In this document: positions 1-64,000 of the stretch, in pieces
How the letters are laid out: each line of letters starts with the position of its first letter
Position numbering within the stretch: position 1 is the first letter of the stretch
The notes under the pieces: model-generated
What the model was told of the DNA's origin: nothing
What the model saw: the letters and a program-made list of their open reading frames with translations, nothing else
The model's database searches: none
Source: an uncultured Pseudomonadota bacterium
GTDB taxonomy: Bacteria; Pseudomonadota; Alphaproteobacteria; RF32; CAG-239
Assembly: GCA_949289935.1 (NCBI GenBank)
Contig: CASEQD010000002.1
Location: 65,847-129,846, forward strand
Reading direction: 5' to 3'
Length of the DNA: 64,000 bases
Made by a program: the position numbers and the translations under genes

Positions 1-543
1 CTGGAAAAAAACGGTGTGAATGCTTTGTATGAAAAGTTGAAACAGACCGATCCGGAAACAGCCATCCGACTGAGTCCGAACGATAAAACCAGAATCCGCC
101 GGGCATGGGAGGTTTTTTTGGATACGGGAAAAAAGCTGAGCGAATGGCACAAACTGCCGATGGTGAAAAAATTTTCCGATGCGGTTTTTTTTGTGGTTAA
201 ACTTATTCCTGAAAAAGAAGAACTTGATGAGCGGTGTGCTCGTCGTTTTGACCGGATGATGGCTTCCGGCGCCAGGGAAGAGGCAGAAAATTTGTTTCGG
301 CGCGGGCTGAAAAAAACGCTGCCGGCAATGCGTGCTCTGGGGGTTCCGGAACTGATTTCCCAAATTGAGGGCGAGATTTCTCCGGATGAGGCCGTCAGGC
401 TGGGAAAGCTTCATACCAGACAGTATGCCAAGAGGCAGAAAACCTGGTTTAAGCATAAACTGAAAGCGGATTTTGAGTTGAATCAATGTTATAACGGGCA
501 GAAAGAAGTTGTTGAAAAGATAATTAAATTTGTGAAAAGTTGA
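1..543 (+). CDS. miaA: tRNA dimethylallyltransferase, C-terminal part
   Basis: This is the C-terminal part of MiaA, which transfers a dimethylallyl group to adenosine 37 of tRNAs reading UNN codons. The reading frame is open from base 1, so the N-terminal P-loop half lies outside the window. The visible part has the family segment NDKTRIRRAWEVF followed by TGKKLSEW, and later MRALGVPEL and TRQYAKRQKTWF, which match the conserved C-terminal MiaA core. It ends 81 bases before mreB on the same strand. Identification is firm; the true start cannot be seen. Confidence 0.9.
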   Translation: MEKNGVNALYEKLKQTDPETAIRLSPNDKTRIRRAWEVFLDTGKKLSEWHKLPMVKKFSDAVFFVVKLIPEKEELDERCARRFDRMMASGAREEAENLFRRGLKKTLPAMRALGVPELISQIEGEISPDEAVRLGKLHTRQYAKRQKTWFKHKLKADFELNQCYNGQKEVVEKIIKFVKS

Positions 544-600
544 TGAATGGGGTTGCACATTGTTTGAGAGGCGTTTATAAAAAGAAATAATGATTAATGA

Positions 601-1665
<1,065 letters not shown>

Positions 1666-1759
1666 TTTTTTTAGGAAGCGCTGTCGGCGGAATTTTTGTT
1701 TTTTTAGATGTTTCGTCGCGGCGCTTTGTTGTTTTTCCGCATTTTGAGATTGCAGAAAC

Positions 1760-2647
1760 ATGAAACGCAGAAGAGTTTTGTTTATACAATTGAGCCAGAT
1801 CAGGCAGCTTGTGAAAAAGTTTGCGCTGGTTATTTTGTTTCTGCTTGCTTTTGTTATGATGATGGTCAATAAGACCGATACGGTGTTGATTGACAAAACT
1901 TCTTCGGTGGCAACGAGCGTTGTCGGGCCGGTTATTGACGTGTTGATTATTCCGGCGCGGCTGGCGGCAGATGTTTATGATTATTTTAAGGGAATGAGTT
2001 TGGCTTATGAAGAAAACAAGCAGCTGAAAAGAGAAAACAGAAGGCTTCGGCTGATTAGCGAACATGCCCGCGCCCTTGAAATTGAAAATGCTCTTTTGTC
2101 CCGGATTTTGAATTTTTCAAAACCGCCTGCCGAAAAAATGACAACGGCGCGCATCGTGGCGGAAGAAGGCGATGCTTTTTCCCATTCGTTGATTGCTTAT
2201 GTGGGGAAAAACAGTCAGGTTGAAAAAGGGCAGGTTGTTTTGAACGAAAAAGGCGTTGTCGGCCGGATTGACAAAGTTGCCGGCGCTTATGCAAAAATCC
2301 TGTTGTTGACGGATATTAACTCCCGTATTCCGGTCATTGTGGAAAGAAGCCGTATTCGAGGAATGGCGGCCGGAGACAATACCAGAAAGCCGAAATTGGT
2401 TTTTTTGCCGTTGACGGCGGAACTTGCCATCGGAGACAGAATTGTTACTTCTGGCGTGGCCGGTGTTTTTCCTCCCGGGCTGCCGGTGGGCGAAGTCTGT
2501 AAAATTGATAAAAGAGACGTAAGAATCCGTCCGTATGCGGAGTTGGACAGTTTGGAATATGTCAAAATCGTTTCTTTTGAACGGGAAGAAGAGGCTTCGG
2601 AGGATGCTTCCGGATCGGAAATTTTACGGGAAACGGCCGATGAATGA
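1760..2647 (+). CDS. mreC: Rod shape-determining protein MreC
   Basis: MreC is a bitopic elongasome protein that links MreB to the periplasmic penicillin-binding proteins. The protein has 295 residues, a basic N-terminus, one membrane segment around residues 18-36, a coiled-coil stretch (residues about 75-115, rich in E, K and L), and then the paired beta-barrel domain with the family segments VVLNEKGVVGRI and VTSGVAGVFPPGLPVG. The position between mreB and mreD confirms the assignment. Its stop codon overlaps the mreD start by 8 bases, which suggests translational coupling. The ribosome site before the ATG is weak. Confidence 0.94.
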   Translation: MKRRRVLFIQLSQIRQLVKKFALVILFLLAFVMMMVNKTDTVLIDKTSSVATSVVGPVIDVLIIPARLAADVYDYFKGMSLAYEENKQLKRENRRLRLISEHARALEIENALLSRILNFSKPPAEKMTTARIVAEEGDAFSHSLIAYVGKNSQVEKGQVVLNEKGVVGRIDKVAGAYAKILLLTDINSRIPVIVERSRIRGMAAGDNTRKPKLVFLPLTAELAIGDRIVTSGVAGVFPPGLPVGEVCKIDKRDVRIRPYAELDSLEYVKIVSFEREEEASEDASGSEILRETADE

Positions 2648-3149
2648 TGATTTTCGGGAAACGCTGACTTTATATATGCAAAGGCTGCTGCCGCTTTTGT
2701 CTTCGTTGATTTTGCTTTTGCTGGCTTATATGCCTTTTTTTCCCATGGCTTTTCATCCGGAAGTTTCTTTGATTTGTGTTTATTATTGGATGCTGCATCG
2801 TCCGGATGTTTTTAATCTTTTTTCGGTTTTTGTTATTGGTTTGGCTGCCGATTTGATTTCGTCTTCGCCATGGGGCGGAAATGTTTTTGAACTGCTGGTT
2901 TTATATGTATTAGTCGGCTATTTGCTGAAATATGTGAATGGTAAGCCATTTGAAATTATGTGGGCCGGTTTTGTTTTGTCCTGTTTGGTTGTTCAACTGG
3001 CAAAATGGTTTGTTTTATCTTTTTATTATAGTCAGTTTTTGCCGTTGGGCATGATGATTTTTTCTTTTTTAGTGACGGCGGCGGTTTATCCTCTGGTTAG
3101 TCTGATTAATGTTTTTGTGCAAAATAAACTTATGACGGACGAGGCCTGA
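2640..3149 (+). CDS. mreD: Rod shape-determining protein MreD
   Basis: MreD is a small polytopic membrane component of the elongasome. The open frame extends upstream to 2535 inside mreC, but the ATG at 2640 (protein starts MNDDFRETL) overlaps the mreC stop and gives the usual length of 169 residues. About five hydrophobic membrane segments are visible, with a DLISSSPWG-type segment near the middle that fits the family. It ends one base before mrdA. The family is poorly conserved, so context carries much of the call. Confidence 0.88.
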   Translation: MNDDFRETLTLYMQRLLPLLSSLILLLLAYMPFFPMAFHPEVSLICVYYWMLHRPDVFNLFSVFVIGLAADLISSSPWGGNVFELLVLYVLVGYLLKYVNGKPFEIMWAGFVLSCLVVQLAKWFVLSFYYSQFLPLGMMIFSFLVTAAVYPLVSLINVFVQNKLMTDEA

Positions 3150-3150
3150 T

Positions 3151-4986
3151 ATGAACAGGGATAACGATAAGGGAAAAGTTTTAATCAGGCGTTCGCTGAT
3201 TATGGCGGGATGCAAGGTTTTTGTTTTGTTGCTGATTATTTTCAGGCTGTATTATCTGCAGGTTTACCAGGCTGATAAATTTAAAATGCTGGCTGATGAA
3301 AACAGAATTTCGACCCGTATTCTGATTCCTCAGAGGGGGATTATTTATGACAGGAATCATAAAGTTCTGGCGACAAATGTTCAAAATTTTCAGGCCTTGA
3401 TTGTGGCCGAGCAGACACCGAATGTTCAGGAAACGCTGGATGCTTTTAAACGGATTATGCCCTTATCGGCGGAAGAGGAGCAGCGTATCAAGCAGGATTT
3501 GAAACGCAACAGAAGCTTTGTTCCGATTAAGGTGAAAGATAATCTGAGTTGGGAAGAAGTTTCGGAAATTCAGCTTAATGCTGCGGATTTGCCCGGGATT
3601 ATTATTGATGAAAGTTTGAACCGTTATTATCCGATGGGGGAGAAAACAGCTCAGGTGGTTGGTTATGTGGCTGCTGTTTCCGAGCAAGACCGTAAGGATG
3701 ATCCGTTGTTGGAAGTGCCGGGATTTAAAATTGGAAAATCCGGAATAGAAAAATATCTGGAACATGATTTGCGCGGAGAAGGCGGTATTTTGAAGCTTGA
3801 GGTTAATGCCTACGGGCGCGTGATGAATGAGATAGAAGAAACAGACGGTGTGCATGGCAAAAATATTGTTCTTACGCTGGATTCCCGTTTGCAGGAGGCG
3901 GCATATGAGGCTTTCGGAGAGGAAAGCGGTGCAGCTGTTTTGCTTGATGTTCACAATGGAGAGATATTGGCATTTGTTTCAACGCCGTCTTTTGATCCGA
4001 ATGCTTTCAGTCAGGGATTGAGTGTGACGGAATGGAATGCTTTGCTGGAGGATGAACGGCATCCGCTGACAAATAAAGTTATTCAGGGGCAGTATTCACC
4101 CGGTTCCGTTTTTAAGCCTCTGGTGGCGATTGCCGGTTTGGAATCTGGAGCCATCAAACCGGATACGAGATTTTTTTGTGCCGGAAAAATGTTTGTCGGG
4201 GATCATCCGTTCCATTGCTGGAGACGCGGCGGGCATGGCTATTTGAACGTGGTTGAGGCTTTAAAGCATTCCTGCGATATTTATTTTTATGAGACGGCGC
4301 AGAAAACGGGGATTGACAAGATTGCCGAAGTGGCCAGGCGTTTCGGTCTGGGCAGCAGGGTTAATATCGGTCTGGAAAACGAAAAGGCCGGTTTGATTCC
4401 CGATAAAGAGTGGAAATTAAAACGTTTTGGTGAACCCTGGCAAGTCGGAGAAAGCCTGATTGCCGGAATCGGACAGGGGTATGTTCTGGTTACGCCTTTG
4501 CAACTGGCGATGATGACGGCGCGGATAGCAAATGGCGGATATGCTGTCACGCCGACGTTTTTTCCGGTTCCTCAGGGAAAAAGCTTTGAAAAAATCAATG
4601 TTGACAAGAAGTATCTTGATTTGGTTAAAGAGGGAATGTACGAAGTGGTTAACGGAACGGGCGGAACGGCATGGGCCTCCCAGTTTGTTTATAAAGGACA
4701 GCGAATGAGCGGAAAAACCGGCTCCGTGCAGGTGCGGCGAATATCATTAAAAGAAAGACAGAGTGGAATTATCAAACAGAAAGATTTACCGTGGAAGTAT
4801 CGTGATCATGCTATTTTTGTTGCTTATGCCCCGGCCGATAATCCCAAATATGCTTTGGCGGTTCTGGCAGAGCATGGCGGCGGCGGGGCGGCTGTAGCGG
4901 CGCCGATTGCATCGAAAATTTTGAAAACAACGTTGGAGCTTGATCCTTCGGCAAAAAAAACGTCTTTTTCTGAGCAGGAAATGTAA
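3151..4986 (+). CDS. mrdA: Peptidoglycan D,D-transpeptidase PBP2
   Basis: This is penicillin-binding protein 2, the transpeptidase that cross-links peptidoglycan during cell elongation. The 611-residue protein has a cytoplasmic basic start, one membrane anchor (about residues 15-32), the PBP dimerisation domain (RGIIYDRN near 64) and the transpeptidase domain. Catalytic motifs are visible: the SVFK tetrad in YSPGSVFKPL near residue 318, SCD near 376 as the second motif, and KTGS near 521. The start follows mreD by one base (TGATATG). RodA, its glycosyltransferase partner, follows immediately. Confidence 0.96.
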   Translation: MNRDNDKGKVLIRRSLIMAGCKVFVLLLIIFRLYYLQVYQADKFKMLADENRISTRILIPQRGIIYDRNHKVLATNVQNFQALIVAEQTPNVQETLDAFKRIMPLSAEEEQRIKQDLKRNRSFVPIKVKDNLSWEEVSEIQLNAADLPGIIIDESLNRYYPMGEKTAQVVGYVAAVSEQDRKDDPLLEVPGFKIGKSGIEKYLEHDLRGEGGILKLEVNAYGRVMNEIEETDGVHGKNIVLTLDSRLQEAAYEAFGEESGAAVLLDVHNGEILAFVSTPSFDPNAFSQGLSVTEWNALLEDERHPLTNKVIQGQYSPGSVFKPLVAIAGLESGAIKPDTRFFCAGKMFVGDHPFHCWRRGGHGYLNVVEALKHSCDIYFYETAQKTGIDKIAEVARRFGLGSRVNIGLENEKAGLIPDKEWKLKRFGEPWQVGESLIAGIGQGYVLVTPLQLAMMTARIANGGYAVTPTFFPVPQGKSFEKINVDKKYLDLVKEGMYEVVNGTGGTAWASQFVYKGQRMSGKTGSVQVRRISLKERQSGIIKQKDLPWKYRDHAIFVAYAPADNPKYALAVLAEHGGGGAAVAAPIASKILKTTLELDPSAKKTSFSEQEM

Positions 4987-4988
4987 AA

Positions 4989-6128
4989 ATGTATAAACCT
5001 TATGAAACTACTTTTAAAAGCCAGAAGCTGACAATAAAAGAAAAATTGATGAATATCAGTTTTTGTTATGTGTTGTTTATTTGTGTTTTGGCTGCCATAG
5101 GCATTACCATGCTTTATTCGGCAGCAAACGGCCACTGGCGTCCCTGGGCTTTGAATCAGCTGGTGCGTTTCGGCGCCGGACTCGGAATTATGCTTTTTTT
5201 TGCGATGGTGGATATTCGGATTTTGCTGCGGTATGCGTATGTCTTTTATTTTTTTACATTATTTTTGCTGATTGTGGTGGAGATTAGCGGGCATGTCGGA
5301 ATGGGGGCGCAGCGGTGGATTAATTTGGGCTTTTTTAAATTGCAGCCGTCGGAGCTGATGAAGGTTGCTCTGGTTTTGGCTTTGGCACGCTATTTTCATA
5401 CCCGTTCATTGCAATCAATAGAGAGTTTGGGTGGAATTCTTCCCGGGCTTTTGCTGGCACTTGTTCCTGCCGGTCTGGTTATTGTTCAGCCGGATTTGGG
5501 AACGGGGTTGATGCTTTTGTTTACGGCAACGGCAATCTTTTTTGTGGTGGGAGTTCAGCTTTGGAAATTCGGCGTCGTGGCTGTCGGTGCGATAATTTTT
5601 ATGCCGATAGCCTGGGCTTTTTTGCGTGATTATCAGAAAGATCGCGTGTTGACGTTTCTGGATCCGGAAAGAGATCCTTTGGGGGCTGGATATCATATTA
5701 TTCAGTCGAAAATTGCGCTTGGTTCCGGCGGGGTCTTTGGCAAGGGTTTTTTGAAAGGGACGCAGAGTCATTTGAATTTTTTGCCGGAAAAGCATACCGA
5801 TTTTATATTTACGATGCTTTCGGAAGAATGGGGCATGATCGGTGCGGTTTTTGTTATTCTGCTTAATTTTTGTATTGTTGCTTATGGTTATTCTTTTGCT
5901 CTGAAAAGCAGCAGCTATTTCGGCAAGGTTGTGGCAATCGGTCTGACGACGAATTATTTTCTTTATGTTTCTATTAATACGGCGATGGTATTGGGGCTGA
6001 TCCCGGTCGTGGGTATTCCTTTGCCGCTGATTTCTTATGGCGGAACGGTGATGCTTTCGATTATGGCCAGTTTCGGAATTTTATTATCAGTGTATATTAA
6101 CCGCAATATTCAGGTGGGAAAAGAATAG
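4989..6128 (+). CDS. rodA: Rod shape-determining protein RodA (SEDS glycosyltransferase)
   Basis: RodA is the SEDS-family peptidoglycan polymerase that works with PBP2. The 379-residue protein has about ten membrane segments. Conserved family segments include MGAQRWINLG followed by LQPSELMK (near residues 100-120), the aspartate loop QPDLGTGLMLL near 164, PEKHTDFIF near 263 and PLISYGGT near 345. It is the last gene of the mre operon. It ends one base from the convergent gene at 6130, leaving no room for a terminator between them. Confidence 0.95.
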   Translation: MYKPYETTFKSQKLTIKEKLMNISFCYVLFICVLAAIGITMLYSAANGHWRPWALNQLVRFGAGLGIMLFFAMVDIRILLRYAYVFYFFTLFLLIVVEISGHVGMGAQRWINLGFFKLQPSELMKVALVLALARYFHTRSLQSIESLGGILPGLLLALVPAGLVIVQPDLGTGLMLLFTATAIFFVVGVQLWKFGVVAVGAIIFMPIAWAFLRDYQKDRVLTFLDPERDPLGAGYHIIQSKIALGSGGVFGKGFLKGTQSHLNFLPEKHTDFIFTMLSEEWGMIGAVFVILLNFCIVAYGYSFALKSSSYFGKVVAIGLTTNYFLYVSINTAMVLGLIPVVGIPLPLISYGGTVMLSIMASFGILLSVYINRNIQVGKE

Positions 6129-6129
6129 G

Positions 6130-7194
6130 TTATTCCATTTCTTGTCCTTGGTTTTTCAGAGGAGTACGGCTTTTCTTTTTGCGGTTGAAAGAGCGGGATG
6201 ATGAAGGTGTTTTTTTTGAATTAATATTGTTTTTGCGTTCAATAAGCTGATTGGTTTTTTTCTGAATTTCTTCGCCTTTTATTGTGCGGTTGTTTTGTTG
6301 GTTGTATTGCCGCAACCGGTTTTTTACTTTTTTGGGAAGTTGCGTTGCGTATTCGGTTGTCAGATCTATGCCTTTGGGTTCATTTTTCAATTTCAGATTT
6401 AATTCCAGAGCAGCGGCCAGCAATCCTGTCCGGAAGGCTTCGGTTTTGATGTCGATGAAGGAGACGGTTTCTATGCCGTTGCTTTGAGCGGTTTTTAGCA
6501 GTTGATAGAAATATTCGTAAGAAAGGGGATGTTCGTTCAGCGGAGCAATCTGCATGTTGACGACAGGAGATTCCTCAGCGGTTTCTATGGAAACGGCTGC
6601 GCCGCTGTCTCCTTTTTCTTCCAGTTCCGGCTGCGGGGTGATGGTGATGTTGAGCTTTTGTTCTTCAGGTGTTTCCCAACGGATGTTTCTTTTTTGGGCG
6701 CCTTCTTCATCCAAATCATTATCCACCCATTCTTTCAGAGGTATGGCATATTGTTCTTCAAGACTTCTTTTTTCTTCTTTTTGATCAGGGATATTTTCTT
6801 GCTTTTTAGGAGAAGGTTCTTGCCTTGCATAATGTTTTGTGTCTTTTGAAGGTAGTGGCTTTTCTTTTATGTTGAGAACTGTTTTTTTAGTTTTTTTCTG
6901 CGGTGAAGGTTCTTCTTTTGTTTGATTTTTCTTTGTTTTTGATTTTTTTGTTTCTTTTGCAGAAGAAGACAAGGCAGCTAAATCTGCAAGAGAATGGAAA
7001 ATTTGGGGTTTTTCTTTAGTTTTTTTTGTGTTTTGGGCAGGTCTTGAAACGTATTTTTTCAGGGTTTCTTTTTTTAGCCGGCGTCCGACGTTGTCGCGCA
7101 GGGCGTTTTTCAATCCTTCTTTGTCGATGATTTTAAATCCCTGCTGTTGCAGTTCACGGCAATAATCTTCAAAGTTTATGGTTTCTACGGCCAT
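6130..7194 (-). CDS. Unknown lysine/glutamate-rich protein
   Basis: I do not recognise this 354-residue protein. The N-terminal 50 residues (starting MAVETINFEDYC) could form a small helical domain. Residues about 55-170 are very rich in Lys, Glu, Ser and Pro and look disordered. A compact, less biased region of about 90 residues follows (around MQIAPLNEHPLSYEYFYQLL), and the tail is again basic. The start at 7194 is chosen because GGAGGT lies 4 bases upstream; the frame is open to 7227 without such a site. It is convergent with rodA. A role in nucleic-acid or envelope assembly would be speculation. Confidence 0.75.
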   Translation of the reverse strand: MAVETINFEDYCRELQQQGFKIIDKEGLKNALRDNVGRRLKKETLKKYVSRPAQNTKKTKEKPQIFHSLADLAALSSSAKETKKSKTKKNQTKEEPSPQKKTKKTVLNIKEKPLPSKDTKHYARQEPSPKKQENIPDQKEEKRSLEEQYAIPLKEWVDNDLDEEGAQKRNIRWETPEEQKLNITITPQPELEEKGDSGAAVSIETAEESPVVNMQIAPLNEHPLSYEYFYQLLKTAQSNGIETVSFIDIKTEAFRTGLLAAALELNLKLKNEPKGIDLTTEYATQLPKKVKNRLRQYNQQNNRTIKGEEIQKKTNQLIERKNNINSKKTPSSSRSFNRKKKSRTPLKNQGQEME

Positions 7195-7249
7195 GGCTAC
7201 CTCCCAAAAGTGCTTTGATTTTAGCACGGATTTTATTTATCGTCTATAT

Positions 7250-7969
7250 TTATCTTATCAGGAGGTTAAAAAATTCATCAAAATTTCCGGCTTTCAGATA
7301 AGGGTTGCATTCTTTTTCAACCTTCAGTTCCGTTGGTGCAACCGGCAAGCCGTTTTGCAGTTTGGTCTGCGCATTTTTTATATAAGCATTTGCGGCAGGG
7401 CTGTTGCTGCTGAAGAAAAGAGCATCGGATGCGCCGTGCAGGGTATATTCATGGCCGGGATAAAATTTGACGTCGTCGGGCAATTTTTTTATTTTTTGCA
7501 GGGAATGCCACATTTGCTCCGGCGTTCCTTCAAACAGGCCGCCGATGCAGAGGTTGAACAACATGTCGCCGGTGAAAAGAATTTTGTCTTCAGGAAAATA
7601 CCAGAGAATGTGCCCGATGGTGTGGCCGTCTACGCGGATGATTTCAGCACGGGATTGTCCAAGCATGAAATTGTTGTTTTCGGAAACACCGATATCGAAG
7701 CCGGGGATTCTTGAAGCATCTGAGGAACAGGCGACGACTTGGGCGTTAAACAGTTTTTTCAGTTCCAGGTTGCCGTCCGTGTGATCAAAATGGTGATGTG
7801 TATTGAAAATGTATTTCGGTGAGATGTTATATTTTTTGCAAGCGGTAATGAGCGGTTCTGTTTCAGACGGGTCCAAAACAGCGCTTTGTCCGGTTTCTTT
7901 ATCGGTTATCAGGTAGGAATAGTTGTCCATGCGGCCGGGACGGCAGAGAACAGTCTTTACGTCTATCAT
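7250..7969 (-). CDS. Glyoxalase II-like metallo-beta-lactamase fold hydrolase
   Basis: This 239-residue protein belongs to the metallo-beta-lactamase fold and resembles hydroxyacylglutathione hydrolase, which splits S-lactoylglutathione to lactate and glutathione. The metal-binding signature THHHFDHTDG is near residue 56; VDGHTIGHI near 115 and FTGDMLFNLCIGG near 135 supply further ligands, and YPGHEYT near 175 is typical of glyoxalase II. Its ATG overlaps the stop of the upstream HD-GYP gene by four bases (ATGA), so the two are probably co-translated. Substrate is inferred from family only. Confidence 0.85.
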   Translation of the reverse strand: MIDVKTVLCRPGRMDNYSYLITDKETGQSAVLDPSETEPLITACKKYNISPKYIFNTHHHFDHTDGNLELKKLFNAQVVACSSDASRIPGFDIGVSENNNFMLGQSRAEIIRVDGHTIGHILWYFPEDKILFTGDMLFNLCIGGLFEGTPEQMWHSLQKIKKLPDDVKFYPGHEYTLHGASDALFFSSNSPAANAYIKNAQTKLQNGLPVAPTELKVEKECNPYLKAGNFDEFFNLLIR

Positions 7970-9648
7970 AGGTAGTCTTCCGGCCGGACATCATCAATTT
8001 GTTCCGGTGAAATGTATTGTTCGGCATATTCTTTGTAGACTTCATTGGTGATAAATACCCGGTATAAGTCGGGATCAATATGTCCCGTATCTTTCATGTT
8101 TTTCATGATTGTCAGAACTTCGCTGAGTTTTTTGGGCTCTTTATAAGGCCGGTCATTTGCCGTCAAAGCTTCAAAAATATCGGCAATTGCCATGATCTTT
8201 GCCGGGATGGACATCTGGTCTCCGGTTAGTCCGTAAGGGTAACCTTTTCCGTCAATGCGTTCGTGATGAGCGCCGGCATATTCAACAACATTGGCCAGTT
8301 CTTTTGGAAAATGAATGGCTTTGAGCATGTCGATGGTAACAACAATATGTTCGTTGATTTTTGAGCGTTCTTCTTTATTGATGGTTCCGCTGCGGATTTC
8401 CAGATTGTATAGTTCTCCGTGGTTATAGCCTTTGAACAGCTGATCGTCCCGATCCTGCAGAAGGTTTTCGATGCCGGGTTTGCGGTAAAGCTCAAGATTT
8501 TTTATATTATCCCGTTCAGCCCAGGATAGTCCTTTGGTCCGGTCAAAATAGCGGGTAAATTTGATTTTTGCGATTTTTTCCAGGCGGATGATGTCGGCAT
8601 CCGTAATGGGAATATCTCCGATGTTGCAACGGGCAATGAAATCAAAATCGTCTTCCAGATCGCGGACTTTATTGACAAATTCTGTTTGCAGGTTGGGTTG
8701 GGTGTCGACATTGGCCAAACGTTTTTTCAGATATTCAATGTGGGCATCGCGGCGCAGAATTTCAAAACGGTCGCGGATTTCGTGAATACGGTTGTAAATG
8801 GTTTCGAGTTTGGTTGCCTTATCGACAATATATTCCGGTGTTGTTACTTTGCCGCAGTCATGCAGCCAAGAGGCGATATTGAGCGCATACCAGTCGTCAC
8901 GACTCATTTCAAAGTCTTTTAAGGGGCCGGTATCTTCCTGAACAGCCGCCGTCGTCAACATCCGGGCAATAACGGGAACGCGCTGGCAGTGAGCTCCCGT
9001 GTAAGGTGATTTTGCATCAATGGCCCGAGCCAAAACTTCAATGAAAGATTCCAACAGCTGATTATATGCATCGTGGAATTTGCGGTTTTCCAAGACTAAG
9101 CCGATGAGGCTGCAGATTGATTGTGTGGTACGCTGGACATCCGGCGTAAAAGAGATGGTTTTGCCGTTGCTGTCATGGGCATTGAAAAACTGAGCAATGC
9201 TGATGATGTTTTTTTTGCGGTTGATAATCGGCAAAGTCAGACAGGAGACAACTCTGTAGTTATATTCCTGATCAAACCATTGAGAAATTGAGGTGTCAAA
9301 ATCCGTAGAGGCATAAATGTTGGATGTGTTTATCAGTTCGTGATTCAGAGCACTTGTTTCCGCCAGAGACTTAAGTTCTTTGTTCCGCAGGTCGGGAATA
9401 TAGACTGTCGGGTAAAGGGTCATATTGTCGCTGCCGTTTTTGTCAAAGCCGATGCTGTTGATGTGGCTGTATTCCAAGCTTAAAAAATCGTCATCATTGA
9501 TGATATAGAGCAGGTATCCGTCGGCGTTGCTGACGGACTGGGCAAGTTCGATGATTTTTTTTACGGCAACTTTGTAATCCTTTTCTCCCAGGATGAAGTT
9601 GTTTAACTCCAACAACTCAGTTAAAGTTGCACTGTTGATAGCGGCCAA
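7966..9648 (-). CDS. GAF and HD-GYP domain protein, probable cyclic-di-GMP phosphodiesterase
   Basis: The 560-residue protein has an N-terminal GAF-like sensor domain (about residues 10-195) and a C-terminal HD-GYP domain, a family that hydrolyses cyclic-di-GMP. The HD pair is in LHDCGK near residue 265 and the GYP motif in HHERIDGKGYP near 461. AHCQRV near 223 is the expected upstream metal ligand region. The distance from HD to GYP is nearly 200 residues, much more than in the usual HD-GYP domain, and the insert (residues about 285-425) is charged and helical. The gene follows a DUF2336 gene by 67 bases and overlaps the hydrolase gene after it. Confidence 0.88.
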   Translation of the reverse strand: MAAINSATLTELLELNNFILGEKDYKVAVKKIIELAQSVSNADGYLLYIINDDDFLSLEYSHINSIGFDKNGSDNMTLYPTVYIPDLRNKELKSLAETSALNHELINTSNIYASTDFDTSISQWFDQEYNYRVVSCLTLPIINRKKNIISIAQFFNAHDSNGKTISFTPDVQRTTQSICSLIGLVLENRKFHDAYNQLLESFIEVLARAIDAKSPYTGAHCQRVPVIARMLTTAAVQEDTGPLKDFEMSRDDWYALNIASWLHDCGKVTTPEYIVDKATKLETIYNRIHEIRDRFEILRRDAHIEYLKKRLANVDTQPNLQTEFVNKVRDLEDDFDFIARCNIGDIPITDADIIRLEKIAKIKFTRYFDRTKGLSWAERDNIKNLELYRKPGIENLLQDRDDQLFKGYNHGELYNLEIRSGTINKEERSKINEHIVVTIDMLKAIHFPKELANVVEYAGAHHERIDGKGYPYGLTGDQMSIPAKIMAIADIFEALTANDRPYKEPKKLSEVLTIMKNMKDTGHIDPDLYRVFITNEVYKEYAEQYISPEQIDDVRPEDYL

Positions 9649-9715
9649 TTTTTTTATTCCTCTGCTTTGACTGTTGTTTTATGTTAGCCTCATTTTGTTA
9701 ATATTTATTCAATAA

Positions 9716-10828
9716 TCAGTTTATTTTTGAAATTAAATATTCAATATCTTTCGGATCGAGTTCATCTTCTGCATTTCCGTAAGATAAAATCCGTTCAATT
9801 ACTTTGTGGGCAAATGTTTTGCTGTTGTTGTTCTTCATGTCAAAGCGGATGTCTTTGATGACGTTAAGTGCGCTAAACACCGCAGGAAACATGTTTTTGG
9901 GAATGAAAGCCTTACGCAGCAGGTTGCGGATGACAAAGTCGACTTGTGTGTTAAACAGGATTTTTCTTACTTCCGTTATCGGCGTGTTTGAAAGATAGAC
10001 AATTGAATATTCAAAAAATTTTAAGTCTCCCATGCAAATTGAACGTACGACCAGCGACGGTGTGAGTTTGTTGGAAGTGTACAGTTCGTGTACGAGTTCT
10101 TCAATTTGTTTGTCGGAGCTGTATTCCGCAGAAACTTTCAGCGTTGCTTTTTCTTTGACTTCTTCAACGATGTCTGAAGCAATGTTGCCGGGCAGATTGT
10201 GGGTTAAAATCAAACGTTTTTGCAATTCTTCGGACAGAGAATTAATGATTTTGCTGATGACGGTTACCGGGAGTTCCGAACGGTAGACCAGGCAGCGTTT
10301 GACATTTTCACTGTCTGAATATTTGTTGACAATAGTTTGGTAAGTGTTTTCGTAAATATTTGCCGAGTTGTTGGATATTAGTGTGATTACGACATCTTCC
10401 GGGCATTTGTCAACGATGTAAGCCGATATTTCGTTGGACAGATTATGCCGCTGGGCTACGGCCTTTTGTTTGTCGATGTTTTGGGCGTTCAGAATTTCGA
10501 TTAATTCTTTATCGGTCAGGTTTTCATAATATTTGATGAAGGGAATGGAAACGCTGTTTTCGTCATTAATCAGTTTAATAACCAGATCTTGCGGAATGTT
10601 TTTGGCGCTTTTCAGGCATTCGGAAAGAATTTGCCGCACTTTAACTTCAACATCTTCCACCATGATCCGGAAGATGTCTTCAGCCAGTTTTCGTTCCGTC
10701 AGAGAAATGTTGGGCGTGTTGTAGAAAGAAGACAGCTTTTGCACCGTTGTTATTTTGTTTTCAGCGGAGCGGCTGGCCGACAGCCTGACAACATCCTCTT
10801 TTGATAATTGTTTTTTGTTTTGCATCAT
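9716..10828 (-). CDS. DUF2336 family protein
   Basis: This 370-residue protein has the repeated helical character of the alphaproteobacterial DUF2336 family, which looks HEAT-like. Segments such as LAEDIFRIMVEDVEVKVRQIL near residue 45 and the recurring VISKIINSLSEELQKRL type pattern are visible. The function of the family is not established. It has no signal peptide or membrane segment. It begins with two ATGs and only a weak ribosome site. It is upstream of the HD-GYP gene, so a link to cyclic-di-GMP control is possible but unproven. Confidence 0.78.
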   Translation of the reverse strand: MMQNKKQLSKEDVVRLSASRSAENKITTVQKLSSFYNTPNISLTERKLAEDIFRIMVEDVEVKVRQILSECLKSAKNIPQDLVIKLINDENSVSIPFIKYYENLTDKELIEILNAQNIDKQKAVAQRHNLSNEISAYIVDKCPEDVVITLISNNSANIYENTYQTIVNKYSDSENVKRCLVYRSELPVTVISKIINSLSEELQKRLILTHNLPGNIASDIVEEVKEKATLKVSAEYSSDKQIEELVHELYTSNKLTPSLVVRSICMGDLKFFEYSIVYLSNTPITEVRKILFNTQVDFVIRNLLRKAFIPKNMFPAVFSALNVIKDIRFDMKNNNSKTFAHKVIERILSYGNAEDELDPKDIEYLISKIN

Positions 10829-10931
10829 TTTATTCCGCTTATTACCCTACGTTAATATAATATAATAAATTTGTATAAAGTTTCATTAATTTTTTGTGAC
10901 AATTCAAATTTTTGTGGATTTAAGCGACTTT

Positions 10932-11825
10932 TTACGGCGTTTTGAAAAGTGTTAAACGGTCAATTTTATCCAGATGATAAAAGGTTATGGTATAGTCGAG
11001 CAGCCCGGCGAAATTCGGTAAATCCGAAGCAAAAATGAGATAAGGCGCCAAAAATTTTCCGCTCAAAGGCTGTCCTTTGTTTTGCAGGGTTTGGCGCATT
11101 TGGCGAAAGTCCTCGTAATCGACGTTTGAATTGAGTTTTAAGGCATAATCTTCCATGGCCGCATATAGTGAAGGATAGATTTTTATGCGGTAGGAATCGT
11201 CTTCTTTTTCGTCTTCGGGTTTAAGTCCTTCGTTGCTGTACCAGTTGAGTTCGCGGTACAGGGCGTTTGACAAGGGCAAAAACTTTGCCTGCCCCCAGTT
11301 GGTGTTGATTGCCGCGACGGATAAAAGAAGAGACGGCGGAATGACGTCGACGTTGGTTTGAAGGCGTTTGAGCAGGACGGATGTGCGGCGGTATCCCTGA
11401 AAAGGCGTCGAAATATCATATTTTTTTGCGAAGGATTCAATTATTTTTTCATCGTCGGCATCCAATTCATCTCGTGAAAATTTGTAACGGAGGTAGCTGA
11501 TTATTTTTGCCTGGTTGCCGAGATCCTCGTTTATTTTTAAAACCAGAGGCATTAATGCCATAAAAAATAATTTTTTGCGTTCTTCTGTTTTAAGGTTGTT
11601 TCCGAATGCTGCCGGAAAGTTCTCAATATATATTTGAGGATAGGTATGAACAGAGGATTGGATATAATCGTTATAGCCGGCTTGGCGAAATAAGTTTTGT
11701 ATTTCTTCCGTATTGCCGATTTTTGTGAAAGAAATTTTTGCACAGGCAACAGAGCCGCTGAAAACGATTAAGCCGCAGAGCAGGAAAAAAAATGAGGCAA
11801 TATGTTTAGTTTTCGTATTTTTCAA
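10932..11825 (-). CDS. Bax-like glucosaminidase-fold protein, catalytic Glu apparently lost
   Basis: The 297-residue protein has a signal peptide (about residues 1-29, cleavage after VACA) and a region like Bax and GH73 N-acetylglucosaminidases, which cut peptidoglycan glycan chains. The conserved region reads VIPPSLLLSVAAINTNWG near residues 158-176, then NALYRELNW and YPSLYAAMEDYALKLN. In active relatives the equivalent of NTNWG is usually ESxWG, where the Glu is catalytic; here an Asn stands at that place. It overlaps the Nfu gene by 20 bases and is in the murJ-led minus-strand run. It may be a binding protein rather than an enzyme. Confidence 0.72.
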   Translation of the reverse strand: MKNTKTKHIASFFFLLCGLIVFSGSVACAKISFTKIGNTEEIQNLFRQAGYNDYIQSSVHTYPQIYIENFPAAFGNNLKTEERKKLFFMALMPLVLKINEDLGNQAKIISYLRYKFSRDELDADDEKIIESFAKKYDISTPFQGYRRTSVLLKRLQTNVDVIPPSLLLSVAAINTNWGQAKFLPLSNALYRELNWYSNEGLKPEDEKEDDSYRIKIYPSLYAAMEDYALKLNSNVDYEDFRQMRQTLQNKGQPLSGKFLAPYLIFASDLPNFAGLLDYTITFYHLDKIDRLTLFKTP

Positions 11826-12342
11826 CGGATTTTACTTCGGGGATGTATGTTTTAATGATTTTTTCAACACCTTCTTTTAAGGTTCGCATGGCATAAGGAC
11901 AGCCGGCGCAGGTGCCTTGCATTTCTACGAAAAGTGTGCCGTTTTCGTATTTTTTGAAGACAATATCTCCGCCGTCCTGACGGACTGCCGGGCGAATCCT
12001 TGCATCCAGCAGACCGTGGATTTTTTGGATTGTTTCTTCAACGCTGTTTTTTTCTTCATTGATAACAGCTTCTCTGCCGGTGGCAAGGTAGTCCATTATT
12101 TCGGCAAGAACAAGCGGCTTCAAGTCTTCCCATGAACTTTGTTCTTCTTTGGTTACGGATATCATATCCGGTGTGATAAAAACCGACTTTATACCGCCAA
12201 GGTCAAAAATTTGTTCCGCCAAAGGCGATTTTCTGATGGTCTTTGCATCGGCGAATTCGGCGTTGCCTTTTTTTAACAAGGTTTTTCCTGGAAAAAAATT
12301 AAGAACGTTTTTGTCGGGGGTTTCCTGTGTTTCTATGAGCAT
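11806..12342 (-). CDS. NifU-like iron-sulfur scaffold or carrier (Nfu)
   Basis: This 178-residue protein has the two-domain build of Nfu carriers, which hold a 4Fe-4S cluster and hand it to target enzymes. The N-terminal Nfu_N domain covers about residues 1-88 (NVLNFFPGK near 12, SPLAEQIF near 39, GGIKSVFIT near 48). The C-terminal NifU domain has the cluster motif GTCAGCPYAMRTLKEGVE with the CxxC pair near residues 147-150. The preceding DUF2333 gene ends two bases upstream. The full length and intact cysteines indicate a working protein. Confidence 0.9.
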   Translation of the reverse strand: MLIETQETPDKNVLNFFPGKTLLKKGNAEFADAKTIRKSPLAEQIFDLGGIKSVFITPDMISVTKEEQSSWEDLKPLVLAEIMDYLATGREAVINEEKNSVEETIQKIHGLLDARIRPAVRQDGGDIVFKKYENGTLFVEMQGTCAGCPYAMRTLKEGVEKIIKTYIPEVKSVEKYEN

Positions 12343-12344
12343 TT

Positions 12345-13358
12345 TTAGTCCTCGGTTAGTTTTGCTGATATTTTAAAAAGAACGATGCGGGCATCAAGTA
12401 TATTATAGCTCAGGCTGATTAAATGATTTGGCGCCGTCAGACTGTTTGTTTCACCGTTACGAATGAAAGCAGGGGCAAGAGCAGATGCGTTTTCCAAGGA
12501 ATATAACGCTCTTGTCCATTCTTCGTAGAGACCGTTGCCGACGATTATTTCTTTATAATCGGCGCCGAGTGCTTTCAGTTCTATGTATGCCGCATAAGCT
12601 TTGCCCCGGTTGAAATAAAAAAGGTTGTCGGCTTTGTTGTCAAACCAGGCGGAGCTGAATTCTCGAATGTGTTGTTCAAGCTCTTTGTTTGATTTTTGCA
12701 AACTAGCATTTATTGTGTTTAAAACAGTTGCCAGACTGTTTTTTTCCGGCAGGTATGAAATTATTCCCTGTTCCAGCGCCTGATTATATTTTTCGAGCAA
12801 CAGCAGTGCTTTACGGTATTGTTTGGCAGAAGACGGCGCCGGAAGAAATTTTCCATCGGGAGCAAACAGCCAGACCGTGCCGGGATAATGCAGCAGTTCT
12901 GCTGCCGTTTTGAGGGTGTTTTTATCTTCTTGAGCCGGAAGGGGCGGAAGGACTTTGGTTAACGCGGAAGCGAAGGTTGCTGCCGAATCCATGATTCCCA
13001 GCTGGAAGTTCGGCATATTATCCAAAAAGTAAGACGGAAAGAAAAACGGCAGTCCCGGCGTCCACAGGTTGTCGTTTACTTCCCTGTTTATGAGGAAAAT
13101 TTCAGCATTGACGGCAGCGGATTGTCCGGGAGATGTTTTTTCGGGTTCGTAAGACAGTGAAGTGTCAATATTGTTGAGCAGTGCGCCACCGACGGGATAA
13201 TATAAAAAAAGCACGATAGTTGCAGCAATGATAATCAGCCGTCCCCATGAGCGAAGAAAGAAAATGAACGCACTTACGGGCGTTATTTGCATCCGGGAAA
13301 TTTTTCGGCGGAGTTGTGGAATTTTTTTTCTGCCGGCAGCCAATAAATTTTTAAGCAT
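12345..13358 (-). CDS. DUF2333 family membrane-anchored protein
   Basis: The 337-residue protein has a basic N-terminus and a single membrane segment near residues 33-52 that runs into the family segment YYPVGGALLNNID, followed by INREVNDNLWTPGLPFFFPS and LDNMPNFQLGI near residue 113. These match my recollection of the DUF2333 family of Proteobacteria, whose function is not known. The bulk of the protein should be periplasmic. It overlaps the 3' end of murJ by 8 bases, so it is part of the same operon. Confidence 0.8.
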   Translation of the reverse strand: MLKNLLAAGRKKIPQLRRKISRMQITPVSAFIFFLRSWGRLIIIAATIVLFLYYPVGGALLNNIDTSLSYEPEKTSPGQSAAVNAEIFLINREVNDNLWTPGLPFFFPSYFLDNMPNFQLGIMDSAATFASALTKVLPPLPAQEDKNTLKTAAELLHYPGTVWLFAPDGKFLPAPSSAKQYRKALLLLEKYNQALEQGIISYLPEKNSLATVLNTINASLQKSNKELEQHIREFSSAWFDNKADNLFYFNRGKAYAAYIELKALGADYKEIIVGNGLYEEWTRALYSLENASALAPAFIRNGETNSLTAPNHLISLSYNILDARIVLFKISAKLTED

Positions 13359-14934
13359 CTTTTTTTCCTTTTTTCAGAAAAATCTGCAAAATTTCGTTGT
13401 AATCAATTGCTTTTGTCAGTTTAGCCATTATGCCGAAAGTTGCAACACCCAAAATGAATAATCCGCCCAGAAGAGAAATTTTCAGGACGATGTTTTGGGT
13501 CAGCCAGTTTTTGTAGAAATTATCAAGCAGAAATTCTCCGCCGCAAAGAACGATGAACATGATCAGTGAAGATAATGTTATCATGCATATCTTTTGTTTC
13601 AATTCGGGGGAAAAATTCCAGAAACCGCGTTTGTTCAAACCAAATATATATTGTCCGAGAGAAACAAAGGCCGCCAGAGATGTGGCCGCAGCGACTCCGA
13701 CATGTCCGAAAGGTTTCATGAGCAAAAGCGAGAGAATTATGTTAACACTGAAAACAACAGCGCTGTATTTGACCGGTGTTTTGGTGTCGCCGCGGGCAAA
13801 AAAATTCGGCGTCAGAGCTTTGACCAGGACATAAGCCGGTAATCCCGCCGAATAAGCTATAACCGCCCGAGCCGTCATGGTTGTTTCTTTGGCGCCGAAA
13901 TTTCCATGTTGAAAGAGAATGTTGACAATCGGTTCGGCAAGGGCAATCAGCCCGAAAGCTGCCGGAATTGCAAAAAGCGCACCATATTCGACGGCGTTGT
14001 TTTGAACCCGGCGTGCTTCGTTTTTGTTGTCGGATTTTATGTGTTTTGACAGTACGGGAAGCAGGGCAACGCTGATGGCTGCTCCGATAACACCGAGCGG
14101 CAGCTGTTGCAGCCGGTTGGCATAATAAAGCCATGATATGGCACCTGTACCGACCAGAGAAACAATAATTGTGTCTACCATCATGTTTATTTGGTAAATT
14201 CCGGCACCGACAATGCCGGGGGCAATGCGCCGGAACAGAGTTTTTATTTCCGGCGAACGGCACAGGCTCAAAATGTTAAAACATGCTTTGAGTCTGACTC
14301 CGGCTTTTTTTAGAAACCATCCCAGCCAGATGATTTCTATTATTCCGGCAATGGGGACGCTGAGAGAAATGTTGTGAGCCGGAGAGGTAACAAACGGAAA
14401 ATATACAAAAACGGCTCCCGTCATGAACAGATTTAAGATAACCGGTGCGGCAGCCGGAGCCGCAAAGCGGTTTAGGGCATTTAGAATTCCGGACTGAAAA
14501 GAAACAACCGATATCAAAAGCAGAAAGGGAAAGGTGATCCGCGATAAATCTATCGTCAGCTGCAGTTTTTCGGGATCTTTTATGAAGCCGGGCGCCATAA
14601 GTATAACAAGTTCGGGCATGAAAAATTCGATAATCAGCGTGAAAATTCCCAGAAAAAATATCAGGACGGAAATTGATTTTGATGCAAATTCTTCAGCTCT
14701 TTCTTCTCCCTCGGAGACCATTTTGTGAGAAAGAAGCGGAACAAAAGCACTGGTGAAAGCCCCTTCGGCAAACAGACTGCGAAACAAATTGGGAAGTTTG
14801 AATGCAACAAAAAACGCATCGGCAACACTTCCGGCACCCAAACAGGCTGCGAGAACCATATCACGTAAAAAGCCGGTGATTCTGCTGAGAAGAGTGAAAC
14901 CTCCGAAAGTGGCAATTGATTTGAATAAAGACAT
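13351..14934 (-). CDS. murJ: Lipid II flippase MurJ
   Basis: MurJ moves lipid II from the inner to the outer face of the cytoplasmic membrane for peptidoglycan synthesis. The 527-residue length and about 14 membrane segments are standard. Family segments include GGFTLLSRITGFLRD near residue 10, FKLPNLFRSLFAEGAF near 45, APGIVGAGIYQINMMVDT near 236, and FFARGDTKTPVK near 375. It is the first gene of the minus-strand run murJ, DUF2333, nfu and the Bax-like gene. The region upstream (14935-15058) is shared with the divergent gene at 15133. Confidence 0.95.
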   Translation of the reverse strand: MSLFKSIATFGGFTLLSRITGFLRDMVLAACLGAGSVADAFFVAFKLPNLFRSLFAEGAFTSAFVPLLSHKMVSEGEERAEEFASKSISVLIFFLGIFTLIIEFFMPELVILMAPGFIKDPEKLQLTIDLSRITFPFLLLISVVSFQSGILNALNRFAAPAAAPVILNLFMTGAVFVYFPFVTSPAHNISLSVPIAGIIEIIWLGWFLKKAGVRLKACFNILSLCRSPEIKTLFRRIAPGIVGAGIYQINMMVDTIIVSLVGTGAISWLYYANRLQQLPLGVIGAAISVALLPVLSKHIKSDNKNEARRVQNNAVEYGALFAIPAAFGLIALAEPIVNILFQHGNFGAKETTMTARAVIAYSAGLPAYVLVKALTPNFFARGDTKTPVKYSAVVFSVNIILSLLLMKPFGHVGVAAATSLAAFVSLGQYIFGLNKRGFWNFSPELKQKICMITLSSLIMFIVLCGGEFLLDNFYKNWLTQNIVLKISLLGGLFILGVATFGIMAKLTKAIDYNEILQIFLKKGKKDA

Positions 14935-15058
14935 GATGTTTGTCCTAAGGTAAGTTTTTTTTGCCGAAAATTAAGTTTTCATTATTGAATTAATCATATA
15001 ATGTAATATAAATAAAGGAAAATTATCAGTTTTTTTCTTAATTTTTCTTTTTTTACAG

Positions 15059-15087
15059 TTGACAAAGATAAAATTAGTTGCGATAAT
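15059..15087 (+). promoter_or_regulatory. Probable sigma-70 promoter of the small gene at 15133
   Basis: TTGACA at 15059-15064 and GATAAT at 15082-15087 are separated by 17 bases. The gene starts 45 bases further on, after an AGGAG ribosome site at 15120. This is one of the best-formed promoters in the window. Confidence 0.65.
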
Positions 15088-15132
15088 AGACAAAAGAGAA
15101 GAACAATAATTAAAGAATTCAGGAGAAATGTT

Positions 15133-15486
15133 ATGTCTAATCTTACGAAAGAAAATGCCGGAAAGGTGTTTGGGAAAGGAGAAACCCGGAAGTTTTTTGC
15201 CAAAGGCGGGGCTTCTATTTTGGCGACGCATGCGGTTCAGGCTGCGAATGCGCAAAAATCTTATGTCGTTAACAAACTGTTGTCTATGGGTGGACAGGAT
15301 TGGAGCGGTGAATTGCATCAGGCCAGTGCGGATAAGTCATATGCCGCCAACAAAGCAATGAGCAAAGGCCAGTATCTCGGAAGCGGCGGTATGTCTTTTG
15401 TTGCACCTGAAAAAGCCCTGGAAATCGTTAATGCTGCGGAAGCCCAATATGCGGCCATCCGCTCCATGTCCGGAAAGGAAATGTAA
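15133..15486 (+). CDS. Unknown small protein with three internal repeats
   Basis: I do not recognise this 117-residue protein. It is Ala-, Lys- and Gly-rich and has no membrane segment. Three related segments follow one another: AQKSYVVNKLLSMGG near residue 39, ADKSYAANKAMSKGQ near 66 and AQYAAIRSMSGKEM at the end. The start at 15133 is supported by AGGAG 8 bases upstream and a near-consensus promoter. It is a single-gene transcript ending in an intrinsic terminator 51 bases after the stop. The strong signals suggest high expression. Confidence 0.75.
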   Translation: MSNLTKENAGKVFGKGETRKFFAKGGASILATHAVQAANAQKSYVVNKLLSMGGQDWSGELHQASADKSYAANKAMSKGQYLGSGGMSFVAPEKALEIVNAAEAQYAAIRSMSGKEM

Positions 15487-15536
15487 CAAAATCGGACGGC
15501 ATGTTTGTCGAGACATAACTTTTATTGGTTTTACAG

Positions 15537-15571
15537 CCGGTGCGTTGAAATGAATGCGCCGGTATTTTTTT
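15537..15571 (+). terminator. Intrinsic terminator of the gene at 15133
   Basis: A 10-bp stem (15537-15546 with 15553-15562, two wobble pairs) closes a six-base loop and is followed by a T-rich tract. Confidence 0.8.
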
Positions 15572-15609
15572 GTATAAAAAATCGGACGCCGGGGAATCCG
15601 GAGTCCGAT
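15571..15609 (-). terminator. Intrinsic terminator of the gene at 15619
   Basis: On the minus strand, ATCGGAC (pairing with GTCCGAT) brackets a hairpin with an inner CCGG pairing at 15581-15609, followed by a T tract (the A run at 15576-15581 on the plus strand). Confidence 0.7.
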
Positions 15610-15618
15610 AAAAGTCAG

Positions 15619-15843
15619 TTATTCAGAAGAGCAAGTCGTTTTGGGCGCTGTTTTTATTGAGTAAAAAGCAAACAACCATACGAGAGCATATATGCCGCCG
15701 AACCATAAGTTCCAGCAGGATAACAAAATACATACCGCCAGGATCATAAGCAGAAGAAGCGTTGAGTAAACTGCTTTCCGGACGATTAAAGCCACATTCC
15801 GCGGGATGCCGGCTTGTTGAAAGACTGATTTTTGTGTTTTCAT
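15619..15843 (-). CDS. Unknown small membrane protein
   Basis: This 74-residue protein has a short basic N-terminus and two hydrophobic segments (about residues 26-44 and 47-64, the second rich in Trp and Tyr), so both ends should face the cytoplasm. It ends TCSSE. I do not recognise a family. It is alone on its strand with its own intrinsic terminator, which supports it being real. There is no strong ribosome site in front of the ATG. Confidence 0.6.
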   Translation of the reverse strand: MKTQKSVFQQAGIPRNVALIVRKAVYSTLLLLMILAVCILLSCWNLWFGGIYALVWLFAFYSIKTAPKTTCSSE

Positions 15844-15940
15844 AATTATTTGTATTTAATAAGTTTACTCTTCTAATTTATCGGAAATTGGACAAAAGTC
15901 AATAATGTTTTTTTTGAAAAGTGCAAAAAACAGGTCATAT

Positions 15941-16582
15941 TTAAATCAGTGCGGCAATCTCTGCACGGAGGATGTCTATCCCGGAGCCTTTGACAGAACT
16001 GGTAATGATAATGTCTGTATAGGCGGCGGCATGTTTTTTTATTTCTTCTTCAAGCTTTTTTTTCTGTTGTTCTTGTTCTTTCGAACTTGTTTTATCTGCT
16101 TTGGTCATGATTATCTGATAAGTGACGGCGGCTTTATCCAGCATTTCCATGATTTCGAGATCGCTTTTTTTCAGTCCGCGACGGGAATCGACAAGCAAAA
16201 AAACTCTTTTCAGGTTTACTCTGCCGCGAAGGTAGTCGAAAATGAGTTTTTGCCATTGCCGGACAAGTTTTTCGGGAGCTTCGGCATAGCCGTATCCGGG
16301 CAGGTCGACGATGTGCAGCCGGTCATCAAGATTAAAAAAATTCAGCTGTTGTGTGCGTCCCGGCGTGTTAGAGGCTTTTGCCAGTTTTTTTTGGTTGAAA
16401 AGGGCATTGATAATGCTTGATTTTCCGACATTTGAGCGACCTGCAAAAGCAATTTCCGCCAGTTTGTCTGTCGGCAGCTGCGATAAATCGGCAACGCTGA
16501 GCATAAAGCTGATTTTTTTGCGGAATAATTCCGCGGCGTTTTTTAATTCCGTTTCATTAAATTTATCACAGCCGCCGTTCAT
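15941..16582 (-). CDS. engB: Ribosome biogenesis GTPase EngB (YihA/YsxC)
   Basis: EngB is a small GTPase needed for large-subunit ribosome assembly. The 213-residue protein has the P-loop GRSNVGKSS near residue 49, switch I with TPGRTQQLNFF near 75, the DxxG motif VDLPGYGYA near 95, TKAD near 160 for guanine recognition, and SSVKG near 195. It follows yidC on the minus strand by one base, in the rpmH-rnpA-yidD-yidC-engB arrangement known from Alphaproteobacteria. Confidence 0.95.
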   Translation of the reverse strand: MNGGCDKFNETELKNAAELFRKKISFMLSVADLSQLPTDKLAEIAFAGRSNVGKSSIINALFNQKKLAKASNTPGRTQQLNFFNLDDRLHIVDLPGYGYAEAPEKLVRQWQKLIFDYLRGRVNLKRVFLLVDSRRGLKKSDLEIMEMLDKAAVTYQIIMTKADKTSSKEQEQQKKKLEEEIKKHAAAYTDIIITSSVKGSGIDILRAEIAALI

Positions 16583-16583
16583 T

Positions 16584-18275
16584 TTATATTCCGTTCTTTT
16601 TCATGATGGCTTTTTGCTGGATGATGGACAAAATGTTGCTTAATGTCCAGTAGATGACCAGTCCTGAGGCAAAATGGCCGAGCATGAAGGTGAAAATAAG
16701 CGGCAGTAAGGCAAACATGCGCGCCTGATCTTTGCTGGTCGGTGCCGGGTTCAGTTTTTGTTGGATGTACATGGTTATACCCATGATAATCGGCCAGACG
16801 CCGATGTCGAGCAGAACGGGAACCGGCAGGTGCGTGATGACGGAAAGCGTGAGCGGATCCGGTGCTGAAAGATCTTTAATCCAGCCGATAAAAGGAGCAT
16901 GACGGATTTCAATGGCTATGTTGAGTACTTTATATAATGAGAAAAATACCGGAATTTGAATTAACAGCGGCAGGCAGCCGGCGGCCGGATTGATTTTTTC
17001 TTTGCGGTATAAAGCCATGGTTTCCTGCTGGAGTTTCATTTTGTCATCGCCATAGCGTTCCTGCAGGGTTTTTATTTTCGGCTGCAGTTTTTTCATTTTG
17101 GACATGCTTTCGTATGATTTGTTGGCAATGGGGAACATGACCAGCCGGAGAAGCGCTGCAAACAGCAGAATCGCCCAACCCATGTTTCCGATGAAGTTAT
17201 ATAAAAAGTCCAAAATGTAGAAAAAAGGTTTGGTCAAAAAGTAGTACCAGCCGAAGTCGACGGCAAGGTCAAATTTGGGAATGTTCAACTGTCCGGCATA
17301 TTTATCCAGAAGTTTGATTTCTTTGGCACCTGCAAACATTTTGACGCTGTATGTGCCGGCAGAACCTGCTGCGATGTTTAACGGTTGTCCGAGAAAATCA
17401 ACCTGATAGCTGCTGCCGTCCGTATTGCGGTATTTTACGGTTGTTTCCTGCTGGTTGTCTAAAATGAAAGCACTGAACCAGTAGCGGTCGGAGAATCCGG
17501 CCCAACCGCCGCTGGTGTGAAATTCTTTTTGTTCGCCCTTGTCCAGATCGTTATATTTTTCTTCTTGCAGCGTTTCGTTTAAAACACCGGTCATTCCTTC
17601 ATGAACCACGCTTGCAGACGATGTTTCGAAATCTCCGGTGCGGCTGATGAGGCCGTAAGGGTACAGGGTGATATTCTGTCTGCCGTTGTTTTCAACCGTG
17701 TCGCTGATGGTGAACATATAATTTTCATCAAGCGTTATTTTTCTGATGAATCTTAATCCTTTGCCGTTGTTCCATTCCAATATCAGGGGCGTTTCGGGCG
17801 AAAGTCCGGCGCTTTTTGATGTCCATAAGGTTTTGCCCGAAGGAAGCGGTGTGGAATCCGAACCTGAGAGCCAGCCGAATTCGGCATAATAAGGGTGAGC
17901 TGTTTGCGCCGGGCTGAGCAGTTCAATATTTTTGCTGTCGGGAGACAGGGTTTGTTTGTATTTATCCAGTACGATGTCGTCAAACCGGGCGCCTTGCAGG
18001 CGAATGCTGCCGGAAATGACATTGTTTTTTATGGCAATGCGCGGGTTTTGCGCCAAAGCTTGTTCGGTCGTGAGCTGTTTTTTTTCAGCGGCTTTTTCAG
18101 CCGGGGCAGGTTTGATTTCTGTTTTTGAAAGGAGAGCTTCTTCAGCGATTTTTTCTTTTACCGCGGTTGTTTCCGCAGCAGGTTCAGGAGCAGCCGGAAA
18201 CAACAGATTTGTGGCATAAATGACCACTATTGATAAAATAACGGCAAGATAAAGGCCTTTGGTATCTTCTTTCAT
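16584..18275 (-). CDS. yidC: Membrane protein insertase YidC
   Basis: YidC inserts and folds inner-membrane proteins, alone or with SecYEG. The 563-residue protein has an N-terminal membrane anchor (residues about 7-26), a large periplasmic domain (about 60-350) and a C-terminal five-helix insertase core beginning near 355. The conserved core segments NMGWAILLF, PIANKSYESMSKMKKLQPK, NPAAGCLPLLIQIPVFFSLYKVL and LVIYWTLSN are visible. A long Ala/Glu/Lys linker at residues 30-75 follows the anchor. The ATG lies 8 bases after a GGAGA site. Confidence 0.96.
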   Translation of the reverse strand: MKEDTKGLYLAVILSIVVIYATNLLFPAAPEPAAETTAVKEKIAEEALLSKTEIKPAPAEKAAEKKQLTTEQALAQNPRIAIKNNVISGSIRLQGARFDDIVLDKYKQTLSPDSKNIELLSPAQTAHPYYAEFGWLSGSDSTPLPSGKTLWTSKSAGLSPETPLILEWNNGKGLRFIRKITLDENYMFTISDTVENNGRQNITLYPYGLISRTGDFETSSASVVHEGMTGVLNETLQEEKYNDLDKGEQKEFHTSGGWAGFSDRYWFSAFILDNQQETTVKYRNTDGSSYQVDFLGQPLNIAAGSAGTYSVKMFAGAKEIKLLDKYAGQLNIPKFDLAVDFGWYYFLTKPFFYILDFLYNFIGNMGWAILLFAALLRLVMFPIANKSYESMSKMKKLQPKIKTLQERYGDDKMKLQQETMALYRKEKINPAAGCLPLLIQIPVFFSLYKVLNIAIEIRHAPFIGWIKDLSAPDPLTLSVITHLPVPVLLDIGVWPIIMGITMYIQQKLNPAPTSKDQARMFALLPLIFTFMLGHFASGLVIYWTLSNILSIIQQKAIMKKNGI

Positions 18276-18376
18276 TTTTTCTCCTATGACAACCTCTGCG
18301 GTTGGATGTTAAAATGTTATAAGCATGTTGCAAAATTTAATCTATATTTTGTTGAAAGGCAAGGTGTTATGTGCGG

Positions 18377-18625
18377 TTATGCCTGTTTTTTGTTGTTTGT
18401 TTTCGGCGGAACGGGGTCGTATCCTGAACCGCCCCAGGGATGACAACGCAGAATCCTTTTTATTCCCAGCCATGTTCCCTTGAAAACACCATGAATTTGC
18501 ACGGCTTCCAGCATATAGCGGGAACAGGTCGGGCGATAGCGGCAAACTCCCGGAAACAGCGGGGAAATAAAAAACTGATAGAATTTAATCAGCAAAATTA
18601 GAAGAAATTTTAGCGGGTTGGTCAT
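18377..18625 (-). CDS. yidD: Membrane protein insertion efficiency factor YidD
   Basis: YidD is a small membrane-associated helper of the YidC and Sec insertion pathway. The 82-residue protein shows the family core [18 protein letters not shown] near residue 24 and [20 protein letters not shown] near 53. Its start lies inside the end of rnpA (41-base overlap), an arrangement common for these two genes. A 101-base gap separates it from yidC. Confidence 0.95.
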
Positions 18626-18995
18626 TTGTTTCCTTCATGTCTGAATTTCCGATGGTTTCTTTTTGGATTTTTTTCAATCCCCAAACTATATCTTTTGTTA
18701 GTTTTTTGAAAGGGCAGCCGGCTGTGTTGTAACGACCGATGAGAACATAAGAATATCCCGGGACGGCGTGTTTGGGAAAAGATTCTCTGACGGCGGCTCT
18801 CATCCGGCGGCGGGTGCGGTTGCGGATATGCGCTTTGCCGATTTTTTTTGTGGTGGTATAACCGACGAAAATGCTTTTGTCTTCAGGACATAAATTTTGA
18901 GCCGCCTGCAAAATGACCGTCGATGTTACCATTTTCAGTCCTTTTTGGGCGACTCTCACAAAATCTTTACGCTTTTTCAGTGTTAAAATTTCCAT
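18585..18995 (-). CDS. rnpA: Ribonuclease P protein component
   Basis: RnpA is the protein subunit of RNase P, which removes 5' leaders from tRNA precursors. The 136-residue protein has the N-terminal [14 protein letters not shown] and the basic [14 protein letters not shown] motif near residue 56, which is the RNA-binding signature, then YVLIGRYNT near 85. It lies 14 bases after rpmH. The C-terminal tail of about 30 residues is longer than usual and overlaps yidD. Confidence 0.95.
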
Positions 18996-19009
18996 GAGCC
19001 GGGACAGCC

Positions 19010-19144
19010 TTATGCGGAAATTTTGGCACGTCCTCTTGCGCGGCGGGCTGCTAATACTTTGCGGCCGTTTTTGGTTGCCATGCGGGCGCGAAACCCGTGG
19101 CGGCGCGATCTTACCAATTTGCTTGGCTGATATGTACGTTTCAT
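19010..19144 (-). CDS. rpmH: 50S ribosomal protein L34
   Basis: I read this 44-residue gene directly from the minus strand. The protein begins [19 protein letters not shown] and continues with the family segment [20 protein letters not shown], which is diagnostic of L34. A GGAGA ribosome site lies upstream of the ATG. It is immediately upstream of rnpA, the near-universal bacterial order. Confidence 0.97.
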
Positions 19145-19260
19145 TTCATTTCTCCGGTTAAATGCGAATCTGAAGATTCTGTTATTATTAATTATTTCAG
19201 CCTTATTAAAGGCCTCGGAACGGCTCGTTTATAATGGGAAAATTATTTTCTGTCAAGCTT

Positions 19261-19288
19261 AAAAAAACTCCGGCTTGAAGCCGGAGTT
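19261..19288 (-). terminator. Intrinsic terminator of the BI-1 gene
   Basis: The perfect inverted repeat at 19266-19288 (AACTCCGGCTTGAAGCCGGAGTT) forms a 10-bp stem; on the minus strand it is followed by seven T residues. Confidence 0.85.
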
Positions 19289-19299
19289 GGAAGATTGTT

Positions 19300-20034
19300 T
19301 TATTTTCTGTCGCCAAACAAGCGCAGCAGCGAAAGAAACAGGTTGATGAAATCAAGATAAAGTTCCAACGCTCCCGCAACGGCGATTTTGTTCATGGTTT
19401 CCATATCGCTGCCATGGACGTACATTTCTTTGATTTTCTGGGTGTCATATGCCGTCAGTCCGACAAAAATCAGGACGGAAAGCACCGAGATAGCCAGACT
19501 GGCCGTAGAGCTGCCGATGAAAATGTTGACAATGGAAGCGATGATGATGCCGATTAAAGCCATCATGCAGAAAGAACCGATTTTGGTTAAATCTTTTTTG
19601 GAGGTATAGCCGTAGATGCTCATGGCGCCGAAAGTGGCTGCCGTAACCAAAAAGACGCGGGCAACACTCGCCCCCGTATACAGGGAGACCGTCGGTGTGA
19701 TGCTGATGCCCATAACGGCGGAAAAAATCCAGAAAACAGTCTGGGCTTTAGCAGCGCTTCCGTTGCGGATGACGGAAGAAAAGTAAAAAGCCATGGCAAT
19801 CGGCGCAAAAAGAACAATCCAGCCCAATACGGTTAAGGAAACATAATTTCCCTGAACGGTAAAAAACATGTTCCTTAAAGCCGGGACAGCCATAACCAGA
19901 TAGGAGGCCAGCGCCGTAACAACCAGTCCGCCGGCCATAAAATTGTAGACTTTACGCAGATATTCCCGCAAATCAGCTTCAATGATAACAGTTTGAATCG
20001 GACGGGAAGAGGTTTGAACTTCGTTTTCGATCAT
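19300..20034 (-). CDS. BI-1/YccA family membrane protein
   Basis: The 244-residue protein belongs to the Bax inhibitor-1 family of seven-helix membrane proteins, proposed as calcium or pH-sensitive channels. Seven hydrophobic segments are visible. Conserved pieces are RKVYNFMAGGLVVTALASY near residue 28, the SLYTGASVARVF region near 110, and TAYDTQKIKEMY near 198. The start at 20034 is chosen over the open frame to 20097 because AAGGAG lies 8 bases upstream and the resulting N-terminus is soluble. It stands alone with its own terminator. Confidence 0.9.
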   Translation of the reverse strand: MIENEVQTSSRPIQTVIIEADLREYLRKVYNFMAGGLVVTALASYLVMAVPALRNMFFTVQGNYVSLTVLGWIVLFAPIAMAFYFSSVIRNGSAAKAQTVFWIFSAVMGISITPTVSLYTGASVARVFLVTAATFGAMSIYGYTSKKDLTKIGSFCMMALIGIIIASIVNIFIGSSTASLAISVLSVLIFVGLTAYDTQKIKEMYVHGSDMETMNKIAVAGALELYLDFINLFLSLLRLFGDRK

Positions 20035-20130
20035 TATCGAATCTCCTTTATGTGATGTAACTAAAAATAATATAGGGATGATTATGCTTAAAATCAATAT
20101 AATAATAGCGGATGTGAAAAGACATAATAC

Positions 20131-20158
20131 TTGACTTTTGTCTAATTTTGTGTTTAAT
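20131..20158 (+). promoter_or_regulatory. Possible promoter of the gene at 20196
   Basis: TTGACT at 20131-20136 and TTTAAT at 20153-20158 are separated by 16 bases, about 40 bases before the first ATG of the gene. Confidence 0.4.
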
Positions 20159-20195
20159 TAATTGTTAATGTTTAATATTATTAAAAACTATAATT

Positions 20196-20708
20196 ATGGA
20201 GGAGTTTTATTATTTTGACAGGGAGGATGCGTTGTCGCCCTGTTTCAGATTAGAAAATGTTTGTTTTCGGCGAAGGTCTTTTTTGAAAAGATTGTTTGAG
20301 CGATTTTCAAATTGCTTTTTTTGCGAGGTGGCTTACAGCGACGGATTGGTCAGCCGGCTGGTTGAAGACCGTTATGGAAGGACACCGGTCGGAATAGTTT
20401 GGAATGGCTGGCTTATTTTGGGAAAGGAAGCTCCGCAAAAAATGACGTGGTCTGAAGGTTTGAAGTTTTGCGCTGCCATAAAAGTGCAGGGTAAAGGGTG
20501 TCAGATGTGTCCTCGTTCTGAGAGAGGAAGTCTGTATGATTATTACGAACAGATTAATCAGTTGTTGTGTGATTTGGAATTGGAACCGTTTCAAGGAGCG
20601 GATTATTTTTGTCAGGATCTTAATAATCTGAGTGTTGCTTACTGTCTTAAAGGTAGCTACTATATGAGTGTTGAGTTACGTATTCGTCCGATGGTTCGGC
20701 TATTTTGA
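20196..20708 (+). CDS. Unknown Cys-rich protein with DUF1566-like layout
   Basis: I do not recognise this 170-residue protein with certainty. It has ten or so cysteines and no signal peptide. Several segments parallel the protein at 46054: YGRTPVGIVWNGWLILG near residue 60 compares with GKTPIGVVVYISG there, and the end IRPMVRLF with VRPVLAF. That layout, with a Trp-rich start and an RPV-type end, is like DUF1566 domains, but the sequence is divergent. Two starts are possible: ATG at 20196 with no clear ribosome site, or TTG at 20232 with GGGAGG five bases before it. Confidence 0.6.
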   Translation: MEEFYYFDREDALSPCFRLENVCFRRRSFLKRLFERFSNCFFCEVAYSDGLVSRLVEDRYGRTPVGIVWNGWLILGKEAPQKMTWSEGLKFCAAIKVQGKGCQMCPRSERGSLYDYYEQINQLLCDLELEPFQGADYFCQDLNNLSVAYCLKGSYYMSVELRIRPMVRLF

Positions 20709-20772
20709 CAGAAGGTTCATTTATTTCGAAAGTGAAAAAATACTGCCCTGATTTTTGTTCAGGGCAGTATTT

Positions 20773-21483
20773 TTATTTGTAGCGGTAGAGGTCTTTGCCA
20801 TGCTCTTTGAGCCAGCGTTCGCCTTTTTCGCTTCCCGGGCAGAGTTTTTCGACGCAGGCCCAGAAATCAGCGGAATGGTCGGGGTGCCGCAGATGAGAAA
20901 CTTCATGCGCCATAAGATAATTGATGACAAAATCCGGCGCCAGAGCAATGCGCCAGCTGTAATTGATGTTTTGCAAGGTGGAGCAGCTGCCCCAACGGGA
21001 TTTTGTATCTTTTATGGTTACGCCGTTAATGGTTTCTCCCAGTTTTTTTGCGTATTTGCGGGAACGTTTCAGAAACTCGCTCTGTGCTTTCTTTTTGATG
21101 AAGTCTTTTACCCGGCGGTGCAGAAACTCCGGTTCGCCGGAAACAAGCAGCCGGTTTCCCTCCAGTTTGGCGCCGAGGCGGCGTTCCGGAGCATGGGTGA
21201 TGATTATTTCGTTGCCGAAGAGGCTGATGGTTTCACCATTTTCAAAAGGTTTGCTTTGGGGCAGACGACTGAGAGAATCGTCAATCCATGTTTTGTGCGC
21301 CAAAACAAAAGCTACGGCCTTTTTTTGCGGGCAATAGCGCGGAACGGACAAAACCGGCATGTGTTCTTTGGCATCAATCCGCAGAGTGAGTTTTTTTGCA
21401 CGGGGGGATTTTATGATTTTTATCGGGAATCCCACATTTTGCGCGATATTATAAGTCTTTCCAGTCAACAATGTAATTTTCAT
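20773..21483 (-). CDS. YgjP-type zinc metallopeptidase (DUF45)
   Basis: The 236-residue protein resembles the YgjP/SprT-like family. The zinc motif is HEVSHLRHPDHSADFW near residue 190 (HExxH with a downstream HxxxFW), preceded by KSRWGSCSTLQNINYSW near 155, which is characteristic. The physiological substrate is unknown. The frame is open far upstream, but the ATG at 21483 gives the family length and overlaps the end of the YcgN-type gene by 35 bases. The gene is probably transcribed with the two YcgN-type genes upstream. Confidence 0.88.
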   Translation of the reverse strand: MKITLLTGKTYNIAQNVGFPIKIIKSPRAKKLTLRIDAKEHMPVLSVPRYCPQKKAVAFVLAHKTWIDDSLSRLPQSKPFENGETISLFGNEIIITHAPERRLGAKLEGNRLLVSGEPEFLHRRVKDFIKKKAQSEFLKRSRKYAKKLGETINGVTIKDTKSRWGSCSTLQNINYSWRIALAPDFVINYLMAHEVSHLRHPDHSADFWACVEKLCPGSEKGERWLKEHGKDLYRYK

Positions 21484-21958
21484 AATCTTGAATTCCGGTT
21501 TCAGAAATAACGGGACGGTTTTGCAGGGACATATGCGCCTGGTGAACAGAATCTGTTCTGCCACTGACGAGCGGATGCCATTCGGGCAGGTCAAAGCCGT
21601 TGTCCAGCAGCCAGTAGGCGCAGGTTTTCGGCAGCCAGCGCGGTTTTTCGCGAATGGCGCGCAAGTCGATGTCGCGGCAGTCGGGGACTTTTTCAAAGCG
21701 GTGCGGGTAGATTTTGCACAGACAGGTTTTGCAGTCCAGAAAGCGGCAATGGGTGTTGGTGAATTTTATTTTTCCTTTGATTTCGAGCTTGTTCAGGCAA
21801 CACTTGCCACAGCCGTCGCAGAGCAGTTCCCACTCGGTTTTGTTCATTTGTTCAAGTTTTTTTTTGCGCCAGAATTCCGGTTCAACCTTGTTTTTAATGT
21901 CGGTAAAACGCTTTTCCGGGGAAAAATCCGGCTCTATGGCATATTCTTGTTTGTTCAT
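21449..21958 (-). CDS. YcgN family cysteine-cluster protein (copy 2)
   Basis: The 169-residue protein belongs to the YcgN family (UPF0260), part of the wider YkgJ zinc or iron-binding cysteine-cluster group. The cysteine pattern CDGCGKCCLNKLE near residue 48, CRFLDCKTCLCKIY near 73, PDCRDI and PKTCAYW is complete, and the C-terminal half has EWHPLVSGRTDSVHQA. The function is not known. Its ATG overlaps the stop of the paralogue upstream by one base, so the pair is probably a tandem duplication. Confidence 0.88.
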   Translation of the reverse strand: MNKQEYAIEPDFSPEKRFTDIKNKVEPEFWRKKKLEQMNKTEWELLCDGCGKCCLNKLEIKGKIKFTNTHCRFLDCKTCLCKIYPHRFEKVPDCRDIDLRAIREKPRWLPKTCAYWLLDNGFDLPEWHPLVSGRTDSVHQAHMSLQNRPVISETGIQDYENYIVDWKDL

Positions 21959-22338
21959 TATAAGTCATCCCAATCGACGATGTGGTCTTCCCATTTTTCT
22001 TCCGGCACCTGTTCTTGTGAAACGCAGCGGCCGCGAATCGATTTGAATGGTGCCGGCGGACGCTTTTCAACCAGGCGGCGGTAAGCACAGCTGTCCGGCA
22101 TCCAGGAAATTTTATCGACATTGTCGGGCGTTAATTTCAAACATTCCGGTACAAGGTTGCTGCGTTGGTTATAAACCGTGCAACAGCATTTTTCCGAATC
22201 GAAATAGCGGCAAACAATGTCGGTGTAGAAAATTTTTCCGCTGTCTTCGTCTTCAAGTTTCAGCAAGCAGCATTTGCCACAGCGGGTGCAAATGTTTTCC
22301 CATTCTTCTTCGGTGTAATCTTCCAGTCTTTTTTTCAC
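21958..22338 (-). CDS. YcgN family cysteine-cluster protein (copy 1, shorter)
   Basis: This 126-residue protein is a paralogue of its neighbour and keeps the same cysteine set: CTRCGKCCLLKLE near residue 15, CRYFDSEKCCCTVY near 43, VPECLKL and PDSCAYRRL. It lacks the ~40-residue N-terminal extension of the neighbour and is divergent in its C-terminal part (PFKSIRGRCVSQEQ). It heads the minus-strand group that continues with the second copy and the YgjP-type protein. Both copies look intact. Confidence 0.85.
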   Translation of the reverse strand: MKKRLEDYTEEEWENICTRCGKCCLLKLEDEDSGKIFYTDIVCRYFDSEKCCCTVYNQRSNLVPECLKLTPDNVDKISWMPDSCAYRRLVEKRPPAPFKSIRGRCVSQEQVPEEKWEDHIVDWDDL

Positions 22339-22414
22339 GCGGTTTCCTTTTGTTTATTTTTTTGTAATGATGTTTGTGCTACCATAACATTAAATTGATT
22401 AAGGAGAAACAAAA

Positions 22415-22828
22415 ATGTTTAAATGGCTGGCTGATATGATTGTTAAAACCCCGGTGCAGGGGACTTGCAGCTGTTGTGAAGGCAAAAAAGAACAACTCAG
22501 GAAAATGCAGGCGGCGATTTTAGGGCAGAACGAATCGGATTTTGGGGAAGAAAAAGGCGTTTGTTCCTGCGGGGAAAATTGTTCGGGGAACGGTTCAGGT
22601 TCTTTGTCGGAAAATATGCCGGAAGCACAGGGCGGAATTCCGTTCGGCGCCCGTTTTTCATCGGCTTTTTATTCGGCCAGTTATCATTTTGACGAAAGTT
22701 CCGGCCGATACAGCCGCGCGGTTCAGTATCAAGCAGCAGATGCGTCCGGCAATGAGGCAGAGCGCTCTGACGGCCGTGAGCAGCATGATGATGAAAATCA
22801 GCAGCGTGTTGGTGATGTTTCGCAATAG
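22415..22828 (+). CDS. Unknown small protein with Cys pairs
   Basis: This 137-residue frame begins MFKWLADMIVKTPVQGTC and has a very good ribosome site (AAGGAGA, 7 bases before the ATG). Cysteine pairs CSCC near residue 18 and CSCGENC near 50 could bind a metal. From about residue 60 the composition is Ser/Gly/Ala-rich with a polar end, and other frames are also open there, so a frameshift or a shorter real product is possible. It converges on dnaB with 11 bases between stops. I recognise no family. Confidence 0.5.
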   Translation: MFKWLADMIVKTPVQGTCSCCEGKKEQLRKMQAAILGQNESDFGEEKGVCSCGENCSGNGSGSLSENMPEAQGGIPFGARFSSAFYSASYHFDESSGRYSRAVQYQAADASGNEAERSDGREQHDDENQQRVGDVSQ

Positions 22829-22839
22829 TTTCATTGCGG

Positions 22840-24315
22840 TTATCCGATTTGATCCGGCAGGTTTTCTTCCCGGGCAAGATTACCGAACTGGGTGAATTCG
22901 CCGTTCCAGAACAGTTGTACGGTTCCGGTGGGGCCGTGGCGCTGTTTGCCGATGATGACCTCGCCGAGGTTTTCGGTTTGACGGATGCGGGTTTCCCATG
23001 CTTCCAGCCGGTTTTGGAAGTGTTCTTCCGTTTCGCCCGCCCGTATTTTCGGTTCTTCGTTTTTAATGTAATAATTTTCACGGAAAACAAACATGACAAT
23101 GTCGGCATCTTGTTCGATGGAGCCGGATTCTCGGAGGTCTGACATAATCGGACGTTTATCGTCGCGTTGTTCAACGCCGCGGCTCAGCTGTGAAAGCGCA
23201 ATAACCGGGATGTTTAATTCTTTGGCCAGCATTTTTAAACCTCGGGAGATTTCGGAAAGTTCCTGAACACGATTGCCTTCCGAACGTTTGCTTCCGCTTC
23301 CGCTGATGAGCTGGATGTAGTCGATGACGATTAAGCCCAGGCCTTTGTTTCGTTTCAGACGACGGGCGCGGGTGCGGATGGTGTTGACGTTAACTCCGGG
23401 GGAATCATCAATGTACAACGGAATGTTTTCCAATTCACGAACTCCGGCGGCAATGCGGATGAATTCGGATTCGTTTAATTCTCCGGTGCGCATTTTGTGG
23501 CTGGGCGTTTGTGTAACGGTTGAAAGTATGCGGCTGGCCAGCTGGTCGGCCGACATTTCCAAAGAAAAAAAGGCAACGCCTTTGTTTTTGGGGTCGATGT
23601 TTTTATCGCGACTCATAAATTCGGCCACATTGTAAGCAATATTGGTGGCAAGAGCCGTTTTTCCCATAGCCGGACGGCCGGCCAGAATGATCAGGTCGGA
23701 ATTGTTCAGGCCGCCGGTTTTGTTGTCCAGAGCGTCGAGTCCCGTTGGCAATCCGGAGAGCTTTCCTTCTTTTTGATAGGCTTGTTCTATTAAAGACAGA
23801 GAGGAGGTCAGGGCATCGCCGAAAGAGACAAATCCGCCTTGGATGTCTCCCTGGTTGGATAGTTCGAAAAGTTTTTTTTCGGCCAGCTCTATCTGGCTGT
23901 TGGCGTCGGAATCCATGTCTTCGGTCATGGCTGCGTTGACAATTTCATAGCCGGTGGCGATGAGTTCGCGACGCAGATATTTGTCATAAATGAATTGTCC
24001 GTAATATTCAACATTGGTCAGAGGCGAGGCAGAATCGGCCAGCTTAATAAGATATTTATGTCCTCCGACTTCATTCAGGCTTCCTTCCTGTTCAAAATAG
24101 TTTTTCAGAGTGATGACATCGGCAATGTGGCCGCGCTGGATGAGCTTTGAAATGATTTCGAAAATTTTGGCATGGACGGAATCGGCAAAATGAAAAGGAC
24201 GGAGATATTCCGAGACTTTTTCAAAAGCTTTGTTATTGACGAGAATCGCCCCTAAAAGAGCCTGTTCGGCTTCCAGATTCTGAGGAAGAAGGGCGGGATC
24301 AATCGTATTGTCCAT
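22840..24315 (-). CDS. dnaB: Replicative DNA helicase DnaB
   Basis: DnaB is the hexameric helicase that unwinds DNA ahead of the replisome. The protein has an N-terminal primase-binding domain (PQNLEAEQALLGAIL near residue 10) and a RecA-like C-terminal domain with Walker A GRPAMGKTA near 207, Walker B GLIVIDYIQLI near 325, and LSQLSRGVEQR near 372 with the arginine finger region. The start at 24315 (MDNTIDPALL, 491 residues) is preferred because AAGGAT lies 8 bases upstream; the frame continues to an ATG at 24348 without a ribosome site. Confidence 0.95.
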   Translation of the reverse strand: MDNTIDPALLPQNLEAEQALLGAILVNNKAFEKVSEYLRPFHFADSVHAKIFEIISKLIQRGHIADVITLKNYFEQEGSLNEVGGHKYLIKLADSASPLTNVEYYGQFIYDKYLRRELIATGYEIVNAAMTEDMDSDANSQIELAEKKLFELSNQGDIQGGFVSFGDALTSSLSLIEQAYQKEGKLSGLPTGLDALDNKTGGLNNSDLIILAGRPAMGKTALATNIAYNVAEFMSRDKNIDPKNKGVAFFSLEMSADQLASRILSTVTQTPSHKMRTGELNESEFIRIAAGVRELENIPLYIDDSPGVNVNTIRTRARRLKRNKGLGLIVIDYIQLISGSGSKRSEGNRVQELSEISRGLKMLAKELNIPVIALSQLSRGVEQRDDKRPIMSDLRESGSIEQDADIVMFVFRENYYIKNEEPKIRAGETEEHFQNRLEAWETRIRQTENLGEVIIGKQRHGPTGTVQLFWNGEFTQFGNLAREENLPDQIG

Positions 24316-24421
24316 GGTTTTGAATCCTTGCGTTACGTATCGGCTCATTTATAGCTTAATTTTTGCGAAATACAAGGTAAAATGTACGGGCGAATGTTTT
24401 ATCTTTGTGGATAACGGGGAT

Positions 24422-24451
24422 AAAAAAAAGGCTCCTTATTTGAAAGGAGCC
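24422..24451 (-). terminator. Intrinsic terminator of rpmB
   Basis: GGCTCCTT at 24430-24437 pairs with AAGGAGCC at 24444-24451; on the minus strand the hairpin runs into a tract of eight T residues. Confidence 0.8.
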
Positions 24452-24469
24452 CTAGCGCAAAGCCTCAGA

Positions 24470-24745
24470 CTATGCTTTTGTGATTTGTTTTTTTATTTTG
24501 AGGGCTTCTTTGCTTAATTTTGCATTGGAAGTAGATTCCAAATAAGCATCCAGACCACCGTTGTGTTCAATGGAGCGCAATGTTTTTGAACAGATTTTAA
24601 GTTTAAAAATCTTTCCAAGTTTTTCGCTGAGCAGAGAAACAACCTGAAGATTCGGCAAAAAACGACGGCGGGTTTTGTTGTTGGCATGGCTGACATTGTT
24701 GCCGCTCATAACGCCTGTGCCGGTAATATCACATTTTTTAGACAT
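24470..24745 (-). CDS. rpmB: 50S ribosomal protein L28
   Basis: L28 is a large-subunit ribosomal protein. The 91-residue sequence begins MSKKCDITGTGVMSGNNVSHA and has NKTRRRFLPNLQ near residue 23 and CSKTLRSIEHNGGLDAYL near 52, all diagnostic. It stands alone with an intrinsic terminator just after the stop, as is common for this gene in Alphaproteobacteria. Confidence 0.95.
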   Translation of the reverse strand: MSKKCDITGTGVMSGNNVSHANNKTRRRFLPNLQVVSLLSEKLGKIFKLKICSKTLRSIEHNGGLDAYLESTSNAKLSKEALKIKKQITKA

Positions 24746-24870
24746 ATTAAATTATCCTTATATTTCAATCAAAACATAAACTCGTTGCCTTTTAATAGAC
24801 GCAAAAAGCTTCTGAGTCAAGAAAAAAATGAGCAGAACAGATATTTGAGACGTTAAAATAGCGGGATATT

Positions 24871-24907
24871 AAAAAAGCATTAAGCTTTTGGGCTTAATGC
24901 TTTTTTA
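24871..24907 (-). terminator. Intrinsic terminator of the gene at 24921
   Basis: AAAAAAGCATTAAGC pairs with GCTTAATGCTTTTTT around a short loop. The hairpin has T tracts on both strands, so it could act in both directions; the gene it follows directly is on the minus strand. Confidence 0.8.
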
Positions 24908-24920
24908 TTTACCGGAGAAA

Positions 24921-25292
24921 TTATTTTTCCACGCTGTGAGGCAGATTTCCCCGCAGTTGCCGGATTAGATCAAAAATGTAATCGGCGGCGGGGCGTTTGC
25001 TTCCGTTCTTTTCCCGGTATAAATGTTTTAAGGCTTCTTCGCTGAAGCCGTGTCCGGTTTCGTAGCTGCGGACAAGTTCTTTTGCCTGGCGGCATTTCTC
25101 TCTGCTGCAAACGTTTTTCAGATGTCTTCCGGGAAGCTTGGTATCGTTGTTTTGCAGAAATGTGCAAATCCGATACAACAGAATAGCTTCGGAATCGGGG
25201 GTCAGGGCGTTTTCAGCAGTGTAAATCTGAATTTGTACAAAATTTGCCGTGGCGACGAAAGTTTGTTCGTCTTTGTTTAATAATTTTTCCAT
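24921..25292 (-). CDS. Unknown small helical protein
   Basis: This 123-residue protein has no signal peptide or membrane segment and looks mostly helical. It has paired cysteines in NVCSREKCRQAKELV near residue 65 and a basic and aromatic C-terminal half (ADYIFDLIRQLRGNLPH). I do not recognise a family. It is a single gene with its own terminator between rpmB and the tRNA cluster. No clear ribosome site precedes the ATG, so the start is uncertain. Confidence 0.6.
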   Translation of the reverse strand: MEKLLNKDEQTFVATANFVQIQIYTAENALTPDSEAILLYRICTFLQNNDTKLPGRHLKNVCSREKCRQAKELVRSYETGHGFSEEALKHLYREKNGSKRPAADYIFDLIRQLRGNLPHSVEK

Positions 25293-25411
25293 AACATATT
25301 AATTTGGTTAATAATAAATTTTCGAATGTATCTTAACAACAAATATTAATTTTGTCCAGTCATTTTTTTCTTGAGTATTTTGTAAAATTACGTTAAAAAG
25401 ATTTTGTTTGG

Positions 25412-25488
25412 GTACCCGTAGCTCAGTTGGATAGAGTATCGGCCTCCGACGCCGAGGGTCATGGGTTCGAATCCCTTCGGGTACGCCA
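25412..25488 (+). tRNA. tRNA-Arg (CCG)
   Basis: A full cloverleaf of 77 bases: acceptor GTACCCG pairs with CGGGTAC, the anticodon loop CTCCGAC gives anticodon CCG, the T loop is a normal TTCGAAT, and CCA is encoded. It is the first of three tRNAs on this strand. Confidence 0.95.
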
Positions 25489-25496
25489 TTGTAAAA

Positions 25497-25552
25497 AACG
25501 CCCCTTTGTGAACTGTCCCCGGAAAGTTGGACAGTTCATGTGGGGCGTTTTT
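25497..25552 (+). terminator. Intrinsic terminator after tRNA-Arg
   Basis: AACGCCCC pairs with GGGGCGTT, enclosing a second stem TGAACTGTCC with GGACAGTTCA, followed by a T tract. It is an unusually long and stable hairpin. Confidence 0.85.
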
Positions 25553-25676
25553 GTTGGGGCTTTCCGGAGGATTTATTGTTAAAAAGCGGATATAGGTAAT
25601 AAAAATATTTGTTTTTTTGTTTTTTTTGCTTGCATTTAATTTTTTTTATGATAATTATTCTTTTGTCTTATGTAAT

Positions 25677-25751
25677 GCGGGTATAGCTCAGGGGTAGAGC
25701 GCAACCTTGCCAAGGTTGATGTCGTGGGTCCGAATCCCATTGCCCGCTCCA
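25677..25751 (+). tRNA. tRNA-Gly (GCC)
   Basis: A 75-base cloverleaf with acceptor GCGGGTA pairing with TGCCCGC, anticodon loop TTGCCAA (anticodon GCC) and encoded CCA. The T loop reads TCCGAAT (25729-25735), so position 55 is C in place of the nearly universal U. Confidence 0.93.
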
Positions 25752-25860
25752 ATTTTGTAAGAAATAAAAAGTGTGTTTTGGAGAGGAGGTTTGTTCCTCT
25801 CTTTTTATTGTCAGAACTTGTAAGAGATTTTTGTTTGTGGTGGGAAAGTCGGAAAATCTC

Positions 25861-25950
25861 GGAGAGATGGCAGAGTGGTCGAATGCGGTTGACTCGAAAT
25901 CAATTGTGCGCGTAAGCGTACCGGGGGTTCAAATCCCTCTCTCTCCGCCA
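25861..25950 (+). tRNA. tRNA-Ser (CGA)
   Basis: A 90-base class II tRNA: acceptor GGAGAGA pairs with TCTCTCC, the anticodon loop CTCGAAA gives anticodon CGA, and a long variable arm (GTGCGCGTAAGCGTAC) is present. CCA is encoded. Its last four bases start the 48-bp repeat that also occurs at 36133. Confidence 0.95.
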
Positions 25951-25994
25951 TTTTGATTAAAAAGACGCTCGTTTGCAGCGTCTTTTTTCGTATC
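25947..25994 (+). repeat. Left copy of 48-bp direct repeat, probable attachment site
   Basis: This 48-base sequence starts at the GCCA end of tRNA-Ser and contains that gene's terminator hairpin. It recurs at 36133-36180 with a single mismatch (C at 25970, G at 36156). The two copies are 10,186 bases apart in the same orientation and enclose a serine recombinase and phage-type genes. I infer they are attL and attR; which copy belongs to the ancestral chromosome is suggested by the tRNA, which is intact on this side. Confidence 0.8.
25959..25988 (+). terminator. Intrinsic terminator after tRNA-Ser
   Basis: AAAAGACGCT pairs with AGCGTCTTTT around a seven-base loop, followed by T residues. It lies within the attachment repeat. 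Confidence 0.8.
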
Positions 25995-26117
25995 TGGCGG
26001 AAATGCGGGCTTTGCGAGCGGTTGACTCCGCCGAAATGACTATGGTAAGCTCGTTTTATGTTAGAAAATGCGAAATTTAAGACCGTTACATACTTTGCCG
26101 ACTTTTGCAAAGTCACT

Positions 26118-27038
26118 TCAGCGAGATAATATTTGTTTTATTGTAGCTAGTTCAAAATTTGAATCAGGAATTTCAAGTTGTTGAAGTTTATTTCTTTTTA
26201 TTTCTTTATCCTCATCGTCATAAAAAGAAACAAACCATTTTGCGTCGTTGTCAGCACTGTGCTTTACTGTCCTAAAATAACCAATATCAATATCTGAAAT
26301 TGAATGCCCTAAAATGTAGATTGTATCTGTTGAGATTAAATTATCAAAAAATTCATGATTATTGGATATTATGTGTTTTACATCTTTATAAACACTGTTT
26401 TGAACAGTTTCAAAAGCTCGAATACCAGCGATATCTTCATATATATCATCTTCTGTTTGTTTAGGAAATTCACACAATGTATTGTGCCCCATTACCAAAT
26501 TTTCCTCAGACCATTTTCCATGGACATATAAAATTTGTTGAGGCTGTATATTATATGTTTTTTCTAAAGTATTTGTGTAATTAAAACAAAGGAATTTATC
26601 ACTAGAAGATAATAGTATATTATAAAGAGGCAGGCATGGTGTTTGGTGAATAAAATTAATCCATTTAGGTAAATATTTTTTGAATATCCTACAAAATGAA
26701 TAATTATCATCAATGGCTATTTCTTGGTTATGATAATCTCTGCTACGAAAATCATCGTCACCATAGGAAACATTTAATTTTCGGTATTCTTCCAGTTCAT
26801 CTTGAACAATTTCAGGTTGAAACATTAAGTCAAGAGCGTGCTCAATATCAGACCATAGCTGACTATTTTTTTCCATATAGTAGTCAAAAGCGGAAAAAGC
26901 TTTTTCTTCAAAATTTTTAATAATTAATTGAATTTTTGTGTCATTACTACTTCTTAAGAATTTTGCAAAATCTGTATACTTTGTTTTTCTGTTATGAGCC
27001 AAATCAAAACCATTGCCAATTATATAAAGCTTAGACAT
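26118..27038 (-). CDS. AbiH family abortive infection protein
   Basis: The 306-residue protein matches the AbiH phage-defence family: the N-terminus reads IIGNGFDLAHNRKTKYTDFAKFL (residues 5-27, here in part), FNYTNTLEKTYN lies near residue 155, LYVHGK near 172, and ILGHSISDIDIGYF near 245. The biochemical mechanism of AbiH is not established. It is the outermost gene of the element, next to the attachment site, and lies 8 bases downstream of the recombinase gene on the same strand. Such edge positions are typical of defence cargo. Confidence 0.85.
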   Translation of the reverse strand: MSKLYIIGNGFDLAHNRKTKYTDFAKFLRSSNDTKIQLIIKNFEEKAFSAFDYYMEKNSQLWSDIEHALDLMFQPEIVQDELEEYRKLNVSYGDDDFRSRDYHNQEIAIDDNYSFCRIFKKYLPKWINFIHQTPCLPLYNILLSSSDKFLCFNYTNTLEKTYNIQPQQILYVHGKWSEENLVMGHNTLCEFPKQTEDDIYEDIAGIRAFETVQNSVYKDVKHIISNNHEFFDNLISTDTIYILGHSISDIDIGYFRTVKHSADNDAKWFVSFYDDEDKEIKRNKLQQLEIPDSNFELATIKQILSR

Positions 27039-27046
27039 TAAAGTTC

Positions 27047-28678
27047 CTATCCATTAATAAACCTTTCTTGTTTTTCGAAAATATCATATTTAGAAGCTAT
27101 TTCAAATAGTTTTTGCAGGTTGACGGTTAGAGAACCATCAAGAATCTGGTTGACTATTCTTGGCGAGAGATAAGCAAGGTTTAGGTATTTATAAATTGTG
27201 CGTTTGGAGATGTGTTCTTGCTTGGCGATGTCATCGGTTGCCATACCGTTTTCGTAAAGTTTTTTATATCGCCAAGCGTAGGCGAAGGCTCTAACGATGA
27301 GGCGGTTGTTGTCATTGATGCTCATCAGTCCGACCTTTCCGGCATTATAGACATTGCTTGACAGCCCGCGGTTGATGACCACTTGTTTTTCATAGATGAT
27401 TTGATTGTTGGCATTATCAGCAATAAACTCCAGCGGGTTGTTGCTTTCATTCAGCGAATCGCCGGTATAGGCCGAGAGGATTATCGGATCGGTATTAAAG
27501 AAGAAGGTCAGGCGATCTTTTTGATAGATGATTTTGTTAATGAAGTTGCGGATAAAATTGCGTTGTGCGAAATAGTCCATATCGTTAAAGTTTATCAGCT
27601 TTAGAGCCATTGCGCTGTCTTTGTTTAAGCCATTGAGATTGCCGTTAAGAATCTCAATAATGGCATCTTTGGCGAGCTTATCAATTTGCTCCGTGGGTAA
27701 GAACAAGCCCTTAATAGAATAGTAATGTCGTTTGGTGGCTTTCTTTTTGCTGTTAGCTTGATTGGTAAAAATAGTGCCATTGGCATCAAATAACTTGCCG
27801 GTCAGCAGGTTATTGTTTCGGTTCCTTGTATGATTGCCGCAGTTGTCATTTTCTTTGAGCTTGGCTTGTACCTTTTCCCACAAATCTTTTGATATGATAG
27901 CCTCATGCTGTCCTTTGAATGCTTGTCCGGTGCGTTTATTTTCAATCATGCCGAGGTATAATTTTTCATGTAGTAAGCGGTGGAGTGCGGATATTTTAAA
28001 AGGTTTGCCGCCCCTCTGTTCGCCTTTGTTGGTTATCCAGCCTTTATGTTTGAAGCCTTTAATTTCAGCAAATTTTTCAAGTTCTGCCAGCGAGTCGCAT
28101 TGCAGATAGCCTTCAAAAATGCTGCGTATCTGTTCGGCTTCGACCGGATTAATGACTAGTTTTTTATCTTTAATATCGTAACCAAGTTTGGGAACACCGC
28201 CCGTCCATAGGCCTTTGGCTTTACTGGCACGGATTTTGTCACGGACACGTTCTGATGATACCTCTCGCTCGAATTGTGCAAATGACAGCAGCATATTTAA
28301 GGTCAACTTGCCCATGGAGGTTGATGTATCAAAAGCCTGAGTAATTGAAACAAAACTGCAGCCATATTTATCAAATTCTTTCATCATATTGTGGAAATCC
28401 ATGATGGAGCGTGATAAGCGGTCAACCTTGTAAACCACCACCGTTTGAATTAACCCCCGGCGGATATCCTCTAACATCTGTTTTAATGCCGGACGTTCCA
28501 TGGTGCCGCCGGAGATGCCGCCATCGGTGTAGGTTTTGAAATATTCCCAGTTGTTAAAGGCTTGAGACATAATATAACTGCGGCAGGCGTCTTCCTGATT
28601 ATGCAAGGAGTTAAACTCAAGTTCCAAGCCTTTTTCGGTAGATTTACGGACATAAACCGCACAATTTACTCTAACCAT
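27047..28678 (-). CDS. Large serine recombinase (integrase)
   Basis: This 543-residue protein is a large serine recombinase, which would integrate and excise the element. The catalytic domain covers about residues 1-150: nucleophile Ser13 in YVRKSTEKG, GGISGGTMERPALKQML near 53, KVDRLSRSIMDF near 85 and FAQFEREVSSERVRDKI near 133. A recombinase domain (PKLGYDI near 160 to 250) follows, then a zinc-ribbon-like region that seems to lack a full cysteine set, and a long C-terminal region ending in a helix-turn-helix-like segment (ISKRTIYKYLNLAYLS near 500). It overlaps the DUF2924 gene by 8 bases. Confidence 0.92.
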   Translation of the reverse strand: MVRVNCAVYVRKSTEKGLELEFNSLHNQEDACRSYIMSQAFNNWEYFKTYTDGGISGGTMERPALKQMLEDIRRGLIQTVVVYKVDRLSRSIMDFHNMMKEFDKYGCSFVSITQAFDTSTSMGKLTLNMLLSFAQFEREVSSERVRDKIRASKAKGLWTGGVPKLGYDIKDKKLVINPVEAEQIRSIFEGYLQCDSLAELEKFAEIKGFKHKGWITNKGEQRGGKPFKISALHRLLHEKLYLGMIENKRTGQAFKGQHEAIISKDLWEKVQAKLKENDNCGNHTRNRNNNLLTGKLFDANGTIFTNQANSKKKATKRHYYSIKGLFLPTEQIDKLAKDAIIEILNGNLNGLNKDSAMALKLINFNDMDYFAQRNFIRNFINKIIYQKDRLTFFFNTDPIILSAYTGDSLNESNNPLEFIADNANNQIIYEKQVVINRGLSSNVYNAGKVGLMSINDNNRLIVRAFAYAWRYKKLYENGMATDDIAKQEHISKRTIYKYLNLAYLSPRIVNQILDGSLTVNLQKLFEIASKYDIFEKQERFING

Positions 28679-29123
28679 GAGCCGCCTCCTTTAATACCCG
28701 TTTGTTATTTAATCCGAAGAAGTCATAACCGGAGACCTTTATGCCGCAGATTTCTTTGGCTGTAGCGGATAAGGTTTTATAATGCTGTCCGTTGTAGATA
28801 AAATCGTTGGCTTCCGCGATAGTGACTTTATATTGCCGACCAAGATAGGTCTTAATGATTTCGGTACCGGGATGCAGGTTGTATTTGGTCTTATAAACCT
28901 TAACTATACACTCATCGGGGTTTTCGGCATATTTTTCCAGCTTAGTCAGGTGCTTGCGTTCAATTTTAAGATTGGCATTTTCGCAGGCGATATAATACCA
29001 TAGCGCGCGGAACTGTCGTTCATAGGGACTGTTATGATACCGCGCCCATAGTTCAGCTTGTTTCTGGTGATTTAGCTTTTTTAATTCTTTAGTGCTTTTC
29101 GGCAGATAAATCTTCTTTCTCAT
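28671..29123 (-). CDS. DUF2924 family protein, recombinase partner
   Basis: The 150-residue protein has the DUF2924 signature in its C-terminal half: HPGTEIIKTYLGRQYKVTIAE near residue 80, FIYNGQHYKTLSATAKEI near 107 and GYDFFGL near 133. Genes of this family are regularly found directly upstream of large serine recombinases in alphaproteobacterial prophages and islands; an accessory role in recombination is often suspected but unproven. Here it is co-transcribed with and overlaps the recombinase gene. Confidence 0.85.
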   Translation of the reverse strand: MRKKIYLPKSTKELKKLNHQKQAELWARYHNSPYERQFRALWYYIACENANLKIERKHLTKLEKYAENPDECIVKVYKTKYNLHPGTEIIKTYLGRQYKVTIAEANDFIYNGQHYKTLSATAKEICGIKVSGYDFFGLNNKRVLKEAAHG

Positions 29124-29355
29124 CAGTCAACTCCTTGTTTTAGCGTATTTTGTAAGTTCAGTAACGCTTACATGAGACAAGAAGTCAACTCTAATAGATA
29201 GCTTAGACAAAAAACAAGATGTGTAAAAGCTGGTGTCACACGAAAGAGCTTGCTTCTAATACATTGTAAATAAATAAAAATTTTTTGTATACTATATACC
29301 ACGTTTTTCTGAAGAGGAAAAAGCCTTGTTTAGACAAAAAAGTAAGGAGTAAATC

Positions 29356-30690
29356 ATGTTTAACAAGCATATAAAAATTGAATATACAGCCTTGGAAAAT
29401 CTTAACCCTTATAAAGGAAATCCTAAGGTTCATGATGAGAAACAAATTCAGCAAATCGCTAAATCGATTGAGCGTTTTGGTTTTAATAATCCCATTTTGA
29501 TTGATGAAAAATCAGAGGTAATTGCCGGTCATGGTCGTCTGTTGGCCGCAAGGCTGTTGAAACTGGAAGCAGTTCCGGTAGTTCGTCTCATACATCTTTC
29601 TGAAGCGGAAAAACGGGCTTATCGCATAGCAGACAATAAATTATCGGAGAATGGTCGATGGGATACGGATTTGTTGAAGCTGGAATTTTCAGAAATTGAG
29701 AAACTGGCTCTGAATCTAGAAGATGAATTGAATCTGGATATTACCGGGTTTGATTTTAAGGAGATAGATGTTCTTTTGGCCGATAATAAACCTAACGAAA
29801 AAGCGGATGAAAAACTTAATTCCGTTCCGTATGTGCCTGAAAATGAAATAGTCAGTCAACACGGCGATGTCTGGCTTCTGGGAAAACACAAAATTATTTG
29901 CGGAGATTCATTGCAAGAGGAAACATATCAGCGTTTGTTTGAAGAGGTTAAAGCCAATATGGTTTTTATTGATCCGCCGTACAATGTTAAAATTCAAGGA
30001 CATGTTTGCGGCGCAGGTCAAACGAAGCATAAAGAGTTTGCTTTTGGTTCCGGCGAGATGAATGAGGCTGAATTTATTTCGTTTTTGAAAACATCAATGG
30101 CGAATATAGCCAAATATTCTGCTGAAAATTCCATTCATTATGTTTGCATGGATTGGCGGCATATATACGAGCTGCTTTCAGCGGCGAGGGATATTTATCC
30201 TAAAATGCTGAATATGGTGGTTTGGTGCAAGAAAAACGGCGGAATGGGAAGTTTTTACCGTTCGCAGCATGAGCTGATTTTCGTTTTTCAGCATGGCAAA
30301 GGTTCTCATGTTAATAATGTGGAGTTAGGCAAGCATGGGCGCTATCGGACGAATATCTGGCACTATGCCGGTGTTAACAGTTTTGGTTCCGAACAGAAAA
30401 ATCTTAAAATGCATCCAACCGTTAAGCCTGTGGAATTAGTCCGCGATGCGATTTTGGATGCTTCTAAACGCGGCGATATTGTGCTGGATGCGTTTCTCGG
30501 CAGCGGAACAACGCTGATTGCGGCGGAAAAGGCCGGACGCGTTTGTTATGGAATCGAATATGAGCCCTTGTATACCGACACAATTATCCGCCGATACCAT
30601 GAACTGACCGGAAATTTGGCCATTCATCAAAGTTCGCAAAAATCATATGAGCAATTATTGCAAGAAAAATTGGAGAGAAACAATGAATGA
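29356..30690 (+). CDS. ParB-like and DNA methyltransferase fusion
   Basis: This 444-residue protein joins an N-terminal ParB-like nuclease domain (residues about 5-125: NPYKGNPKVHDEKQIQQIAKSI, VIAGHGRLLAA, RAYRIADNKLSE) to an N6-adenine or N4-cytosine methyltransferase (about 170-440). Catalytic motif DPPYN is near residue 206 and the cofactor-binding motif FLGSGTTLIAAEKAGR near 379, so it is a permuted beta-class enzyme. A clear ribosome site (AAGGAG) precedes the ATG. No restriction nuclease lies beside it. It overlaps the DUF5681 gene by 8 bases, so it belongs to the packaging module. Confidence 0.9.
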   Translation: MFNKHIKIEYTALENLNPYKGNPKVHDEKQIQQIAKSIERFGFNNPILIDEKSEVIAGHGRLLAARLLKLEAVPVVRLIHLSEAEKRAYRIADNKLSENGRWDTDLLKLEFSEIEKLALNLEDELNLDITGFDFKEIDVLLADNKPNEKADEKLNSVPYVPENEIVSQHGDVWLLGKHKIICGDSLQEETYQRLFEEVKANMVFIDPPYNVKIQGHVCGAGQTKHKEFAFGSGEMNEAEFISFLKTSMANIAKYSAENSIHYVCMDWRHIYELLSAARDIYPKMLNMVVWCKKNGGMGSFYRSQHELIFVFQHGKGSHVNNVELGKHGRYRTNIWHYAGVNSFGSEQKNLKMHPTVKPVELVRDAILDASKRGDIVLDAFLGSGTTLIAAEKAGRVCYGIEYEPLYTDTIIRRYHELTGNLAIHQSSQKSYEQLLQEKLERNNE

Positions 30691-31054
30691 AAGCGGTTAT
30701 AAAAATCCGCCCAAACATTCGCGATTTCAGAAGAGGTGTTCGGGTAATCCGGCTGGGAGGCCGAAAGGAAGCAAAAACACGCTGAAACTTCTGGATGCTG
30801 TTTTGGAACAGAAAATCAAAATCCAGCAAGAGGGCAAAACCATCAGTATTACCAAAAAGCAGGCAATGCTGATGCAATTGGTCAATGCTGCGGTAAAAGG
30901 CGAGATTAAGGCCATTGCGGCGCTTTTCCCGTATATGATACAGCTAGACATGAAAGAAGAGCAATCTTTAGAAACAAGCAAATTGTCTCTAAGCGATGAA
31001 GAAATTTTACAACAATTTTTAGAACAAAATAAACAGGAGAGCCAAAATGACTAA
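30683..31054 (+). CDS. DUF5681 family protein, possible small-terminase partner
   Basis: The 123-residue protein opens with the DUF5681 signature SRFQKRCSGNPAGRPKGSKN (residues 13-32) and continues as a helical, charged protein. Such genes sit directly upstream of large terminase genes in many prophages; a small-terminase-like DNA recognition role is a reasonable inference. The ATG at 30683 is supported by GGAGA 8 bases upstream and by the overlap with the methyltransferase stop. It overlaps the terminase start by 8 bases. Confidence 0.85.
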   Translation: MNESGYKNPPKHSRFQKRCSGNPAGRPKGSKNTLKLLDAVLEQKIKIQQEGKTISITKKQAMLMQLVNAAVKGEIKAIAALFPYMIQLDMKEEQSLETSKLSLSDEEILQQFLEQNKQESQND

Positions 31055-32573
31055 TAAAAATCTGGTTAAAAATGCGATATTACGCCAAAGTTTTTCAAGC
31101 TTTGTACAGAAGTGTTTTTATGAATTAAACCCATCAGAAACATTTATAAAAGGCATGTATATAGACTTATTATGCGATCAAATCCAAAATATGATTGAGG
31201 GAAAAAATCAGAAATTGATAATCAATCTTCCTCCAAGATATTTAAAATCGGTCATATGTTCTATAGCTTTGCCTGCGTTTATTTTAGGGCATAATCCGTC
31301 AGCCAAAATTATGTGTATCAGCTATGGTGAGGAGTTGGCTTCCGACTTAGCGGCAGATTGCAAGTGCGTTATGGAGGCGGACTGGTATAAAGTCCTTTTT
31401 CCTGAGACGAGAATCCGGGCAGATAAAAGATCTATTATGGATTTTGAAACGACAAAACACGGTGGACGGTTTGCAACGACAATTTCAGGAGCGGTCACAG
31501 GTCGTGGTGCAGACTGGATTATTATAGATGATCCGCTAAAATCAGGCGATGCCTTTTCTGATATACAGAGAGAAAAAGTTAATGAACTCTATGGAAATTC
31601 CGTCATCTCCAGACTTAATGATAAAAATACAGGAAGAATACTTGTGATAATGCAACGTTTACATATGCATGATTTATCTGGTTTTCTGTTTGAAAACGAT
31701 CCTGATTTTAAATCTGTTGTTTTGTCTTTAGTTGCGGAACAAGATGAAAAATGGCAAATAAAAAATCATATTACCGGACAGATAACTATATATGAGCGAA
31801 AAAAAGGCGAATTATTGCATCCCCAAAGAGAAGGAGAGCGTATTGTGGATAGTTATAAAAATTCGATGGGAAGCTTTGCTTTCTCAGCACAATACCAACA
31901 AAACCCTATATCGGTTGGCAGTGGTATAATAAAACCTGAATGGCTTAAATACTATACCTATCCAGGAAGATTGGATAGGGTTCTTCTATCTTGGGATACA
32001 GCGGCAAAAACCAATGACAATTGCGCATACTCTGCTTGTGTTGTTGTCGGATTAGGAAATGATAATAAGTATTATTTGCTTGAAGTTATCCGGGAAACGT
32101 TGGAATTTCCAGATTTAGTAACGAAGGTTGAAACTGTGCATCAAAAATTTGAAGAAATATTTTATAATCGGACGATAACTCTTATTGAAAATGAATCTTC
32201 CGGTATTCAGCTCTATCAAATGTTGAGAAATAAAATATCGAATATAAGACCCTGTTCTTGCCATCGCTCGAAGGAGCAACGATTTAATATCGTCAGCCTG
32301 AAAATCGAAAGAGGGGAATTGTTATTACCGACTGAATACAAAGATTGGTTTAATGATTTTAAGAAAGAGCTGTTAGCTTTCCCTTATTCTTCTTTTAAGG
32401 ATCAATGTGATGCGCTGAGTCAGGCTTTAAACTACTGCAATGAGAATAATATTCAAGCAACGCCCCAAATGGCGTTATGCTCCAGAGGAACAGGCTATGG
32501 ACATGCCGATAGCAGCCATCTTGCCGCAAGATATGAGCCCCAAAAATATATTTTCGGAGGAAAGTTCAGATAA
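31047..32573 (+). CDS. Phage terminase large subunit
   Basis: This 508-residue protein is a terminase large subunit: an ATPase and nuclease that packages phage DNA. The N-terminal ATPase domain has NLPPRYLKSVICSIALPAFI near residue 59 (Walker A in the LKS form usual for this subfamily), KIMCISYGEELASDLAADC near 90, GAVTGRGADWIIIDDPLKSGDA near 148 with Walker B, and VIMQRLHMHDLSGFL near 200. The C-terminal RNase H-like nuclease shows LLSWDTAAKTND near 312 and LIENESSGIQL near 380. Both domains look intact. It is not followed by portal or capsid genes. Confidence 0.93.
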   Translation: MTNKNLVKNAILRQSFSSFVQKCFYELNPSETFIKGMYIDLLCDQIQNMIEGKNQKLIINLPPRYLKSVICSIALPAFILGHNPSAKIMCISYGEELASDLAADCKCVMEADWYKVLFPETRIRADKRSIMDFETTKHGGRFATTISGAVTGRGADWIIIDDPLKSGDAFSDIQREKVNELYGNSVISRLNDKNTGRILVIMQRLHMHDLSGFLFENDPDFKSVVLSLVAEQDEKWQIKNHITGQITIYERKKGELLHPQREGERIVDSYKNSMGSFAFSAQYQQNPISVGSGIIKPEWLKYYTYPGRLDRVLLSWDTAAKTNDNCAYSACVVVGLGNDNKYYLLEVIRETLEFPDLVTKVETVHQKFEEIFYNRTITLIENESSGIQLYQMLRNKISNIRPCSCHRSKEQRFNIVSLKIERGELLLPTEYKDWFNDFKKELLAFPYSSFKDQCDALSQALNYCNENNIQATPQMALCSRGTGYGHADSSHLAARYEPQKYIFGGKFR

Positions 32574-32587
32574 GCAGTTTTTAGAAC

Positions 32588-32923
32588 TTACTTGCTGGTT
32601 AGTGTGTAATTATCTATGAAACTTAATAGAGAAACGAGTTGTTTTTCATCCATAAAATCTAATTTACGGATGATTTTTTCTTTAGTTTCTTGAAGATAAG
32701 GAGAATTATCTTTTAAGGAAGCGGTAATATCAATATCCAAAACATAAAGCAGCTTGTATAGGCTGTAAGAACGTGGATTTTGTTTTTGATTCTCTATCAA
32801 ATTGATGGAAGAATAATCCATTTCGCTTAATTCTGATAATTTTTCGCTGGAAAGTTTTTTAGCCTGACGATTCTTTCGAATGGAATCGCTAACCAGCCTT
32901 AAAAACTCTTTTTCATTAAGCAT
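32588..32923 (-). CDS. XRE family transcriptional repressor
   Basis: The 111-residue protein has an N-terminal Cro/C1-type helix-turn-helix (about residues 8-65: FLRLVSDSIRKNRQAKKLSSEKLSEL, LIENQKQNPRSYSLYKLLYVL, here in parts) and a short C-terminal tail with no peptidase domain. Its stop is 15 bases from the terminase stop. Two 18-bp inverted repeats lie in its upstream region, so it probably represses its own promoter and the divergent cargo genes. Confidence 0.88.
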   Translation of the reverse strand: MLNEKEFLRLVSDSIRKNRQAKKLSSEKLSELSEMDYSSINLIENQKQNPRSYSLYKLLYVLDIDITASLKDNSPYLQETKEKIIRKLDFMDEKQLVSLLSFIDNYTLTSK

Positions 32924-32942
32924 GCTTCACCCCTTAAAAATA

Positions 32943-32994
32943 TATTGGGATGATACAATAGCTTTTTTGATAAAAGTATTGTGATAAAACAATA
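32943..32994. promoter_or_regulatory. Two matching 18-bp operators between the XRE gene and the cargo genes
   Basis: Inverted repeats at 32943-32960 (TATTGGGATGATACAATA) and 32977-32994 (TATTGTGATAAAACAATA) agree at 15 of 18 positions and share half-site TATTG. Their starts are 34 bases apart, close to three helical turns. They lie 20 to 71 bases upstream of the XRE start and before the divergent gene at 33045. Confidence 0.65.
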
Positions 32995-33044
32995 TAATTT
33001 TATTGACTAAACAAAATAATTAAACCAACATAAGGATAAATAAA

Positions 33045-33338
33045 ATGGCGTTAGTTTACGTTACGGATTATATATATCAGGCGGATATAAAAGTATTTGC
33101 CGTCAATGAGAAGTATCAGGCTGATTTATGTTTTTTCGAGGTTGATCGAGATTACAAGGCCAATACGGAGGCAAAATGGTTTTTTGAAGATAAGGACTAT
33201 AAAGCTACGGTTAAAATATATTGGGTTGAACATGAGTATCAGGCAGATCTGAAAGTCTTCCGTGTTACGCAGGAACACCTAGCCGGTTGGCAAAAGAGCC
33301 ACCGTTTGATTACAAGATTGGGAAAATACACATATTAA
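33045..33338 (+). CDS. DUF6150-like repetitive beta protein
   Basis: The 97-residue protein consists of about five copies of a YxADLKVFxV unit: YQADIKVFAV near residue 9, YQADLCFFEV near 22, YKANTEAKWFF near 35, YKATVKIYWV near 49 and YQADLKVFRV near 61. It ends GWQKSHRLI. This is the layout I know from DUF6150 proteins, function unknown. The units alternate polar and hydrophobic residues and should form beta strands. It is the first gene of the cargo block controlled from the XRE operator region. There is an AAGGA ribosome site. Confidence 0.72.
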   Translation: MALVYVTDYIYQADIKVFAVNEKYQADLCFFEVDRDYKANTEAKWFFEDKDYKATVKIYWVEHEYQADLKVFRVTQEHLAGWQKSHRLITRLGKYTY

Positions 33339-33350
33339 AGGAGATAAAAA

Positions 33351-33599
33351 ATGACAGAGGAAGTTAAAAAAGAAACCCCAAAAACAAAATTGCCCGGCTT
33401 GCCACCGCTGGCTGCGTTTATTTATGCGGTTCTCATTTTTATTATGACCATGGGGTACCTTAAGGTATTTCTTATTATGGGTTTCAGGATGAATCCTGAT
33501 GAAGCCGGAATGTTGTCATTTTTTGCGGGAGCGTTTTTTGCCTATATCGGCAACAGAGGCGTTAGAGCCATGTTTAAGCTGAGAGAACTGTCGAAATAA
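33351..33599 (+). CDS. Small two-helix membrane protein
   Basis: This 82-residue protein has a charged, Pro- and Lys-rich N-terminus and two hydrophobic segments (about residues 23-45 and 51-66), followed by a basic tail. Size, topology and position in a phage-like element would fit a holin, but there is no endolysin beside it, so I leave the function open. It follows the DUF6150-like gene by 12 bases with a strong AAAGGAG ribosome site. Confidence 0.7.
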   Translation: MTEEVKKETPKTKLPGLPPLAAFIYAVLIFIMTMGYLKVFLIMGFRMNPDEAGMLSFFAGAFFAYIGNRGVRAMFKLRELSK

Positions 33600-33611
33600 A
33601 GGATGTAGGTT

Positions 33612-34424
33612 ATGGTTAGGATATTGCGCACAGTAACTTGGAACTTTGGCTACGGTTCTGTTGGTTCACCCAGCAAGAACAACAAGACGAAAGTTCAAAA
33701 AGCCCTTGAATATCTACGGAAAAATAATGTGGATATTATTTTGGCGCAGGAAATTTTTGATCCAAGCGAGTTGCGGTGTCTTTATCCTAACCAGATTTAT
33801 TCTGACATTCCCGTTTATAATCCGCAGGGGCAAGGATTATGGGGCGCGATGGATTTTTCGATCGATACGAGCAATAACAATAGCCGCCCTAAATGGGGAA
33901 CGGCGATATTGGCTGCCGAGAATATCAATTTGAACAAAATTGAGTTAAAATATAGCACAGCCTATCCGGGAAGCATGACTGTTGCACAGATTGCAGGAAC
34001 GGATATTGCCGTTATTTCCATGTATGGCAAAAATGTCTGCGATTATGAAAAAGTAACGGCTTTTTCGTATCTGGCCAATCTGCATCGCTGTTTATCCGAT
34101 ACCGCGCCGCTGCTGGACGGTTTTTCGTCTGCCAAAAGATTTATTATTGCCGGCGATTGGAATGCCGGGCCGCAATGGGATAAGGGGAAATCGCGCAAGA
34201 ATTTTAACTTTTTTGAGCGGCTGGCAACCTTTGACCTCAAGGATTGTTTGGGGCATTTTCCTGACGGCGGTTATGAAACAACATTTAAACATAACGGCAA
34301 TAGACAGATAGACTGGATGTTTGCCAGCCAGACGTTTACCGCTCATAATCCGCGTGTTGATTATACGGCGGAGATTGAGGATTTATCTGATCATTACCCG
34401 ATAATTGCGGAATTTGAGATATAA
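33612..34424 (+). CDS. Endonuclease/exonuclease/phosphatase family protein
   Basis: The 270-residue protein has the EEP fold of DNase I and related phosphodiesterases. Catalytic segments are visible: TWNFGYGS near residue 8, IILAQEIFD near 41 (metal-binding Glu), GDWNAGPQW near 181 and SDHYPIIAEF near 260 (catalytic His). There is no signal peptide. Whether it cuts nucleic acid or another phosphodiester is unknown. It is within the cargo block, 12 bases after the small membrane protein, and ends 10 bases before the next start. Confidence 0.85.
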   Translation: MVRILRTVTWNFGYGSVGSPSKNNKTKVQKALEYLRKNNVDIILAQEIFDPSELRCLYPNQIYSDIPVYNPQGQGLWGAMDFSIDTSNNNSRPKWGTAILAAENINLNKIELKYSTAYPGSMTVAQIAGTDIAVISMYGKNVCDYEKVTAFSYLANLHRCLSDTAPLLDGFSSAKRFIIAGDWNAGPQWDKGKSRKNFNFFERLATFDLKDCLGHFPDGGYETTFKHNGNRQIDWMFASQTFTAHNPRVDYTAEIEDLSDHYPIIAEFEI

Positions 34425-34434
34425 AGGAGTAACA

Positions 34435-34857
34435 ATGCCATTTTTATGCTTTTTTCTTAGTTTTATTGCTCCTTTTGCTGCATATGCCCAAAATGACAGT
34501 TCAATGGAAGCAGATTCCGGTGGGTTGGTTTCTGTCGCATTTCCGGTTATCGTTATTTGTTATGTCGTTTTCAATATTATAGGCTTTATTTGGAGATATC
34601 GCTGTCCGAAATGCAAAAAATGGTGGGTAATGCGGCAAGAAAAGAAGAAACTGCTAAACACTGACATTGAAACTGAAGTCAGAAAAGAAGAAATAAAAGA
34701 CAATAATGGAAATGTGCTGCGAGTGGAGGAAATAAAGGTTCCTGTATTGGTTCATCATTATGAAATTTGGCAAAAATGTAAACGGTGCGGACATCTTGTT
34801 AGGCATCTTGAGGATGAAAGGGAAGAAAAATATGACCGGACAACGTTCAAATCATGA
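34435..34857 (+). CDS. Unknown membrane protein with zinc-ribbon cysteines
   Basis: The 140-residue protein has a signal-peptide-like N-terminus (to about residue 19, ending AAYAQ), a membrane segment near residues 34-54, then CPKCKKWWVM near 62 and CKRCGH near 121, two CxxC pairs that could form a zinc ribbon split by a 50-residue charged insert. I recognise no family. The start at 34435 has AAGGAG 7 bases upstream and is preferred to the open frame from 34405. It belongs to the element's cargo block. Confidence 0.68.
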   Translation: MPFLCFFLSFIAPFAAYAQNDSSMEADSGGLVSVAFPVIVICYVVFNIIGFIWRYRCPKCKKWWVMRQEKKKLLNTDIETEVRKEEIKDNNGNVLRVEEIKVPVLVHHYEIWQKCKRCGHLVRHLEDEREEKYDRTTFKS

Positions 34858-34869
34858 AAGGAAGCTTAT

Positions 34870-35781
34870 ATGCGGAAAATGGGTTTATTGTGCGGAATTG
34901 CATTGTTAGTTGGTTGCTCTGCAATAAAGGAAAAGGTTGAGTTTGAGCTTTTAGCAGAAGCATGGATGATAAAATCAAATTCCTCAGCGAGAATAAATTC
35001 ATGTAAACAGTTAAAAACGGAAAGTTTTGATATCTTTTATTCTAAGGAGAATCAAAAATGTTTAAAAAACTATGGAGAATCCTTAAAAAAACAGCTTGAA
35101 GAAATGAATAAGAAAGACAGCAAAGCTGTTTCTCTTAGTTTTGTAGATGAAGTTATTCAAAATCGGCAAAAATATGGCGAATGTAAAATAACTAAAGGTC
35201 TGGATATCGAAAATGGGGAGATGTATTTGGAATATTATAAGGATGTGTACCAGATTTGTAGAGATTCCAATTATTTTAAAGTCGGAGATGCTGATCGTAT
35301 TATCGCCGATTATGAGAAAATAGATCAATTTAAACGCAGTCTGCCCAAACAGCAAGATTTGCAAAGCAAACAATATTTGGCACAAAGGGAAGCCTCCTTT
35401 AAACTCAAGCTTCAAGGCGTATTGTCGAAGGTAAATACGGATCCGGTGCTAAAGAAATTTAAGCAAAATGCACCTGATTTCATGATGGTCGGAATTGGCG
35501 ACGATGACAGTTGTCCTTTGGTTCTGTTTTTTGATATTATGCATAGTAAGGCATCAGCTTTCCATTCTGATCTGGCTTTTCCGCAGAATTATAAGTTTAT
35601 TCGAAAAAATGCGAATATTTTAGAGGTTTTTATCGGTGATTTTGAATTGAAATTTGCAAAAAATGGAAAAAACAGCATTAATGCAATCTTTGTTCGAATG
35701 ATAGATCTTGAAGGAAATACAATTACAAGCAAAAACACCGCGGAAAATAATTTTACCCTGCAGATGATATGTGGTATTTGA
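34870..35781 (+). CDS. Unknown lipoprotein
   Basis: The 303-residue protein has a lipoprotein signal peptide with lipobox LVGC (Cys16), so it should be lipid-anchored in the envelope. The mature part is Lys- and Glu-rich with many Cys residues (for example SCKQL near 44, KCLKNY near 64 and QICRDS near 137). I recognise no family. It is the last gene of the element before the right attachment repeat and follows the zinc-ribbon gene by 12 bases. Surface exclusion or a role in host interaction is possible but not supported by motifs. Confidence 0.7.
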   Translation: MRKMGLLCGIALLVGCSAIKEKVEFELLAEAWMIKSNSSARINSCKQLKTESFDIFYSKENQKCLKNYGESLKKQLEEMNKKDSKAVSLSFVDEVIQNRQKYGECKITKGLDIENGEMYLEYYKDVYQICRDSNYFKVGDADRIIADYEKIDQFKRSLPKQQDLQSKQYLAQREASFKLKLQGVLSKVNTDPVLKKFKQNAPDFMMVGIGDDDSCPLVLFFDIMHSKASAFHSDLAFPQNYKFIRKNANILEVFIGDFELKFAKNGKNSINAIFVRMIDLEGNTITSKNTAENNFTLQMICGI

Positions 35782-36132
35782 TAAGCTGGTGGATAGGTAA
35801 TGATCAGAAAGTTTATTAGGTATTGCATTTTCATCTCCAGTTGATGAAGAAGTTTTAGAAGAAAATTTATAATTGTTAAAAACATTCCCTGTTTCTAATT
35901 TTAAATTCCCTGATAAATTTGCATCTAGTTAGGTGTTATCCGAGCAAAACTGTATGTTTGCAGGAGTTTTGCACATAAAATTAGATTAAATTTCCCTGTA
36001 GATTCCCTGTTATTGCAGTGAGGCAATGATGCATTTGTGATTCGATGTTCGAAAAGATTTGTGGTCATCGTTTTAGAATATTAGCGAAATTTCATCTTTC
36101 GTATGCTTAATACCGTTGGGGTTTACTACACT
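35782..36132. other. Non-coding right end of the element
   Basis: No gene is visible in this stretch. It contains four copies of the word TTCCCTG (near 35885, 35907, 35991 and 36002) in the same orientation, and a hydrophobic-free AT-rich background. It may include remnants of a former attachment region. Confidence 0.5.
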
Positions 36133-36180
36133 GCCATTTTGATTAAAAAGACGCTGGTTTGCAGCGTCTTTTTTCGTATC
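36133..36180 (+). repeat. Right copy of 48-bp direct repeat, probable attachment site
   Basis: This copy matches 25947-25994 at 47 of 48 positions, including the terminator hairpin at 36145-36174. It lacks the tRNA body upstream. See the left copy for interpretation. Confidence 0.8.
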
Positions 36181-36196
36181 GTACCGAATGAACCGG

Positions 36197-36775
36197 TTAT
36201 TTTTTCAGTCCCAACTCTTTAAGCCAGCCTGAAATTCCGAAGGTGCGGCTGCCGTATCCTACCCAGCCGTTTTGTTCAATTTTGCACCCTTTGCATTGAG
36301 TCGTCATGTCGGAAATTGTTCTTTGTTTGCCACCGCCGCCATGGGTGATGAACGGAATGACGGTTTTTCCGTTCAGGTTATAGTTTTCGAGAAAACTGCT
36401 GACTTGCGGTGTGATGGTACCCCACCAATTCGGCGAGCCGATAAAAACAACATCGTATTGCGATATGTCGGCGACGCTGCTTGTCAATTTAGGCCGGAAA
36501 CCGGATTCAATTTCTTTTTTTGCCTGTTCGGTCATGGGGCGATCTTCATCGGGATAGCTTCCTTCTGCTTTGATTTCAAATAAATCTCCGCCGATATTTT
36601 CATGGATGGCTTCTGCGACTTCTTTGGTGTTGCCGCTGTAAGAATAGTAGGCAATCAGGATTTTTTGGGGTTGTTCCGTCATGAGTTGTTCTTCTTTTTG
36701 TGCTTGAGCCAGAGCTTTGTAGCCGAAAAAGGCCAATGCAGCAAAGACCGCGGTTCCCAATAAGATTTTATGCAT
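36197..36775 (-). CDS. Flavodoxin-like protein with N-terminal anchor
   Basis: The 192-residue protein is a flavodoxin with an N-terminal hydrophobic segment (about residues 5-23, ending ALAQAQ) that is either a signal peptide or anchor. The FMN phosphate loop AYYSYSGNTKEVAEAI is near residue 41; FIGSPNWWGTITPQV near 106 and THGGGGKQRTISDM near 142 line the flavin. It resembles the flavodoxin_4 subgroup. The start at 36775 has AAGGAG upstream. It follows the aldo/keto reductase gene by 19 bases and is the last gene of the operon, so it may exchange electrons with that protein. Confidence 0.87.
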   Translation of the reverse strand: MHKILLGTAVFAALAFFGYKALAQAQKEEQLMTEQPQKILIAYYSYSGNTKEVAEAIHENIGGDLFEIKAEGSYPDEDRPMTEQAKKEIESGFRPKLTSSVADISQYDVVFIGSPNWWGTITPQVSSFLENYNLNGKTVIPFITHGGGGKQRTISDMTTQCKGCKIEQNGWVGYGSRTFGISGWLKELGLKK

Positions 36776-36794
36776 GTTTTTCTCCTTGTTGTGG

Positions 36795-38033
36795 TTATGC
36801 TTCAAAGGTTTTTGCGACTTCTTTCATCCATTTGTGAATTTCTATATGCTGCGGGCAATGTTGTTCGCACAATTTGCAGCTGATGCAGGAAGAGGCTTTG
36901 CCGTGAGTTTTGGTCAAATTGTCGTAATAGAGTTTTTGAGCGTTGAATGGTTTGTCCGAACGTTCCTGCTTTTCCGCGTTATAGAGAGCAAAATAATCGG
37001 GAATTGCTATTTTCATCGGGCAGAATTCCACGCAGTATTTGCAGGCGGTGCAGGGAATGGTGACGGAGGCATGAAGGGTTTTGACCGCGGCTTCTATGAC
37101 TTTCATTTCCTGTTCGTTCAAGGGTTTGAAGTTTTGCATGTAGCCGGTGTTGTCTTCCACTTGTTCCAGATTGCTCATACCGCTTAAAACCATCATAACG
37201 CCCGGCAGCGACGCTGCATAACGAATGGCCCAGGAGGCAACGGACATATTCGGTTCGGCGGTTTTGAAGATTTTTTCAACGGCCGGCGGAACCTGTGCCA
37301 GAGTACCGCCTTTGACAGGTTCCATTACGATAACCGGTTTGTTGTATTTTTGGGCAATTTCATAGCATTTACGAGATTGAATGCTGGCATTGTCCCAGTC
37401 AATGTAATTGATTTGCAGTTGGACGAAATCTACTTCCGGATGTTCTTTCAGCACTTTTTCCAACATTTCGGGCGAATCATGAAAAGAAAAACCGATTTGT
37501 CTGACTTTCCCTTCTTTTTTCTTGTCGGCAATGAATTTGAAGCTGTTATATTTTTGAACATTGCCAATGGTGTCGGTATTGATGTTGTGCAGCATATAGT
37601 AGTCAAAATAATCCAGTCCGGTCTTTTCCAGCTGTTTATTAAAGATTGTTTCCTGATCTTCTTCACTTTTCAGGTAACCGACAGGCAATTTGCTGGCAAC
37701 GGTAAAGCTGCGGCGCGGGTGGCGTTCAACAAGAGATTTGCGGATGGCGATTTCGCTTTCATATCCCATGTACATCCATGCGGTGTCAAAATATGTAAAA
37801 CCGTGATTCAGGAAAGTATCTACCATTTTGTTTAACAAATTATAGTCGATGGCGGTTTGATCCTGAGGGTTTTTCAACGGCAGACGCATGAAGCCGAAAC
37901 CGAGTTTGTTTGACGGATTTATTTTGCTTTTAACAGTTTCATTTACGGGAATTGCTTCCGCCAGAGTGAGTTTGGGCAGTGATGCCAGAGCAAACATTGC
38001 CAGAGAGTTCATTAAAAATTCGCGTCTGTTCAT
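36795..38033 (-). CDS. Aldo/keto reductase with C-terminal ferredoxin domain and Tat signal
   Basis: This 412-residue protein begins with a twin-arginine type signal ([20 protein letters not shown]). The aldo/keto reductase barrel spans about residues 40-310, with [11 protein letters not shown] near 79 (catalytic Tyr region), SKLPVGYLK near 113 and [13 protein letters not shown] near 203. The C-terminus adds two 4Fe-4S motifs: [12 protein letters not shown] near 334 and [12 protein letters not shown] near 387. It is encoded directly after tatC, whose product would export it. Substrate is unknown. Confidence 0.9.
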
Positions 38034-38082
38034 TAAGATATCCTCCTTTTTTTGATTTTTTATCCAGAATAATTTTTAGAGG

Positions 38083-38814
38083 TTACTTTAAGTCAAGCGT
38101 TTTTTTTGTTTTTTTACCAGAACGTGAAAAATACAGTCCGGCTTCAAACAGCAGGTAGGTTGGCAGCGCCAGCATTAACTGACTGACAATATCCGGCGGG
38201 GTCAGCAGTGCCGCGATGATTAATATGGCAACAAAAATGTAAGGTCTTTTGTTTTTGACGTTTTCGTAGGCGACAATGTCCGAACGAATCAGAGACCAGG
38301 TTATCAAAGGGAACTGAAACATCAGCCCGAAAACCACCGACAGCCATAGAGCCAGCGTGATGGTTCCGGAAATGCCGAACACTGCTTTGATGTCTTCCGT
38401 GGCAAAGCTTATGCCGAAATTGATAATCATCGGCAAGATGAAGAAAATGCAAAACAATGTGCCGGCAATGAATAAAAAGCTTGAAGTCAGGACTATTGAT
38501 CGGATGAATTTTCTTTCGTTATCATATAGCGCCGGCAGAATAAAGTCCCATATTTTTTTTGCAATATAAGGAAAACAGCACAGCAGGTCGAGCACGAAAG
38601 CCGTTTTTATCTGGAGAATGAATACTTCCATCGGTGAAAAATAGTTGAGCGTTATATTGTTGTTTCCGACCATGATTTTGATAAGCAGGCTGATGCCGTA
38701 CGGTGCCGCCAGATATGCCGGAAGGATGCCTATTCCCAGTGCCGTGAAGCAGTTTATCAGCAGCTTGCGTAAAGCTTCAAGGTGTGTTGTCAGGCTTTCG
38801 TCCCTGTCTTCCAT
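38083..38814 (-). CDS. tatC: Twin-arginine translocase subunit TatC
   Basis: TatC is the six-helix receptor of the Tat pathway and binds twin-arginine signal peptides of folded proteins. The 243-residue protein opens with the charged segment LTTHLEALRKLLI (conserved HLxELR region), and shows FSPMEVFILQIKTAF near 79 and FAFxxPL-like FMFQFPLITWSLIRS near 165. It lies 3 bases after tatA. No tatB is present here, so the pair may act as a minimal TatAC system or use a TatB encoded elsewhere. Confidence 0.92.
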   Translation of the reverse strand: MEDRDESLTTHLEALRKLLINCFTALGIGILPAYLAAPYGISLLIKIMVGNNNITLNYFSPMEVFILQIKTAFVLDLLCCFPYIAKKIWDFILPALYDNERKFIRSIVLTSSFLFIAGTLFCIFFILPMIINFGISFATEDIKAVFGISGTITLALWLSVVFGLMFQFPLITWSLIRSDIVAYENVKNKRPYIFVAILIIAALLTPPDIVSQLMLALPTYLLFEAGLYFSRSGKKTKKTLDLK

Positions 38815-38817
38815 CGG

Positions 38818-39042
38818 TTATTTTTCTTCGTCTTTTTTTGATGCTTTTTTTTCTTCTTCTGCGGCGGCATTTTGGACGGAATCTTTAAGTTCACGCGCTT
38901 CGTTTTGCAAAAGTTCTTTGGCTTTTTTGTATTCATACTGGGCTTTCCCCAAGGCTTTTGCCAGTTCAGGAATGCGCTTGCCGCCGAAAAGAATGAGGAC
39001 GACGATTAAAATCAGGGCAATTTCGGTTAATCCTAAAGACAT
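38818..39042 (-). CDS. tatA: Twin-arginine translocase subunit TatA
   Basis: TatA oligomers form the pore of the Tat pathway. The 74-residue protein has the N-terminal membrane helix [30 protein letters not shown] with the FGGKRIPEL hinge (given here in two pieces: residues 2-17 and 18-26), then an amphipathic helix and a charged tail rich in Glu and Lys. It follows the polyferredoxin gene by 15 bases and precedes tatC. Confidence 0.93.
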
Positions 39043-39057
39043 TGTTGTTCTCCTTAG

Positions 39058-40332
39058 TTATAAGATTTTTTGTTGGGCGGCGGCAGCGACGGTTATTGCT
39101 TTTACGGGGCAGGCCGCCTGACAGGCGCCGCAGCCGATACATTCATCAGAGTTGATTTGAGGAAAGCCGCCATTTTCTTTGCTGATTATTTGCCGGGGGC
39201 ATTTCATGACACAAAGGCCACATTTGATGCAGGCGTCGTTGTTGATAACGGCAGTTCCGATCCGGGTTTTCTGCTTTTCTTCCAGAGTTATGCGCCGGAT
39301 GGCTCCGGACGGGCAGATTTCAGAACATTTGTGGCAATCGTAGCTGCAGAAGCTGTTTTGGTAATCAATATGTACAACCGGGCAGTCATCAGAGGCTTTT
39401 TTCAAAATTTTCATCGGGCAATTCTGAACGCAGAGATTGCAATTAAGGCATTTCCCGGCGAAATCTTCAATATTTCCGGCGCCGGCGGGTAAAATGATTT
39501 TTTTCAGTTTTTCAGAAGCGGCACCGGCCAGTTTTACACCATATCTGGCGGCAACAGCAAAAACGGCAATGACGGCTGCGCCTGTCAACAGTTGTCTTCT
39601 CTGCGGATTAAATGATACCGGCGGTTTAGAGCTGCATCCGTAAGTAAGGCTGTTTTTGCGGCAGACTCCGAGGCATTTGAGGCATTTGATGCAGGTTTCG
39701 TTGTCAACGGTTTTGTTTTTGAAATCAATGCTGCCGGTTGGACATTGCCGGGCGCACAAACCGCAGGAAATGCATTTGTTCTTGTCGATGTTTATTTTGA
39801 AAAAAGAGTGCTTTGCAATCAGGCCGAGGACGGTGCCGACAGGACAGATGTTGGTGCAAAAAAATCTTCCGCGAAACCAAACCAAAAACATTATAAGGGT
39901 AATTGCTACCAGACCGATGATGCTGCCGCTTACCGCCGCGCCCGAGAGCGTATAGGGATCCGTCAGCCGAAAAACGGCGGCCGAACCTCCCGCCAAACAG
40001 CCGAAAGCAACCGCAGCGATAAAATATTTGTAAATATGTTTTTTCCGAGGGGTGTTTTTGCGACGGAACAAAAACATCAGAAATTCCTGAAAAAGCCCCA
40101 ACGGGCACAGCGTTGAACAATAAATGCGGCCAAACAGGAAAGTTAAAGTCAACAGCAGCAAAAACAGAATACTTGCTCCCAAAGCCACACCGGAAAGAAT
40201 CCTTTGCAACAGGGAAACAAACTGAATATCAAAAATTTTTACGGGATAAAATATGCCGGCAAATGCGGCCAGACACAAAGCTGCGATAATGACGACAATT
40301 CCAATTCTCAGATAATAAATTTTTTTGTTCAT
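39058..40332 (-). CDS. NapH/MauN-like membrane polyferredoxin
   Basis: The 424-residue protein has about five membrane segments in its first half with CSTLCPLG near residue 73 and CTNICPVGTVLG near 161, the NapH-like loops, followed by soluble ferredoxin modules: CISCGLCARQCP near 188, CIKCLKCLGVC near 216, an RRQLLTGAAV segment that could be a second anchor near 244, CLNCNLCVQNCP near 295, CHKCSEICP near 330, CIKCGLCVMKCP near 366 and CIGCGACQAACP near 398. It should pass electrons across or along the membrane, probably to the exported reductase in the same operon. The partner is inferred from context. Confidence 0.88.
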   Translation of the reverse strand: MNKKIYYLRIGIVVIIAALCLAAFAGIFYPVKIFDIQFVSLLQRILSGVALGASILFLLLLTLTFLFGRIYCSTLCPLGLFQEFLMFLFRRKNTPRKKHIYKYFIAAVAFGCLAGGSAAVFRLTDPYTLSGAAVSGSIIGLVAITLIMFLVWFRGRFFCTNICPVGTVLGLIAKHSFFKINIDKNKCISCGLCARQCPTGSIDFKNKTVDNETCIKCLKCLGVCRKNSLTYGCSSKPPVSFNPQRRQLLTGAAVIAVFAVAARYGVKLAGAASEKLKKIILPAGAGNIEDFAGKCLNCNLCVQNCPMKILKKASDDCPVVHIDYQNSFCSYDCHKCSEICPSGAIRRITLEEKQKTRIGTAVINNDACIKCGLCVMKCPRQIISKENGGFPQINSDECIGCGACQAACPVKAITVAAAAQQKIL

Positions 40333-40354
40333 GTTTTCGGCTTTTTGTTTGTAT

Positions 40355-40801
40355 TTATTGAATTTTTTTATCTGTTTTGGTTAAAAACTGTTTTCTTTTT
40401 TCGTTTAATTCCGGGATGGCAAAAGCGGCGTCGAGACTGCCTTTTTTGACGGCTTCTTCGTAAAGGCTGATTTTATAGTTTATTCTTTCCATGTGTTTTT
40501 GCAGCAAAGCTATTTGTTCTTCAATGCGTTTTTTTTGTTTTTGAAACATATCAAGCCTTTGGGAAAGGGTGGAATCGCCTTCAATAAACCAGTCAATATA
40601 TTGTTTTATGCCTTTCAGGGGCATGCCGGTTTCTTTCAGGCATTCAATCATTCCCAGCCAGCCGAGGTCGTTATCGGAAAAGACTCTCAAGCCGGCACTG
40701 TTTTTTCTGATAAAAGGCAGCAGTCCTTCTTTTTCGTAGTATCTAAGCGTGTGCGTCGACAAGCCGGTTTTGTGGGCGATCTGTCCGATAGAATATCCCA
40801 T
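40355..40801 (-). CDS. MerR family transcriptional regulator
   Basis: This 148-residue MerR regulator begins MGYSIGQIAHKTGLSTHTLRYYE, with the helix-turn-helix and the conserved LRYYEKEGLLPF (residues about 18-30), followed by a dimerisation coiled coil (about 80-125). No metal-binding cysteines are present, so it belongs to the non-metal branch common near oxidoreductases. The start at 40801 has AGGAGG 7 bases upstream. It is the first gene of the six-gene minus-strand operon and probably regulates it. Two palindromes lie upstream. Confidence 0.88.
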   Translation of the reverse strand: MGYSIGQIAHKTGLSTHTLRYYEKEGLLPFIRKNSAGLRVFSDNDLGWLGMIECLKETGMPLKGIKQYIDWFIEGDSTLSQRLDMFQKQKKRIEEQIALLQKHMERINYKISLYEEAVKKGSLDAAFAIPELNEKRKQFLTKTDKKIQ

Positions 40802-40828
40802 TTTTTTCCTCCTCAGGCTTAAGGCTAG

Positions 40829-40841
40829 GCAGAAATTCTGC
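40829..40841. promoter_or_regulatory. Palindrome upstream of the MerR gene
   Basis: GCAGAAATTCTGC is a perfect 13-base inverted repeat, 28 to 40 bases upstream of the MerR start codon. It could be an operator or part of the 5' leader. Confidence 0.35.
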
Positions 40842-40865
40842 ATTTGTCAATCCAAAAATTAAACC

Positions 40866-40879
40866 TAGAGTTAACTCTA
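40866..40879. promoter_or_regulatory. Probable MerR operator
   Basis: TAGAGTTAACTCTA is a perfect 14-base palindrome. GAGTTAACTC-type dyads are typical binding sites for MerR regulators of the AdhR kind, so autoregulation of the redox operon is likely. The site lies 65 to 78 bases upstream of the MerR start. Confidence 0.55.
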
Positions 40880-41080
40880 ATATAAAATTATGTGAAATCG
40901 TAAAAATACCGCTTGATTTAGAGTAAACTTCGATATTGGTCATGAATTATTTTGATTTGAAATTTTTGTTAACAGGATGGAAAGGTTGACAAGATTGTTT
41001 TTGACGTGCCGCACCAGTGTTATCTGCATAAGCTTTTGAGCGGCAGGAAAGACGGCTTTTTAACGGCTGGCCGATGCGGT

Positions 41081-41120
41081 CAATAAAAAAACAGGTTTTT
41101 CAGGAACTTGTTTTTTATTG
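41081..41120. terminator. Terminator-like hairpin with A and T tracts
   Basis: A 16-bp stem with one bulged base (41081-41097 with 41105-41120) has an A tract on one arm and a T tract on the other, so it could terminate transcription on either strand. Confidence 0.55.
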
Positions 41121-41158
41121 ATTTTGGAAATTTTGTTTAATAAATCCTTAATTTTGTC

Positions 41159-41187
41159 TTGACAAAATTTAGAAACAGCAATAATGT
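41159..41187 (+). promoter_or_regulatory. Probable promoter of the M16 homologue
   Basis: TTGACA at 41159-41164 and TAATGT at 41182-41187 are 17 bases apart. The -35 box is part of an 18-base inverted repeat (ATTTTGTC and GACAAAAT around TT, 41151-41168), a possible repressor site. Confidence 0.6.
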
Positions 41188-41236
41188 CTTTTCTGTTTTA
41201 ATTATTTTTATGTTTAACTTATTAATTATAATCATT

Positions 41237-42472
41237 ATGAAAAGTTTTACTTTAGCTAACGGAGTGAAGGTTTTTGTTATTTCGAACGCCAGCGGCGGGG
41301 CAAATTACAGAGTATCAGCAACAGTTCGCGTAGGACATGTTAATGAGCCCAAACTCGGAATTGCGGCGGTTTGCGAAAAGGTTTTGCTTTCGCAGTTGGA
41401 AAGTACTTCGGCGGTTTACGGCGGAACAATTACGTCATTTTTGACAGGATGTTCCAAGGAAAATGTCGGTAAAGCAGTCGAATCGCTGGCAGCGGTTTTT
41501 AAAAATCCGGATCTTTCCCAGGAAAAAATTGATGCTGCGGTAAATGACATTATCCAGCATACGCGGGACAGAGCCGTGCTTCCCAACCGGCAGATGAAAC
41601 TGTTGTATAAGCATACGGCTTTCAAAAAAGGCAAGGTGCTTTGGGATACCGAGGCTTATATCGCTTCTATCCGGAGTATTGTTCCGGAAGATTTGAAAAA
41701 GCTGATTGATACCTATTATTCGGGTAAGAATCTGGTTATCGGTATTGCCGGTCCTTTGGTGAAGGGGGATAAGTTCTGTGATCTGGTGAAGGCTCATTTT
41801 GAAGATTATCCTTCCGGAACAGAGCAGAAACTGGACAAGCAGTTCTATACCGGCGGTTATGCCAAAATTTCCGCACGGACGAATTTTCAGAAAGTGATGA
41901 TGGGCTGGGATGTTTCCAACCTTCAGAACGTGGCCGAGGCGAATGTGCTGATGTCGATGTTGTTCGGACGTCTGGAAAGAAGTTTTGCCGAAGCCGGGAT
42001 GAATGTTTCCACGGAAGTTAAAATTGCCGGGTATTACGGAAACTGCAGAACACTTCGGGTGGCAGTGACGCTTAATACCGGAGAGAGCATGAACGATTGC
42101 ATTGATATTGTTTGTTACAATATCTGGCGTTTGAAAGAGAAGCTGGCTTCCGACCGACGGATGGAAACTTCCCGCAATACGGCCATGACTGACAAGTTGT
42201 TCCAGCTGACCCAGCGTGAAGATGCGTCGATTGAACCGGCCTGGCAAATTCTTGGACGCGGACAGATGTATGATATTTCGGAACGGATTAATGCAACCTG
42301 GCAGGTTTCCGCCCGGGATGTACAGGATATTGCCCGGGAAATATTTTCTACTCCGCTGACAATGGTCGTATGTGCCAACAGTCCATGTTACACATATGAA
42401 GAAGTAAAAAAACTGATTTGCAAACAATGGTCGTATGCGCCGACAGTCCATGCTGCGCATATGAAGAAGTAA
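41237..42472 (+). CDS. M16 (insulinase) family homologue lacking the zinc motif
   Basis: The 411-residue protein has the M16 peptidase fold: FTLANGVKVFVISN at the start, ISATVRVGHVNEP-type strand, and the second domain near IVPEDLKKLIDTYYSGKNLVIGIAGP (residues about 150-175). The catalytic HxxEH is absent; the equivalent stretch is GIAAVCEKVLLSQ near residue 41, so it is probably non-catalytic, as one partner of M16 pairs often is. The frame is open from 41159, but that TTG is the promoter -35 box, so the ATG at 41237 is chosen although it has no clear ribosome site. The last 15 residues come from a frameshifting tandem duplication. Confidence 0.75.
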   Translation: MKSFTLANGVKVFVISNASGGANYRVSATVRVGHVNEPKLGIAAVCEKVLLSQLESTSAVYGGTITSFLTGCSKENVGKAVESLAAVFKNPDLSQEKIDAAVNDIIQHTRDRAVLPNRQMKLLYKHTAFKKGKVLWDTEAYIASIRSIVPEDLKKLIDTYYSGKNLVIGIAGPLVKGDKFCDLVKAHFEDYPSGTEQKLDKQFYTGGYAKISARTNFQKVMMGWDVSNLQNVAEANVLMSMLFGRLERSFAEAGMNVSTEVKIAGYYGNCRTLRVAVTLNTGESMNDCIDIVCYNIWRLKEKLASDRRMETSRNTAMTDKLFQLTQREDASIEPAWQILGRGQMYDISERINATWQVSARDVQDIAREIFSTPLTMVVCANSPCYTYEEVKKLICKQWSYAPTVHAAHMKK

Positions 42473-42489
42473 AAAAACGGATTTGCAAA
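42360..42489 (+). repeat. 65-bp tandem duplication at the end of the M16 gene
   Basis: Bases 42360-42424 and 42425-42489 are two adjacent 65-base copies that differ at six positions. Because 65 is not a multiple of three, the second copy is read in a different frame and gives a new stop at 42472. Read in the original frame, the second copy encodes almost the same peptide as the first. Confidence 0.9.
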
Positions 42490-42527
42490 AAAGAGTTTTA
42501 TTTATAGCTTTTTTAGCCTAGCTTGGA

Positions 42528-42561
42528 AGGGTCTGCGTTGTGAAACGCGGGCTCTTTTTTT
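42528..42561 (+). terminator. Intrinsic terminator of the M16 homologue
   Basis: A 12-bp stem with three wobble pairs (42528-42539 with 42544-42555) is followed by a run of T residues. Confidence 0.7.
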
Positions 42562-42673
42562 GTGCTTGCAGAGAGGTGAGACGACTTTGGTATAACTCCG
42601 CAATTTTCAGTGATTTGTTAATTTTTATGTTGTATATTAAAATGGTTAAAGGTTAATTTTAGGAGTTATCGCT

Positions 42674-44611
42674 ATGAAAATGTTGCTTATGTTCATGGTG
42701 GCTCTGGGCGGTATGGCATCTCAGGCGGGGGCTGAAACCCTTTCTCAGGAAGAGATGGTATCCGGTTTTTGGAGTCATTTTGAAGGTTTAAACGCGTTGA
42801 CTCTGGTGTTCGTTGCTTTGCTCGTGTTTGCCATAGCTTATCGTTTTTACGGTTTGTTTGTTGCAAACAAGGTTCTGCGCCTGGATGCAAACCGCGTTAC
42901 GCCGGCTGTCAAATATGCAGACGGGCATGACTATGTTCCGACAAACAAAAATGTTTTGTTCGGACATCATTTTGCCGCAATTGCCGCTGCCGGCCCGCTG
43001 GTTGGTCCGGTTTTGGCCGCTCAATTCGGTTATCTTCCCGGTGCGTTGTGGATTTTAATCGGCTGTGTTTTAGGCGGCGCCGTGCATGATATGGTGGTTT
43101 TGTTTGCTTCCGTCCGGCATAAGGCTCAAAGTCTGGCGACGATTACGGAAAAAGAGGTTGGTCCTTTTACGGGGACGGTTGCCGGTTTTGCGGTGCTGTT
43201 TATTTTGATTCTGACGCTTGCCGGTTTGTCGCTGGCTTGTGTCAGCGCTATGCATAATGCGCCGTGGTCGCTGTTTATTGTTGCGATTACCATGCCGATT
43301 GCCATTTTGATGGGGCTGATTATGCGTTATCGCAAAAACAGTGTGGCTCTGGCCAGCATTATCGGTATCGGTCTGCTGCTTATCGGCATTATTTCCGGAC
43401 ATTCCCTGATGCAGGAAGATGTTTTGGGCTGGATGTTTAACTGGGATAAAGATACTGTTTCTCTGGCTATTCCGGCTTATGGTTTTGTGGCATCGGTTCT
43501 GCCGGTGTGGCTTTTGCTGGTTCCACGGGATTATTTGTCTACTTATTTGAAAATCGGTACGATTTTGATGTTGGCTCTGGGAATCGTTTTTGTTCGTCCG
43601 GATTTGATGATGCACAGCCTGACTCCGTTTATTAACGGCGGCGGTCCGGTTATCAACGGTCCGGTTCTGCCGTTTATTTTCATTACGATTGCCTGTGGCG
43701 CTATTTCCGGTTTTCATGCCATTATTGGTACAGGGACAACGCCGAAGATGATTGGCAACGAGCGTGAAATTTTGTTTGTCGGTTACGGCGCCATGCTGAC
43801 GGAAGGTTTTGTGGCCATTATGGCTTTGATTGCCGCCTGCACCATGATGCCGGGCGATTATTTTGCCATTAATGCCACGCCGGAAACTTATGCTGCTCTG
43901 GTTCAGGCTCATCCGAACTTTAAAGTCGTTGATCTGCCTTTCTTTGAAGAACATATAGGGCTTGATTTGCACGGACGTACGGGCGGAGCGGTTTCGCTGG
44001 CGGTCGGTATGGCTCATATCTTCCGGAATATTCCGTATATGGATCATCTGATGGCTTATTGGTATAATTTTGCCGTTATGTTTGAGGCGGTGTTTATTTT
44101 GACGGCAATTGACGCCGGAACCCGTGTCGGACGCTTTTTCCTGCAGGAAATGCTTGGCAAGGTTTATCCGAAGTTTTCGGAAAAAGAATGGATGCCGGGT
44201 GTGGTCATTACCAGTGCTATTTTCACGTTTTTGTGGGGATATCTGGTTTATACCGGAAATATCAGCAGCATTTGGCCGCTGTTTGGTTTGAGCAACCAGC
44301 TGCTGGCTACCTGCGCTTTGATTGTCTGCACGACCATGCTGCTCAGGCTGGATCGCAAAAAATATGCTCTGGCGGTTTCAATTCCGGGATTATTTATGAT
44401 TGCGGTCACTTTCTGGGCGGGATATTTGCAGGTCTTTACGCAATATATTCCGAATAAACAGTATCTGTTGGCTTCTCTCGGATCGCTGGTTATGATTCTC
44501 ATGGTCTTTGTGCTGTGGGGAACTTTCCGGAAGTGGCGCGAACTGATGAAGATTAAAACAACCGTGAAAGATGAGTATGGCGAAGAAGTTCGCCAGCTGG
44601 CGGTTGAATAG
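42674..44611 (+). CDS. cstA: Carbon starvation protein CstA family transporter
   Basis: CstA-family proteins are polytopic inner-membrane transporters used for pyruvate or peptides under carbon limitation. The 645-residue protein has about 16 membrane segments. Conserved pieces are DGHDYVPTNKNVLFGHHFAAIAAAGPLVGPVLAAQ (residues about 78-112, given here only by its ends DGHDYVP and GPVLAAQ), GGAVHDMVVLFASVRHKAQSL near 136, GFHAIIGTGTTPKMI near 350 and IDAGTRVGRF near 479. An extra N-terminal hydrophobic stretch ending AGAETLS resembles a signal peptide. The start follows AGGAG by 8 bases. It is a single-gene unit with a terminator. Confidence 0.92.
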   Translation: MKMLLMFMVALGGMASQAGAETLSQEEMVSGFWSHFEGLNALTLVFVALLVFAIAYRFYGLFVANKVLRLDANRVTPAVKYADGHDYVPTNKNVLFGHHFAAIAAAGPLVGPVLAAQFGYLPGALWILIGCVLGGAVHDMVVLFASVRHKAQSLATITEKEVGPFTGTVAGFAVLFILILTLAGLSLACVSAMHNAPWSLFIVAITMPIAILMGLIMRYRKNSVALASIIGIGLLLIGIISGHSLMQEDVLGWMFNWDKDTVSLAIPAYGFVASVLPVWLLLVPRDYLSTYLKIGTILMLALGIVFVRPDLMMHSLTPFINGGGPVINGPVLPFIFITIACGAISGFHAIIGTGTTPKMIGNEREILFVGYGAMLTEGFVAIMALIAACTMMPGDYFAINATPETYAALVQAHPNFKVVDLPFFEEHIGLDLHGRTGGAVSLAVGMAHIFRNIPYMDHLMAYWYNFAVMFEAVFILTAIDAGTRVGRFFLQEMLGKVYPKFSEKEWMPGVVITSAIFTFLWGYLVYTGNISSIWPLFGLSNQLLATCALIVCTTMLLRLDRKKYALAVSIPGLFMIAVTFWAGYLQVFTQYIPNKQYLLASLGSLVMILMVFVLWGTFRKWRELMKIKTTVKDEYGEEVRQLAVE

Positions 44612-44632
44612 TTTTTAATCAGTTGATATTGA

Positions 44633-44660
44633 AAGGCCGGTAGAAATACCGGCCTTTTCC
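44633..44660 (+). terminator. Intrinsic terminator of cstA
   Basis: AAGGCCGGTA pairs perfectly with TACCGGCCTT around a GAAA tetraloop (44633-44656), followed by T residues. Confidence 0.85.
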
Positions 44661-44714
44661 GTATTTTGCAGATTGTGTTTTTTGTGTGTAACACAAAAAC
44701 AGGCAATTATAAAC

Positions 44715-44754
44715 TGAATAAAAAAAGAACAGCTGTTTGGACAGCTGTTCTTTT
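44715..44754 (-). terminator. Intrinsic terminator of the outer-membrane barrel gene
   Basis: AAAAGAACAGCTGT pairs with ACAGCTGTTCTTTT (44723-44754); on the minus strand it is followed by a T tract. Confidence 0.85.
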
Positions 44755-44769
44755 GCAAGGCGGATGCGG

Positions 44770-45921
44770 TTAAAATTTCAAACCAATACCGGTAATAGCG
44801 GCGTAGCCTTTGCTGTTGTCATCCGCGTATTTGTCGGCGCCTTTGGCATTGAGATATGCCCCGATGAGGAACAAATCAATATATTTGTTGGCGGAATAGA
44901 CATTTGAGAAAATATAAAGGTCATCGCTGTTGCGGGTGTTTTTGGCTTCCGTATGCAGATAAGCCAGGTTTGATTTGAATTTTTCGGTAAACTGATAGCC
45001 GACGCTGATGTTGTAGGCATCAGATTCACGATAGTTGTCAAACAAAGCCGGCAAGTAGGGGTTGTCCGATTTATAAGTAATCGGGTTTTTGTTGCCGTTG
45101 ACCCAGGCGTTTTTGTAGCCGGCGGCGATGTTGAATTTGTCTTTAACCCAGGTTACACCAAAAGACATTTCGTTGTCGGTGCCGTTGAAAATGCCGTAAC
45201 CAAACGATGTGTAGAGAGTCGAATCGTCAGGAAGTTCCCAGCGGTTTTGCATGGCGGCGGTGACACCGTCTTCGTTTGATTCATAATCAGCATAACGGCT
45301 GACCATACCGCGGCGGTTGTCATTTTCCGGCGTATATGAAAAGCCGAATTTGGTGTTGCCGAATAGTTCCGGCGTGATATATTTGATTTTTGCCGCACGG
45401 CCGTCAACCATGATTGACGTAGATTTTGGCGTGGCAAATTTTGTAGAATGTTTGCCGTTGCCCCAGTTCGGATTGCTAAGGTAGTAAATCATATTGGAAT
45501 CGTCAATGCCGAAGAAGGTGATGTCTTTGGCGCCTTTATGCAATTCATGGGCGGCACTGTAAACATAACCGACGGTCAGTTCACCGTATTTGGATTTATC
45601 GGTGATGAAAGGATAAAAACGCCAGTCGCCGTTGCGGTAATCTTTGTCGTGTTCACGGAAAACCAGTGTGAAGTTTCCGAAAACACCCAACTGGTGGTCA
45701 GGCGAAAAATGATAGTTTGCTCCGAAAAGAGCATCGGTGCGGTATACCCAGCGGTTGGGCATGGAATTGGTCGCATATTGTTTTTTTGTTTGAGAAATGC
45801 CGTAATAACCGCCCATCAGGCCGGAAGCGGTAAATTCCCAATTGTCATATTTGTATGAGGCAGCATAAGCCGAGCCGGACAAAGCTGACAAGACGGTTGA
45901 GAAAAAGAGAAGTTTTTTCAT
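44770..45921 (-). CDS. Outer-membrane beta-barrel protein, porin-like
   Basis: The 383-residue protein has a signal peptide (about residues 1-20, ending SAYA) and then a continuous pattern of alternating aromatic and polar strands, for example YKYDNWEFTASGLMGGYYG near 23 and FGVFGNFTLVFREHD-like strands, ending in the typical terminal Phe (GIGLKF). It is most like porins of the alphaproteobacterial type, but the exact family is unclear. The start has AAGGA 9 bases upstream. It stands alone with a strong terminator, as expected for an abundant membrane protein. Confidence 0.8.
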   Translation of the reverse strand: MKKLLFFSTVLSALSGSAYAASYKYDNWEFTASGLMGGYYGISQTKKQYATNSMPNRWVYRTDALFGANYHFSPDHQLGVFGNFTLVFREHDKDYRNGDWRFYPFITDKSKYGELTVGYVYSAAHELHKGAKDITFFGIDDSNMIYYLSNPNWGNGKHSTKFATPKSTSIMVDGRAAKIKYITPELFGNTKFGFSYTPENDNRRGMVSRYADYESNEDGVTAAMQNRWELPDDSTLYTSFGYGIFNGTDNEMSFGVTWVKDKFNIAAGYKNAWVNGNKNPITYKSDNPYLPALFDNYRESDAYNISVGYQFTEKFKSNLAYLHTEAKNTRNSDDLYIFSNVYSANKYIDLFLIGAYLNAKGADKYADDNSKGYAAITGIGLKF

Positions 45922-46053
45922 GAGATTTAATCCTTGTGTTGTTAATCTGATTAACGGGATTATTATAACTTAAAATTTCTTAACTTATGGTTTATGAAAA
46001 AAACACCTCTCCTATCTCAGAAAAGAGTTTATCCGGAAGAAGAGAAAAGCAGG

Positions 46054-46809
46054 TTAAAAAGCAAGCACCGGACGAACGACCCGACCGTTGGAGCCGGTGG
46101 GTTTTGTGTCGCTGTATATGCCGCCATGTCCATGGACAGTACAGAAGACCCATGCGTCGCTCTTTGAGAGTTCAGACGAAGACCAAATATGTTCGTTATC
46201 TTTGGTCAGTTGTGTTCCGCCAAGTTTGGAAATTGTGTTGTTAACAGCATCTAAATTTATAAAAAGGCTGTGTAAAATTCCTGCTGTCGGAAGCATCCAC
46301 TTACCTTTAGATGTCGGCGCTGTACTCGGAGCATAATTCAAGGCGGCATAGGCTGCAGGATATGTATTAGTATTGCCACTCTGAATGATCTTTGTCATAT
46401 TTCCACTGACATCGAAATCTTTGATTGCTTCCTGCCAGTCGGATGACTGAAACGCACCTGTATTGATCCTTTCCGTTGACCATGCAATACCTATTGCTAT
46501 TGGGCTGGCCGTCATGGCGTAACCGCATTTATCCGTGCTGCCACTGATATAAACAACCACTCCAATCGGGGTTTTGCCGGAGACTTTATCGCTCGTACAT
46601 GTTCCGTCGCTGTTCAAGATATCGGCGATTTTGCAGTTTTTGGCATAACCGGTGCACTGGCCGAGGACGGCTTTTTCTTCTTCCGGTTCAGGGCAAAACC
46701 AGTATTCGCCAAAGAAACATTTTACGCAATTTCCGGAATCGGAAGTTTCGGTATAACCACAAGGTAAAATATACCTTTTTGCCGGCGGAAAGAATCGCAC
46801 GCATTTCAT
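46054..46809 (-). CDS. Unknown Cys-rich protein with DUF1566-like C-terminus
   Basis: The 251-residue protein has a Cys-rich N-terminus (CGYTETSDSGNCVKCFFGEYWFC near residue 15, here in part) and a domain that ends GKWMLPTAGILHSLF, HIWSSSE, DAWVFCTVHGHGG and GRVVRPVLAF. The order of a W-LPT segment, a WSS segment, a W-V segment and a final VRPV is that of DUF1566 domains. The open frame continues upstream across the complement of tRNA-Gln, which must be artefact. ATG 46809 abuts a GGAGG site; GTG at 46800 has better spacing (9 bases) and may be the real start. No classical signal peptide is visible. Confidence 0.65.
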   Translation of the reverse strand: MKCVRFFPPAKRYILPCGYTETSDSGNCVKCFFGEYWFCPEPEEEKAVLGQCTGYAKNCKIADILNSDGTCTSDKVSGKTPIGVVVYISGSTDKCGYAMTASPIAIGIAWSTERINTGAFQSSDWQEAIKDFDVSGNMTKIIQSGNTNTYPAAYAALNYAPSTAPTSKGKWMLPTAGILHSLFINLDAVNNTISKLGGTQLTKDNEHIWSSSELSKSDAWVFCTVHGHGGIYSDTKPTGSNGRVVRPVLAF

Positions 46810-46950
46810 CCTCCACACTTTATCATCACTGGTTTTAGTGTAACATGGATTTTGATGCGTGTAAATCACTAATTTCATGCGGAAGTGAAAAAAATATAAA
46901 AAAAGGGGTTGACTTAAATGAGGAAATGTAGTACAAGGCTTTCTACTGAT

Positions 46951-47024
46951 TGCTTCATCGTCTAATGGTAGGACAGCGGACTCTGACTCCGTTAATCGTG
47001 GTTCGAATCCATGTGAAGCAGCCA
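46951..47024 (+). tRNA. tRNA-Gln (CTG)
   Basis: A 74-base cloverleaf: acceptor TGCTTCA pairs with TGAAGCA, anticodon loop CTCTGAC gives anticodon CTG, the T loop is TTCGAAT and CCA is encoded. Confidence 0.95.
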
Positions 47025-47032
47025 ATTCGAAC

Positions 47033-47072
47033 AGGGTTGCATTTTATGAGTGCAGCCCTTTGTTTTTTTTTC
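47033..47072 (+). terminator. Intrinsic terminator after tRNA-Gln
   Basis: AGGGTTGCA pairs with TGCAGCCCT (one wobble) around a nine-base loop and is followed by a long T tract. Confidence 0.8.
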
Positions 47073-47083
47073 GAATGAATGAG

Positions 47084-48853
47084 TTATTTCAGCTGAGTTT
47101 TGTAGAGCGAAGCATAGATGCTGTTTTCTTGTTTCAACAATTCGTCGTGTGTGCCGGTTTCGACAATCTCTCCATAATTGACAACGACGATTTTATCGGC
47201 ATTGCGGACGGTTGACAGACGGTGAGCTATGATGAAAACAGTGCGGTCTTTCATCAGGTTGTCAATGGCCTGTTGGACAACGGCTTCGGATTTGTTATCC
47301 AGCGCTGAAGTTGCTTCGTCCAAAATGACAATCGGGGCATCTTTGATGAAAGCCCGAGCGATGGCAATACGTTGTTTTTGTCCGCCTGAAAGCAGAACTC
47401 CCCGTTCGCCGATTTCCGTATCAAGGCCTTTTTCCAAAGTTTTAATAAATTCTTCAAGGCAGGCATATTTAACGGCTTTGTCCAGCTGTTCTTTTGTGGC
47501 GTCTTCTTTGCCCAGCAGAATATTTTCGCGAATGGTGCCGGAAAAAAGAAAGTTATCCTGAAAGACAATGGCGATTTTGTCGCGCAGAGAATTGAGCTCG
47601 TAATCACGAACGTCAATACCGTCAATGGTCAGCGAGCCGGATTTTATGTCGTAAAAACGCGGCAGAATGTTAACCATGGTTGTTTTTCCGCCGCCGGAAT
47701 TTCCGACAAAGGCAACGGTTTCGCCGATGTTGACTTTAAGGTTGATGTGTTTTAAGACGGGTTTGCCGGGAACATACTCGAAACAGACATCTTTATATTC
47801 AATGCCTTTTTCGATTTTTTCAAGTTTCTTTGCATTTGGTTTGCTGGTGATAGCGGGGGTTGCTTCCATCAATCCAAAAACGCGTTCCATGGCCATCAGC
47901 GACATTTGAACCGAATTGAAGTTGTTGCCGATGCTTTTTATCGGCGTATAAAGCATTATCAATGCGGTGATAAAGGAAACAAAACTGCCGGCCGTGATTT
48001 GATGCGTTACGATCAGGTAGCTGCCCAGCCAGATGACGGCGGCAATTCCCAAAGAAACAATAAAATGCATCAGCGGCGAAAGCATGCCGGTGCGCTGAAT
48101 CATTTTCATGCCCAGTTTGAAAACACTGTGCAAGGTGTCTTTGAATCTTTTTTCCTGATAGTTATATAAGTTATAGGAGGAAATTATTCTGTTGCCGCTG
48201 TAAGTTTCGTTGTAGTGCGTCATGATAGCCGCGCCGGAAAAAATTGTTTTTTTCATGATGCTTTGAATCCGGCGGCGGACTCTGGTGAGAGGAAACAATG
48301 CTCCCAATAAGACGATAACGGCGACGATGGCCAGCTGCCAAGAGTTATAAAACAAAACACCGATTAAAGACAGGGATGAAAAAACTCTGGTGGTGAACAG
48401 TTTAAGATTTGACAGCAGACCACTGCAAGCCATGTCTACATCATTGTTAAAGCGAAAGAGAATTTCTCCGGAGTTCCTTTTATCAAAAAAAGCGGCGTTG
48501 TATCGCATCAGTTTTTCGAAAAGCTTTAATTTTACGTCCATGGATATTTTTTGGCCGACCCAGGTGTTTAAATAAGTTGCCGTATAGTTTAACAAACTTT
48601 GAATGCAGCTGAAAATAATTATTAAAACAGGAATGAGGATGGTTGATGAAGCTGTTGCCCCTTTTTCGACCATAACCACATCCATGTAAGGGCGCAGCGA
48701 CCAGGCGATAACCGCATCCATGCTGCCGATGGGAATGGTGATTAAGACGGCAATCAATGCCCGGAACCAATAAGGACGAACGTAAACGAGAATTTTACGA
48801 TAGTTTTGTACCAGATACAGAGAATTAAATTTTTGTTTTATGCGGGCAAACAT
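47084..48853 (-). CDS. MsbA-like ABC exporter (lipid A or lipid flippase type)
   Basis: This 589-residue half-transporter joins a six-helix membrane domain (about residues 20-320) to an ATPase. Walker A GNSGGGKTTM is near residue 382, the Q loop FQDNFLFSGTIRENILLG near 427, the signature LLSGGQKQRIAIARAF near 484 and Walker B APIVILDEATSALD near 503. It is most like MsbA, which flips lipid A core, but close relatives export other lipids or drugs, so no symbol is given. It stands alone between tRNA-Gln and tRNA-Thr. Confidence 0.88.
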   Translation of the reverse strand: MFARIKQKFNSLYLVQNYRKILVYVRPYWFRALIAVLITIPIGSMDAVIAWSLRPYMDVVMVEKGATASSTILIPVLIIIFSCIQSLLNYTATYLNTWVGQKISMDVKLKLFEKLMRYNAAFFDKRNSGEILFRFNNDVDMACSGLLSNLKLFTTRVFSSLSLIGVLFYNSWQLAIVAVIVLLGALFPLTRVRRRIQSIMKKTIFSGAAIMTHYNETYSGNRIISSYNLYNYQEKRFKDTLHSVFKLGMKMIQRTGMLSPLMHFIVSLGIAAVIWLGSYLIVTHQITAGSFVSFITALIMLYTPIKSIGNNFNSVQMSLMAMERVFGLMEATPAITSKPNAKKLEKIEKGIEYKDVCFEYVPGKPVLKHINLKVNIGETVAFVGNSGGGKTTMVNILPRFYDIKSGSLTIDGIDVRDYELNSLRDKIAIVFQDNFLFSGTIRENILLGKEDATKEQLDKAVKYACLEEFIKTLEKGLDTEIGERGVLLSGGQKQRIAIARAFIKDAPIVILDEATSALDNKSEAVVQQAIDNLMKDRTVFIIAHRLSTVRNADKIVVVNYGEIVETGTHDELLKQENSIYASLYKTQLK

Positions 48854-48907
48854 TATTTTCTGCAGAATGTTTTTTGTGGATATAATTATAAATCCATATT
48901 TTGAAAA

Positions 48908-48983
48908 TGGTGCCGACAGAGAGACTTGAACTCCCGACCCGCTGATTACAAATCAGCTGCTCTACCAACTGAGCTATGTCGGC
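48908..48983 (-). tRNA. tRNA-Thr (TGT)
   Basis: A 76-base cloverleaf on the minus strand: acceptor GCCGACA pairs with TGTCGGC, anticodon loop TTGTAAT gives anticodon TGT, and CCA is encoded. It lies 54 bases upstream of the ABC exporter. Confidence 0.95.
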
Positions 48984-49065
48984 CATGCTTTCGCCGGTTT
49001 TTATATATGAAGGAACCGGCGATGTCAATAAAAAATATTTTTTATTGTTTCAGAGCCATGAATAA

Positions 49066-49437
49066 TTATTTTTTATTTTTGCTTTCAGCACACAGCAAAA
49101 ATACAACAAACAAGGGACCGACGGCAGGAATGAGCGCTGCCAGAAGATACCAGGGAGAAATTTGCGCATCGTTCAGGCGCCGGATGGCGATGGCAATTGT
49201 CGGCATGATTAATGCGATGGATATCAGGCCGCCGATGATGCGGATTGCCGGCATGAAAAAAACGGGAAAAATCATTTCCAGAGCCGGAAAAAAGCCGACC
49301 ACGCCTAACCAGATTAAAAAGTATCTGGTGAAGTCGGTCAGATTTGTCTTTCCGTAAAAATCCATATACTGGGTTTTTAATACTTCTACGAAATTTTTCA
49401 TTACCAGAGATTTTATCTCTTCTTTATATAATTCCAT
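49066..49437 (-). CDS. DUF805 family membrane protein
   Basis: The 123-residue protein has three to four membrane segments and the DUF805 features YGKTNLTDFTRYFL near residue 28, IAIAIRRLNDAQISPWYLL near 80 (the RRLHD-SGW position) and GPLFVVFLL near 106. Function is unknown. The start at 49437 has AAGGAG 8 bases upstream. It is a single gene; tRNA-Thr follows on the same strand. Confidence 0.82.
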   Translation of the reverse strand: MELYKEEIKSLVMKNFVEVLKTQYMDFYGKTNLTDFTRYFLIWLGVVGFFPALEMIFPVFFMPAIRIIGGLISIALIMPTIAIAIRRLNDAQISPWYLLAALIPAVGPLFVVFLLCAESKNKK

Positions 49438-49527
49438 GGATTTTCTCCTTGTGTTATTCTCTGACTTTTATCTAACTCCCGGGTTTTTAAAAAAGCAAGA
49501 TAAAAATGCAGATATACACGGCAAAGT

Positions 49528-50898
49528 TTAATGCCAGGGTAATTCGGTGATGTGGTGGCAAAACAGATATTTGCGTCCGATTTTGCGAATGACCATGAAA
49601 TAACCGATTGTGACAACCGCCGCGCCGCCGATCCAGGCTATCGGGCTGGCGAAACATACGCCGATAAAACCGAAATGATGCGCCAGGACAATTGCCGCAA
49701 AAGAACGCATGCCCAGTTCGGCGATGCTGGATACAAGCGGAATAAACGGCTGTCCGAGACCTTGCAGGGCATTGCGGTAAATGAATATCTGTCCCAGGAA
49801 AAAGTAGAATATAACGCTGATGTTCAGATAGGTTTTGGCTTCGCCGATGACGATTTCGTTTCGTTCTTTGGTAAATATTTCAACCAGATTTTCTCCGGCG
49901 AGAAAAATTATGGCGGCCATGACAATGCTGAGGATTAACGAAATAACGGAGCAATTGTAAACGCCGCGGCGAATGCGTCCGATCAGGCCGGCGCCGTAAT
50001 TCTGAGCCGTGAATGTCGCCATGGCAATGCCGAAGGATACCATCGGCTGCGCCGCCAGCTGCTCTATCCGCATGGCCGAAGTGAACGCGGCAATCGTCAG
50101 CGGACCAAAGGTGTTGCAGACGCTTTGGATGACCATGGAGCTCAGGGCTATGATGGAAAACTGCACCGACATCGGCGCTGCAATGCCGATATGTTCTTTA
50201 CAGGTTTTCCAGTCGAGTTTCCAATCCTGTTTGTGCAAGTGGAGAATAGGAAATTTTTTTGAAATGTAAATGAGGCAGCAGACAACGGATATGCTCAGGG
50301 ATATCAGTGTTCCGAGAGCGGAACCTTCCACGCCGAATCCGCAGGCGTAGATGAGAAACCAGTTTAAGATGATGTTTATGATTGTGGCGAAAATCAAAAA
50401 ATAAAGCGGCGTACGGCTGTCGCCCAGAGCACGGATGATGCCGGACAGCAGGTTGTAAAAGACAATCATGATCAAGCCATAGGCAATGATGGAGATGAAG
50501 GTGAGCGCTTCTTTGAAAATTTCTTCGGGCACATTCATCATACGGAGGATTTCAGGCAGAAAAAAGTGAAGAATTAAACTGAAAAAAAGCGTGAAAATCG
50601 TGCTGATGACGGTTGATGCGGCAACCGAGCGGCGCATGTTTACAAAATCGTTGGCGCCGAATCGCTGAGCCGTAATGACGGTCAGTCCGCTGGTGAAACC
50701 GATGGTTACGGCGATTAACAAAAAAAACAGAGGACCGGTTGCCCCGACGGCTGCGAGAGAGTTTATTCCCAGCAGACGGCCGACGATGATGGTGTCGGAA
50801 ATGCTGTAAAGCTGTTGGAATATATTGCCGATCAGCAGCGGAATGGTAAATTGTATAATGAGTTTGACCGGTGAGCCGGAAGTCATGTTTTGTATCAT
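49528..50898 (-). CDS. MATE family efflux transporter
   Basis: The 456-residue protein is a twelve-helix MATE exporter, which uses a sodium or proton gradient to export organic compounds. The N-terminus MTSGSPVKLIIQFTIPLLIGN and segments YSISDTIIVGRLLG near 26, GATGPLFFLLIAVTIGF near 46 and RNALQGLGQPFIPL near 372 are typical. It is most like the MepA/DinF-type group. Its substrate cannot be told from sequence. Confidence 0.92.
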   Translation of the reverse strand: MIQNMTSGSPVKLIIQFTIPLLIGNIFQQLYSISDTIIVGRLLGINSLAAVGATGPLFFLLIAVTIGFTSGLTVITAQRFGANDFVNMRRSVAASTVISTIFTLFFSLILHFFLPEILRMMNVPEEIFKEALTFISIIAYGLIMIVFYNLLSGIIRALGDSRTPLYFLIFATIINIILNWFLIYACGFGVEGSALGTLISLSISVVCCLIYISKKFPILHLHKQDWKLDWKTCKEHIGIAAPMSVQFSIIALSSMVIQSVCNTFGPLTIAAFTSAMRIEQLAAQPMVSFGIAMATFTAQNYGAGLIGRIRRGVYNCSVISLILSIVMAAIIFLAGENLVEIFTKERNEIVIGEAKTYLNISVIFYFFLGQIFIYRNALQGLGQPFIPLVSSIAELGMRSFAAIVLAHHFGFIGVCFASPIAWIGGAAVVTIGYFMVIRKIGRKYLFCHHITELPWH

Positions 50899-51081
50899 TG
50901 TTTTTTATTCCCGATTTTTTCCATCTGCTTATATATATTTATTATTTTTTTTATACAAGAGGTTTGTTGAAAAATGTGATGTTGTCAAATTTCGGAAATT
51001 TAGACTTGATTTATTTTGCAGCTTCGGGTTATTTTGGAGAAGCGTTTTAACAGCTTGACGGAAACCGGATACGGAGGAGAA

Positions 51082-52959
51082 ATGAAATTGTATTTGTGGC
51101 AGAGGCTTAAACCTTTTTTGGGGTGGTTTGTCGTTTTAGAGCTTTTGATTTTATGCGGGAAAATTTATCAGAGTTTTGACGGTTTTGATTTTGCGCCGTG
51201 GGAAATGGCCAAGGTTTTGGGTGTTTTGCTGCTGACGTCGGTTATTGCTTTTATGTATATGATGATTCCGTATGTTCTGTATATGCTCTTTCTGCCGGCG
51301 CGAAAGCAAAACGGCCGTTTGGACAGAATTGTTACGACAAGTGTTTTTTCGGTGTTTATTTATGCCACGTTGTTTCAAGGGACGGCAACGCAGATTTTCT
51401 GGGATGAATTTCAGGCCGCATTTAATTTTATTGCCGTCGATTATCTGGTTTATACAACAGAGGTAATCAATAATATTTATGAATCTTATCCGGTGAATGC
51501 TTTGCTGTTGGCACTGTTTGCGGCGACGGTTGTGATTGTGAAGCTGACCTATAGGCATTTGTTTACGGAAATTCCGGCGCCCGGGTTTGTCCGGAAACTG
51601 TTTTCTTTTGCTGTTTATGCCGCCGTTTTGACGGTTTCGTATTTTGCCGTGGATATGTCGAGGCTGGAAATCTGCAAAAATTATTATAACAACGAGGCGG
51701 CCAAAGAAGGCACTTACAGTCTTTTCAGCGCGTTTCTGAAAAATGAGCTTGATTATGACCGGTTTTATCCTATTCAGAATCCGGAAATGAATTTGGAAAT
51801 TTTGAAAAACAAACTGGGCGGAAAAAATGTGAAGTTTTTGGAGCCGGGTAAAAACATCCGTCGGCAGATTACGTCGGATAAACCGGAAATGAAGGCAAAT
51901 GTGGTGATTGTTTTGATGGAAAGCATGAGCGCCAAATATATGAATGAGAATCTGCCGGAAGGGTATATGCCGATTACGCCCAATTTGGAAAAACTGTCAA
52001 AAGAAGGATTGTTTTTCAGCAAGGCTTATGCCAACGGGACGCGTTCTGTCAGGGGAATCGAAGCTTTGACGCTGGCTGTGCCGCCGCTGCCGGGAATGTC
52101 CATCGTCCGTCGGCCGAATAATGAAAATCTGTATAATATCGGTACGATTTTTAAGAATAAGGGGTATGACAACAAATGGATTTACGGCGGGTACGGTTAT
52201 TTTGACAATATGAATTATTTTTTCGGCCACAATGGTTTTCAGGTGGTCGACCGTGCCGTCTGGGATGAAGGCGAAGTTACTTTTGCCAATGCCTGGGGGG
52301 CGGCAGATGATGATACTTATCGCAAGATTATTAAAGAAGCGGATAAATCTTATGCCGCGGGAAGGCCGTTTTTTACCGTTACATTGTCTATTTCCAACCA
52401 CCGGCCGTATACTTATCCGGAAGGACGTATTCCGCTTGAGCCTGAAAAATGGGGAAGAATCGGCGGTGTGATGTATGCCGATTATGCCATCGGCGAGTTT
52501 GTAAAAGAGGCTAAAACCAAACCGTGGTTTGACAATACGGTTTTTGTGTTTGTCGCCGATCATACCGCCGGGGCTTCCGGTAAAGAGGAAATTAATCTGG
52601 AAGGGTATCATATTCCGCTGATTTTTTATGCTCCGAAAATCATTAAGGCACAGCGCATTGATACGCCGGTCAGCCAGATTGATGTTTTGCCGACTTTGCT
52701 CGGGTTATTGAATTTTGATTATGAATCCCGGTTTTATGGACAGGATGCTTTGTCGGCCGATTATGAATCGCGCTTTTTTGTCAGTAATTATCAAAAAATC
52801 GGTTATGTCAAGAACGGGACGGATGTTATTTTGAAGCCGGTCAGGCAGCATTCCGTTGAGGGGCCGAAGATTTCGGATGAGGCTCTGGCCAAGCAGATGA
52901 GCGAGGCAATCGCTTTTTATCAGCAGGCAGACAACTGGGTTGAAAATCTGAAAGAATAG
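51082..52959 (+). CDS. LTA synthase family sulfatase-fold protein
   Basis: This 625-residue protein has five N-terminal membrane segments (about residues 1-190) and a periplasmic alkaline-phosphatase/sulfatase domain. Signature parts are VVIVLMESMSAKYM near residue 276 (metal site), ANGTRSVRGIEALTLAVPPLPG near 321 with the nucleophile Thr region, FFTVTLSISNHRPYTYPEG near 432 and VFVADHTAGASGKEE near 490. In Gram-negative bacteria such enzymes move phosphoglycerol or phosphoethanolamine groups to envelope glycans or lipids; the substrate here is unknown. The ATG at 51082 has GGAGG 5 bases upstream and is preferred over the open frame from 51016. Confidence 0.9.
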   Translation: MKLYLWQRLKPFLGWFVVLELLILCGKIYQSFDGFDFAPWEMAKVLGVLLLTSVIAFMYMMIPYVLYMLFLPARKQNGRLDRIVTTSVFSVFIYATLFQGTATQIFWDEFQAAFNFIAVDYLVYTTEVINNIYESYPVNALLLALFAATVVIVKLTYRHLFTEIPAPGFVRKLFSFAVYAAVLTVSYFAVDMSRLEICKNYYNNEAAKEGTYSLFSAFLKNELDYDRFYPIQNPEMNLEILKNKLGGKNVKFLEPGKNIRRQITSDKPEMKANVVIVLMESMSAKYMNENLPEGYMPITPNLEKLSKEGLFFSKAYANGTRSVRGIEALTLAVPPLPGMSIVRRPNNENLYNIGTIFKNKGYDNKWIYGGYGYFDNMNYFFGHNGFQVVDRAVWDEGEVTFANAWGAADDDTYRKIIKEADKSYAAGRPFFTVTLSISNHRPYTYPEGRIPLEPEKWGRIGGVMYADYAIGEFVKEAKTKPWFDNTVFVFVADHTAGASGKEEINLEGYHIPLIFYAPKIIKAQRIDTPVSQIDVLPTLLGLLNFDYESRFYGQDALSADYESRFFVSNYQKIGYVKNGTDVILKPVRQHSVEGPKISDEALAKQMSEAIAFYQQADNWVENLKE

Positions 52960-52980
52960 CTTTTTATCAGGAGGAAAATG

Positions 52981-53015
52981 AAAATACCGGAATGAAAATT
53001 TCCGGTATTTTTTTG
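52981..53015 (+). terminator. Intrinsic terminator of the LTA synthase-like gene
   Basis: AAAATACCGGA pairs with TCCGGTATTTT around a short loop, followed by T residues. A five-codon ORF with an AGGAGG site (52969 onward) overlaps it. Confidence 0.8.
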
Positions 53016-53074
53016 TCTTTATCTTTTTAGTATTATATGTTATAATTGTAAAAATAATTGCGGAGGATGCGGAA

Positions 53075-54787
53075 ATGTGCGGAAAAGAAAATGTCTGCAG
53101 CAGACCGGCCGGGAAGGCGGTTTGTTTTTTGGTATGTTTATTTCTGCTGTTTTCAGGATGTTTTTCCGGGAGTGCCCGGGCTCAACAGGTACAAACATGG
53201 ACGTTGTCGGAGAAACAGGTAGCTCTGTATGCTTTTAATACGGAACAACTGACGAAAAACAGTGACGGGACATATACTCTTTCCACAAATTCTCCAATGG
53301 ATAGCATTTATTTGAAAGCTTATATGGGATATATTGATAAGGTGGCAAAGCCCGGGGCTACCTCTATTTCTGATGAAGATCGCAGAGATGCAATTAATAC
53401 AGGTATTTTTGCCGTACAAGACAGCGTGAAGGTTAATGAGGCTGAAGCTCCCAAGGCTAAGCAGGCGGCAGTTGATCAGGTAGTAAAATCGTTGGGCAAA
53501 TTGTTTCCGAAATCTTCGGCTTCGAATCCCAAAAGCAATGAAGATCCCGCTAATAAAGATCCAAAGAGCAACACAAAACAGGATATTCCCGGAGTTGATA
53601 CGAAAAAAGGGGCATCCGGAGATGAACAGGATAAACTAAACGGCGGCGGCGATCAGAAAGCGACCGGGGGCGGCGGACTGGGCGGTATTTGCGCCGACGC
53701 GGGTTCGGGCAATACCAAAGTGTTTGCGCAGATTACCTGCAAAGTGTTGATGTTTTTGATTGATTTGCGGGTGATTGCCTATGTTATTTCCGGTTTTGGA
53801 ATGCACTTTGCTGCGATAGCTTTCGGGTTGTTTCTGTTGTCGATGATCGGGCCGTTTATCATGTATTTTACGGGAAACAGCAATGTGGCGGCTCAGCTGC
53901 AATACGGCAATTATCTGGGCGGCCGGTATCAGGGAATTAACGGAACTGCCGGCGGCGGCGATACGAAAATTCGCGAGGGAGAGATTCCGGAAGTAACTGT
54001 TGAGGCCAAAAAAAGAAAATGGGACTGGAAGAAGGATTTGGTCGGTTCCATCAAATCGGGTATTGATACCGTGCGGGGGGCTTATAATACGGTTCAGACG
54101 GCAAAATCGGCTGTTAGTACAATTAAACAGAATGCTGATGTGCTGAAAAATGCCATTAAGGGCAGTGGCGGCGGTTTGGACGGAATTTTGGGCGCTGTCG
54201 GTAATGCCTACGGTGCGCTGAATAATATGAGCTATGCCGCCAATACCGGGCTGGGTAATATTTTGGGCGGTATCGGCAATGTGGCAAACAGTGCGCAGGA
54301 TGCTTTTGCCACGCAGCAGCAGCGCAACATTAATGCAAATGAACGAGAAGACGGCGGAAATACCAATCTGGTTTCAAACTGGATAAACAGCGAGAGCGGC
54401 GGCAAAGGGCTCAAAGACAGCATGGGACGGCTGAATAATAAAGTGGGGCAGACGGCCGGGACGGTCAGCAATGCGCTTAATGCCGGACATGAAGGTTCGA
54501 CGATGGGCGGCGGCGGCGTTTTGGGCGGTATTCTCGGTACGGCAATGGGCATCGGGCAGGGAATCGTTTCCAATGCCGATCAGCAGGCTTATAATAAAAA
54601 ACAGGAAGAAGTTGAAGCTCAACGGCAAAGAGAACAAGAGGAATGGAGAAAAAATCAGGAAATTATTGAGCAAAACAGGGAAGTAAGCCGGCAAAAGTCG
54701 GAGGAATATCAGAGACAGCAGGCGGAACAGGCAAAACAGCAGCCGGAGTTGGTTGATGAACTGTGGGGAGGAAATTCTGCAAAGTGA
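53075..54787 (+). CDS. Large unknown envelope protein with a central two-helix segment
   Basis: The 570-residue protein has an N-terminal hydrophobic signal or anchor (about residues 16-37, followed by ARAQQ), a polar region rich in Asp, Lys and Asn, a Gly-rich linker (about 190-210), and two close membrane helices near residues 226-270 (QITCKVLMFLIDLRVIAYVI and the following stretch). The rest is Gly-, Asn- and Ala-rich, then a Gln/Glu/Arg-rich coiled coil (about 510-560). The central part resembles in layout the two-helix VirB2/TrbC pilin type, but sequence support is weak. It is a single gene with its own terminator. Confidence 0.65.
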   Translation: MCGKENVCSRPAGKAVCFLVCLFLLFSGCFSGSARAQQVQTWTLSEKQVALYAFNTEQLTKNSDGTYTLSTNSPMDSIYLKAYMGYIDKVAKPGATSISDEDRRDAINTGIFAVQDSVKVNEAEAPKAKQAAVDQVVKSLGKLFPKSSASNPKSNEDPANKDPKSNTKQDIPGVDTKKGASGDEQDKLNGGGDQKATGGGGLGGICADAGSGNTKVFAQITCKVLMFLIDLRVIAYVISGFGMHFAAIAFGLFLLSMIGPFIMYFTGNSNVAAQLQYGNYLGGRYQGINGTAGGGDTKIREGEIPEVTVEAKKRKWDWKKDLVGSIKSGIDTVRGAYNTVQTAKSAVSTIKQNADVLKNAIKGSGGGLDGILGAVGNAYGALNNMSYAANTGLGNILGGIGNVANSAQDAFATQQQRNINANEREDGGNTNLVSNWINSESGGKGLKDSMGRLNNKVGQTAGTVSNALNAGHEGSTMGGGGVLGGILGTAMGIGQGIVSNADQQAYNKKQEEVEAQRQREQEEWRKNQEIIEQNREVSRQKSEEYQRQQAEQAKQQPELVDELWGGNSAK

Positions 54788-54798
54788 GAATATAAAGG

Positions 54799-54829
54799 GC
54801 GCCGGATGGAAAATCCGGCGTCTTTTTTT
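54799..54829 (+). terminator. Intrinsic terminator of the large envelope protein gene
   Basis: GCGCCGGAT pairs with ATCCGGCGT around a short loop and is followed by seven T residues. Confidence 0.85.
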
Positions 54830-54995
54830 CTTGTTGTTTGGGGTGTGAAAAAATTATTTTATTGAATCATTTTAAAGAGTTAACCCATTTTTTAGAATCA
54901 GGAATCTAAGATGACGCCATGATAAAAGGAATCACAGGATTTTTTTGTGATGATGTTTATTGAATTTTTGGTTTAACTTTTAGAGGAATCTGAGA

Positions 54996-57419
54996 ATGTC
55001 AGTTTTGAAAAAACTAAAGTCTCCGGCTCTGGCGTTGTTTTCGCTTTTGTTTTTGGGGATTTCTCAGGCGCAGGCTTCGGAAATTGATTTGAATATTCCG
55101 AGTTTGGACGTCGGATATAATATTTTCGGCCGGGCTATTACCGGAAGCGAAATTCTGATGTACGGGCTGATTATCTGCGTTTTGGGGATGATGTTTGGTT
55201 TGTATGAATTTTTCAAAATCAAAAAAATTCCGGCGCATAAGGCCATGTTGAATGTTTCAAATACGATTTATGAAACCTGCAAAACCTATATGAAACAGCA
55301 GTCGAAGCTGTTGGTTGTTTTGGAGCTGTTTATTGCTGCCTGTATCTTTTATTATTTTTACTATTTGAATTCGACGCCGATGTCTAAGGTTTTGACCATT
55401 CTGATGTGGTCGGTTTTGGGTATTCTCGGTTCTTATACGGTGGCGTGGTTCGGTATGCGGATTAATACTTATGCCAATTCGCGTACGGCATTTTTGTCTT
55501 TGCAGGGAAAAGCTTTTCCGGTTATGAGCCTGCCGCTGCGTTCGGGTATGTCAATCGGTGTTTTGCTCATTTGCGTCGAACTGATTATGATGATTATCAT
55601 TTTGTTGTTTGTGCCGAGAGAAAGCGCAGGCGCCTGCTTTGTCGGTTTTGCCATCGGGGAATCGCTGGGTGCGGCGGCTTTGCGTATTTGCGGCGGCATC
55701 TTTACGAAGATTGCCGACATCGGCGCCGATTTAATGAAAATTATTTTCAAAATTGATGAAGATGATGCCCGCAATCCCGGTGTGATTGCCGATTGTACCG
55801 GAGATAATGCCGGGGATTCCGTCGGGCCGACGGCTGATGGATTTGAAACATACGGTGTTACGGGCGTGGCTCTTATCAGTTTTATTGTTCTGGGTGCCGG
55901 AATGATGTATAATCAAAACGGCGAACTGACGCTGATGAGCGGCGGTGTAGATATACAGGCCCGTTTGATTGTGTGGATTTTTGCCATGCGTCTGGTGATG
56001 GTTTTGACATCAATGTTTTCTTATGCCTTGAACAACGGTTTGTCCAAGTTGTTGTACGGCCGCAAGGAAGAGTTTGATTTTGAAAAGCCGCTTACCAGTT
56101 TGATCTGGATGACTTCGGCCGTTTCCATTCTGGCAACTTTCGGTGTTTCTTATGTTATGATCGGTGATATGGGCGAGGATTTATGGTGGAAGCTGTCGGT
56201 TATTATTTCCTGCGGTACTTTGGCTGCGGCTTTGATTCCGGAATTTACCAAGATCTTTACATCCCCGAAATCAAAGCATGTGCAGGAAATTGTTAATGCC
56301 AGCCGTGAAGCCGGTGCTTCCCTGAATATTATTTCGGGTATTGTTTCCGGGAATTTTTCCGCTTTTTGGCAGGGAATTGTCATGGTTGCATTAATGGCAA
56401 TTGCTTATATCACCTCAAGCTCGGGGCTTGACGCTTATATGGTGTATCCGTCCATTTTTGCGTTTGGTCTGGTGGCTTTCGGAATGCTTGGCATGGGACC
56501 GGTCAATATTGCCGTTGACAGTTATGGGCCGGTGGCCGACAATGCTCAGTCGGTTTTTGAATTGTCTCAGGTTGAAAATATCAGGGGCATTAACAAGGAA
56601 ATTGAAAAAGATTTCGGTTTTAAGCCTGATTTTGAGAAAGGAAAACATTTCCTTGAAGCTAACGACGGTGCCGGAAATACGTTTAAGGCCACTGCCAAGC
56701 CGGTGTTAATCGGTACGGCGGTTATCGGTGCGGCGACGATGATTTTCTCAATCATTTTGTTATTGAATCTGAAGCTGTCGCTTTTGGATCCGGAAGTTTT
56801 GTTCGGTATTATTCTCGGCGGAGCGGTTATCTACTGGTTCTCCGGCGCTTCGATGCAGGCGGTTTCAACCGGGGCTTACCGAGCTGTCGACTTTATTAAA
56901 AAGCACATTAAGCTTAATACAAAGAAGGCGGCTTCGGTCGAAGACAGTAAGGAAGTGGTCAGAATTTGCACTGTTTACGCGCAAAAGGGAATGTTTAATA
57001 TTTTTGTAGCTATCTTTTCCTTTACATTGGCGTTTGCTTGTTTTGATCCGAACCTGTTTGCCAGTTATCTGATTTCGATTGCCGTTTTCGGTTTGTTCCA
57101 GGCGTTGTATATGGCAAATGCCGGCGGGGCATGGGACAATGCCAAAAAGGTTGTCGAAGTTGATCTGGGTGAAAAAGGAACAGATCTGCATGCGGCATCT
57201 GTTGTCGGCGATACCGTGGGTGATCCGTATAAGGATACTTCTTCCGTTGCATTGAACCCGATTATCAAGTTTACGACTTTGTTCGGGTTGCTGGCGGTGG
57301 AAATTGCCGTTTCGGCGCCACGCTGCGTTTCGCTGACGCTGGGAGCTGTCTTTATGGCTTTGGCTTTGATTTTTGTTTGGCGTTCGTTCTATGCCATGCG
57401 TATTCAGACCAAAGAATAA
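54996..57419 (+). CDS. hppA: Membrane-bound pyrophosphatase (ion-pumping)
   Basis: HppA splits pyrophosphate and pumps protons or sodium across the inner membrane. The catalytic loops are present: DDARNPGVIAD followed by DNAGDSVGPTADGFETY (residues about 257-286), GNTFKATAK near 561, and GDPYKDTSSVALNPIIK near 738. At 807 residues it is about 100 longer than usual; the extra part includes a signal-like N-terminus (ending SQAQASEI). The Lys of GNTFK is the residue usual in potassium-independent pumps. The loop GDSVGPTADG differs from the common GDCAGMAAD. It is a single gene with a terminator. Confidence 0.93.
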   Translation: MSVLKKLKSPALALFSLLFLGISQAQASEIDLNIPSLDVGYNIFGRAITGSEILMYGLIICVLGMMFGLYEFFKIKKIPAHKAMLNVSNTIYETCKTYMKQQSKLLVVLELFIAACIFYYFYYLNSTPMSKVLTILMWSVLGILGSYTVAWFGMRINTYANSRTAFLSLQGKAFPVMSLPLRSGMSIGVLLICVELIMMIIILLFVPRESAGACFVGFAIGESLGAAALRICGGIFTKIADIGADLMKIIFKIDEDDARNPGVIADCTGDNAGDSVGPTADGFETYGVTGVALISFIVLGAGMMYNQNGELTLMSGGVDIQARLIVWIFAMRLVMVLTSMFSYALNNGLSKLLYGRKEEFDFEKPLTSLIWMTSAVSILATFGVSYVMIGDMGEDLWWKLSVIISCGTLAAALIPEFTKIFTSPKSKHVQEIVNASREAGASLNIISGIVSGNFSAFWQGIVMVALMAIAYITSSSGLDAYMVYPSIFAFGLVAFGMLGMGPVNIAVDSYGPVADNAQSVFELSQVENIRGINKEIEKDFGFKPDFEKGKHFLEANDGAGNTFKATAKPVLIGTAVIGAATMIFSIILLLNLKLSLLDPEVLFGIILGGAVIYWFSGASMQAVSTGAYRAVDFIKKHIKLNTKKAASVEDSKEVVRICTVYAQKGMFNIFVAIFSFTLAFACFDPNLFASYLISIAVFGLFQALYMANAGGAWDNAKKVVEVDLGEKGTDLHAASVVGDTVGDPYKDTSSVALNPIIKFTTLFGLLAVEIAVSAPRCVSLTLGAVFMALALIFVWRSFYAMRIQTKE

Positions 57420-57452
57420 GGCCGGTTTATTGTTTGTCCTGAATTAGGAAAA

Positions 57453-57509
57453 AGGCGGCGTCTCCTGTATCTTTGTGGTACCGGAGCGCCGCCTGTTATT
57501 ATTTTTTTG
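57453..57509 (+). terminator. Intrinsic terminator of hppA
   Basis: AGGCGGCG pairs with CGCCGCCT, with inner pairing CTCC/GGAG, and a T tract follows. Confidence 0.8.
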
Positions 57510-57573
57510 TATTAATGAAAAAAAATCTTGATTTATTGGTGATAGTTGTGTATCACTTTATACGAAGTTTGAT

Positions 57574-57649
57574 AGGGGTATAGCTCAGTTGGTAGAGCAT
57601 CGGTCTCCAAAACCGAGGGTCGTGAGTTCGAATCTTACTGCCCCTGCCA
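57574..57649 (+). tRNA. tRNA-Trp (CCA)
   Basis: A 76-base cloverleaf: acceptor AGGGGTA pairs with TGCCCCT, anticodon loop CTCCAAA gives anticodon CCA, the T loop is TTCGAAT and CCA is encoded. It marks the left edge of the AT-rich accessory region. Confidence 0.95.
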
Positions 57650-57659
57650 CTCAAGATGA

Positions 57660-57683
57660 AGGCGCTGAAAAGCGTCTTTTTTC
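57660..57683 (+). terminator. Intrinsic terminator after tRNA-Trp
   Basis: AGGCGCT pairs with AGCGTCT around GAAA, followed by a T tract. Confidence 0.75.
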
Positions 57684-58147
57684 TTTATAAATCAATAAGT
57701 TAACCGAGTCCGTGTGAGATGTTATCAAAGAGGCTGTTTCCCGCTTGTTACACGGACCCTCTCATATAAAATTCTTTATTTTACAAGCATTTAATGCGGT
57801 TGGAACCTTATAGCCGTTTGGGATTATCATCTATCAAAAGTCGGATTTGAAACTTGCGATGATGAAAGTTTTTGACGTTGACGACAAATTATTTTTTTCT
57901 CTTAAATTTTTTCTGCTTAAATAATATCTCTTCAAAAAAGGCTATTTTTTCAACTGGCCCCTTATAACGCGTGAGATAGGAAATGACTCCAGCCTTTTTT
58001 AGTAAGCCATATATCACAACATCCAACATTTGTGCGTTAAAGGTTAAGGCCAATAGGTTAAGATGCCCTAATTAAAATTGTAAATGAGGTTGAAAAAACA
58101 TGGAAACCGAAGTCTCCCTGTCTTATTCTTCAAAATTCAAATTACAA
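57684..58147. other. AT-rich stretch with a possible gene remnant
   Basis: No certain gene is present. On the minus strand, an open frame without ribosome site at 57889-58029 encodes a 46-residue peptide (starts MLDVVIYGLLKKAGVISYLT, ends KKFKRKK) that has protein-like composition and could be the tail of a decayed gene; the frame extends upstream for 13 codons to a stop. An 8-bp inverted repeat (57708-57715 and 57750-57757) lies near the left end. Confidence 0.35.
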
Positions 58148-58468
58148 TTAATTATCTGTATCCTGTTTTCTAATTCGATAGACCCCTTTACTGGTTGTTT
58201 CAAGAATGCCATTATCTTTAGCACCACCTTTCATTAAAAACAGCTTCATACTTATGGCTTTTTTATTGCGAATTGGCGCTCCATTCGGCTCCGTAAACAT
58301 ATTATAATATGCGATTGTTATTTCATCGACGGTTAATTCGGTTTTGTTAAATTTGTCTTTAGCGACTCGAAAAATTTCCAGAATTTCTTCGGTCATATTG
58401 CGTTCTGCTTTTACTTTTACATTTAATTTTTTTTGTATTTCTTTGGTTGTTTCAAAAATATTTGCCAT
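58148..58468 (-). CDS. Unknown small protein
   Basis: This 106-residue protein is charged and appears helical in its first half and mixed in its second (NKKAISMKLFLMKGG near 68, KGVYRIRKQDTDN at the end). The N-terminal MANIFETTKEIQKKL follows a good ribosome site (AGAGGT, 6 bases before the ATG). I recognise no family; the layout would fit a small DNA-binding protein of winged-helix type, but this is only a guess. It lies in the accessory region. Confidence 0.6.
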   Translation of the reverse strand: MANIFETTKEIQKKLNVKVKAERNMTEEILEIFRVAKDKFNKTELTVDEITIAYYNMFTEPNGAPIRNKKAISMKLFLMKGGAKDNGILETTSKGVYRIRKQDTDN

Positions 58469-58618
58469 TTTTACCTCTTTTCTAAAAAAAAATCTTTTTT
58501 TTGATTATAATAATACCATTTTATCTTGTCAATATTTAATATAAAAACTTCGATAACGACCGGATATAAATACTATAAGCATTTATAAAAAAATTTAATT
58601 ATTTTTTATAAAAAACAC

Positions 58619-58705
58619 TTGACTCTGATTTAATTAAGACCTATATAATACCGCGTAATATATTTAATAGTCATTAAGGAGGTCAAAGAAATGAAAGAAG
58701 GATAA
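58619..58705 (+). promoter_or_regulatory. Promoter followed by a four-codon ORF with a strong ribosome site
   Basis: TTGACT (58619-58624) is 17 bases from TATATA (58642-58647), with TATAAT overlapping two bases on. AAGGAGG at 58676-58682 is eight bases before ATG at 58691, which reads M-K-E-G-stop. It may be a leader peptide or what remains of a deleted gene. Confidence 0.5.
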
Positions 58706-58723
58706 AGAAAAATTGCTTTCATC

Positions 58724-58757
58724 AAAAAAAGGCCACACATGATTCAGATGTGTGACC
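58724..58757 (-). terminator. Minus-strand intrinsic terminator-like hairpin
   Basis: GGCCACACAT pairs with ATGTGTGACC (one mismatch) around a seven-base loop; on the minus strand a run of seven T follows. No minus-strand gene is seen to the right of it, so a small RNA transcript is possible. Confidence 0.6.
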
Positions 58758-58993
58758 CCTTGATAAAAGTTTCGCCGAATTCGAAAGACGACTAACTTTA
58801 TATACCGATTTGTATATTAACGCAAATTTTATAATAGTAAACGTTTTTTTTCGATTTTCGGCCAATTTAACACCCGTATTTTCGGGATTAATTCAAAAAT
58901 TCTGGCCGGGTGCCAGCAGGGTTCAGTCTTTAAGTGAAGATTGAATATGCTTTGATTTAACTTATCGACCACCCTGGGTTTGGATATTTAAAA

Positions 58994-59314
58994 ATGTGCA
59001 ATGTTATTTGCAATATAAATTTGGCCTATGAGCCAGAAAACGAAGAATTGGCCATTATTCTTAACAATGCCAATGATTTTTGTGAAAAATTTGATTTAAA
59101 CGACATTTATTGCAATTCTATCAAAATTTTCATTAATTCGCCAAAACACTATTATGTTTTTGAAAAAGGTGTCCCTTTTGCGAAAGTTATTCCAGACACG
59201 AAAGAAGATGATGAAGACTTTGGCGATGACGAAACCTGCTGGAAAGAAGATGATGACGAATTCAATATCGATTCTGATTGTTACTGCTTTAATGATATTA
59301 AATGGAAAAATTAA
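58994..59314 (+). CDS. Unknown acidic small protein
   Basis: The 106-residue protein is strongly acidic, with runs of Asp and Glu in its last 40 residues, and it has seven cysteines (MCNVICNINL at the start, DSDCYCFND near the end). There is no signal peptide. I recognise no family. Small acidic proteins of phages and islands can mimic DNA, but no motif supports that here. Its stop is adjacent to the start of the methyltransferase-like gene (no gap), so the two are probably co-translated. Confidence 0.6.
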   Translation: MCNVICNINLAYEPENEELAIILNNANDFCEKFDLNDIYCNSIKIFINSPKHYYVFEKGVPFAKVIPDTKEDDEDFGDDETCWKEDDDEFNIDSDCYCFNDIKWKN

Positions 59315-61315
59315 ATGATGGCAAAAGAAAATCTGGCCGAAATGCCTGAAAACTACAATATGATGGACGAGGTTAAAGGCTCTACCGTCATGGCTGAACC
59401 CGAAGTACAGGCGACTGTTGCTTCAAATGTTAACGATAACCGGGAGGGGGATTTCCCTCTCCCCCCGAAAGGAGGTGCTGCAACAAAAGCAGTTGAAGAA
59501 AATACAGCTAATGAAAATGCCTCAGATATATCACAGCCTTTGTCTGTTGAAGATTTTATCAAGAACAAACAGCTTTCGCCGGAGACACTAAAGGAAATAA
59601 TAAATGCGGCTCAGAATGACAACTTATTCCCTGCCGAAAAATTAAACGGCAAAGAATTGACAGATAAAATCAACGAACTTCGCGAATGGGTTAACACCGA
59701 AGAAAGTCAGTTAAAAAGTACTCCATTCTCAATAGAGTTATACAACCAGAAGAAAGCTGTTTTGCAAGTGCGGGCTGCGTATGTATTGATTCTTGAGTGC
59801 TTAATTGGTGAGGTATTACGTCAAATTCCCAGACTAAACGGAACCAGCTCAAAATCTGAAAGACGGGCATCAGGACAAGAAAAGACAAAATCTCAAATTA
59901 TTAAGGAAGAGTACGGACTTTCTTCACGGTTGGCTCGTGACTTTCAGCACTTAACTTGGGACGGTGTAAAAGCTGCGCTTGAACTTGCTTTACGGCAAAA
60001 CGATATACCAACCAGAGCTTTGGCTTTGTCAAAGTCCGCATCAATTAAAGCCAAGCAAAATAAACATAATAAGAGGCTTAAACATACAAAGTTTGTACTG
60101 GACTATATCGAAGAAACCGAGACTAAAACTTTAAAGTTGGAAAAACCGATGTATATAACAACTCTGTTTTCAAATATTTCCATTGGATTGGCCAGAGTTC
60201 ATGAATTAAACTTGCATTGTCGGGTGGCCGTGGAATGGGATAAAACACGAGCTCATTGGCACGAGCTTTTATATCCTGACTGTCACATGGTGCAAGGCGA
60301 TTTTACTGACCCGACATATTTTAATGAAGCATTGGAATGGCATAAAAAGCAAGGCTGTGAAATTATAATGTCCAGCTGTTGTTGCGAGCCCTTTTCTAAT
60401 TTAAATAATTCACCAAAGAAAGGTGATGTGCCCGAGGCTAAGCAATTTTATTATGCTGCTGACTTTATTCTTAAAGCAAAGCCCAAATATTTTGTGTTTG
60501 AAAATGTTCCCGGCTTTGTAGATGCCAGACCTAAGATTGCTCATGACGTCCTTAAAAATAAAGACGGTGAAATTCGTTGTATCGGACAATATTTACGCGA
60601 TGTTTTAGGCGAAGAATATCATCTTAATTTTGGTATATATACCGCGGCTGATTATGGATGTGTTGAAGACAGATCTCGCTTAATAATCCTTGGTTGTCGC
60701 AAAGATATAAGCACCGAACCGTGGAAATTTCCTAAAAAACACTCGGTCAGAAAAATGTTATGGGAAGTCATTGGTGATTTAATGAGCTTAGGTAACGGAG
60801 AAATCGATCCAAACGACCCATGGCATTATGCCAGAGAACTGCCTGAACATATCATTAAAATCTTGGCACATACTCCAACTGGCTGTACTGCTTGGGATAA
60901 TGAAGCAGAATATCAACCTTTAACTGATAGCGGCGAATATAGCAACGGTAACTATGACAAAGGATTCACACGTAACGAATGGCAAGATCAATGCCCAACA
61001 ATTACAACCGGGAATGGTAGTATCAGTGATGTGTATTCGCTTCATCCGGGAAGATATAATCCTGAAACACAAGAATACACAGACTGCCGCGTTTTTTCAT
61101 TGAGAGAATTGCTTAAAATTATGGATTGCCCAAATGGTTTCTTCGACAAACTAAATCTTAAAAGAGAAGAAAACGGTATGTTGAATGAAACAGATGAAAA
61201 CAATCTCCGCAAAGCAATCGGTCAACACTTCTGTCCTCTGCATGTGAATGCTTTATACAGCACCTTACCTCTGCCGGCAAATGACAATAATAAACCTGAT
61301 GATAATGCGGCTTAA
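59315..61315 (+). CDS. C5-cytosine methyltransferase-like protein with N-terminal extension
   Basis: The last ~390 residues of this 666-residue protein have the C5-cytosine methyltransferase fold: ITTLFSNISIGLARVHEL near residue 280 (motif I region), AVEWD near 304, SSCCCEPFSNLN near 352 (motif IV), FVFENVPGF near 395 (motif VI, intact ENV), VEDRSRLIILG near 449 (motif VIII) and a C-terminal FSLRELLKIMDCPNGF near 595. The motif IV Pro before the catalytic Cys is replaced by Cys, and motif I lacks the usual glycines. The N-terminal ~270 residues (helical, basic towards the end) are unknown. No nuclease partner is visible. Confidence 0.8.
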   Translation: MMAKENLAEMPENYNMMDEVKGSTVMAEPEVQATVASNVNDNREGDFPLPPKGGAATKAVEENTANENASDISQPLSVEDFIKNKQLSPETLKEIINAAQNDNLFPAEKLNGKELTDKINELREWVNTEESQLKSTPFSIELYNQKKAVLQVRAAYVLILECLIGEVLRQIPRLNGTSSKSERRASGQEKTKSQIIKEEYGLSSRLARDFQHLTWDGVKAALELALRQNDIPTRALALSKSASIKAKQNKHNKRLKHTKFVLDYIEETETKTLKLEKPMYITTLFSNISIGLARVHELNLHCRVAVEWDKTRAHWHELLYPDCHMVQGDFTDPTYFNEALEWHKKQGCEIIMSSCCCEPFSNLNNSPKKGDVPEAKQFYYAADFILKAKPKYFVFENVPGFVDARPKIAHDVLKNKDGEIRCIGQYLRDVLGEEYHLNFGIYTAADYGCVEDRSRLIILGCRKDISTEPWKFPKKHSVRKMLWEVIGDLMSLGNGEIDPNDPWHYARELPEHIIKILAHTPTGCTAWDNEAEYQPLTDSGEYSNGNYDKGFTRNEWQDQCPTITTGNGSISDVYSLHPGRYNPETQEYTDCRVFSLRELLKIMDCPNGFFDKLNLKREENGMLNETDENNLRKAIGQHFCPLHVNALYSTLPLPANDNNKPDDNAA

Positions 61316-61522
61316 GAATAATCGGAGGTAGTTTCGGCTGCCTCCTCTTTACTTTTAAAGTTTTTGTCGTTAACGTCACAAACTTTTTATATGACCGCTT
61401 GCCTATTTTCCATATACACCGAAAAAATTCAAAAGTATGCAAAAAAATCACATAATGGAAATTTTTTTTATCAAAATCGCAGCGACAAACAATTCTAGAA
61501 ATAAAAATGTGCAGGATTGTTT
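61316..61522. other. Intergenic stretch with one copy of a 15-bp repeat
   Basis: No gene is seen. ACATAATGGAAATTT at 61450-61464 recurs at 62517-62531 beyond the next gene. Confidence 0.5.
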
Positions 61523-62308
61523 ATGCGAAAAAAACAGAAAATAAATAAGAAAAAGAAGAGCCAACGTTCTTACAAAGACTTTATTTCCATAGTTAAATGG
61601 CATAAAAATAAATTTGATGTCTTGTCTCATATAAGTAATATATATGGAAATGAGACTAAAAAAGAAGTTGTCGTTTATAGATTGCCATTATGGAGGGATA
61701 TAACTTTGATACAAAAACTGGCATACTTCTTTTATTTTATGGCAGAAACAAAACCTTTTAAGAACATCAAACCATTTACTCTAAACTTAAGCAAATCCTT
61801 TCGTAATAGATATAAGAATTTAACTTACAAAGAATTAAAAGCCGTTATCATCAAAAAAATATATGGTAACCTAGACTATATCCTTAAATCATCAAACAAA
61901 CCTATGATGTCATTTATTCTTGAAAATAAGACTAAGGATAAAAGAAAAGATATAACTGATAAAGAAACTCATATACACGGGATAAGAGAAGTATTTGATG
62001 AAGCGACAGATAGTAAAATAAGATTAGCCTTAAAGACATCTATATGTAATGGCAAGAAAGAGTATAATGAGCAGGAATATCGCAATATGCTACAGACTAA
62101 AGACAAATATACTAAATATGGAGCAAAAGGTTGGCTATGGTATTTTAATAAAGGTGTGTGTTGTAATCATGGACTTTATATATCCCAACCTCTTTTAGAA
62201 AAAATACGTAATGACTATGAACGACTTTACCAAGAATATAAAGAAAACATCAAAATATTAAAAGCAAAAGGTATCAAGATAAAATATACAAAACCGAAGA
62301 CATCATGA
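61523..62308 (+). CDS. Unknown basic protein
   Basis: This 261-residue protein is very basic, starting MRKKQKINKKKKSQRSYKDF, with many Lys, Asn and Tyr residues throughout and no membrane segment. Residues about 145-200 (HGIREVFDEATDSKIRLAL and onward) look globular. The codon choice is more AT-rich than in the core genes. An AGGA site lies before the ATG at 61523; an upstream TTG at 61517 is possible. I recognise no family. It is flanked by a 15-bp direct repeat. Confidence 0.6.
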   Translation: MRKKQKINKKKKSQRSYKDFISIVKWHKNKFDVLSHISNIYGNETKKEVVVYRLPLWRDITLIQKLAYFFYFMAETKPFKNIKPFTLNLSKSFRNRYKNLTYKELKAVIIKKIYGNLDYILKSSNKPMMSFILENKTKDKRKDITDKETHIHGIREVFDEATDSKIRLALKTSICNGKKEYNEQEYRNMLQTKDKYTKYGAKGWLWYFNKGVCCNHGLYISQPLLEKIRNDYERLYQEYKENIKILKAKGIKIKYTKPKTS

Positions 62309-62854
62309 TTGTAAGTATTATAAACTATATGAATGATACAGTATATATCTTATTTTATCCTCAAATGTCTGCAAACAGGTAAATCTTAAACAAAACACTT
62401 TCATAAACAAGCCTAAAACAACCCATAACAAGCCGTTTAACAAGAATCTGAGCAATCCTATATCAAATAAAAACCTTGAGTCCTGCTGTCAAAAAACAAG
62501 ATACCAATAAAAAACAACATAATGGAAATTTAAGCGTTTACAAATCCCAAGAATCGCGACAATACGTTTATATCAGATTCTTTAATGACGTTATAACACA
62601 TTGTAAATAGGTATTATTATGTTTGACTTCTGCTAAATTTTGCAAAAGTTGATTTATATTTTAACATGATAGTAAAAACAACCTCATTTTCATTTTAAAT
62701 TAGGTTAGTCGTTTGAATTTGCGCAAATATCTTGCAATAAGCCTATCCCATTAAGCCATAAACGACCCGTGGACTAAGAAATTACTTTTTCATAATAAAA
62801 CCTAAGCAGAAAGTAAAATCATCATCCACGGGTCAAAATATAAGATTCTTAAAT
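62309..62854. other. Non-coding AT-rich stretch with a long inverted repeat
   Basis: No gene is visible. It holds the second copy of the 15-bp repeat (62517-62531) and, at 62764-62834, a perfect 10-bp stem (GACCCGTGGA and TCCACGGGTC) that encloses 51 bases with a second, imperfect stem. Neither strand has a T tract after it, so it is not a plain terminator. Confidence 0.5.
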
Positions 62855-63172
62855 TTAATATTCGCTTGCCAACATAACCGTCATGACTCTTTTTGTTACT
62901 TCTGGATTGCTTGGATCTGCGGAATAAAACTGATAATCCTTGTCATAATAATCAATTTTCCAATATATCTTTTCACCGTTATAATCAAAACTGCCAAAAT
63001 CGTGTTCTCCGTATGGATCTTTGGCTTTGGTAAAATTGTTAAAACATCTGACTTGGCTTAGAATTTCCGCAACTTCATTTTGACTTTTAGCATTAATTCC
63101 GCAAGTCAACATAACCTTTCCACCGCTAAATGTTTTTCTAAAGTTATCATTTAATGTTTTGATATCAGCCAT
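62855..63172 (-). CDS. DUF3768 family protein
   Basis: The 105-residue protein matches DUF3768: LNDNFRKTFSGGKVMLTCGI near residue 7, DPYGEHDFGSFDYNGEKIYWKIDYYD near 51 (here in part: GEHDFGSF and WKIDYYD), and VTKRVMTVMLASEY at the end. The family is common on alphaproteobacterial plasmids and islands and has no known function. It overlaps the stop of the upstream gene by one base (TAATG) and ends a three-gene minus-strand unit. Confidence 0.88.
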   Translation of the reverse strand: MADIKTLNDNFRKTFSGGKVMLTCGINAKSQNEVAEILSQVRCFNNFTKAKDPYGEHDFGSFDYNGEKIYWKIDYYDKDYQFYSADPSNPEVTKRVMTVMLASEY

Positions 63173-63441
63173 TATTTTACACTTTCAATGAGTTTATTAG
63201 ATACCAAAAACATTTTGAAACGTCTCAAAGCCTGGCGAACAGAAGTATGAGAACGTTTGCCATAGCTTGATTTTTCGCCGGTAATTTCATATTGAGGCAG
63301 GATAAATGCTATATTTTCAACCAGATAAGCGAGCGTAAATTCTTCTTTCCGGCATAATCTTTCTATTCTTCCCATATAGTCAAAAGCGGTAGAAGGTTTA
63401 TAATTTTGTTCCAACAGCCAGTTTTCAAAATTCTTCAACAT
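63172..63441 (-). CDS. Stand-alone integrase-type N-terminal (SAM-like) domain protein
   Basis: This 89-residue protein looks like the core-binding N-terminal domain of a tyrosine recombinase: FENWLLEQNYKPSTAFDYMGRIERL near residue 5 (here cited by its ends) and HTSVRQALRRFKMFL near 65. The catalytic domain is absent, and the gene ends normally with a downstream gene overlapping its stop. It may bind DNA on its own, or be a fragment fixed in the operon. AAAGGAG lies before the ATG. Confidence 0.65.
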   Translation of the reverse strand: MLKNFENWLLEQNYKPSTAFDYMGRIERLCRKEEFTLAYLVENIAFILPQYEITGEKSSYGKRSHTSVRQALRRFKMFLVSNKLIESVK

Positions 63442-63462
63442 CTCAAATCTCCTTTATACCAA

Positions 63463-63594
63463 TTAGTCAATAAACACCGGCTCAGAAAACACAGCCACCA
63501 TAACCCGCTGCAATCTTTTACACTCGGCCAGACAATCGCTAAAGTATTGATAAGGCGTTGGAAGAATTGTATTGTTTAATTTTACATACCACAT
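63463..63594 (-). CDS. Unknown 43-residue protein
   Basis: I read this short gene directly from the sequence. The peptide starts MWYVKLNNTILPTPYQYF, contains ECKRLQRVMVAV and ends FSEPVFID. An AAGGA site lies 8 bases before the ATG. It is 21 bases upstream of the integrase-type domain gene and the first gene of the unit that includes DUF3768. No family is recognised, but the composition and the ribosome site support coding. Confidence 0.6.
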   Translation of the reverse strand: MWYVKLNNTILPTPYQYFSDCLAECKRLQRVMVAVFSEPVFID

Positions 63595-63774
63595 TGTTTT
63601 TCCTTTTATAAATAGTGTTTTGCTCATTAACTATTTATATTATGCGGTATATTTTCTTTATCGGGAGCCCCTTATTTTCTACTTTGGGATGACATTTTGT
63701 TACGATTTGGGAATTTAAAATAAAAGCAAGCGCTTAACTTGATGACAGTTGTGACAATAAGTCGTTTGTAAAAT

Positions 63775-63806
63775 AAAAAAAACGCTCCGAAATTTCTTCC
63801 GAAGCG
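63775..63806 (-). terminator. Intrinsic terminator of the barrel gene at the right edge
   Basis: CGCTTCGGAA pairs with TTTCGGAGCG on the minus strand (two G-U pairs), followed by a run of eight T residues. Confidence 0.8.
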
Positions 63807-63831
63807 CTTTTAAGCAAAGGAATGTTAAAGA

Positions 63832-64000
63832 CTAAAATTTATATTTAGCATTAATCAAACCGGTATGGTCTTGATAATCCTCACGGAATTTACCTTCATA
63901 ACCAAGCGAAAATTCAACATTATCGTTGACTTCCGCAGTTACGCCGGCACCAAACTCCATTCCGAAACGGTCAAGAGCTTCACCGTCAACCGCATAAGCC
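63832..64000 (-). CDS. Outer-membrane beta-barrel protein, C-terminal end (autotransporter-like)
   Basis: The last 56 codons of a minus-strand gene that enters from beyond base 64000. The peptide contains FGMEFGAGVTAEVNDNVEF and ends GLINAKYKF, the alternating pattern and terminal Phe of outer-membrane barrels, closest to autotransporter translocator domains. The intrinsic terminator follows 26 bases after the stop. Confidence 0.7.
   Translation of the reverse strand, partial: AYAVDGEALDRFGMEFGAGVTAEVNDNVEFSLGYEGKFREDYQDHTGLINAKYKF

Follow-up and report, generated by a model that had tools for sequence, protein, structure and literature searches.

The window analysed here, a stretch of 64,000 nucleotides of DNA from a gut bacterium, carries a mobile island of ~10.19 kb (about 25945-36136) inserted at the 3' end of a tRNA-Ser(CGA) gene (25861-25950, plus strand, detected by ARAGORN). 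The original prediction had confined this element to 29356-35781, which is too short, since the element runs from the 3' end of the tRNA (25950) to about 36136. A left cargo slot between the tRNA and the recombinase gene is occupied by an AbiH abortive-infection gene (26118-27038, minus strand; PF14253, E=1.7e-48; PADLOC AbiH). The integrase that had been predicted is present as a large serine recombinase with Resolvase and Recombinase domains (27047-28678, minus strand; PHROG 95 integrase, E=1.7e-95), next to which lies a gene for a DUF2924 protein (28671-29123, minus strand; PF11149, E=4.8e-19). The two genes adjoin each other in 36 of the 41 loci having both, and from this linkage the DUF2924 protein may be a partner of the recombinase.

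The rightward part of the element begins with three genes whose ends overlap and which form one packaging-type operon. Its first gene encodes a ParB-N6/N4 DNA methyltransferase (29356-30690, plus strand; N6_N4_Mtase, E=6.1e-34), whose ParB_N match falls just below the Pfam cut-off and whose ParB part is confirmed by PHROG ParB-like families. A DUF5681 protein (30683-31054, plus strand; PF18932, E=2.3e-20) occupies the small-terminase (TerS) position; its structural model (pLDDT 82.5) retrieved no PDB match at E<=0.001 and has no recognisable TerS fold. The third gene encodes a full-length large terminase (TerL) of 508 aa (31047-32573, plus strand; PHROG 38 "terminase large subunit", E=1.8e-87; Pfam Terminase_6C). 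These matches bear out the earlier claim of an intact large terminase accompanied by a DUF5681 neighbour and a ParB-methyltransferase. In the complete phage ct3Oc712 (MW202867), the gene order is methyltransferase, DNA-binding protein, terminase, portal, which places the methyltransferase-DUF5681-TerL trio at the start of a packaging operon; the terminase and DNA-binding protein of MW202867 have no detectable homology to those of the island.

Downstream of the operon lies an HTH_3 regulator (32588-32923, minus strand; PF01381, E=6.7e-06), which is probably the repressor that had been proposed, followed by five genes on the plus strand. These encode a DUF6150 protein (33045-33338; PF19647, E=1.6e-21), which is 97% identical in the related element of genome G127; an 82-aa protein that is membrane-like by eye (33351-33599; no family match, 99% identical in G127); an endonuclease/exonuclease/phosphatase-family protein (33612-34424; PF03372, E=7.2e-12); a membrane protein with a CxxC zinc-ribbon-like pair (34435-34857; weak Zn-ribbon matches only); and a lipoprotein with a signal and lipobox recognised by eye (34870-35781; no family above the cut-off). 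As anticipated, none of the five matched a portal, capsid, tail or lysis family. The lipoprotein could be modelled only at low confidence (pLDDT 65); the model has no significant PDB match and offers no hint of a capsid or portal fold, though this is not conclusive. The element as a whole contains no replication gene, and there is no conjugation gene among its annotated genes.

The original prediction that the element has no portal, capsid, tail or lysis gene was upheld by Pfam and PHROG profile searches, which found none. The element thus lacks a full virion gene set, and the portal, capsid or tail genes, or remnants of them, that mark a complete or defective tailed prophage are missing as well. 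No portal, capsid or tail family is among the 25 commonest PHROG matches of 128 large ORFs near island TerLs, and ten ORFs taken from the larger elements, those of G056 and G127, yielded no structural gene. Neighbour clusters that accompany related TerLs on as many as 49 of 80 viral contigs occur at none of the 80 genome loci carrying an island-type TerL. The PF04860 portal was found in none of 136 genomes of the bacterial family, the window's own included.

The left end of the element (25947-26105, plus strand) consists of the tRNA 3' end, an element-borne terminator and ~110 bp of conserved non-coding sequence with the promoter-like core TTGACW...TGACTATGGTAAGCT, and could be aligned at 27 places in genomes of the bacterial family. 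The non-coding part (window 25995-26105) keeps ~72-90% identity across genera. This conserved stretch could be a cargo promoter, a recombinase site or a packaging site. The right-end motif TATGCTTAATACCGTTGGGGTTTACTACACTGCCA (36095-36139, plus strand) is paired with left ends, both where a genome has an autonomous element and in the small cassettes, and comparison with other elements gives the conserved form TATGC..AATACCGTTGGG.TTTACTACACCGCCA. In those other elements, the chromosome resumes after the motif with CCGCCA and a terminator sequence particular to each genome; this reduces the shared core to about six bases, and the crossover probably lies in the last bases of tRNA-Ser(CGA), CCGCCA. 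A core of this length is in keeping with a serine recombinase. A second, 48-bp copy of the left-end sequence (36133-36180, plus strand; 98% identical to 25947-25994) was considered as the att core and rejected, as CCGCCA alone is common to other elements; the copy probably remains from an element that occupied this site earlier. The flavodoxin gene to the right of the G127 element encodes a protein 69.5% identical to the flavodoxin right of the window element, which indicates the same kind of site in two genera. No clean empty site was found within the genus, and the right-flank genes are not adjacent to a tRNA in relatives. With a tRNA-Ser site, two ends and a serine recombinase, the element has the site-specific chromosomal integration by its own recombinase that is expected of a satellite.

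Two other regions of the same genome should be mentioned. A second, distant serine recombinase (35%) and DUF2924 protein (40%) are encoded near a tRNA-Met (L262, G000:C57, 2484-4588), with no terminase on that 11-kb contig. The part of the window that follows a tRNA-Trp (57574-64000) is AT-rich (GC 0.31-0.39), contains a 666-aa ORF that by eye is C5-type DNA methyltransferase-like, and is probably another mobile element.

We screened other genomes for the same gene order, as the original prediction had suggested, and found that the core recurs in nine further genomes of the family and at loci across phyla. Within the bacterial family, 10 of 152 genomes carry the terminase, the window's own included. 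The nine others share the same core, the small G070 contig ending before the recombinase, and their element lies at tRNA-Ser wherever the contig includes the site. The element of G127 (contig FR885511.1, Azospirillum sp. CAG:239) is 17.8 kb long when its right-end motif is taken as the boundary. Sizes of the autonomous elements run from 10.2 to about 21.9 kb and do not obviously correspond to a capsid fraction. When the proteins of the window element are compared with those of G127, identity is 90-99% for the core and for the DUF6150, 82-aa and phosphatase-family proteins; it drops to 74% for TerL, 71% for the HTH regulator, 61% for the membrane protein and 33% for the lipoprotein. DnaB is 85% identical between these two genera; most element proteins are closer than this, which indicates horizontal spread.

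A scan of 84,980 species genomes retrieved 80 TerL loci with 38-74% identity in Alphaproteobacteria, Betaproteobacteria, Acidobacteria, Elusimicrobia, Geothrix and others, at least two of these loci being family members already seen and some of the MAG names possibly reflecting binning errors. Cultured carriers include Collimonas sp. OK307, Geothrix terrae SG184, Nitrosospira briensis Nsp8 and Parvibaculum indicum DSM 25305. Where at least 2.5 kb upstream of TerL was available, the methyltransferase was present at 56 and DUF5681 at 51 of 60 loci. Among the 41 loci with at least 6 kb of flanking sequence on both sides, which come from several phyla, 38 have the methyltransferase, 28 the recombinase and 26 DUF2924. 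We found no open-access paper that deals with DUF5681 in this element or reports a terminase-only satellite, and the subscription literature may describe one; the islands are apparently a widespread, undescribed family.

In a tree of TerLs, 85 island TerLs (those with methyltransferase or DUF5681 neighbours) and 7 unclassified ones are split, with a support of 0.94, from all 58 TerLs encoded beside structural genes; the tree was sampled by similarity to the island TerL, and complete phages inside the clade may yet turn up. Closest to the clade from outside is L111, a phage contig that has portal and protease genes. The window's TerL has the Walker A/B ATPase and RNaseH-like nuclease residues of a Caudoviricetes large terminase, with Walker A (PPRYLKS), Walker B (IIIDDP) and the nuclease residues D317/E381/D452/D455 all intact. 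Walker A K67/S68, Walker B D161/D162 and nuclease D317, E381, D452 and D455 are kept in 84-85 of the 85 island TerLs, and the same residues are found in phage TerLs, including those of complete phages. Judged by its sequence, the island motor is under selection.

The C-terminal half of TerL is divergent. At the DNA level, the window and G127 are 88-93% identical as far as the TerL N-terminus and 95-97% identical in the genes just downstream of TerL, whereas the C-terminal half (window 31841-32573 versus L015) reaches only 57-65%. The C-terminal half looks as if it had been swapped or were under diversifying selection. Among pairs with N-termini 80-90% identical, the C-terminus has a median identity of 0.70 for island pairs (n=11) versus 0.84 for phage pairs (n=70). 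Prohead specificity lies at the C-terminus in lambda gpA and T3 gp19, which makes a changing helper portal a natural explanation of this divergence, and we infer that the divergent C-terminus may reflect just such a change.

Island cargo is often anti-phage and matches models of defence systems including type I restriction, DISARM DrmD, AriA, GajA, Old and AbiE. In other genomes, integrase-less cassettes of 1.4-4.9 kb with the same left and right ends are found at tRNA-Ser, sometimes in tandem; their contents include a SoFic-like Fic protein, an AbiL-like ATPase and a PDC-S32 candidate. The individual cassettes (L246 13204-14849, L247 11842-13314, L248 8753-13635, L249 5644-7329, L250 11043-13227, L251 10509-11993 and L253 5178-7326) have window-type left ends and mostly also right ends, and several contain Fic, AbiL-like or other defence-type genes. 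Tandem right-left junctions occur in L250 and L251. Because their ends are shared with the window element, we infer that the small units are non-autonomous cassettes that may be moved in trans.

Tailed prophages with connector, capsid and tail genes are present in the same bacterial family, and terminase-bearing prophage-like regions occur in two island genomes, G127 and G025. The candidate helpers are six prophage regions of this family (L293, L294, L295, L296, L297 and L298). Connector, capsid and tail genes were confirmed in L295 and L297, connector and capsid matches were found in L298, and the host genomes of L293 and L294 contain the island as well. With just 20-24% identity between the TerLs of resident prophages and that of the island, no helper can be singled out.

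Viral sequence records were searched as well. Over 5.2 kb, the human faecal "Bacteriophage sp." record MT839917.1 from Mexico matches the G127 element with 93.6% identity, and it likely comes from the virus-like particle study PRJNA646512 (PMC8361208), in which the preparation involved filtration, chloroform and DNase. The deposit also has chromosomal DNA. Three records of the same origin (MT835812.1, MT836276.1 and MT838275.1) hold chromosomal-type DNA of related alphaproteobacteria and call for caution if used as virion evidence. MT835812.1 contains dnaB and other chromosomal genes and is the same kind of record as MT839917.1, and in MT838275.1 an element end runs into AKR/AhpD/AraC genes like those of 44 of 136 family genomes. 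We rejected MT839917.1 as evidence of packaging, as records of the same kind hold host-type chromosomal DNA. About 69 kb of the G127 chromosome gave no match above 80% in phage collections. A junction of right end and left end in MT838275 (L184) was considered as a circular form and also rejected, both because such junctions occur in chromosomal contigs and because chromosomal-type sequence follows the junction. An exact pattern search of IMG/VR did not find the element end motifs.

We compared the island to known satellites. P4 has a tyrosine integrase, its own primase and capsid-sizing genes; the island, in contrast, encodes a TerL and a serine recombinase of its own but lacks a primase, and neither an alpha-type primase nor sid/psu is annotated in it. 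P4-like satellites resemble the island in being about 10 kb long, integrating into the chromosome, lacking capsid genes and having a hotspot of defence cargo (PMC9122126, PMC10803314), and P4 depends on its helper's terminase (PMC10690885). PICIs and SaPIs are alike in that redirected packaging is encoded by the island, some of them with their own TerS (PMC10690885). They use the helper's TerL, however, and the window element has a serine recombinase in place of a tyrosine integrase; no TerS-like fold, AlpA, pri/rep or other replication module, or packaging- or capsid-redirecting factor was found or annotated in it. Capsid-forming PICIs (cfPICIs) do have their own TerS and TerL (PMC10690885), but also encode portal, protease, capsid and connectors, and the island has no portal, protease or major capsid gene. 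PICMIs are small integrative elements, as is the island, and are carried in phage particles (PMC10803314, PMC11389934); VEIMEs and tycheposons are likewise small integrative islands carried in phage particles, according to the same sources. The PICMI core consists of an integrase, AlpA and a primase at fis, with no terminase, unlike the island with its tRNA-Ser site, serine recombinase and lack of a primase. By the features tested, the island is not a PICI, cfPICI, P4-like satellite or PICMI. Two complete phages share parts of it: Acidithiobacillus phage AcaML1 has the recombinase (49%) and the ParB-methyltransferase (38%), and ct3Oc712 has the operon order described above. Both have portal genes and MW202867 also coat genes, whereas the island has neither, and as far as tested their terminases fall outside the island clade.

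The original prediction of a satellite or packaging island stands in part. That the element is a mobile packaging-type island is strongly supported by its target site, two ends, recombinase and recurring core, together with a separate TerL clade, intact catalytic residues and no structural genes; its packaging into helper particles is a reading of gene content. On balance, we lean towards a satellite-like island that would excise and load its own DNA into helper phage shells with its own motor. Under this reading, infection with a tailed phage, or induction by one, would lift repression, and the recombinase with DUF2924 would excise the island. DUF5681, as a TerS substitute, would then join TerL in recognising an island site, for which the conserved left end is a candidate, and the two would pump the island into helper procapsids through the helper's portal. 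The methyltransferase would protect or mark island DNA, the defence cargo would pay the host, and the small same-ended cassettes would be moved in trans by the same recombinase and possibly the same motor. A wider version, to which we attach a more tentative and somewhat lesser credence, is that of widespread satellites in several phyla, with their own full motor and a borrowed virion, whose C-terminal motor half has adapted to helper portals and which move defence cassettes in trans.

The most serious alternative, though an unlikely one, is that the methyltransferase-DUF5681-TerL trio has been co-opted for a job other than packaging, such as defence or interference, and that the island moves by its recombinase plus natural transduction or another route. 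The trio might serve as a decoy motor, a poison motor or an ATPase-nuclease directed at unmethylated DNA, which would suit the abundance of defence genes on the islands, the tight linkage of a methyltransferase to an ATPase-nuclease, as in restriction-modification, the lack of any capsid or portal found near the operon, and the persistence of small cassettes at the same sites without TerL. Nevertheless, all catalytic residues of a packaging motor are kept and are identical to those of complete-phage TerLs, the operon order mirrors that of a phage packaging operon, and the rapid change of the TerL C-terminus agrees with a portal partner that varies, but also with evasion of an inhibitor. Slightly less probable still is an integrative island moved by conjugation or by generalised or lateral transduction, in which the trio serves regulation or is relic cargo. 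The ends and recombinase suffice for integration, the existence of integrase-less cassettes shows that the ends alone allow a unit to persist and spread, and the virome deposit contains host-type chromosomal DNA; set against this, the window element has no annotated conjugation gene, and a trio conserved across phyla with intact active sites is unlike a relic.

Two further explanations have little to recommend them. Alphaproteobacterial gene-transfer agents (GTAs) can have their genes at several loci. The island could on that account be part of a GTA whose capsid genes lie elsewhere on the chromosome, GTA operons being dispersed (PMC12946183), but we consider this the least probable explanation of all, given that no PF04860 portal occurs in the 136 family genomes and that the operon sits on a mobile element in only 10 of 152. 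Only marginally less improbable, and already largely refuted, is a decaying prophage that lost its structural genes. TerL, methyltransferase, repressor and integrase are all prophage-type genes, and a recombinase adjoining a DUF2924 gene is also found in a Wolbachia phage WO region (PMC10299305). However, the capsid-less set recurs in many genomes within one TerL clade, with reading frames, active sites and both element ends preserved; this recurring core and separate clade likewise contradict derivation by deletion from one full prophage, which the original prediction had named as an outcome that would count against it.

If the satellite-like reading is right, the distinguishing trait of these islands is a complete motor with no shell. 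The described satellites compared here either use a helper's large terminase or have their own capsid genes too, and a lineage with a motor but no shell would uncouple packaging from capsid specificity. The C-terminal variants of the island TerL form a natural set bearing on how a motor docks to a foreign portal, and since the carriers include cultured isolates, the island can be tested. If true, this would be a new route for the spread of anti-phage genes among gut and soil bacteria.
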